Virus record (IMG/VR): IMGVR_UViG_3300024518_003458
Coordinates: 1-23,129 of that record
Strand: one strand, 5' to 3'
From: a virus
Length of the DNA stretch: 23,129 nucleotides
Shown here: one piece after another, positions 1 to 23,129 of the stretch
Layout of the letters: each line of letters starts with the position of its first letter
Numbering within the stretch: the first letter of the stretch is position 1
Notes under the pieces: generated by a model
The model's database searches: none
Told to the model about the DNA's origin: nothing
The model's input: the letters and a program-made list of their open reading frames with translations, nothing else
Made by a program: the position numbers and the translations under genes

Positions 1-654
1 ATTGTTAGGGTCTTTAGATAATTCACGTGCTAATGTTCCAGTAAGAGTAGCAGCTGCCCATGTGCTTTCAATATCACCAATTCTAATCTTGAACTTACGC
101 CATACGTTTTCAATTTTTCCATTATATTCACTGAATGCTACCTGATGCATAGGAATTGCTTCATAGGTAATAGGTGTATAATCTTCCTTTTTACCTACAT
201 TAACTTTAATCATCCCTGTGCTTATAGCTGTATCTTGTAATGCAAGATTAGCTTGCATCATTAAATTAGAACGAGAAATATACTGTGAGACTTGTTTTGT
301 CGCATCTTCTAGTTGCTGCTCGGTGTAATGCTTACCATTTTGCACAGTTCCTTGTTTATATTTCCACCATTCACGGCCAGTAGGCATAAACATTTGCTGT
401 AAGTTTGAGGCAAACTGAGGCACTGCAGCTACGGCTGTATGATCGTATTGGCGATTACTCTTATCAATCTTGTTAACATCGAGCTGACCAGACTTAGTTT
501 CAGGCCTATCCCACTTATTACGCTCTGGTAATGCTAGTCTATATGCTTGCTGAAAATTGGTTAGGTATAAATTACGCTCACCTTCAGCCTTTTTATAGCG
601 TTCCATCCTTAAATCAAATGATTCGAAATCACTCTTACTTGCCTTCTTGGCCAT
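1..654 (-). CDS. Head-to-tail connector (portal) protein, N-terminal 218 residues
   Basis: Portal-ring subunit through which DNA enters and leaves the podovirus head. The start ATG is at 654 with an AAGGG Shine-Dalgarno upstream; the frame is open to the left edge, so the C-terminal half lies outside. Visible hallmarks of the podoviral head-tail connector family are an N-terminal RM-RYKKAEGERN helix, YRLALPERNKWDR (about residues 38-50), a D-ID-S segment followed by FASNLQQMFMPTGREWW, then STGMIKVNVG and an IPMHQVAFSEYNGKIENVWRKF stretch. It follows the small-terminase gene cluster, as expected in a packaging/head module. The family assignment comes from motif memory, not a database search. 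Confidence 0.87.
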   Translation of the reverse strand, partial: MAKKASKSDFESFDLRMERYKKAEGERNLYLTNFQQAYRLALPERNKWDRPETKSGQLDVNKIDKSNRQYDHTAVAAVPQFASNLQQMFMPTGREWWKYKQGTVQNGKHYTEQQLEDATKQVSQYISRSNLMMQANLALQDTAISTGMIKVNVGKKEDYTPITYEAIPMHQVAFSEYNGKIENVWRKFKIRIGDIESTWAAATLTGTLARELSKDPNN

Positions 655-711
655 GTTGATACCCTTTTGTTATCTAATTGATACCCAATTGAACCCTAAT
701 CGTTATCCAAT

Positions 712-975
712 TCATCCAATTGTAGAACGACCACCTGCAAATACATCTGACAGATTAACTGGGCTTTGTGGCGTAGTATTACCACCAACTCCAGCTAGTT
801 TAGTTGCACCACTATTGAAGCCACTCTGACTTTGTAGGCCTTGAATAAAATCTAGCTCTTGGCCTTGATGCTCTTGTAGCTGTTGATTGTATTGATCGTT
901 TTGCTCTTGTAGCTCTTTAGATTCTTGTGCGTCTATATCACTTGAACCACCGCCACCGCCCATCATTCCGCCCAT
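712..975 (-). CDS. Small Gly- and Gln-rich protein of the head module, unknown function
   Basis: I do not recognise this 87-residue protein. It opens with a glycine run (MGGMMGGGGGSS), continues with a charged Gln/Glu-rich helix (about residues 15-50) and ends in a Gly/Asn-rich tail. The stop of the upstream gene and this start share bases at 975, so the two are translationally coupled. Its place directly before the portal gene and its low-complexity, helix-forming composition suggest a minor virion or assembly protein; that is inference only. Confidence 0.6.
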   Translation of the reverse strand: MGGMMGGGGGSSDIDAQESKELQEQNDQYNQQLQEHQGQELDFIQGLQSQSGFNSGATKLAGVGGNTTPQSPVNLSDVFAGGRSTIG

Positions 976-1289
976 TATTTACCTCTCGTGATCATATCTA
1001 TAAAAGGATTGCCCGATCGCGTACCGTTTGCATTCTGTTTTGTCTGTTGTGCACGTGGTTTGTTATGAGCAGTCATTGATTTAAGTTTGGCTAATTTATC
1101 AGCCTGTGGAAATTGTGGACAAGCGCCAGCACCTTCGAACACACTAGATGCAATTCTGCGCAAGTCTGCAGCTTCTTCATTGCTAACATGAGCACTACCT
1201 ATTATCTCATTAACCAGATCATGTGCTTCTACACCATCGTAAGTAACTGGTGATGAGGTAATAGTGTCGTCTGTAATAATTTTAGTCAT
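975..1289 (-). CDS. Conserved-looking protein of unknown function, head module
   Basis: A 104-residue soluble protein that I do not recognise. The N-terminal half is acidic and Thr-rich, the middle (about residues 37-50, EEAADLRRIASSVF) looks helical, and the C-terminal third is basic and Asn/Gln-rich. It overlaps the preceding gene by four bases (ATGA) and the following gene by one base, so it is part of a coupled run of small genes between the small terminase and the portal. No membrane segment or cysteine motif is visible. Confidence 0.6.
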   Translation of the reverse strand: MTKIITDDTITSSPVTYDGVEAHDLVNEIIGSAHVSNEEAADLRRIASSVFEGAGACPQFPQADKLAKLKSMTAHNKPRAQQTKQNANGTRSGNPFIDMITRGK

Positions 1290-1711
1290 TTAATTTGCTC
1301 CACCCATAAACCAGCACCTTTGGATTCTTTTAATAATCGCTTATATAGCTGGTAAGGTGTAAAACACCAGCTATACCTTAATCCCATTGCATATAATACA
1401 AAGCTAATACAAGAATTGATTTGGAAAGTACGCTCAAAGCTATTTAATCTGGTATTAGTTACCTTTAGTATTTTATGTGATAACTCACCCCCATTTATTA
1501 GTAGTGGTAATGTTTTTGTTATATCTAACATAGCTGTTTCCAAACCATGTGGTGTTGGGTCTAGTTTCACACCCGTATTATTGCCTTTAAGCTGAATAAC
1601 GCAGACATGACCGTAATTCTTTTTGAGTAATCTTCCCATCCGTGTTGTAGATCTACCAAATATTACGTAGAACTCTTCTCGTCTGCTGCTGTAATACTCG
1701 TGTTTGTACAT
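1286..1711 (-). CDS. Phage protein with NlpC/P60- or papain-like features (tentative)
   Basis: A 141-residue protein. The pattern FYVIFGRS...RLLKKNYGHVCVIQ near the N-terminus (an HV/HC pair after a Gly) and INSCISFVLYAMGLR...TPYQLYKRLLK near the C-terminus resembles small podophage proteins in which a His and a Cys are spaced as in permuted NlpC/P60 or papain-like folds. Candidate catalytic residues are the His of GHV and the Cys of NSC. The ATG at 1711 has only a weak GGA-type ribosome site; a start at the internal MGRLLKK would drop the conserved-looking FYVIFGRS segment, so the longer form is preferred. The start overlaps the upstream gene by 49 bases. Enzymatic activity is unproven. Confidence 0.6.
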   Translation of the reverse strand: MYKHEYYSSRREEFYVIFGRSTTRMGRLLKKNYGHVCVIQLKGNNTGVKLDPTPHGLETAMLDITKTLPLLINGGELSHKILKVTNTRLNSFERTFQINSCISFVLYAMGLRYSWCFTPYQLYKRLLKESKGAGLWVEQIK

Positions 1712-1935
1712 AAACTATAATCCAACCAATGGTTTTTTTTAATCTCTAGTGGCAATTGTAGTGATATGTTTTCGTACCAATCTACAAATGCATGATTAGG
1801 TAGGTTTTGTAGCTTCGTAATCATTTTATCTTTCATACCTTCATATACTGGGAATGGTATAGTTTTATCTGCTCTAAGTTGTTTACATACCATCTTAATG
1901 CGCCCATCTATACACTCTTCAACACTCAGGGACAT
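1663..1935 (-). CDS. Unknown protein, packaging/head module
   Basis: A 90-residue protein without a family I can name. It begins MSLSVEECIDGRIKMVCKQL and is predicted mostly helical, with a Trp-containing middle (FVDWYENISLQLPLEI). It overlaps both neighbours (17 bases with the upstream gene, 49 bases with the downstream one), typical of a compressed phage operon. It could be a small virion or assembly factor; nothing in the sequence decides this. Confidence 0.55.
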   Translation of the reverse strand: MSLSVEECIDGRIKMVCKQLRADKTIPFPVYEGMKDKMITKLQNLPNHAFVDWYENISLQLPLEIKKNHWLDYSLCTNTSITAADEKSST

Positions 1936-2101
1936 AAATAACTATCCTTATATCATCTGCATTACCACTTTCTTTAGCTTTCTCAGCCTTAATTCTTGGT
2001 TTTTCGCTGATAGATAATAATTCCACCTGCCAGCTACTCGTATATGCTCGAGATTGATTAATTAAGTCACGAGCTTCTCTATAAGCATTCTTATTCAGCA
2101 T
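1919..2101 (-). CDS. Small unknown protein
   Basis: A 60-residue protein, positively charged in its middle (SEKPRIKAEKAKESG). Its ATG at 2101 overlaps the stop of the upstream gene in a TAATG arrangement, which supports translation by coupling. No motif is recognised. Confidence 0.55.
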   Translation of the reverse strand: MLNKNAYREARDLINQSRAYTSSWQVELLSISEKPRIKAEKAKESGNADDIRIVIYVPEC

Positions 2102-2583
2102 TAAGGAATCGCTACTCCAGTAAATTTATACCATGTGGTGCCGGTATATACGTATAACTCACCAGTTTCTACACGAAACCAAGCTTGCCCTTGAAACTTA
2201 CCATCAGCAGCGGCAGGCTCACCATTATTTCCAGCTATTGCCATACTATGCCAGTCTGTACCATTGCTAGCCATAGCTAGCTTAAGATCACTTGCATAAT
2301 GAGCTTCACCAGGTACATGTGTTGATGGAGCATTGGCATATGTAGTGGAATTAAGTACAACCTCACCAGAACCCCCACTTTTGCCAATAACTAGCCATGT
2401 AGTGCCATTCCAAGCCTGTAATGTATTAGGAGTTCCTAAGATGTTCACCATCAACACTAAGCTCTCACCGCTATTCACCTGCGCTTTAAGATCAGCTGGT
2501 ACATCATCTGTACTAGCGTATGTAGGCCAGATAGAGAACATGTCATATGCTAATAAATCAGCCTTGCTACCTTTAACTTTCAT
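2101..2583 (-). CDS. Putative minor virion/appendage protein with GTTW repeats
   Basis: A 160-residue protein with several short beta-type repeats of the pattern hydrophobic-x-x-G-T-T-W (LQAWNGTTWLVIG near residues 56-68 and LYVYTGTTWYKFTG near 143-156), a form common in tail-fibre and appendage proteins. The N-terminus MKVKGSKADLL matches MKIQDSKADVL of the next upstream gene (2593-2778), and both end with the Y-G-T-x-W motif, so they look like a short/long paralogous pair. Placement between small terminase and portal favours a particle component. Function is inferred from composition and repeats only. Confidence 0.6.
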   Translation of the reverse strand: MKVKGSKADLLAYDMFSIWPTYASTDDVPADLKAQVNSGESLVLMVNILGTPNTLQAWNGTTWLVIGKSGGSGEVVLNSTTYANAPSTHVPGEAHYASDLKLAMASNGTDWHSMAIAGNNGEPAAADGKFQGQAWFRVETGELYVYTGTTWYKFTGVAIP

Positions 2584-2592
2584 AACTTAATC

Positions 2593-2778
2593 CTATACAG
2601 ATGTAATCGCTTCCCAAGCTGTGCCGTTATATACGTTAAGCTTGTTAGTAGATGTATTGAATATAATCCTGCCTTTAGGCACATTGGTAAGAGCATCACG
2701 TTGAGCAGTGGTGTAATGTACAGGTTCAATACGCTGTTTGTTATTTAACACATCTGCTTTACTGTCTTGTATCTTCAT
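2593..2778 (-). CDS. Short paralogue of the GTTW-repeat virion protein
   Basis: A 61-residue protein. MKIQDSKADVLNNKQ at the N-terminus and KLNVYNGTAWEAI at the C-terminus mirror the two ends of the longer downstream protein (2101-2583), as if the latter gained internal repeats or this one lost them. It may be a minor structural or tail-fibre-like module. It lies four bases downstream of the small-terminase gene and is expected to be cotranscribed. Confidence 0.6.
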   Translation of the reverse strand: MKIQDSKADVLNNKQRIEPVHYTTAQRDALTNVPKGRIIFNTSTNKLNVYNGTAWEAITSV

Positions 2779-2782
2779 TTAA

Positions 2783-3313
2783 CTAATCTCCATGTTTAAG
2801 TTTATTAAGGGTATTCTTGAGTTCATCGGATAATTCTTGAAATTCTTGCACGCTAGCTTGGCTTTTAGCTGCCAAATCAAACACACGCACCATTGATTCT
2901 GCCTCTTCTGGCGTAATCTCTTCACGTATTAGCGCTTTAATAGTCAAACGCATATGTTCTAGCACGTCATCAGTATCAGCAGCACCAGGTATATGTACGG
3001 TTCGTCCCATTGCTTTAGGCTGACAGGCAAACTTAGTCATAAACTTGAACAAAGGCATGTTAAAATCTTTATTTGCTACGTTCTCACGGCCTAATTTCTG
3101 GTAATATCTATGCCTATTAAAGGCTGCAATCTTAAAAGCTTCGGAAAACACTGAGTGTTTATTAGCCCATTCATGCAATGTGTCTATGTGAACACCGATT
3201 TCATAAGCTATTTCGATATTGGTATAACCAAGTTTTCCCAGCTCCATAGCAAGTGGTGGGTGTTTAACCGGGTCATATTTAGATGGTCTACCTAATTTAG
3301 GTGTATCTGACAT
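2783..3313 (-). CDS. Terminase small subunit
   Basis: A 176-residue DNA-recognition subunit of the packaging motor, which selects the packaging start and hands DNA to the large subunit (14804-16153). It begins with GRPSKYDP and an N-terminal helix-turn-helix (about residues 24-62, GYTNIEIAYEIGVHIDTLHEWAN...FSEAF), the arrangement seen in Sf6-type small terminases. The C-terminal part is helical and charged, suited to oligomerisation. It is the first gene of the leftward structural cluster and is preceded by a near-consensus promoter (3342-3370). It lies far from the large terminase in this map, but the two would be in one late operon if the genome is circular. Confidence 0.83.
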   Translation of the reverse strand: MSDTPKLGRPSKYDPVKHPPLAMELGKLGYTNIEIAYEIGVHIDTLHEWANKHSVFSEAFKIAAFNRHRYYQKLGRENVANKDFNMPLFKFMTKFACQPKAMGRTVHIPGAADTDDVLEHMRLTIKALIREEITPEEAESMVRVFDLAAKSQASVQEFQELSDELKNTLNKLKHGD

Positions 3314-3341
3314 GCTTTACCTATGTAAAGTTGTTTTTAGT

Positions 3342-3370
3342 ATAGTAAGCGTACATTTAGGAGGTGTCAA
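3342..3370 (-). promoter_or_regulatory. Sigma-70-type promoter for the small-terminase/structural operon
   Basis: Read on the minus strand: TTGACA (3370-3365), a 17-base spacer, TACTAT (3347-3342). The same -35, spacing and -10 occur in the early plus-strand promoter at 8380-8408. The inferred start lies about 20 bases upstream of the terminase ATG. This suggests the late genes are read by host RNA polymerase. Confidence 0.68.
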
Positions 3371-3390
3371 ATTAGAAGTACATTAGGAGG
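3351..3390. repeat. Direct repeat GTACATT(T)AGGAGG, two copies
   Basis: GTACATTTAGGAGG at 3351-3364 and GTACATTAGGAGG at 3378-3390. The first copy fills the spacer of the leftward promoter; the second contains the Shine-Dalgarno AGGAGG of the plus-strand gene starting at 3400. The repeat could be an operator at the divergent start, or a remnant of a duplicated ribosome-binding region. Confidence 0.6.
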
Positions 3391-3399
3391 GTTTAAGTA

Positions 3400-3684
3400 A
3401 TGATAGTTAGAGAACTAATTGAGCAGCTAAATAGAATAAATCCGGAGTTGGAAGTGAACTTATATGGTTCCAAAGATCTAGTAGAAATACTTGTAAAAGA
3501 TGGCAGTGATCATAATGACTGCTTGTTATTTGGTGCGGAAGATACTGATGGTAGCGCTGATGTTCGTTATGATTGTGCTGCATATTATAAAATCGTCTAC
3601 AGTGAAATTCACAAGTTCTATCAAGATACAGAGCAAAGATGTACTGAGTGTAGTAAATATCTGGAAGATCACAATGCTAGTTAG
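3400..3684 (+). CDS. Small phage protein of the VRELIEQLNxINPELEV type
   Basis: A 94-residue acidic protein. The N-terminal motif MIVRELIEQLNRINPELEV is a recurrent start in small phage proteins of unknown function. A strong AGGAGG site lies nine bases before the ATG. The C-terminal part has a CxxC pair (QRCTECSKYLE, near residues 79-90) and a DxRYDCAAYYKI segment. It overlaps the next gene, a tandem paralogue, by 11 bases. It and its paralogue are isolated between two leftward operons, so they have their own transcription unit; no clear promoter is visible. Confidence 0.68.
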   Translation: MIVRELIEQLNRINPELEVNLYGSKDLVEILVKDGSDHNDCLLFGAEDTDGSADVRYDCAAYYKIVYSEIHKFYQDTEQRCTECSKYLEDHNAS

Positions 3685-3829
3685 GGAACTAATTGAAGAG
3701 TTAAATAACATAAATCCGGAGATAGAAGTTACTATAGATGGTCGTGAGATAGAGAACATAATTGTATATGATGATGATCTAGATACCGACGATACGGATT
3801 GCGTGTTAGTTAGCTGGGCATACAGTTAA
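3674..3829 (+). CDS. Tandem paralogue of the VRELIEQLN-type protein
   Basis: A 51-residue protein starting at the ATG inside the end of the preceding gene (ATGCTAGTTAG, stop TAG at 3682-3684). The frame is open further upstream, but homology to the neighbour begins exactly at this ATG: MLVRELIEELNNINPEIEV against MIVRELIEQLNRINPELEV. By hand the first 56 nucleotides match at 47 positions, so the duplication is fairly recent. The rest is strongly acidic (DDDLDTDDTD). Function unknown. Confidence 0.65.
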   Translation: MLVRELIEELNNINPEIEVTIDGREIENIIVYDDDLDTDDTDCVLVSWAYS

Positions 3830-3830
3830 T

Positions 3831-3989
3831 TTAATCCTTACTTTGACATCCATATTGTGGTTTATGCTTTCTAGCAGCTAGATAGGCAGATAAGCCTTTC
3901 TTATCGACTATTAAGCCACAATTGAGACACACGCAGCGCATACTATAGTATAACGTACATTTATTACATAATGGACATTTCGTAATCAT
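3831..3989 (-). CDS. Small zinc-ribbon-like protein
   Basis: A 52-residue reading frame (start ATG 3989, stop TAA 3831). It has CPLC at residues 5-8 and CLNC at 21-24, with further cysteines at 11, 19 and 48, then a basic C-terminus (LAARKHKP). Two CxxC pairs 12 residues apart are typical of a treble-clef or zinc-ribbon knuckle, which in phages often binds nucleic acid or a host enzyme. It ends one base from the convergent plus-strand gene. Ribosome site is weak (AGGG). Confidence 0.6.
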   Translation of the reverse strand: MITKCPLCNKCTLYYSMRCVCLNCGLIVDKKGLSAYLAARKHKPQYGCQSKD

Positions 3990-4068
3990 TAATTTTCCCT
4001 GTATAATAATATTGCCACATAGTACTAGCTACTAATGGATTGGGGTAACCGGTTTTATTGTGTGGCAC

Positions 4069-4440
4069 CTAAACTTGTACGTATGTATTCTGTATTTTAT
4101 CTGGTGGTTGATGATCTAATGCTTCAATAATCCACTTTAATGCTTGTCCTGAATATATATGCTCATTTACTACTCTAATTAATCTATATCCTATAATTGA
4201 TGCTGTATTGTATTTTTCACAGTCATCCGTAAACCCTTTGCCAGTTATATGTCTGCCTTTTGTCCATACACCGCCTTCTACCTCACACAGAAGTCCATCA
4301 TAAGGCCATGCAAAATCAGCTCGCCACTTACGTTTAGGATAAAACTTATATTCCATCTCTGGTAAGGGAAATCCTTCGGCTTTATGTAACAAATAGAACT
4401 GTTGGTATAAGTCTTTTTCAAGTTTGGACTGTGTGGGCAT
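4069..4440 (-). CDS. PD-(D/E)XK-type phage endonuclease
   Basis: A 123-residue protein resembling small phage nucleases related to VSR, DUF559 and VRR-NUC folds. Visible core: KFYPKRKWRADFAWP with Asp42, then LLCEVEGGVW with Glu53 and Glu55, GRHITGKGFTDDCEKYNTA (about 62-80) and GYRLIRV. In this fold an Asp and a Glu coordinate the metal ions; Lys76 could be the third catalytic residue. Likely roles in such phages are branch resolution, host DNA breakdown or restriction-like cleavage; which applies here is unknown. It is coupled by a TAATG overlap to the preceding gene (4440-4712). Confidence 0.72.
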   Translation of the reverse strand: MPTQSKLEKDLYQQFYLLHKAEGFPLPEMEYKFYPKRKWRADFAWPYDGLLCEVEGGVWTKGRHITGKGFTDDCEKYNTASIIGYRLIRVVNEHIYSGQALKWIIEALDHQPPDKIQNTYVQV

Positions 4441-4712
4441 TAATAATAGTCAGCTATTTCATAATCATTAGATAACTCAGTTAGTTTATCTCTGACACTC
4501 TGCAGTAGATCATATTCATTATGTTCATCGCTTACGCCTTCACCTTCGACTAACTTTCCACTCTCGTAATGAAATCCATACTTGATTACTCCACGTAAAT
4601 ATTGATCCATATCAAATAATAGGCTCATATAATCACCTACTTTCAACATATTGTAATGTAGCTGCTTTTCATCTGGTTCAGCAAGATCAAATTCTATTAT
4701 AGCTTTAGGCAT
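4440..4712 (-). CDS. Conserved small phage protein of unknown function (IEFDL family)
   Basis: A 90-residue acidic protein beginning MPKAIIEFDLAEPDE and containing LLFDMDQYLRGVIKYG (about residues 31-46), followed by a helical VRDKLTELSNDYEI tail. This order (short strand with EFDL, then a WxxDQYLR-like helix, then a C-terminal helix) is common to small proteins of many phages, none of known function as far as I recall. A good Shine-Dalgarno AAGGA lies eight bases before the ATG. Translationally coupled to the nuclease gene. Confidence 0.68.
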   Translation of the reverse strand: MPKAIIEFDLAEPDEKQLHYNMLKVGDYMSLLFDMDQYLRGVIKYGFHYESGKLVEGEGVSDEHNEYDLLQSVRDKLTELSNDYEIADYY

Positions 4713-4738
4713 GTGTGTGTCCTTTATGTGTATTAAGT

Positions 4739-4771
4739 TGAGCTGCCCCTATGGATTAAAAAGGCAGCTCA
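4739..4771. other. Nine-bp perfect inverted repeat in an intergenic gap
   Basis: TGAGCTGCC (4739-4747) and GGCAGCTCA (4763-4771) are perfectly complementary around a 15-base loop. Neither side is followed by a T-run, so it is not a standard terminator. On the minus strand it lies in the leader of the 4440-4712 gene; on the plus strand the loop reads ATGGATT. A processing site, regulatory hairpin or protein-binding site are all possible. Confidence 0.55.
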
Positions 4772-4816
4772 TGTAAACAACGCGCATAAGGAGTTCTCGT
4801 ATATGGCGTCGATTAA

Positions 4817-5137
4817 TTATATTGTTTGTGTGGGTGGTTGACAAGTAGTTAGGTCAATTTCCCTAATAATTAGCGGCACCTGATCTTTGGTTATTTTATT
4901 TACCCACTGTTGCTGACCTGCTAGACAGGCACTATAAGAATCACACTTTAATACGGTAATCTCTCTGTTAAGATTATAACATGGGTGAATGACTCTAACC
5001 TCATAGTGCTCCTTTGCACCTAATGTTACCCGAAATACACGTACCCACGCAGGGTATATCTTACCCTCAATAGATAGTCGTATCGTATTATAGAATATGC
5101 CACGTACTTTTCTCTCTTTAAAAAATCCATTTTCCAT
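4817..5137 (-). CDS. Unknown protein, distant paralogue of the 10623-10919 product
   Basis: A 106-residue soluble protein, beta-rich by pattern. The core WVRVFRVTLGAKEHYEVR...IHPCYNLNREITVLKCDSYSACLAGQQQWVNKI (written in parts) aligns with YIRTILANDKSKYNFHVQ...SHPLYRKGKYVALDSVRTCKEAIALHDGWVRKI of the plus-strand early gene at 10623. Shared features are the HP-x-Y turn, an aromatic strand before it, and a W(V)-K-I end. A phage-internal protein family used in both arms is suggested. No function is known to me. Confidence 0.6.
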   Translation of the reverse strand: MENGFFKERKVRGIFYNTIRLSIEGKIYPAWVRVFRVTLGAKEHYEVRVIHPCYNLNREITVLKCDSYSACLAGQQQWVNKITKDQVPLIIREIDLTTCQPPTQTI

Positions 5138-5157
5138 TTATAAACCTCCTGGTTAAT

Positions 5158-5652
5158 TTAAACATTTATATACTTAGCTGGAAACGTGCTCGGTGATATA
5201 GCATCACTATCAGTATTATCACTAACATCATCGCCCTCATCACTAATACTACCTTCTGGATGAGAGCAATAATTAAATAATGTAGTTGTTGATTCTGCGC
5301 GAGATCTTCTTGTTATAAATGCTTGGCGCCTATTTTCTGCTTCTTCATCTGTAAGATCCCTGAAGCCTTCCACGCTTATCTTTTTTTGACATAATGATGG
5401 CTCTACCATTCTATAACGAAAAATAAGTAGCCCAATTCCCAATACACCAAGCACACCTGCACCAACCGCACTAGCAAGTGATTCATTGCTTTGAAGACAA
5501 CTAGCTGGACAAGCAGGTGATGGCACACTTTGATTACCCTCTATCGCCTCTATTTGTATATGAAAACATGTGATTAAAACGTAAATACACGCAAATATAG
5601 AGACCGACCCTCCAGTTGATAATGCTACCTTACGTACTCTTTCCTTATTCAT
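5158..5652 (-). CDS. Two-pass membrane protein, unknown function
   Basis: A 164-residue protein with two hydrophobic segments: about residues 14-31 (VSIFACIYVLITCF) and 61-82 (AVGAGVLGVLGIGLLIF). Between them is a short loop with CPASC, which would face the periplasm and could form a disulphide. The C-terminal ~80 residues are polar, with an acidic Ser/Asp stretch (SDEGDDVSDNTDSD). Start supported by an AGGAGG-like site just upstream of 5652. Such proteins in phage accessory regions often alter superinfection or envelope properties, but no specific family is recognised. Confidence 0.6.
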   Translation of the reverse strand: MNKERVRKVALSTGGSVSIFACIYVLITCFHIQIEAIEGNQSVPSPACPASCLQSNESLASAVGAGVLGVLGIGLLIFRYRMVEPSLCQKKISVEGFRDLTDEEAENRRQAFITRRSRAESTTTLFNYCSHPEGSISDEGDDVSDNTDSDAISPSTFPAKYINV

Positions 5653-5685
5653 TTGCTATCCTCCTGATAATTATCGCAAAATATA

Positions 5686-5865
5686 TCATCGTCTCTTTAT
5701 CCTCATTCCACATATAATAGCCAAAGCCATTATCAATAATATTATCGCAGGTGGAGCATAAACAGGCAATAACACCAGCCACCATGACCAAGCTATATAC
5801 CCTGCAAGCTTACAAAATATGAACACTAGGCTAAGCAAAGGTAGATAAGTTAGATTAATCTTCAT
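5686..5865 (-). CDS. Small phage membrane protein (Fragile-X-F-type annotation group)
   Basis: A 59-residue reading frame, start ATG 5865 after an AGGAGG site, stop TGA 5686. Two membrane helices: residues 5-30 (including LVFIFCKLAGYIAWSWWLVLLP) and 38-53 (PPAIILLIMALAIICGM), with a basic end (RIKRR). The pattern KL-G-IAWSWWWVL-P is a hallmark of small phage membrane proteins often labelled transmembrane Fragile-X-F protein. Function unknown. It lies between two other leftward accessory genes. Confidence 0.7.
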   Translation of the reverse strand: MKINLTYLPLLSLVFIFCKLAGYIAWSWWLVLLPVYAPPAIILLIMALAIICGMRIKRR

Positions 5866-5892
5866 AAACCTCCTATTTAGTTTAGTTGTTGC

Positions 5893-6093
5893 CTAATTGG
5901 CAACAACTGAATCTCTAGATTTCATTCTTAACTCGCGCATAACTCCCTCAGACAGGACTTCAAAACCAGCTTCTTGGAGGCTTTGGTTCCATAACCTTTT
6001 CAACTCTTCAATCTTCGCAATCTCTTTTATAATGCTAAAATATTGATCATTTTCTCTGTTATATATATACACATCATCTAAAATATCACTCAT
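5893..6093 (-). CDS. Small unknown protein, first gene of leftward accessory operon
   Basis: A 66-residue charged protein, probably one long helix or helical pair (IIKEIAKIEELKRLWNQSL, then EVLSEGVMRELRMKS). It begins directly beside the gene-free region 6094-6715, so its transcript start must lie there; a weak candidate promoter is at 6129-6157. Not recognised. Its neighbour position to a possible origin or RNA gene is the only functional hint. Confidence 0.5.
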   Translation of the reverse strand: MSDILDDVYIYNRENDQYFSIIKEIAKIEELKRLWNQSLQEAGFEVLSEGVMRELRMKSRDSVVAN

Positions 6094-6108
6094 ATCGCAC
6101 CGATTCTT

Positions 6109-6180
6109 CTATCCACAACTAATACAAACTTATACATTTTTATACATATACTATTAACATATACTTAAATATCTATAACC
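6109..6180. other. AT-rich patch with DnaA-box-like sites; candidate origin element
   Basis: Positions 6121-6180 have 10 G/C in 60 bases by hand count (17%), then the sequence changes abruptly to about 46% G/C. CTATCCACA at 6109-6117 differs from the DnaA consensus TTATCCACA by one base. TTATACATT (6130-6138) and TTATACATA (6140-6148) form a direct repeat, the second fitting the relaxed TTATNCANA. Such a patch could be an unwinding element, but it is also a plausible promoter region. Confidence 0.35.
6129..6157 (-). promoter_or_regulatory. Weak candidate promoter for the leftward accessory operon
   Basis: On the minus strand TTAATA (6157-6152), 17-base spacer, TATAAG (6134-6129) preceded by TG. 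It would start transcription about 30 bases before the ATG at 6093. The surrounding DNA is so AT-rich that chance matches are likely. Confidence 0.3.
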
Positions 6181-6199
6181 CTTGAACAGATAGAGTGAT

Positions 6200-6540
6200 T
6201 TAGACAAATACTCACCTAGGGGATGCTACTGCTAACATCCACCTAGTGATTGTCTAATGTGACATCTATGTGACCTATAACCCCGTCACAGCATATCGCT
6301 CATTAGTCCATGGCTATTACTACTTCCCATGTTATAGCTATTACGCCTGTAGCCAGGCCCCATCCTAGGTTAGCTATGCCCTATATATAGGGTCACTCAT
6401 GTCTATTAGGCTCTGGATAGTCCACACACGGTAGCCTATTGATCACCTTAATAGATGGCTGTAGAGGGAGTGGCAACAAACGTGGGGGTAAGATGCCGTA
6501 CTACAACCATCTGCTAAGATGATCTACAATTAACCCCCGC
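6200..6540. ncRNA. Structured gene-free region, candidate noncoding RNA or origin/packaging site
   Basis: No credible reading frame. G/C is 138 of 300 at 6241-6540 by hand count, well above nearby genes. Inverted repeats follow one another: TTAGACAA/TTGTCTAA (6200-6207, 6250-6257) enclosing TCAC/GTGA, TAGG/CCTA and GGATG/CATCC; TGTGAC/GTCACA (6258-6263, 6285-6290); ATAGCTA/TAGCTAT (6334-6340, 6371-6377) enclosing GCCTG-TAGC-CAGGC (6345-6358); CCCTATATATAGGG (6379-6392); TAGGCT/AGCCTA (6407-6412, 6433-6438); and the 6454-6540 element. Covariation-type hints (G.U where the other strand would mismatch) slightly favour plus-strand transcription but conflict in one stem, so orientation is left open. 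Confidence 0.5.
6454..6540 (+). other. Possible H-type pseudoknot
   Basis: GATGGCTGTAG (6454-6464) pairs with CTACAACCATC (6501-6511) at 10 of 11 positions, with GGCA/TGCC (6472-6475, 6494-6497) nested inside. The loop segment GTGGGGGT (6482-6489) can pair with ACCCCCGC (6533-6540) downstream, including one G.U if transcribed rightward. Stem plus loop-to-downstream pairing is the pseudoknot arrangement. On the minus strand the first stem would be perfect (G.U) but the second would lose a pair. Confidence 0.5.
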
Positions 6541-6542
6541 CA

Positions 6543-6560
6543 CAGTACTTTTTGTACTTC
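6543..6560. promoter_or_regulatory. Operator-like palindrome, copy 2
   Basis: CAGTACTTTTTGTACTTC: AGTAC (6544-6548), five bases, GTACT (6554-6558). It matches 14 of 16 bases of the site at the repressor switch (AGTAC-ACTTT-GTACT-T, 8366-8381). It lies 38 bases upstream of the -35 of the promoter at 6596. Probably bound by the same regulator, most simply the Cro-like protein (8118-8345). Confidence 0.55.
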
Positions 6561-6578
6561 TCACGAGTTAAAGGGCTA

Positions 6579-6650
6579 AAAAATAAACTATTATGTTGAA
6601 ATCTTTGATTGGGTATGTATAATCTGAGACTCATAACGTAGTTTATTTTT
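6579..6650. repeat. Inverted repeat framing a promoter
   Basis: AAAAATAAACTATTATG (6579-6595) and CATAACGTAGTTTATTTTT (6632-6650) are exact reverse complements over 17 bases apart from a two-base CG insertion in the right arm. The 36 bases between them hold both elements of the promoter at 6596-6623. The right arm would be at the 5' end of the RNA. Confidence 0.75.
6596..6623 (+). promoter_or_regulatory. Sigma-70-type promoter for a putative small RNA
   Basis: TTGAAA (6596-6601), 16-base spacer, TATAAT (6618-6623). The -10 is a perfect consensus. No reading frame follows before the terminator at 6681-6717, so the product should be a noncoding transcript of about 90 nucleotides. Confidence 0.65.
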
Positions 6651-6717
6651 GATAGCAGAAAAAAATATACCACTACTTGAAAGCCCTGGCAAGCTAAGTT
6701 ATGTCAGGGCTTTTTTT
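6630..6717 (+). ncRNA. Putative small RNA of about 90 nucleotides
   Basis: Bounded by a consensus promoter and an intrinsic terminator with a run of seven T. The body carries an A-rich single-stranded stretch (GCAGAAAAAAATATA around 6655-6669) and a U-rich tail, features often used by Hfq-dependent RNAs. It has no GGA motif, so a CsrA-sponge role is not supported. Its last bases are antisense to the end of the leftward gene 6716-6940. Not a family I recognise. Confidence 0.5.
6681..6717 (+). terminator. Intrinsic terminator, likely bidirectional
   Basis: AAGCCCTG (6681-6688) pairs with CAGGGCTT (6705-6712); the stem can extend by three pairs inward (G.U, C-G, A-U), followed by T to 6717. Read on the minus strand it is preceded by an A-run and followed only by CTTTC, so it is weaker there, but it directly follows the stop of the 6716-6940 gene. 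Confidence 0.8.
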
Positions 6718-6940
6718 ATGAATAGTATGGTGCGCACGCTTTGCCAAAAGCTGAATGGCTAGTATAAATTGACTTATCACCTTTTTTATCATTAATACCA
6801 TGTATTACAACACTTTTTGCGTTAGTCTCATTCTTCAGGCCATATATTAGCCGAGAATATCTTAGTTCTTTCTCTTTAATTTTGATCGTAAGTGAGTGTA
6901 ATATGTCATCAATATATACTGTTATATAATAATATTTCAT
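6716..6940 (-). CDS. Small unknown protein, last gene of the repressor operon
   Basis: A 74-residue protein with alternating strand-like N-terminus (MKYYYITVYIDDILHSLTIKIKEKEL) and a basic middle. Its ATG overlaps the stop of the 6937-7068 gene (ATGA). Its stop codon abuts the hairpin terminator. No family recognised. Confidence 0.55.
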   Translation of the reverse strand: MKYYYITVYIDDILHSLTIKIKEKELRYSRLIYGLKNETNAKSVVIHGINDKKGDKSIYTSHSAFGKACAPYYS

Positions 6941-7068
6941 TTAAACGCCTCCGCTGGTTCTAATTCACCATCTATAAAAAGCCAATGCCTTTTAATTGAT
7001 TTGGTTGTCGCTTTCTCATATGTGCTTATCTGGTACCAATTCACTGTCAACCACCTTCCACCAGCCAT
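6937..7068 (-). CDS. Micro-protein coupled on both sides
   Basis: A 43-residue reading frame. The ATG (7068-7066) shares a base with the stop of the upstream zinc-type gene (TAATG) and its TGA overlaps the ATG of the next gene (ATGA). This double coupling is the main evidence that it is translated. Sequence is Trp-rich with basic stretches (MAGGRWLTVNWYQIS, then KRHWLFIDGELEP). Function unknown. Confidence 0.5.
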   Translation of the reverse strand: MAGGRWLTVNWYQISTYEKATTKSIKRHWLFIDGELEPAEAFK

Positions 7069-7187
7069 TAATAATGGCTAGTTTTAACTTTTCTACATAT
7101 CATACATTTCATATATACTGTAGTACTTGATTCGACCCAACAGTCTGTACTTAATATCTTCCATTCATGACCTAATAAGCATTTCAT
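7068..7187 (-). CDS. Small Cys/His protein, possible zinc finger
   Basis: A 39-residue frame: MKCLLGHEWKILS at the start, then KCMICRK near residues 27-33. One Cys/His cluster (Cys3, His7) plus CxxC (Cys28, Cys31) could bind a single zinc ion. Very short phage proteins of the C-x-x-GH-W...CxxC type are common. It starts three bases before the stop of the upstream gene's intergenic gap and is coupled to the next gene by TAATG. Confidence 0.5.
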   Translation of the reverse strand: MKCLLGHEWKILSTDCWVESSTTVYMKCMICRKVKTSHY

Positions 7188-7189
7188 GA

Positions 7190-7489
7190 TTAACACCTTC
7201 TTAGTTTAGGGTAATTTTCTTTGGCTGAAGTATCTACTAATTCACATTTAAAGATTTTCTCTTGAATTGAACTCTTTATTAGGGCAAACGTTACAAATGC
7301 CTCAACTTCATTCTGAGTAGTATAATTAACTAGCGCAATATTTTTACCTTTATACTTATTAGCATACTGGCAAGTAAAGTAATATATGCCCGTACTTAAG
7401 CACCTAGTCAGCCATACCGTCACATCGTCTGATTGGTGATAACGCATTAATCTACGTGGTATTGGTTTAAATATCTTGTGATTCTCCAT
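7190..7489 (-). CDS. Unknown protein, possible third member of the phage's HP-turn family
   Basis: A 99-residue protein. VWLTRCLSTGIYYFTCQY...YKGKNIALVNYTTQNEVEAF weakly resembles the cores of the 4817-5137 and 10623-10919 products (basic/aromatic strand, YxxK-G-K-x-x-AL turn, then a helix). The similarity is too faint to be sure. Basic overall. It is the fourth gene of the leftward repressor operon. Confidence 0.5.
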   Translation of the reverse strand: MENHKIFKPIPRRLMRYHQSDDVTVWLTRCLSTGIYYFTCQYANKYKGKNIALVNYTTQNEVEAFVTFALIKSSIQEKIFKCELVDTSAKENYPKLRRC

Positions 7490-7492
7490 AGT

Positions 7493-7915
7493 TTATCCTT
7501 TTTTTAGTTGTTTAGTGATTTCGAGGTAAGATATATCATTTTTAATATTTCTTATTGTGTAATATGAACGCTTATACTTTAACATGAGATCAGGCACAGA
7601 CAGCTTAGAACGATAGATATCTATAACCTGTGCTTGTGTTAGCCTAGGTATGGTTTGGGGCGCTCCTAGTCCTCTAGTTGCAAATGACCATGCCTTACGC
7701 TGCTTGATATGAGAAACCGTAGCAAGACAAATCCCATATTCAGCAGCAATAATATCTCTTGGCCTAGTATCCTTATAAATAGCTACAGCCTTATTATTTG
7801 TTAATTTAGCATTTCTAATTCGTTTCTTACCTTTAAACTTCTTATTATATGATACATTATTTAGGAAAGTTTCATTGGCTAAATCTGCCTTTGCACATGC
7901 ATCCTTAAAATCCAT
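7493..7915 (-). CDS. DNA-binding protein with two helix-turn-helix segments
   Basis: A 140-residue basic protein. Two similar units are visible: residues about 37-76 (KLTNNKAVAIYKDTRPRDIIAAEYGI...LATVSHIKQRKAW) and 91-135 (RLTQAQVIDIYRSKLSVPDLMLKYKRSYYTIRNIKND). Both follow the LT-x-x-x-V-x-x-IY ... A/L-x-Y ... TV/TI-x-x-IK pattern of small resolvase-like or HNH-associated HTH modules, so it is a tandem HTH protein without a catalytic domain. Its start overlaps the upstream stop by one base at 7915. Likely a regulator or an origin-binding protein; targets unknown. Confidence 0.7.
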   Translation of the reverse strand: MDFKDACAKADLANETFLNNVSYNKKFKGKKRIRNAKLTNNKAVAIYKDTRPRDIIAAEYGICLATVSHIKQRKAWSFATRGLGAPQTIPRLTQAQVIDIYRSKLSVPDLMLKYKRSYYTIRNIKNDISYLEITKQLKKG

Positions 7916-8121
7916 TATACCTCCTCAATCTTTTTGCGCCTTTTACTCTCTAACTTCTTTAACCGCCTATCAAAATCAATTAAATGCGCCGTGATCATAT
8001 TTAGCGCTTTATCTAAGCCTTTCCATTGCTCGAGCATTATTTCATGCGTACGGTTAGTACTAAATGCTGTAAATGTACAGCTAATAAACTCTGCTATCTC
8101 TTTTTCACTTAGTTTTTTCAT
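7915..8121 (-). CDS. Small helical protein, possible coiled coil
   Basis: A 68-residue protein: MKKLSEKEIAEFISCTFTAF, then a long amphipathic C-terminal helix ending LKKLESKRRKKIEEV. Probably dimeric. It overlaps the Cro-like gene by four bases (ATGA at 8118-8121), so the two are made together; a partner or cofactor of the repressor is possible but not shown. Confidence 0.55.
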   Translation of the reverse strand: MKKLSEKEIAEFISCTFTAFSTNRTHEIMLEQWKGLDKALNMITAHLIDFDRRLKKLESKRRKKIEEV

Positions 8122-8345
8122 TCATTTATTCCTTTATAGCTGAACATCTCTTCATATGTTACTTCTCCTTTACTATGTTGATGTATTTTGACAGCAACAG
8201 GCCCTGGTATTCTTCTCCTACGCGAAGCATACGAAAGTAACGTCTCTTTAGTTACGCCTATTTCAGCCCCTATATAAGCTGTATATCTGTTTTTCGACCA
8301 CTCCTTTTTAGCAGCTTCCTTTCTTAAGTACTCATCTAGGTTCAT
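8118..8345 (-). CDS. Cro/YdaS-like helix-turn-helix repressor
   Basis: A 75-residue DNA-binding regulator. The region about residues 17-62 (WSKNRYTAYIGAEIGVTKETLLSYASRRRRIPGPVAVKI) is a Cro/YdaS-type HTH followed by the usual E-x-x-x-G-x-VTYEEM tail. The frame is open upstream to 8399, but the ATG at 8345 has AAGGA eight bases before it, while the ATG at 8354 has its only purine run touching the codon; the longer forms would also place the operator inside the gene. It is the first gene of the leftward operon and faces the early operon. It should bind the AGTAC-N5-GTACT sites. Confidence 0.75.
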   Translation of the reverse strand: MNLDEYLRKEAAKKEWSKNRYTAYIGAEIGVTKETLLSYASRRRRIPGPVAVKIHQHSKGEVTYEEMFSYKGINE

Positions 8346-8364
8346 TTCTACCATCCTTAATAAA

Positions 8365-8382
8365 TAGTACACTTTGTACTTG
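8365..8382. promoter_or_regulatory. Operator-like palindrome, copy 1
   Basis: TAGTACACTTTGTACTTG: AGTAC (8366-8370), five bases, GTACT (8376-8380). It touches the -35 of the rightward promoter and lies within the expected leader of the leftward one, so a bound protein could block both. A further palindrome AGTACT lies at 8401-8406, across the rightward -10. Confidence 0.65.
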
Positions 8383-8408
8383 ACAATGAATATTACCATA
8401 AGTACTAT
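8380..8408 (+). promoter_or_regulatory. Rightward early promoter
   Basis: TTGACA (8380-8385), 17-base spacer, TACTAT (8403-8408). The -35 is perfect and the spacing optimal. The inferred start is near 8415, giving a short leader with GGAAGGAG before the ATG at 8447. It drives the 4.5-kb early operon. Confidence 0.78.
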
Positions 8409-8419
8409 GTAGATGTAAA
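8390..8419 (-). promoter_or_regulatory. Leftward promoter for the Cro-like operon
   Basis: On the minus strand TTTACA (8419-8414), 18-base spacer, TAATAT (8395-8390). It overlaps the rightward promoter, so the two polymerases would compete, a typical switch layout. Weaker than the rightward promoter. Confidence 0.5.
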
Positions 8420-8446
8420 CAACAACATAACTGGAAGGAGAATATC

Positions 8447-8872
8447 ATGGATCGTAAATATAGTAATTTTATCGGTAACTTAGAATATTTAGTTGATTGT
8501 CATGAAAGCTGGAGGGCTGTAGATGATGAACAAAGATTAGAAATATATAACTTATATGGTGAAACTAAAGAAGGAGTTAATTTATATAATGGATCACTTA
8601 AAGATGAAGGTATTAGAGAATCAGGCTTAGATATAGAGTTTTATACTTTGACTGCTAAACTATTATCAGATTTAGATACTTGTGAAAGTATTGAGGTTAA
8701 AAGTGAACTAATGGATGTTTTATTACAAATATTAGACCCAGCTTTATATTTGATTATGGAAGATTATTTTAATAGTGAGAAAGATAGTAGAGAAGTGGAA
8801 AAGTGTGATGATTTTCACCCAACTTTTGCTGAAGATCATGCTGATAGATTAGCTAACTATGGAGGGTTTTAA
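8447..8872 (+). CDS. Strongly acidic first protein of the early operon, unknown function
   Basis: A 141-residue protein with 33 Asp/Glu against 13 Lys/Arg by hand count. It is predicted mainly helical (YLVDCHESWRAVDDEQRLEIY, LTAKLLSDLDTCESI, ELMDVLLQILDPALYLIMEDYF). It is the first gene after the switch promoter and has a strong GGAAGGAG ribosome site, so it is expected to be made first and abundantly. Such early acidic proteins in phages can mimic DNA and inhibit host nucleases or polymerase; here that is only a hypothesis. Confidence 0.65.
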   Translation: MDRKYSNFIGNLEYLVDCHESWRAVDDEQRLEIYNLYGETKEGVNLYNGSLKDEGIRESGLDIEFYTLTAKLLSDLDTCESIEVKSELMDVLLQILDPALYLIMEDYFNSEKDSREVEKCDDFHPTFAEDHADRLANYGGF

Positions 8873-8874
8873 TC

Positions 8875-9189
8875 ATGGGAGTTATAGCTAGGTTATTTAA
8901 TATAGATGACAAGATGTATGGTAATGATATAGATAGGCTTGGAGAGTTGAGAGATCAGATTAAAGAGCTGAAGAAAGAGGAGGTAGAACTAAAAGAGAAG
9001 ATACTAGCTGCTAATAAGGATAGTGGTAAAGGTGATCGTTATATGATGATAGTTGAAGATTGTATGAGATCGGCTTTAGATGGAAAGATGCTAAAGTCGG
9101 TGTATGGTCAAACTTGGTATGATGACCATTCAAAAACTAATAAGTTTAAGAAGTTAATTATATGTAAACAACAAAGTAAGGAGTCATAG
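8875..9189 (+). CDS. Coiled-coil phage protein of the recombination-gene neighbourhood
   Basis: A 104-residue protein. IDRLGELRDQIKELKKEEVELKEKIL (about residues 19-45) is a clear coiled coil with heptad leucines. The second half (GDRYMMIVEDCMRSALDGKMLK...WYDDHSKTNKFKKL) is a small mixed domain. Similar two-part proteins occur near ERF-type recombination genes in other phages; their role is not established to my knowledge. The ATG is two bases after the previous stop. Confidence 0.62.
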   Translation: MGVIARLFNIDDKMYGNDIDRLGELRDQIKELKKEEVELKEKILAANKDSGKGDRYMMIVEDCMRSALDGKMLKSVYGQTWYDDHSKTNKFKKLIICKQQSKES

Positions 9190-9191
9190 AA

Positions 9192-9404
9192 ATGAGAGAG
9201 ATATCAACAGTAGAGGCAAGAGAGAATTTTTCAGAGCTGCTAAATATGGTAGCTTATGGAGGCAACAATACAGTGCTAACTAGAAGAGGTAAGCCGTTAT
9301 TAGCTTTGGTAACCTTATCGGACCTGCAAATGATCAATAAGCTTAAGAAAAGCCAGGAAAGTATAACTAATAGATTCACAGAGGTGAAAAATGGACAAGT
9401 ATGA
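9192..9404 (+). CDS. Phd/YefM-type antitoxin, no toxin partner seen
   Basis: A 70-residue protein. ISTVEARENFSELLNMVAYGG...TVLTRRGKPLLALVTLSDLQ is the Phd/YefM N-terminal dimerisation and DNA-binding fold: a first strand, a helix with R-x-x-F/L, a loop, then the RRGKP-x-x-A-V strand pair. In bacteria such proteins neutralise Doc, YoeB or RelE-type toxins through the C-terminal tail and autoregulate their operon. The tail here is polar (KKSQESITNRFTEVKNGQV). The next gene overlaps by 14 bases but has no toxin signature, so this looks like a lone antitoxin. Confidence 0.83.
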   Translation: MREISTVEARENFSELLNMVAYGGNNTVLTRRGKPLLALVTLSDLQMINKLKKSQESITNRFTEVKNGQV

Positions 9405-9660
9405 GCAAGAGATAGTTAAAATATTAGATCAAATTGCACCAATAATTGACTCACACCCAGTACCAACGGTAATAAGTGTTGCTTTTTCTTTGGTTGGTAC
9501 TTTAATACAAACTAGTATTACCAGATGTGATATACCTGTTATGACTGAACTTAGTGTAGCTTTAAATAGAATGATTATAATGCTTAGAAATGGAACGGAT
9601 AATCTTGATCTTACTTTGGATGATGAAATAGAGGATGATAATGATGACACGAAACATTAA
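9391..9660 (+). CDS. Unknown protein, first copy of a tandem duplication
   Basis: An 89-residue protein. Hydrophobic core PTVISVAFSLVGTLIQTSI...IPVMTELSVALNRMI and an acidic end DDNDDTKH. The next gene encodes a paralogue (IKLVINVAFSIVATVIETL...MPAIAEIEAGLRGL, ending DDNDATKH). The hydrophobic stretch is amphipathic-looking rather than clearly membrane-spanning. Its ATG has GAGG seven bases upstream inside the antitoxin gene. Not recognised. Confidence 0.6.
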   Translation: MDKYEQEIVKILDQIAPIIDSHPVPTVISVAFSLVGTLIQTSITRCDIPVMTELSVALNRMIIMLRNGTDNLDLTLDDEIEDDNDDTKH

Positions 9661-9940
9661 ACTTAATAAGGCTAAGCAAGAAGAATTAGAAAAATCAGTC
9701 AATGATGTAATGGTCATGCTAGATGGTAAGAGAATAAAGCTTGTTATAAATGTCGCTTTCTCTATTGTAGCTACCGTTATTGAAACACTAAAAGAAGATA
9801 AAGATATGCCGGCAATAGCTGAAATTGAGGCGGGTTTGCGCGGCTTAACTGAAGATCTTTCAGAGTGGACACTAAAACATATAACGACAATTATTAACGA
9901 TGTAACCAAGAAGGATGATAACGATGCAACCAAACATTAA
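9641..9940 (+). CDS. Unknown protein, second copy of the tandem duplication
   Basis: A 99-residue paralogue of the preceding product. Four ATG/ATA codons open the frame; the ATG at 9635 touches the GAGG ribosome site (9631-9634), so 9641 (or 9644) is the more likely start. The gene end and the start of the next gene repeat the previous junction: GATGATAATGATG against GATGATAACGATG, each followed by a similar AAACATTAA. Thus gene plus overlapping downstream start were duplicated together. Confidence 0.6.
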   Translation: MMTRNIKLNKAKQEELEKSVNDVMVMLDGKRIKLVINVAFSIVATVIETLKEDKDMPAIAEIEAGLRGLTEDLSEWTLKHITTIINDVTKKDDNDATKH

Positions 9941-10517
9941 CTTTAAATTAAGCGAATCTAGTACAGAGCTAACAAAAGCTTTATTTGAGATACAGAAAAA
10001 TATAGGTAAGCTCTATAAGAATACGGAGAATCCATTCCATAAAAGCAAATATGCTGATCTAACAGCCGTATTAAGTTTGGCCAAAGATCAGTTTAACGAG
10101 CATGGTATTTTATTAATACAAACTGCTATAACTACTGAAGGTAGAGCAGGAGTTATAACACGCTTAACACATAATACTAGCGGTGAATGGCTAGAAACCA
10201 CACTTCTACACTCATGTCCTAAGTCAGGACCCCAGCCAGAAGGAGCATGTATCACGTATGCGCGTAGATATTCATTGCTGGCACTATTAGGCTTGGCTCA
10301 AGAAGATAGCGACGGTGAGGGTGCTATGCTGCGTAAAACACAGATTAAAGCAGAGGATGCTCTATATGCAGCTAAGCAATTTACATCACAAGGAAAGCTA
10401 AAAGACTACATAAACTCACTAGATCCAGATTTGGTAGCGCAGATTAAGCCTGAATTAAAGCCAATCTGGAATAATTTTAATGTACCTGTGCAAAATACGG
10501 AGGTTGATGATGCTTGA
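9924..10517 (+). CDS. erf: ERF-family single-strand annealing recombinase
   Basis: A 197-residue protein that anneals complementary single strands in phage recombination and genome circularisation. ERF signatures: LTKALFEIQKNI near the N-terminus, NPFHKSKYADLTAVL (about 37-51), GILLIQTAI, GVITRLTHNTSGEWLET, then GACITYARRYSLLALLGLAQEDSDGEG (written in two parts; the ARRYSLLALLG core is the family hallmark). The ATG at 9924 is chosen because AAGGA lies eight bases upstream; an ATG at 9915 overlaps that site. It works with the SSB encoded 1 kb downstream. Confidence 0.92.
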   Translation: MQPNINFKLSESSTELTKALFEIQKNIGKLYKNTENPFHKSKYADLTAVLSLAKDQFNEHGILLIQTAITTEGRAGVITRLTHNTSGEWLETTLLHSCPKSGPQPEGACITYARRYSLLALLGLAQEDSDGEGAMLRKTQIKAEDALYAAKQFTSQGKLKDYINSLDPDLVAQIKPELKPIWNNFNVPVQNTEVDDA

Positions 10518-10623
10518 TTTATTTATGTTCATGGCATTCCTAATAGTATGTTTAGGACTATGCTGTATAGGTGCTTTTGTGTGCAATGTGTGTGAGAAAT
10601 TTTATAATAGAGGAGAGTGGTAA
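10510..10623 (+). CDS. Single-pass membrane micro-protein
   Basis: A 37-residue frame overlapping the end of erf. One hydrophobic helix with six cysteines (MAFLIVCLGLCCIGAFVCNVC) and a short polar end (EKFYNRGEW). GGAGG (10499-10503) is six bases before the ATG at 10510; an ATG at 10507 is possible. Its TAA overlaps the next ATG (TAATG). Coupling on both sides supports translation. Confidence 0.58.
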   Translation: MLDLFMFMAFLIVCLGLCCIGAFVCNVCEKFYNRGEW

Positions 10624-10919
10624 TGGAAAAATCAATGATGTTTAACTATGCGATATTAAAAGAGTATTCTTATAAAAATATATATATACGTACTATATTG
10701 GCAAATGATAAGTCTAAATATAATTTTCATGTTCAGCTAAGCCATCCATTATATCGTAAAGGCAAGTATGTAGCGCTAGATTCCGTTAGAACATGCAAAG
10801 AGGCTATTGCCTTACATGATGGCTGGGTTAGGAAGATTAGAAGTGATGAGGCTGATCAGTTTGTTCCTGAATATGACCTAACCGAAAACCATACTGCTTT
10901 ACATGGACCAAATAAATGA
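10623..10919 (+). CDS. Unknown protein, paralogue of the 4817-5137 product
   Basis: A 98-residue protein (MEKSMMFNYAILKEYSY start). A GTG at 10617 is in frame, but the ATG at 10623 has AGGAG seven bases upstream and overlaps the previous stop, so it is preferred. The middle (YNFHVQLSHPLYRKGKYVAL) carries the HP-x-Y turn shared with the leftward gene at 4817. The C-terminus is acidic with a His. Function unknown. Confidence 0.62.
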   Translation: MEKSMMFNYAILKEYSYKNIYIRTILANDKSKYNFHVQLSHPLYRKGKYVALDSVRTCKEAIALHDGWVRKIRSDEADQFVPEYDLTENHTALHGPNK

Positions 10920-11074
10920 GTAAAAACAAAATAAGCGAAGAAGAACTACTAATCCGCGAAAGCATTATTCAGTTGCATAAATCTTATATGATTCTTAAAG
11001 AGTTAGAATTTAGTTATAATGCAAGATTAACGCAACTAGAAAATGACGAAATTAAGGCTAAGGAAAAGAAATGA
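10916..11074 (+). CDS. Short helical protein
   Basis: A 52-residue frame with ATGA overlaps at both ends (10916-10919 and 11071-11074). Highly charged and helical: KNKISEEELLIRESIIQLHKS, then LEFSYNARLTQLENDEIKAKEKK. Heptad-like leucines suggest a small coiled coil. Not recognised. Confidence 0.55.
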   Translation: MSKNKISEEELLIRESIIQLHKSYMILKELEFSYNARLTQLENDEIKAKEKK

Positions 11075-11148
11075 TGTATATAGGCTTATCATTTGTAGTT
11101 ATTTTGTTTATAGTGTGGCTTTATTTAGAAGGCACGGGAAGATGGTAA
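11071..11148 (+). CDS. 25-residue membrane micro-protein
   Basis: MMYIGLSFVVILFIVWLYL followed by EGTGRW: one transmembrane helix with nothing else. Its ATG overlaps the preceding TGA (ATGA) and the next gene starts inside it at 11142. Size and overlap suggest coupled translation. Functions of such peptides in phages range from lysis inhibition to superinfection control; unknown here. Confidence 0.48.
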   Translation: MMYIGLSFVVILFIVWLYLEGTGRW

Positions 11149-11402
11149 GGTATGTAACTTGTAAAAAGTGCAAGTGGGTTAGTGTGGGATATTCTAAGGA
11201 TTTTGTAGTAAATGAAATTAATGAGTTTAATAATTACTATGATACTTTAGATGAAGAAACACAGGATCATTTTAGTGGCCGCTCTAGCTTAGAGAACTAT
11301 AAGTGTATTAATTGTAATGGTAAGCGATTTAAAATAGCCAGTACAAAAGATATAGAAAGAGTGGCCAACCGTACGTTATGTTCTGTTGTGTTTGAGGAAT
11401 AA
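11142..11402 (+). CDS. Zinc-ribbon phage protein
   Basis: An 86-residue protein starting at the ATG 11142 (the frame is open to 11043, but the upstream part is the out-of-frame reading of two overlapping genes). VTCKKCKWVSVGYSK (CxxC at residues 7-10) and YKCINCNGKRFK (CxxC at about 53-56) would coordinate one zinc. Between them is FNNYYDTLDEETQDHFSGR. This W-x-x-x-G-x-S...FN-x-Y-D-T-L pattern occurs in small conserved phage proteins of unknown role. Confidence 0.68.
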   Translation: MVRYVTCKKCKWVSVGYSKDFVVNEINEFNNYYDTLDEETQDHFSGRSSLENYKCINCNGKRFKIASTKDIERVANRTLCSVVFEE

Positions 11403-11403
11403 T

Positions 11404-11505
11404 GTGAAAACGATTGTAGAATTTATTGTATATATAGTGCCCAGCATGTTATTTGTGATTTTATTGATAATGCTAGTAATGCTTTGCTGTGGATACTTGA
11501 AATAG
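11404..11505 (+). CDS. 33-residue membrane micro-protein with GTG start
   Basis: KTIVEFIVYIVPSMLFVILL then IMLVMLCCGYLK: one hydrophobic helix. GTG at 11404 follows the previous stop directly, with GAGGA nearby; the overlapping ATG at 11402 is followed at once by TGA and cannot be used. It is the third single-helix peptide in one kilobase. Confidence 0.42.
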   Translation: MKTIVEFIVYIVPSMLFVILLIMLVMLCCGYLK

Positions 11506-11519
11506 TTGGAGATAATGAT

Positions 11520-11963
11520 ATGAAAACATTGCTTGATGCAGCTCACAATGGAGAAACTGTTACAGCAACCATAATGAAGGTTGAGCCTTACATAAGTAAA
11601 AAAGGTAATGCTACCTTGAAAATAGGCATGATATGTAAAGATACCGGTGGTTTTAAACTAGAAGGATGGATTACCCAGTACTTTTCACCTGCTGGAGAAT
11701 GGTTTAATCAGATGTTCTTAGATGCCTTATTTAAGCCTAGTAGGGTTCTATTTGAAGCTGATGACTGGATATATAATGAGAATGAGCTTAAATACAATAC
11801 TGCTAAATGCCAGCTAGGGCTTGAGGAATACAACGGTAAGATGTATCCCAAAGCTTCTAAATGGATAGCAGCCGCTCGTGATGATAAGCCTGCTAATACA
11901 ACTATCACTAGCAAGGCAAACCCAGAGCCAACCGATGATTTCGATGATGATATACCATTTTAG
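11520..11963 (+). CDS. ssb: Phage single-stranded DNA-binding protein
   Basis: A 147-residue OB-fold-type protein. TLLDAAHNGETVTATIMKVEPYISKKGNATLKI (start, in parts) and FKLEGWITQYFSPAGEWFNQMF give a beta-barrel pattern; the C-terminus is an acidic flexible tail ending DDFDDDIPF (139-147), matching the conserved tip by which proteobacterial SSBs recruit repair and replication enzymes. ATG 11520 is chosen because GGAG lies eight bases upstream; the frame is open to 11484 without a ribosome site. It lies 1 kb after erf, its natural partner. Confidence 0.82.
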   Translation: MKTLLDAAHNGETVTATIMKVEPYISKKGNATLKIGMICKDTGGFKLEGWITQYFSPAGEWFNQMFLDALFKPSRVLFEADDWIYNENELKYNTAKCQLGLEEYNGKMYPKASKWIAAARDDKPANTTITSKANPEPTDDFDDDIPF

Positions 11964-11986
11964 ATAAACAAAAGAGAAGAGAAGCA

Positions 11987-12199
11987 ATGAATAAAATTAA
12001 GGACTGGTTAGGCATAATTATACTTGTTAGTTTTGTTGGATGGGGTACATCTACCGTATCTAAAGATTTTAAGCTATGGGACAAGCAAGGTACGCAACCT
12101 AAACTTGCTCAGGCTACCTATGTCAAAGAAACAGGTATCCCATTTAAAATGCCTTATGTGGCTGCTAAATCGAATAAATCAGTATTTAAATGGAGGTAA
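11987..12199 (+). CDS. Membrane-anchored small protein
   Basis: A 70-residue protein with one N-terminal helix (WLGIIILVSFVGWGTSTV, about residues 7-24) and a polar C-terminal domain (KQGTQPKLAQATYVKETGIPFKMPYV), probably periplasmic. It directly precedes a lipoprotein gene; the two may act together at the envelope. Not recognised; possible holin-like or superinfection roles are guesses. Confidence 0.58.
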   Translation: MNKIKDWLGIIILVSFVGWGTSTVSKDFKLWDKQGTQPKLAQATYVKETGIPFKMPYVAAKSNKSVFKWR

Positions 12200-12203
12200 T
12201 ATT

Positions 12204-12446
12204 ATGAAAGCAAGACAGTTAATGCGTATAACATTAGTAATGGCCATTCCGTTATTAGCCAGTTGTTCAGTATTTTCTACATGGAAACAGAATATCATTG
12301 GCCAAAAGCTAGAAGCTTATTACTCATCACAGGCAAAGGTAGTGTGTTTTACCACTTCCTCTGCGCAGCAAGAGAATGTTTATTGCTTGCCAGCTAAAGA
12401 TGTAGATTTAACTAATCTTACACCTGAGAAATGGACTATTTTATAA
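12204..12446 (+). CDS. Small lipoprotein of the early operon
   Basis: An 80-residue protein. MKARQLMRITLVMAIPLLASC is a lipoprotein signal with lipobox LASC, so the mature form would be Cys21 onwards, anchored in the outer or inner membrane. The mature part has two further cysteines (VVCFTTS and VYCLPAK), likely a disulphide in the periplasm. TGGAGG precedes the ATG at 12204. Early-expressed phage lipoproteins often block receptors or superinfecting phages; this is inference from position and topology. Confidence 0.72.
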   Translation: MKARQLMRITLVMAIPLLASCSVFSTWKQNIIGQKLEAYYSSQAKVVCFTTSSAQQENVYCLPAKDVDLTNLTPEKWTIL

Positions 12447-12472
12447 CAAGTTTAACAACAAAGGAGAAGAAA

Positions 12473-12796
12473 ATGAAAGTAACAATTAACTTAACTAAGA
12501 AGCAGATTCAATCAATTTTGAATCAATTAAATAAAAATAGTCAGGAACCTATAGAGGTAACTGTTGAAGAAGCTAAAGAGCATGTGATTAAGAAGATAGC
12601 AGATGTAAAGTTTTCGGATGAGCATCGTGTACAAGGTAATATTGTCGCATCACTTAAACGCAACAAAGTTAGCACTGTGAAAAAACTAGCTAAAATGACT
12701 GAAAAAGAACTTTTAGCCCTACCTAGAATATCTAAAGGTACTATTAAACGTATAGTAGACGCTTTAGAAGCAATAGGCGTTAAGCTAAAAGGATAA
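12473..12796 (+). CDS. Helix-hairpin-helix protein resembling the RNA polymerase alpha C-terminal domain
   Basis: A 107-residue basic protein; ATG 12473 has AAGGAGA upstream. Residues about 57-107 (IVASLKRNKVSTVKKLAKMT, then EKELLALPRISKGTIKRIVDAL) align by eye with alphaCTD ([39 protein letters not shown] in parts): same L-K start, V/I-x-x-L, T-E-x-ELL, P-x-hydrophobic-x-K helix-hairpin-helix and a final short strand. The UP-element residue equivalent to Arg265 is not an Arg, so ordinary promoter DNA contact may differ. The N-terminal ~55 residues are unrelated. Could be a decoy, competitor or DNA-binding cofactor of host RNA polymerase, or simply a generic HhH DNA-binding protein. Confidence 0.65.
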   Translation: MKVTINLTKKQIQSILNQLNKNSQEPIEVTVEEAKEHVIKKIADVKFSDEHRVQGNIVASLKRNKVSTVKKLAKMTEKELLALPRISKGTIKRIVDALEAIGVKLKG

Positions 12797-12799
12797 AAT

Positions 12800-12976
12800 A
12801 TGTTAGTTTTAACTAGAAATAGAGGGGAAGTGATAGTTATAACTGACTCTAATACAGGAACAACCACGCATGTTACGGTAAATGAAATCACTAATAAACA
12901 AGTTAAGTTAGGATTACATGCACCAGCATACGTAACGATTGATCGTTTAGAAGTTGCTGCTCGTAAGCATGCGTAA
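12800..12976 (+). CDS. csrA: CsrA/RsmA-like RNA-binding regulator
   Basis: A 58-residue protein; CsrA dimers bind GGA motifs near ribosome sites and repress or stabilise mRNAs. Start MLVLTRNRGEVIVI matches the CsrA MLILTRRVGETLMI; VKLGLHAPAYVTIDRLEV matches VRIGVNAPKEVSVHREEI, keeping Leu4, Arg6, Glu10, the G-x-x-AP turn and the Arg equivalent to Arg44. Arg7 is Asn and the usual Val-His is Ile-Asp. About five extra residues (DSNTGTTTH) enlarge the strand 2-3 loop. AAGGA at the ribosome site contains a GGA, so self-control is possible. It is the last gene of the early operon. Confidence 0.88.
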   Translation: MLVLTRNRGEVIVITDSNTGTTTHVTVNEITNKQVKLGLHAPAYVTIDRLEVAARKHA

Positions 12977-12987
12977 TTGTTCTATGT

Positions 12988-13030
12988 GGAACTAGTAGGG
13001 TGTTATGCCCTGCTAGGTCCTTCTGTTTTA
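12988..13030 (+). terminator. Intrinsic terminator ending the early operon
   Basis: GGAACTAGTAGGG (12988-13000) pairs with CCCTGCTAGGTCC (13008-13020) with one mismatch and one G.U in the plus-strand RNA, seven-base loop, followed by TTCTGTTTTA. Read leftward it has two mismatches. It lies 11 bases after the csrA-like stop; the convergent late gene ends inside it. Confidence 0.7.
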
Positions 13031-13314
13031 AAGCTTATGCTAATTACACAGGCAGCCCCATGATTATATAAATATAATCTATTTGCCACTTTAGTTTTAA
13101 TCCTAATTGTTTCACCCTGCTCTAATAACTTCATAGTTGAAACATTAGGTGCAATAGGCACACTAACAATAGGATTAGTTAAATCTACAAATATATTATT
13201 TCCTGTAGATAAAATGTCTACTAACCCTGTATTTCCAGGTATATTTATAGTAGTGCTTTGTCCAGCACCAAATTCACCCGACCATATATTCCCATCCAAA
13301 TCTATTTCTACCAT
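13003..13314 (-). CDS. Beta-rich virion-associated protein, paralogue of its neighbour
   Basis: A 103-residue protein with many alternating strands. NNIFVDLTNPIVSVPIAP...MKLLEQGETIRIKTKV...RLYLYNHGAACVISISF matches SVFVDLTAAIVSIPATL...LHLLDNQEANYMYLIS...LHLYNSAASATYLCVIF of the next gene. Likely a jelly-roll-like capsid decoration or tail accessory protein. It is the last gene of the late operon and ends in the shared terminator. Confidence 0.6.
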   Translation of the reverse strand: MVEIDLDGNIWSGEFGAGQSTTINIPGNTGLVDILSTGNNIFVDLTNPIVSVPIAPNVSTMKLLEQGETIRIKTKVANRLYLYNHGAACVISISFKTEGPSRA

Positions 13315-13721
13315 TAGCCAAAATCTCCTACTGGTCTACCAGCTGTGCTTACATCTTCATACTGATTGCGCGTACGTCCAAAGATTACACATAAATATGT
13401 GGCGGATGCAGCGGAATTATATAAATGTAAATTATCTACTGTTGAAATTAAATACATATAGTTTGCTTCTTGGTTATCTAATAAATGTAAGTTATTAGAT
13501 GTTAGCGTGGCTGGAATACTAACAATAGCTGCTGTTAGATCAACAAAAACACTACCACTGTTTACTACTATATGTACTATGTTAGCTTCGTCAGGCACGG
13601 CTATGGTTTGCGCAGTTGTTGCAGCTAATGTGCCGGTATAGCTTTTAGTACTTAGTGAGTTCCAAGGCCTCATTATTTCACCGTGTATATCATATATACT
13701 TTTAGCATAGTTTTGCTTCAT
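13314..13721 (-). CDS. Beta-rich virion-associated protein, longer paralogue
   Basis: A 135-residue protein. The central ~80 residues are paralogous to the 13003-13314 product; it has an extra N-terminal segment (MKQNYAKSIYDIHGEIMRPWN) and a C-terminal GRPVGDFG tail. ATG is coupled to the Rz1-like stop (overlap 13718-13721) and its own stop is coupled to the next start. Decoration or fibre-associated role inferred from beta pattern and late position. Confidence 0.6.
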   Translation of the reverse strand: MKQNYAKSIYDIHGEIMRPWNSLSTKSYTGTLAATTAQTIAVPDEANIVHIVVNSGSVFVDLTAAIVSIPATLTSNNLHLLDNQEANYMYLISTVDNLHLYNSAASATYLCVIFGRTRNQYEDVSTAGRPVGDFG

Positions 13722-14020
13722 TTATCATACTCCTTGTTATTCAACTTCCTTATGGCGGCCATTTCAGCATTATTATTGCGATGGCCGATGATGCAATTAA
13801 CAACATCAATTCTACACACTCTAAGCTCACTTTGGCAAGCAGGTAGCTGAGATGGTATAGGTTTGTAATATGAGCCCTTAAGCGGTGCATATGTAGAGTT
13901 ATCGGCTAGATAGGCCGGTATGGCTGGCACACTAATTACTTTTGGTTTGATACTCGAGCATCCAACTAGGGTTAGAATTGCCAGACAAATGACCGGTAGA
14001 GTTAAGCTCTTGTAAGGCAT
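13718..14020 (-). CDS. Outer-membrane spanin subunit (Rz1-like lipoprotein)
   Basis: A 100-residue protein with a lipoprotein signal: MPYKSLTLPVICLAILTLVGC, lipobox LVGC, Cys21 the lipid site. The mature part is Pro-rich (KPIPSQLP) with three further cysteines, which in o-spanins form dimer disulphides. Its start is nested in the end of the Rz-like gene in another frame (13932-14020), the classic Rz/Rz1 layout. Fuses outer to inner membrane together with Rz in the last step of lysis. Confidence 0.8.
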   Translation of the reverse strand: MPYKSLTLPVICLAILTLVGCSSIKPKVISVPAIPAYLADNSTYAPLKGSYYKPIPSQLPACQSELRVCRIDVVNCIIGHRNNNAEMAAIRKLNNKEYDK

Positions 14021-14234
14021 GCCTCTGTATCTCCAAGTTGCTGTATAAATCCTTTTCAGCTTGAACAGTTGCTTGTTCTGTTACGACCCGTCTATGCGTT
14101 TGCAACTTTAATTGCTCAGAAGAAATCTCGTACGCCGTCCTAAGTTGGAAAAATTCAAGAATATAGTAAGCAGCACCTGACAGAACAAGCGACATAATTA
14201 TACCAGATACAATAGTACCTTTTAAACCAAACAT
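13932..14234 (-). CDS. Inner-membrane spanin subunit (Rz-like)
   Basis: A 100-residue protein: MFGLKGTIVSGIIMSLVLSGAAYYIL gives an N-terminal membrane anchor (residues about 8-26), then a periplasmic coiled coil (QLKLQTHRRVVTEQATVQAEKDLYSNLEIQRHALQEL, in parts). The frame is open to 14318, but the ATG at 14234 lies two bases after the endolysin stop with GGAG just upstream and gives the expected i-spanin topology. Partner of the nested Rz1-like gene. Confidence 0.78.
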   Translation of the reverse strand: MFGLKGTIVSGIIMSLVLSGAAYYILEFFQLRTAYEISSEQLKLQTHRRVVTEQATVQAEKDLYSNLEIQRHALQELNSTGHLSGNSNPSWMLEYQTKSN

Positions 14235-14235
14235 G

Positions 14236-14814
14236 CTACTCCATATCTTCAAAATGAAATATACGGTTACGTAGTCCTTTTTTTGCCCATTGCCATACTG
14301 GGTCAATCTTATGATCATTAATATAGGTCAAATGAAGATAATACGGGAAAGCACCTTCTATACGGTTACAGCTGTTAATTGCTTTAATTGACTGACTGCC
14401 TAAAACACCATCAGGTTTAAGGTTTGTATCACATAGGTCATTAGATACAACCTGTAGTACTTTGTTAGGACGATAAGCTCCCATATTAACTTGGGCTAGA
14501 AAAACAGTGATAGCAAGTTCAGGGTCGCTAATTCTGGATGCACCATATTTGCACCACCAGTATTTTCTATATAGCGCTTTCGCTTTTCCTCGCCTGAGGG
14601 TTTGGATGGTTTTTTTACTGGCTTTTTGCGTAATAGTTTCTTGATAGCTTTTAAGAGTCCACCCGAATTTCGTCGGGCCGCCGGGGTCTCGCGGATTATC
14701 ATGATATTCTACTCCTTCATATTTCATTAATACATTAAATGCTCTGTCATAAGTTAAGCTATAGCTAGTAGTACTAACAACTATCATTAATAACATGAGT
14801 AATTTATAACCCAT
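14236..14814 (-). CDS. GH108-type muramidase endolysin with N-terminal signal
   Basis: A 192-residue peptidoglycan hydrolase. KYEGVEYHDNPRDPGG and PTKFGWTL (about 31-54) carry the GH108 signature with catalytic Glu33; the second half (VLQVVSNDLCDTNLKPDGVLGSQSI, INDHKIDPVWQWAKKGLRNR) fits the peptidoglycan-binding part of the family. The N-terminus MGYKLLMLLMIVVSTTSYS is a hydrophobic segment of about 16 residues ending in small residues, suggesting a signal peptide or signal-anchor-release start, so export may not need a holin. An in-frame GTG at 14820 is possible; the ATG 14814 has AGGTG upstream and overlaps the large-terminase end by 11 bases. Confidence 0.85.
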   Translation of the reverse strand: MGYKLLMLLMIVVSTTSYSLTYDRAFNVLMKYEGVEYHDNPRDPGGPTKFGWTLKSYQETITQKASKKTIQTLRRGKAKALYRKYWWCKYGASRISDPELAITVFLAQVNMGAYRPNKVLQVVSNDLCDTNLKPDGVLGSQSIKAINSCNRIEGAFPYYLHLTYINDHKIDPVWQWAKKGLRNRIFHFEDME

Positions 14815-16153
14815 AAGCACCTAACACCTGGTTGTTATTATAGTTATGCATCATTGTTGGAGGTTTATAGTCATGTACAAACTGAGATAATGCTAGAAAG
14901 GCATCTGCTGCGTCTGAGGCCCAATCATGAAGCGGCTTATTTTCATAACGCATAGTATTAGAGTTAAAATGTTTTCTATAGCTGCGTAAACACTCAAGTC
15001 CACGAGCACATTTTGATTGACTAAATATCACCTTAGGTAGTGTAGCTCGCCCCCAATCAATAGCTGTTTGCTTACTGGTCACTCTAGTTAAGCAATTAAA
15101 CTTCACGCCATATTTTCTACCTTCATCAACATAAGTAATTGCCTCAACACCGCGTCTTGAATTACCATCGTGCGGTAGATAATGACCGCCATATGATACT
15201 TGATACCTATCTCGAAAGTCTTTAATTACATTGATATAGTGTGAGAAACTTTTGCCTGAGTCTTCGTAGTAATCAACGCATTTAACTTCCTCCATCCTAT
15301 TAATATCTGGAGAGAATTGTACAAACCATATTACGGTTGAGTCACTATTGCCCAAGTCCCAGAACGTATAAACTTGTAATGCTGGATCAACTGGGAAATC
15401 TCTTACCCTGCCTTCATCATATGCTCGTCTAATGGCATCTGCAAAGTAAGCACCCTCTTTAGATGCATCAAATGAGCAGAAATACTCTTGCTGTAAGAAG
15501 TCTTCTGACACTCCCTCTATGCGCTCTTTATCTAGATCATCTTGAGTAAAAATAGTATATTTAGCTGTATCTTCTATAGTAAGCTTTTTAGCAAACCATT
15601 CTGCATTATCTTGAACATTATTCCATAGCTCACGTACATGGTTATGGCCAAAAGGAGTGGTAATAAATATTTCAAAACCATTCTGCTTTAATATTGAGGG
15701 TCTGACTATTCGTCTAGCTGCAGGATCTTGTTGCGCAAACTCATCGTAGATAACACCTTTTGGATTATCACCACGCAGCTTAGAATGACTTTGTAATGCA
15801 GTTCCCATTAGACGTAGTATACTTCCATTGATGAAATGGATACTTAGGTTTTGGTTGTCTATCTTGCTAATAATTCCAGGAGGGAAATACTCGATAAAGT
15901 CTTGCCCATCATCGCTTGCACCCTCCCAGATAATTCGCTTAGCTTGCTCACGAGTAGGAAAAAGATAGTAATAGACTCCTTTTTCTCTACATGCAGCAGC
16001 TGAGAATATATTAATAGCCGTAATAGTTTTGCCAGCTCGTCTATGCCATAACAGTAGTATCTTTCTAATGTTTTTATTAAAGAAAGCATCCCACACATCT
16101 TTTTGGTAATCGCGCCATTCAAAACGATATGGAAATTCTACAGTTAAGGTCAT
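14804..16153 (-). CDS. Terminase large subunit (ATPase and nuclease)
   Basis: A 449-residue packaging motor. ATPase: adenine-binding WRDYQKDVW (13-21), Walker A HRRAGKT (37-43), Walker B GVIYDE (133-138), coupling motif TTP (165-167). Nuclease: FWDLGNSDST with Asp266, YLPHDG with Asp329, and HDWASDAADAF (409-419) with the last acidic residues. Length is near the family norm. It cuts concatemers and pumps DNA into the head; the small subunit is at 2783-3313. It overlaps the tail-fibre gene by four bases and the endolysin gene by 11. Confidence 0.95.
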   Translation of the reverse strand: MTLTVEFPYRFEWRDYQKDVWDAFFNKNIRKILLLWHRRAGKTITAINIFSAAACREKGVYYYLFPTREQAKRIIWEGASDDGQDFIEYFPPGIISKIDNQNLSIHFINGSILRLMGTALQSHSKLRGDNPKGVIYDEFAQQDPAARRIVRPSILKQNGFEIFITTPFGHNHVRELWNNVQDNAEWFAKKLTIEDTAKYTIFTQDDLDKERIEGVSEDFLQQEYFCSFDASKEGAYFADAIRRAYDEGRVRDFPVDPALQVYTFWDLGNSDSTVIWFVQFSPDINRMEEVKCVDYYEDSGKSFSHYINVIKDFRDRYQVSYGGHYLPHDGNSRRGVEAITYVDEGRKYGVKFNCLTRVTSKQTAIDWGRATLPKVIFSQSKCARGLECLRSYRKHFNSNTMRYENKPLHDWASDAADAFLALSQFVHDYKPPTMMHNYNNNQVLGAYGL

Positions 16154-17637
16154 AGTTTAATATACCACCCCCAGTATGATGTAGGCTGTGTTACGTTCAT
16201 AGCCTGACTGGAGCCTGTAGAATCAGTCGGCGTTAGTGTACTGGACACTTTAGTTACTAGTCCGTCTGGATCTTTCTCTGCCATAGGTGTTGGATTGCTA
16301 GGCTGGTTACCATGTGTATGAGCTGCCATCTCTCTCACTCTAGCAAGATGAGTATTTTCACCCTCCCAGTATCCAAGATCTTTAACGGTCATCGAACGAT
16401 GCATGGTATGTACTGCTCCTACACCACCAGTATCAGTAATATCAATTGGTACAGTAGAATCAGGCGTAACATCAGTTGAGGCCAGAGCTAAATATATAGT
16501 AGTAGCACTAACACCTATCACGTAATAAGTTGTTGAGATTGCTAATGGTGCTGGCAATGAGCCAGTAGAAGTTAATGTAACTGGCGCACCCCATGGGAAA
16601 GCAATTGCTGCATTGGCTGCACCCACTAAAGTAAGAGTTAATTTATTAGTTGCTACATCAACACTAAAAGCACAGCTAAATGACTGAGCCCGATAATTGG
16701 CACTGACCATATTACCGCATCGAGGTAGTGCTATAGCTTTATTGGCCGCATAATCAGCTGCTGCGCTTGCACCACGTGCTGTAGCAGCACCAACTGAATC
16801 ATATACTGGTAGATATGAATTAATACCTTTATCCCATATTAGAGCAAATAGTGTTTCTGTATCGGCATTAGCTCGATTACTTGCACCAGAGGTAGCATTT
16901 CCTATAGTACCGTCATCTAAGGCAACCCATCCTGTAGGCGCAGTATCAGTAAACATTTCTACTTTCATCCCAGTTAAAAAACCACTAATAGTAGCGCTTT
17001 CTAAAGTGCTTAAAGTATCTCTAACTGTACTTGTTGCTCCAGCATTATTATAGTACTTAACAATCCGAGCACCATCAGTACCTGAATTACCATTAAATAG
17101 CTCACTGCGTAATGTAGAACATCCAGTATCTTCCGTTACCGTACCAATAATGACATCAGCATCAGTATTGGTAGTAATAACTGGAATGCCAGCACCGGTA
17201 TTAGCTGGAAGTTTGGTAATTTGGTTAATACTTTCCCCACCGCTGTCGTCTACATATGGAGGGTATTGTAAGCTCAATGCAGTAAAATGCGTCTCTAGCT
17301 GTTGCATCATTAGTACCATACGATCAACTTCATTATTGATATTTATAGCACTAAAATTTCCACCAACTGTAAAGTCAGTAGAACGATTATAGGGCATTTG
17401 CCTTCTTACAGTAATAACCGTACCTGCTGAATAAGCACTATCAAAAGTGAAAGTACGAGTAGCAGGCGTAGGATTAATACCCGCTCCAACTACTGTGTAT
17501 GCATTAGCAGCAACTAAGAATGCGCCTGCATAAACTTCTATATCGGTTGCCAGTTCAAAGGCAAAAGGTATAGAGTAAGTAACCTGACCCGCTCCTGCTA
17601 CATATTGTTCTCTTGATTTTGTTAATTCAATAGCCAT
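16150..17637 (-). CDS. Tail fibre with T7-type N-terminus and collar-like C-terminal region
   Basis: A 495-residue receptor-binding candidate. The first ~115 residues (QYVAGAGQVTYSIPFAFELATDIEVY, VRRQMPYNRSTDFTVGGNFSA, INNEVDRMVLMMQQLE) match the T7 gp17-like virion-attachment domain. A collar-type region follows (PTGWVALDDGTIGN...ETLFALIWDKG...IALPRCGN). The distal part contains HTHGNQPSNPTP and a YWGWYIKL end. The C-terminal half should recognise the host surface and is the part most likely to vary between relatives. Confidence 0.86.
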   Translation of the reverse strand: MAIELTKSREQYVAGAGQVTYSIPFAFELATDIEVYAGAFLVAANAYTVVGAGINPTPATRTFTFDSAYSAGTVITVRRQMPYNRSTDFTVGGNFSAININNEVDRMVLMMQQLETHFTALSLQYPPYVDDSGGESINQITKLPANTGAGIPVITTNTDADVIIGTVTEDTGCSTLRSELFNGNSGTDGARIVKYYNNAGATSTVRDTLSTLESATISGFLTGMKVEMFTDTAPTGWVALDDGTIGNATSGASNRANADTETLFALIWDKGINSYLPVYDSVGAATARGASAAADYAANKAIALPRCGNMVSANYRAQSFSCAFSVDVATNKLTLTLVGAANAAIAFPWGAPVTLTSTGSLPAPLAISTTYYVIGVSATTIYLALASTDVTPDSTVPIDITDTGGVGAVHTMHRSMTVKDLGYWEGENTHLARVREMAAHTHGNQPSNPTPMAEKDPDGLVTKVSSTLTPTDSTGSSQAMNVTQPTSYWGWYIKL

Positions 17638-17647
17638 AATTTACCTC

Positions 17648-20197
17648 TTATACTTGTATATATTGGTCTTTTTGTTTTGCTTGTTCTTGTGCTACGCTTT
17701 TAATGTAGCCTGGATCTAATTCATCCATAATTGCATTCGTAAACTGCTTCCATACATAGTTATGTGTTAACCATGTACCAGAAAATACATTGTAGTTGGC
17801 AAAGTTAAGCATTGCCTTGCCTGCATTTCCCCAGTAACTCATTCGCTTAGGATGGCTATTAAATGGATTTAGGTTAGCAGCTAATTTAACTACATCATTT
17901 ACTGACTGGAATGTAGGTGGTATAAAGTTATCAGAAAAACTATGCCCATATTCGCTATAATTTCCTTTCATATAGTCACCAAACATTCCCATACCACCCC
18001 CCATGCTAATAGCATTTATCCAGCCTTGTGAACTTGCTGGATTAGGAAGCTGTCCATTAGTCCATAACTGCTTACCGGAGTTAGCTAGATATCCTAGTAA
18101 TGTAGCTGTAATCATATTCTGTACTAAGCCACCAACTGTAGACCCTTCTTCTTTTATAGTACGACCTATAGTTCGTCGTGTGATGGCTAAAGGATACTGC
18201 TTAAACTGTGTCATAATTCTTGCAAATTCACCAGCTACAGTACCTGATTGCAGTCCACGATTAAGCATCGCCTGTTCAGAAATTCCTTCTGACATTTGCG
18301 CTGTGTTAGTTTGATCGGTTAGATAAGTAGAAAGCATTTGTGACATGTGCTCTTTAACAGCTTCTTTATCTTTATCAGTTAATTTAGATACATCTTTATC
18401 TAAGTATGTTGCCATACTTTCATCAGTAGCAGTATCAAACATATCTGGTGTAGCATACATCCTATGATCAATATTACGCATAGACTCTTTATTATCTTGC
18501 AATAAAGCATGTTCTTTTTCACCATAACCATATGCATTTAGAGTGCTTTTTAGTAGCTTAGGTAAACGTTCATAAGTTAAGTTAGCTTTTTTAGCCAAGT
18601 GATGAGAGAGTGCCGTAGCAACTCCACTACGCAGTGAGTTATCAAAAGTTTGGTGGAAATTTAGCTTACTCAATAAGTTTTGCACTCTCGACATTTGGCC
18701 GATAGGAGAATCACCTGCCCTAAATAAAGCTGCATGCATACCTAGTGTTTGCTCTGCAGTAATTCCTAATAAATTTCCTACTTCTTTTCTTGTTTTATTA
18801 TCTAGAGGCCCTAACATATGACTGAATGATTTGTGCCACTGATCAAATAAGTTAAAACCATTATGCCTTAAGGTAGAAATAGCTCCCACATGATCAGTAA
18901 ACATAGAAAATATAATATTACCAAGTTTAAATAAATACTGCGATGCTCGAATGCTTTTACCTATTTTAGCACCTAAATTGTCATGTGGCATTGCATGATA
19001 ACCCATTACATTTCTATAATATTTGTCACCTTTATTAAGTTGGCTAACAATTCTATGGTTATCTTTATTATTTTTCCTAACTTGTTCTTTAAGTCCTTGA
19101 TAAAATTCATCTGGACGATCGGTCATTCTATTTAATAGCACATAGTTATTAGCTTGTCCCATAAGAGATTGAACGACAGAATCAGCTAAATTTCCTGACC
19201 CATATTTATTATTATTTTCAATCCAAGACTCACCATCTTTATAATGAAGCACCCTATTTCTTTCAATCTTTTTAGCAAGATTAACATTATCTTTAGCTAT
19301 TTTAGATAACTGACCTTGAGTAATAACTCCAAAAATATGATCAAGAATCTTGCTCATTTTTTCATCTGTATATACTTCAGTTGAATTACCTACAACAGCC
19401 CTGAAGGTTCTTTCAAGATTAAGTCTTTGTAGTTGGTCTTGTTTCCAAGTTTCTTTTGATTCATTATATAATTTATCACCAGCTATTTTTGCAGACTCTA
19501 CAATAGAATGGCCTTCTGCTCTAGCTTCACCCCAATATTGTTTACGTTTGGCTATCATTTCACCTACGCCTCTACCGCCTCGCATCATTTTCTCAGGATC
19601 ATGATGCTGTGAAGCAATAAAGTCTTGTAGCTCTTTAATCTCGGCACCATGTCTATTTTGCAAAACTCTAAGTTTCTCATAATGCTCATTAATAATCTTA
19701 GCAGCTTTACGCGCAAGTTCATTCTTAACAGTTCTACTTGCCAAAGCATTAGCAAGATCTATTTCATCAGCTGGATTTTTCCGTGTTCCATTAAAGAAAT
19801 CTAATAGTTTTTCTTGTTTAAACTGTTTAACAATATCACCCAATACACGTTTTTTCATGGAGTTCGAATTGGCTGCTACTGAATCTGCTCTTCCAGTTTC
19901 CTTACCAAATACACCAGAAATAAAAGAGATTAAGCCATCTTTTTTATTTTTAAATGATTCTACTTTCGCAACGGCATTCTGTAATTTGGCAGTGCGCATC
20001 CATTTATCACGTTTAAACTTCTCAACATCATATCTATTTAATAGCTCATCTTGTAAGCGTTTAAGTAACTCCTCTTTATTATTAGCATTATCTTTAAACG
20101 TAGATTTAATTTCTTCATACACTTGTTGTGGTGTGTCCCCATTAAAAATCTTTGCAGGTACATCTTTTAAAAATCCAAAACATTTCTGCTTACTCAT
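17648..20197 (-). CDS. Large internal virion protein
   Basis: An 849-residue, strongly helical protein, rich in Lys, Asn and Gln. It lies in the expected internal-core slot between another internal protein and the tail fibre. The segment around residues 410-560 (LFKLGNIIFSMFTDHVGAIST, LRSGVATALSHHLAKKANL) and the C-terminal ARIMTQFKQYPLAITRRTI resemble ejected core proteins of podophages, which form a channel across the envelope after adsorption. No lytic domain is visible in this protein. Overlaps the next gene by four bases. Confidence 0.75.
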   Translation of the reverse strand: MSKQKCFGFLKDVPAKIFNGDTPQQVYEEIKSTFKDNANNKEELLKRLQDELLNRYDVEKFKRDKWMRTAKLQNAVAKVESFKNKKDGLISFISGVFGKETGRADSVAANSNSMKKRVLGDIVKQFKQEKLLDFFNGTRKNPADEIDLANALASRTVKNELARKAAKIINEHYEKLRVLQNRHGAEIKELQDFIASQHHDPEKMMRGGRGVGEMIAKRKQYWGEARAEGHSIVESAKIAGDKLYNESKETWKQDQLQRLNLERTFRAVVGNSTEVYTDEKMSKILDHIFGVITQGQLSKIAKDNVNLAKKIERNRVLHYKDGESWIENNNKYGSGNLADSVVQSLMGQANNYVLLNRMTDRPDEFYQGLKEQVRKNNKDNHRIVSQLNKGDKYYRNVMGYHAMPHDNLGAKIGKSIRASQYLFKLGNIIFSMFTDHVGAISTLRHNGFNLFDQWHKSFSHMLGPLDNKTRKEVGNLLGITAEQTLGMHAALFRAGDSPIGQMSRVQNLLSKLNFHQTFDNSLRSGVATALSHHLAKKANLTYERLPKLLKSTLNAYGYGEKEHALLQDNKESMRNIDHRMYATPDMFDTATDESMATYLDKDVSKLTDKDKEAVKEHMSQMLSTYLTDQTNTAQMSEGISEQAMLNRGLQSGTVAGEFARIMTQFKQYPLAITRRTIGRTIKEEGSTVGGLVQNMITATLLGYLANSGKQLWTNGQLPNPASSQGWINAISMGGGMGMFGDYMKGNYSEYGHSFSDNFIPPTFQSVNDVVKLAANLNPFNSHPKRMSYWGNAGKAMLNFANYNVFSGTWLTHNYVWKQFTNAIMDELDPGYIKSVAQEQAKQKDQYIQV

Positions 20198-22050
20198 TCA
20201 GCACCCCCTAACATACACTGTACTGTATCGGATAGCATTTTTGGTAACTTATCGTACCAAGTTTGGGCATCATCTATTTCATCTTGAGTTTTATCCATAG
20301 CATCTTGACTAAGATTCCCTGCATCAACCTGTCTTTGTGCTTCGTCTTTCCAATGGTCAGCAGTTTCCATTTTAGGAGATTCAAGTTCAGCTGTAAGCTT
20401 AGGTTGTAGTTGCTCCACATCTGCTACATCAGCTTGAGCATTACCTGATGCATGCTGCTGATAGATATCATCAAGACTTTTAACATCTGTAGGGTCCATA
20501 GATAGTGAGGCATGCTGTGCATCTACATGGCCTTTAAGATTCTCTAACGTATTTTTTTGTAACTGTAATTTAGAACGTTGTTTGCTTACCTTAAGATCAT
20601 CACCATGTAACTGGTTAGCCCTAAGATCTTTAAGTCTTTGCTTCATTGAATCTAATTCTGGCTGTAATCTTTTATCTCTCAAGATTTGCTGTTGTTCAAT
20701 ATTGTTTGTTTCTTCAGGATTGAATGCTCGAGTGCTTTCGTTCATATAAGGGTCATCAAAACCTTTTTTAACTAAACTATTATTAATACTGTCTATTTGC
20801 TGCTGATGATTAGCTATAGAATCTTTAAGTACATCAGATTCATAGTTAGGCTTATTATATAGATTATCTAGTATGCTTGTTTGATCTGGTGACAGCTCCA
20901 GTGCATTGTCAGCACCAGCATTAATAAAGTCACGCATGTGCGGCATGTCTTGAATTTTATTTACTTGGTTAAGTTCTTGATCACTCCATTCTGTAGCAGG
21001 TTTCTTCAATGTATCCCAAGTACGATCTAAAGTATTAACTGTAGTATCTGGCACCTCAGGTAATGCATCAAGCTTAGCTTTCACATCAGCAAGTTTACTT
21101 CCAAGCTGATCACTATAATGCTGTAGGGTGTCTTCGTTAAAGGTTTCATAGCCTTGATCATTATATTGTGGTGTTCTATCTAGGGTTAAATCTTCACCCC
21201 AGGGATAAGTTAAATTAGCTTTAGCTGCATATTTAGCATCAGCACCATAGTTAGCCATTTCAGATTTAAAAGCACCCATCTTGTCAAATATAGCTTGCTG
21301 TAGAACTGGATGGGCATTAACTAGATTACCATTATCAAGCTGGCTACCTGCTACCTGTTGCGCCTCTTCGTTCTCAATCCCTGGAGTTCTACCAACTAAA
21401 CTGTGTATTCCTGCTCCAATTAAAGTAGGCCACAAAGCGCCCTGAAGGATATGTAAAGTAGGATCGAAGCCTTCTTGTTTTTGATTATAGTATGAAGCTG
21501 TATTAGCAATACCTGAAAAAGCTAAACCTTCACCTGCACCTGCAATAAATCGTGTTACTTTTGTGCCAGTTTTAGCCAGATTAAAGGCTGGTGCAGCTAA
21601 CTTAGATATTCCTAATTCGCCTATCTTGCCTAACCCACCACCTACAGCTAAGCCAGTCGGGTCTAACATACTGCCCGCAAAACCAACTCCATCTAATGAC
21701 CAGTTAGCTAATTTACCCCGTTGAGGTGCAGCTGCTAGTATATCTTGTCTTTGAGTTTCAGCTGCTTGATTATGTAATTCAAAATTTATCTCATGCTGAG
21801 AGCCACCATTTGGAAATCTATGTTGTAATGCTTGAGGAATATTAGATGCTGGCACAAAAGGACCAGGGTCTAAATGTTGTATGGCTTGTGAGGTAGCAAA
21901 GTTTCCTACTGTACTTGTAATATTATTATCAAATGCACTATCAAATGTTGCTCCAACCTCTTGGCCAAAAGTTGAAGGAATAGTAGGTGATCTAGGTACT
22001 GTCTCTGGTACTTCATTCGTAGGATCTTGAGGTACAACCATATCAGGCAT
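20194..22050 (-). CDS. Internal virion protein
   Basis: A 618-residue protein. The first ~220 residues contain Gly/Ala-rich amphipathic stretches (LDPTGLAVGGGLGKIGELGISKL, FIAGAGEGLAFSGIANT) that could insert in membranes; the rest is Gln/Asp-rich coiled coil (KQRSKLQLQKNTLENLKGHVDAQ). This two-part build is common in podoviral ejection proteins. Position between the other two large internal proteins supports this. Overlaps both neighbours by a few bases. Confidence 0.7.
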   Translation of the reverse strand: MPDMVVPQDPTNEVPETVPRSPTIPSTFGQEVGATFDSAFDNNITSTVGNFATSQAIQHLDPGPFVPASNIPQALQHRFPNGGSQHEINFELHNQAAETQRQDILAAAPQRGKLANWSLDGVGFAGSMLDPTGLAVGGGLGKIGELGISKLAAPAFNLAKTGTKVTRFIAGAGEGLAFSGIANTASYYNQKQEGFDPTLHILQGALWPTLIGAGIHSLVGRTPGIENEEAQQVAGSQLDNGNLVNAHPVLQQAIFDKMGAFKSEMANYGADAKYAAKANLTYPWGEDLTLDRTPQYNDQGYETFNEDTLQHYSDQLGSKLADVKAKLDALPEVPDTTVNTLDRTWDTLKKPATEWSDQELNQVNKIQDMPHMRDFINAGADNALELSPDQTSILDNLYNKPNYESDVLKDSIANHQQQIDSINNSLVKKGFDDPYMNESTRAFNPEETNNIEQQQILRDKRLQPELDSMKQRLKDLRANQLHGDDLKVSKQRSKLQLQKNTLENLKGHVDAQHASLSMDPTDVKSLDDIYQQHASGNAQADVADVEQLQPKLTAELESPKMETADHWKDEAQRQVDAGNLSQDAMDKTQDEIDDAQTWYDKLPKMLSDTVQCMLGGAE

Positions 22051-23129
22051 TAGGATCTTCTCCAGTTAAAGCTTTAACGGTTGCAGTGGCTGTGTTTTTA
22101 CTTCCTGGAATACTAAAGTTCTTAAAATAGGATTTTAAATTCTGATATGTAGGATTGCCAAATGCAGTCTTAGTAAACCAATTATGATACTGACCATACA
22201 AAGCATGTTGTACTTCAGGTGTTGGATTAACTAGCTGACTAAGCTCTGTTTGTATAGGCTTACCATCTGATGTACGTACAATCTGACCTGTGTTATCTCT
22301 AAACATATACCCATTAGGAACATTCACTACTTGGTGTGAGGCCATTAAACTATTTGCGTATAGCTCTTCACGCTTCTTAGGAACATCACTAAACTGAGGG
22401 TCAAAAGTTGTAGGAACTTGTAATCCTTGCCCTACACCTTTATGAAGTTGATATTGAAGTAAGGCGTGTACAGATGATTTATCTACTGCATTACCTGCAT
22501 TATCAGAGTATGGAATAGTATATGGGCTACCATTTAAACTATCAGTTTGATAATGATCATTAAATACTACGTCAGCTGCAGCTTGATCAGGATTAGCCCT
22601 ATTTGTTGCATGATAATATGCTGCCAACTGAATAGCACTTGATATATAATTATTAATACTGCTTATAGCATCTTTACCATTTTGAGATGTAGCTGCTTGA
22701 GATCGCATTATATTAAGTACTGGGTTAGCTTCTGATATTACATTAGCTGAAATAGAAGATGCAGTAATTGCTTTTCCAGCTGAGTCTGCAGGCACATTTT
22801 TCAACCATTCTTTAGTGCTTTGCCCAAATGCCTGGTTAACATCATCACTATGTTCTTGTGTGCGTGGATCTTGTAGTACATTCCAGGCCACTAATGGATT
22901 TGTATTTGCATGTTTAGTGTCACTATACATTTGCTGCAGAGCTAAATTAACGTGCTGCTTATTATTTCCTACTAGCGGAACTATTTGATTTTGTACAAAA
23001 GCTGCTTGCTGGCTAGGCTGTAGTGATGCCCACTGTTTATAAAGATTCTTAGCTTGTGAACTTGGCATTACTGCTAATTGAGCATCTGAATATCCCTGTT
23101 GTCGCTCCAAATTTAAAGCAGCATCTGTT
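22043..23129 (-). CDS. Internal virion protein, 5' end outside the window
   Basis: At least 361 residues are visible. A TTG at 23110 could be mistaken for the start, but the frame continues without a stop to the right edge (TDAALN before LERQQGYSDAQ), and there is no ribosome site, so the gene begins beyond the window. Sequence is Gln/Asn/Ala-rich, helical, with YHATNRANPDQAAADVVFND and a C-terminal PTYQNLKSYFKNF. Position suggests a T7 gp15-like core protein; whether a lytic transglycosylase domain exists upstream cannot be seen. Confidence 0.66.
   Translation of the reverse strand, partial: TDAALNLERQQGYSDAQLAVMPSSQAKNLYKQWASLQPSQQAAFVQNQIVPLVGNNKQHVNLALQQMYSDTKHANTNPLVAWNVLQDPRTQEHSDDVNQAFGQSTKEWLKNVPADSAGKAITASSISANVISEANPVLNIMRSQAATSQNGKDAISSINNYISSAIQLAAYYHATNRANPDQAAADVVFNDHYQTDSLNGSPYTIPYSDNAGNAVDKSSVHALLQYQLHKGVGQGLQVPTTFDPQFSDVPKKREELYANSLMASHQVVNVPNGYMFRDNTGQIVRTSDGKPIQTELSQLVNPTPEVQHALYGQYHNWFTKTAFGNPTYQNLKSYFKNFSIPGSKNTATATVKALTGEDPNA

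Follow-up and report, generated by a model that had tools for sequence, protein, structure and literature searches.

What is the role of a 622-nt gap without sizeable open reading frames (ORFs) inside the leftward operon of a phage? The gap lies at 6094-6715 of a virus record of 23,129 bases that has no end repeats (hereafter the window, the whole stretch of DNA that was analyzed), and it is the longest inter-ORF gap of the window, left end excepted. ORFs inside it reach at most 47 aa, which bears out the gene-free region described in an earlier note on this DNA. The gap is likely a functional two-RNA locus, with a long structured RNA predicted on the minus strand and a short one on the plus strand.

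Genomic setting and composition of the gap

The gene layout of the window is lambda-like, with leftward genes from 8399 and rightward genes from 8447 (compare the lambda early operons), and Erf, a CsrA-like protein, and a Phd antitoxin are among its gene products. The RNA locus sits within the leftward operon, flanked by the minus-strand ORFs 6716-6940 and 5893-6093, and all genes neighboring it read on the minus strand. A packaging site, offered earlier as one option, finds no support in this position, as the gap adjoins neither terminase gene.

The CsrA-like protein is encoded at 12800-12976 (PF02599, E 1.8e-13), and a similar small ORF occurs at 8487-8696 of G001, the relative described below. 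The Phd/YefM antitoxin (PF02604) is encoded at 9192-9404, with no evident toxin adjoining. ORFs 13003-13314 and 13314-13721 are adjacent, alike in motifs and possibly paralogues, and each has a counterpart in G001. The 140-aa protein encoded at 7493-7915 shows 31-33% identity to the DNA-binding part of staphylococcal phage HNH endonucleases; its single-sequence structure prediction, with a pLDDT of 35, was unusable.

The gap, two features in it, and the terminase genes are located as follows:
6094-6715: whole intergenic RNA locus, 622 nt, from the ORF lists and a gap scan
6117-6176: AT-rich patch, 15% GC (no 60-mer of the window has less), at the 3′ end of the predicted long RNA
6109-6117: DnaA-box-like site CTATCCACA
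2783-3313 and 14804-16153: terminase genes

The segment 6241-6540 has 46.0% GC compared with 36.8% for the genome, a level met by 0.3% of 300-nt windows, and this GC island adjoins the AT minimum of the window. The earlier estimate of about 46% G/C beside an AT-rich patch is thus accurate. The top strand-neutral stem of the whole window, 6437-6464/6501-6528, also falls here; it scores 41, whereas neither 12 shuffles of the whole window nor 300 of the region gave more than 35. In count the stems are ordinary: 5 were observed, the shuffled mean being 3.3, and 58 of the 300 region shuffles reach this number. The packed stems of the earlier note are therefore present, and one of them is the strongest in the window, but their number is unexceptional.

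Folding strength and strand

The fold of 6180-6660 has a z-score of -5.0 on the minus strand vs. about -3.3 on the plus strand (200 shuffles). Among 94 windows of 480 nt, the minus-strand 6180-6660 ranks first (z -4.8), the remaining windows having a mean z of -0.26, a standard deviation of 1.15, and a minimum of -3.3; a further fold scan used windows of 120 nt, which are shorter than the long stems need. Strand-neutral stems contain 12 G-U pairs when read on the minus strand vs. 2 on the plus strand (P 0.025, composition-corrected). Together, the G-U asymmetry and the fold z-scores are modest evidence for a minus-strand RNA.

The same asymmetry bears on whether the hairpins work as DNA, in a double-stranded origin or a recombination site. 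This explanation is improbable, since DNA hairpins do not need G-U pairs that favor one RNA strand. It can draw on the 60-mer of 15% GC adjoining the hairpins and on the single DnaA-box-like site, CTATCCACA, at 6109-6117. However, the window has no excess of DnaA-like sites (6 vs. 7.9 expected), and no iterons or direct repeats like those in the initiator gene of G001 occur in window 4400-9000.

Two predicted transcripts facing each other

The predicted minus-strand transcript and its parts are:
6100-6656, minus: predicted long structured non-coding RNA with its 5′ end at ~6656, from the fold z-score, the rank among 94 windows, and the G-U bias
6664-6692, minus: candidate promoter TTGCCA-17-TATATT with a TG extended -10, from its match to the consensus, predicted start ~6656
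6575-6656, minus: 5′ hairpin of the long RNA, arms 6656-6632 and 6595-6575, 21 bp plus an inner 9 bp
6436-6529, minus: central long hairpin, 27 bp including 5 G-U on the minus strand and 21 bp on the plus strand, the strongest stem of the window
6200-6257, minus: hairpin UUAGACAA/UUGUCUAA plus a 16-bp upper stem

The predicted minus-strand start at ~6656 coincides with the base of the 21-bp hairpin. No terminator was found for the 3′ end of the long RNA. A possible helix, 6660-6651/6113-6104, would close the RNA domain immediately upstream of ORF 5893-6093.

The predicted plus-strand unit comprises:
6596-6623, plus: promoter TTGAAA-16-TATAAT, matching 11 of 12 positions, the best sigma-70 match in a 4-kb scan, predicted start ~6630
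6630-6714, plus: predicted small RNA of ~85 nt, from the promoter and terminator pair
6679-6714, plus: intrinsic terminator, a GC-rich stem followed by T7, the only pass of a strict scan in the window (0.02 expected)

Such a promoter-terminator pair occurs in none of 100 shuffled windows. The 3′ end of the small RNA abuts the stop codon of ORF 6716-6940 without overlapping it, and at their predicted 5′ ends the small plus-strand RNA and the long minus-strand RNA are perfectly complementary over ~27 nt. Transcription of both RNAs is predicted from signals that match consensus sequences. The plus-strand small RNA is probably real, and the structured RNA nearly as probably so.

A structured RNA is the best reading of the gap because of the fold z-scores, the strand asymmetry, and the adjoining complete small-RNA transcription unit. 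The same evidence partly supports the interpretation given in the earlier note, which had missed the minus strand, the plus-strand unit, and the extent to ~6715. The interval that it gave, 6200-6540, is structured but too short, as the structure reaches ~6660 and the terminator hairpin occupies 6680-6714.

Searches for related RNAs

No tRNA or tmRNA was found by scanning, and no Rfam family matched the locus at either gathering or relaxed thresholds, in keeping with the earlier statement that the region is not a tRNA and belongs to no known RNA family. A blastn search of the RNA locus against phages and plasmids, a method that needs fair similarity, gave nothing or chance matches. Three exact 16-17-mers of the RNA were present in 23, 29, and 0 contigs of IMG/VR, with unrelated flanks, and 369 genomes of one bacterial class yielded two short AT-rich matches, which were taken as chance. 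The RNA thus has no sequence homologue in the collections searched (phages, plasmids, IMG/VR patterns, and the 369 bacterial genomes).

The lack of homologues, together with the resemblance of the neighbor at 7493-7915 to the DNA-binding part of HNH endonucleases, is what would be cited for decayed, functionless sequence left over from genes or a mobile element. That origin is very improbable given that the best promoter-terminator pair, the strongest stem, and the best fold of the window all coincide at the locus.

Two further candidates were considered. A CsrA-titrating RNA of the RsmY/Z kind was rejected, as GGA occurs below chance on both strands (6 vs. 8.5 expected on the minus strand, 3 vs. 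5.3 on the plus strand). An immunity RNA of the P4 type is unsupported, since the complementarity of the small RNA to phage translation starts is no better than chance (50 of 100 shuffles equal it), and none of its possible targets in trans stood out from shuffles. The locus does share with the P4, P1, and N15 immunity RNAs and with the PLE inverted-repeat transcript the character of a phage or satellite non-coding RNA with internal inverted repeats, but unlike the immunity RNAs its short RNA has no significant complementarity to translation starts; abundant phage non-coding RNAs are known in ICP1 and PLE (PMC7567579).

GOLLD and ROOL are abundant, ornate RNAs without a known function that are often found near tRNA islands. 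The RNA predicted here could be a large stand-alone phage RNA similar to them and uncoupled from replication, which its size of ~0.5 kb, its phage setting, and its dense folding would suit, as large RNAs of this type are known from phages and prophages (PMC12286853). This is nevertheless unlikely: the long, highly folded, phage-encoded RNA gives no match to the covariance models of GOLLD, ROOL, or other Rfam families, and no tRNA lies nearby.

Comparison with a close relative

TerL relatives of the window are mostly 30-38% identical. Searches with TerL and virion proteins gave one close relative, G001 (33,610 bases), with a TerL identity of 51% and gene order in common on both sides. Window 1286-4440 is syntenic with G001 29563-32486, and window 8447-23110 with G001 5707-19015; the window fragment is without the ~10 kb matching G001 19015-29563, where structural genes lie in G001. 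Between the syntenic blocks, the early operon of G001 carries a DnaD-like initiator (phrog_186, E 4.7e-7) and a G39P-like loader (PF11417, over the cut-off). Profile searches found these two kinds of gene in G001 and neither of them in the window fragment. Because the ~10 kb are missing from the window, an initiator could be encoded elsewhere in the phage.

Other features of G001 were also observed. Its adjacent ORFs at 496-1992 and 1977-2738, also between the syntenic blocks, resemble, by eye, NAMPT and PRPP synthetase of NAD+ salvage. Two 24-nt direct repeats lie inside its DnaD-like gene (L169 17835-17882); they resemble those of a classical origin and are a possible origin of G001.

Closer to the locus, window 5686-5865 and G001 32490-32672 encode weakly similar small membrane-like proteins of 59 and 60 aa (E 9e-7 in one comparison). 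Upstream of this gene, the window has ORF 5893-6093 and then the RNA locus, and in G001 degenerate hexamer repeats fill ~870 nt; the RNA locus and the repeat array are unlike in sequence. The G001 array, at 32723-33610 (L241 12723-13610), has a TRF period of 6 with 144.5 copies and runs off the contig end. Four mini-ORFs lie in it, each with the pattern MNIFMM..(Ser-X)n, and they have a conserved junction of 33 nt. Three of them end in SVK and overlap the next ATG at ATGA, and one ends in GR. The minus strand of the array has a z-score of -11.9, dinucleotide shuffles being a poor control for a repeat.

The idea that the RNA locus is an exact replacement of the G001 initiator genes is weakened by the presence of the repeat array at the equivalent place. 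The locus adjoins the 59/60-aa gene and is not exactly at the position of the initiator and loader in G001, a point against the replication reading given below.

Possible replication control or regulation of the operon

Among the closest known systems, two include a short antisense RNA. In ColE1, 555 bp separate the start of RNA II from the origin downstream (PMC11012335). Like ColE1 RNA II and RNA I, the locus would pair a long, structured ~0.5-kb RNA with a short one that is read the other way near its 5′ end; ~480-550 nt beyond the point where the long RNA is predicted to start, the DNA is AT-rich, and no initiator gene is seen in the window. Going by the predicted starts, the two RNAs would share ~27 nt and not, as in ColE1, the full length of the short RNA. 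The locus also differs in lying in a phage, in having no Rfam or plasmid match, and in having no Rom-like protein among its neighbors, ORF 5893-6093 (66 aa) being without a Pfam match. The Rom/Rop protein is dispensable in ColE1, whose type of replicon is further marked by an RNA-DNA hybrid and by RNase H cleavage at the origin.

Lambda oop overlaps cII and lies beside O (PMC5869508). Like OOP, the small RNA is short (~85 nt), has its own predicted promoter and terminator, is antisense to a cro-like early operon, and would stop where a small gene ends. Unlike with OOP, no O gene adjoins and no O homologue is present in the window, the small RNA complements the start of a long RNA and not the 3′ part of a cII gene, and no test of homology was positive.

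The resemblance to oop leads to regulation within the operon, with no role in an origin. The leftward early mRNA would carry the long minus-strand segment before ORF 5893-6093, as a 5′ leader or a processed spacer, and the plus-strand RNA would be an OOP-like antisense acting through mRNA cleavage or through interference between face-to-face promoters. This is quite possible, if short of probable. The minus strand is the sense strand of all neighboring genes, the plus-strand RNA would run against the operon and end where ORF 6716-6940 has its stop codon, an arrangement comparable to that of lambda oop at cII, and the helix 6660-6651/6113-6104 would close the domain right before ORF 5893-6093. 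However, a leader of ~550 nt with no sizeable ORF would be a long one, and the oop-like overlap falls on the 5′ end of the long RNA itself, while the upstream gene is only abutted by the 3′ end. A regulatory leader with an OOP-like antisense is about as likely as replication control.

The best explanation overall, a tentative one, is a two-RNA non-coding locus in the leftward early operon whose most likely role, though weakly backed, would be replication control or priming. Three points put replication control first among the mechanisms: the operon belongs to the initiator-loader kind, the window shows no initiator, and the RNA is followed by AT-rich DNA. An RNA of ~500-550 nt would be read leftward from ~6656 and fold into a series of stable hairpins, and an RNA of ~85 nt would be read rightward from 6630 to the intrinsic terminator at 6714. 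The short RNA may pair with the 5′ hairpin arm of the long RNA and alter its folding, and the two together would regulate DNA replication as RNAs, or prime it, from the AT-rich patch at 6117-6176. Taken by itself, a replication role of the locus, as an RNA-based origin or a replication-control element, is doubtful.

Implications

Large structured RNAs of phages are few, and their function is mostly not known. If real, the locus would add a large phage RNA candidate with a defined strand, a promoter, and an opposing small RNA. There is a small chance that a tailed phage here primes or controls its replication by means of two opposing RNAs, one long and structured and one short, replacing the initiator and helicase-loader proteins of its relative. 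Were the RNA to replace protein initiators, it would mean that a tailed phage can switch from protein-based to RNA-based replication control.
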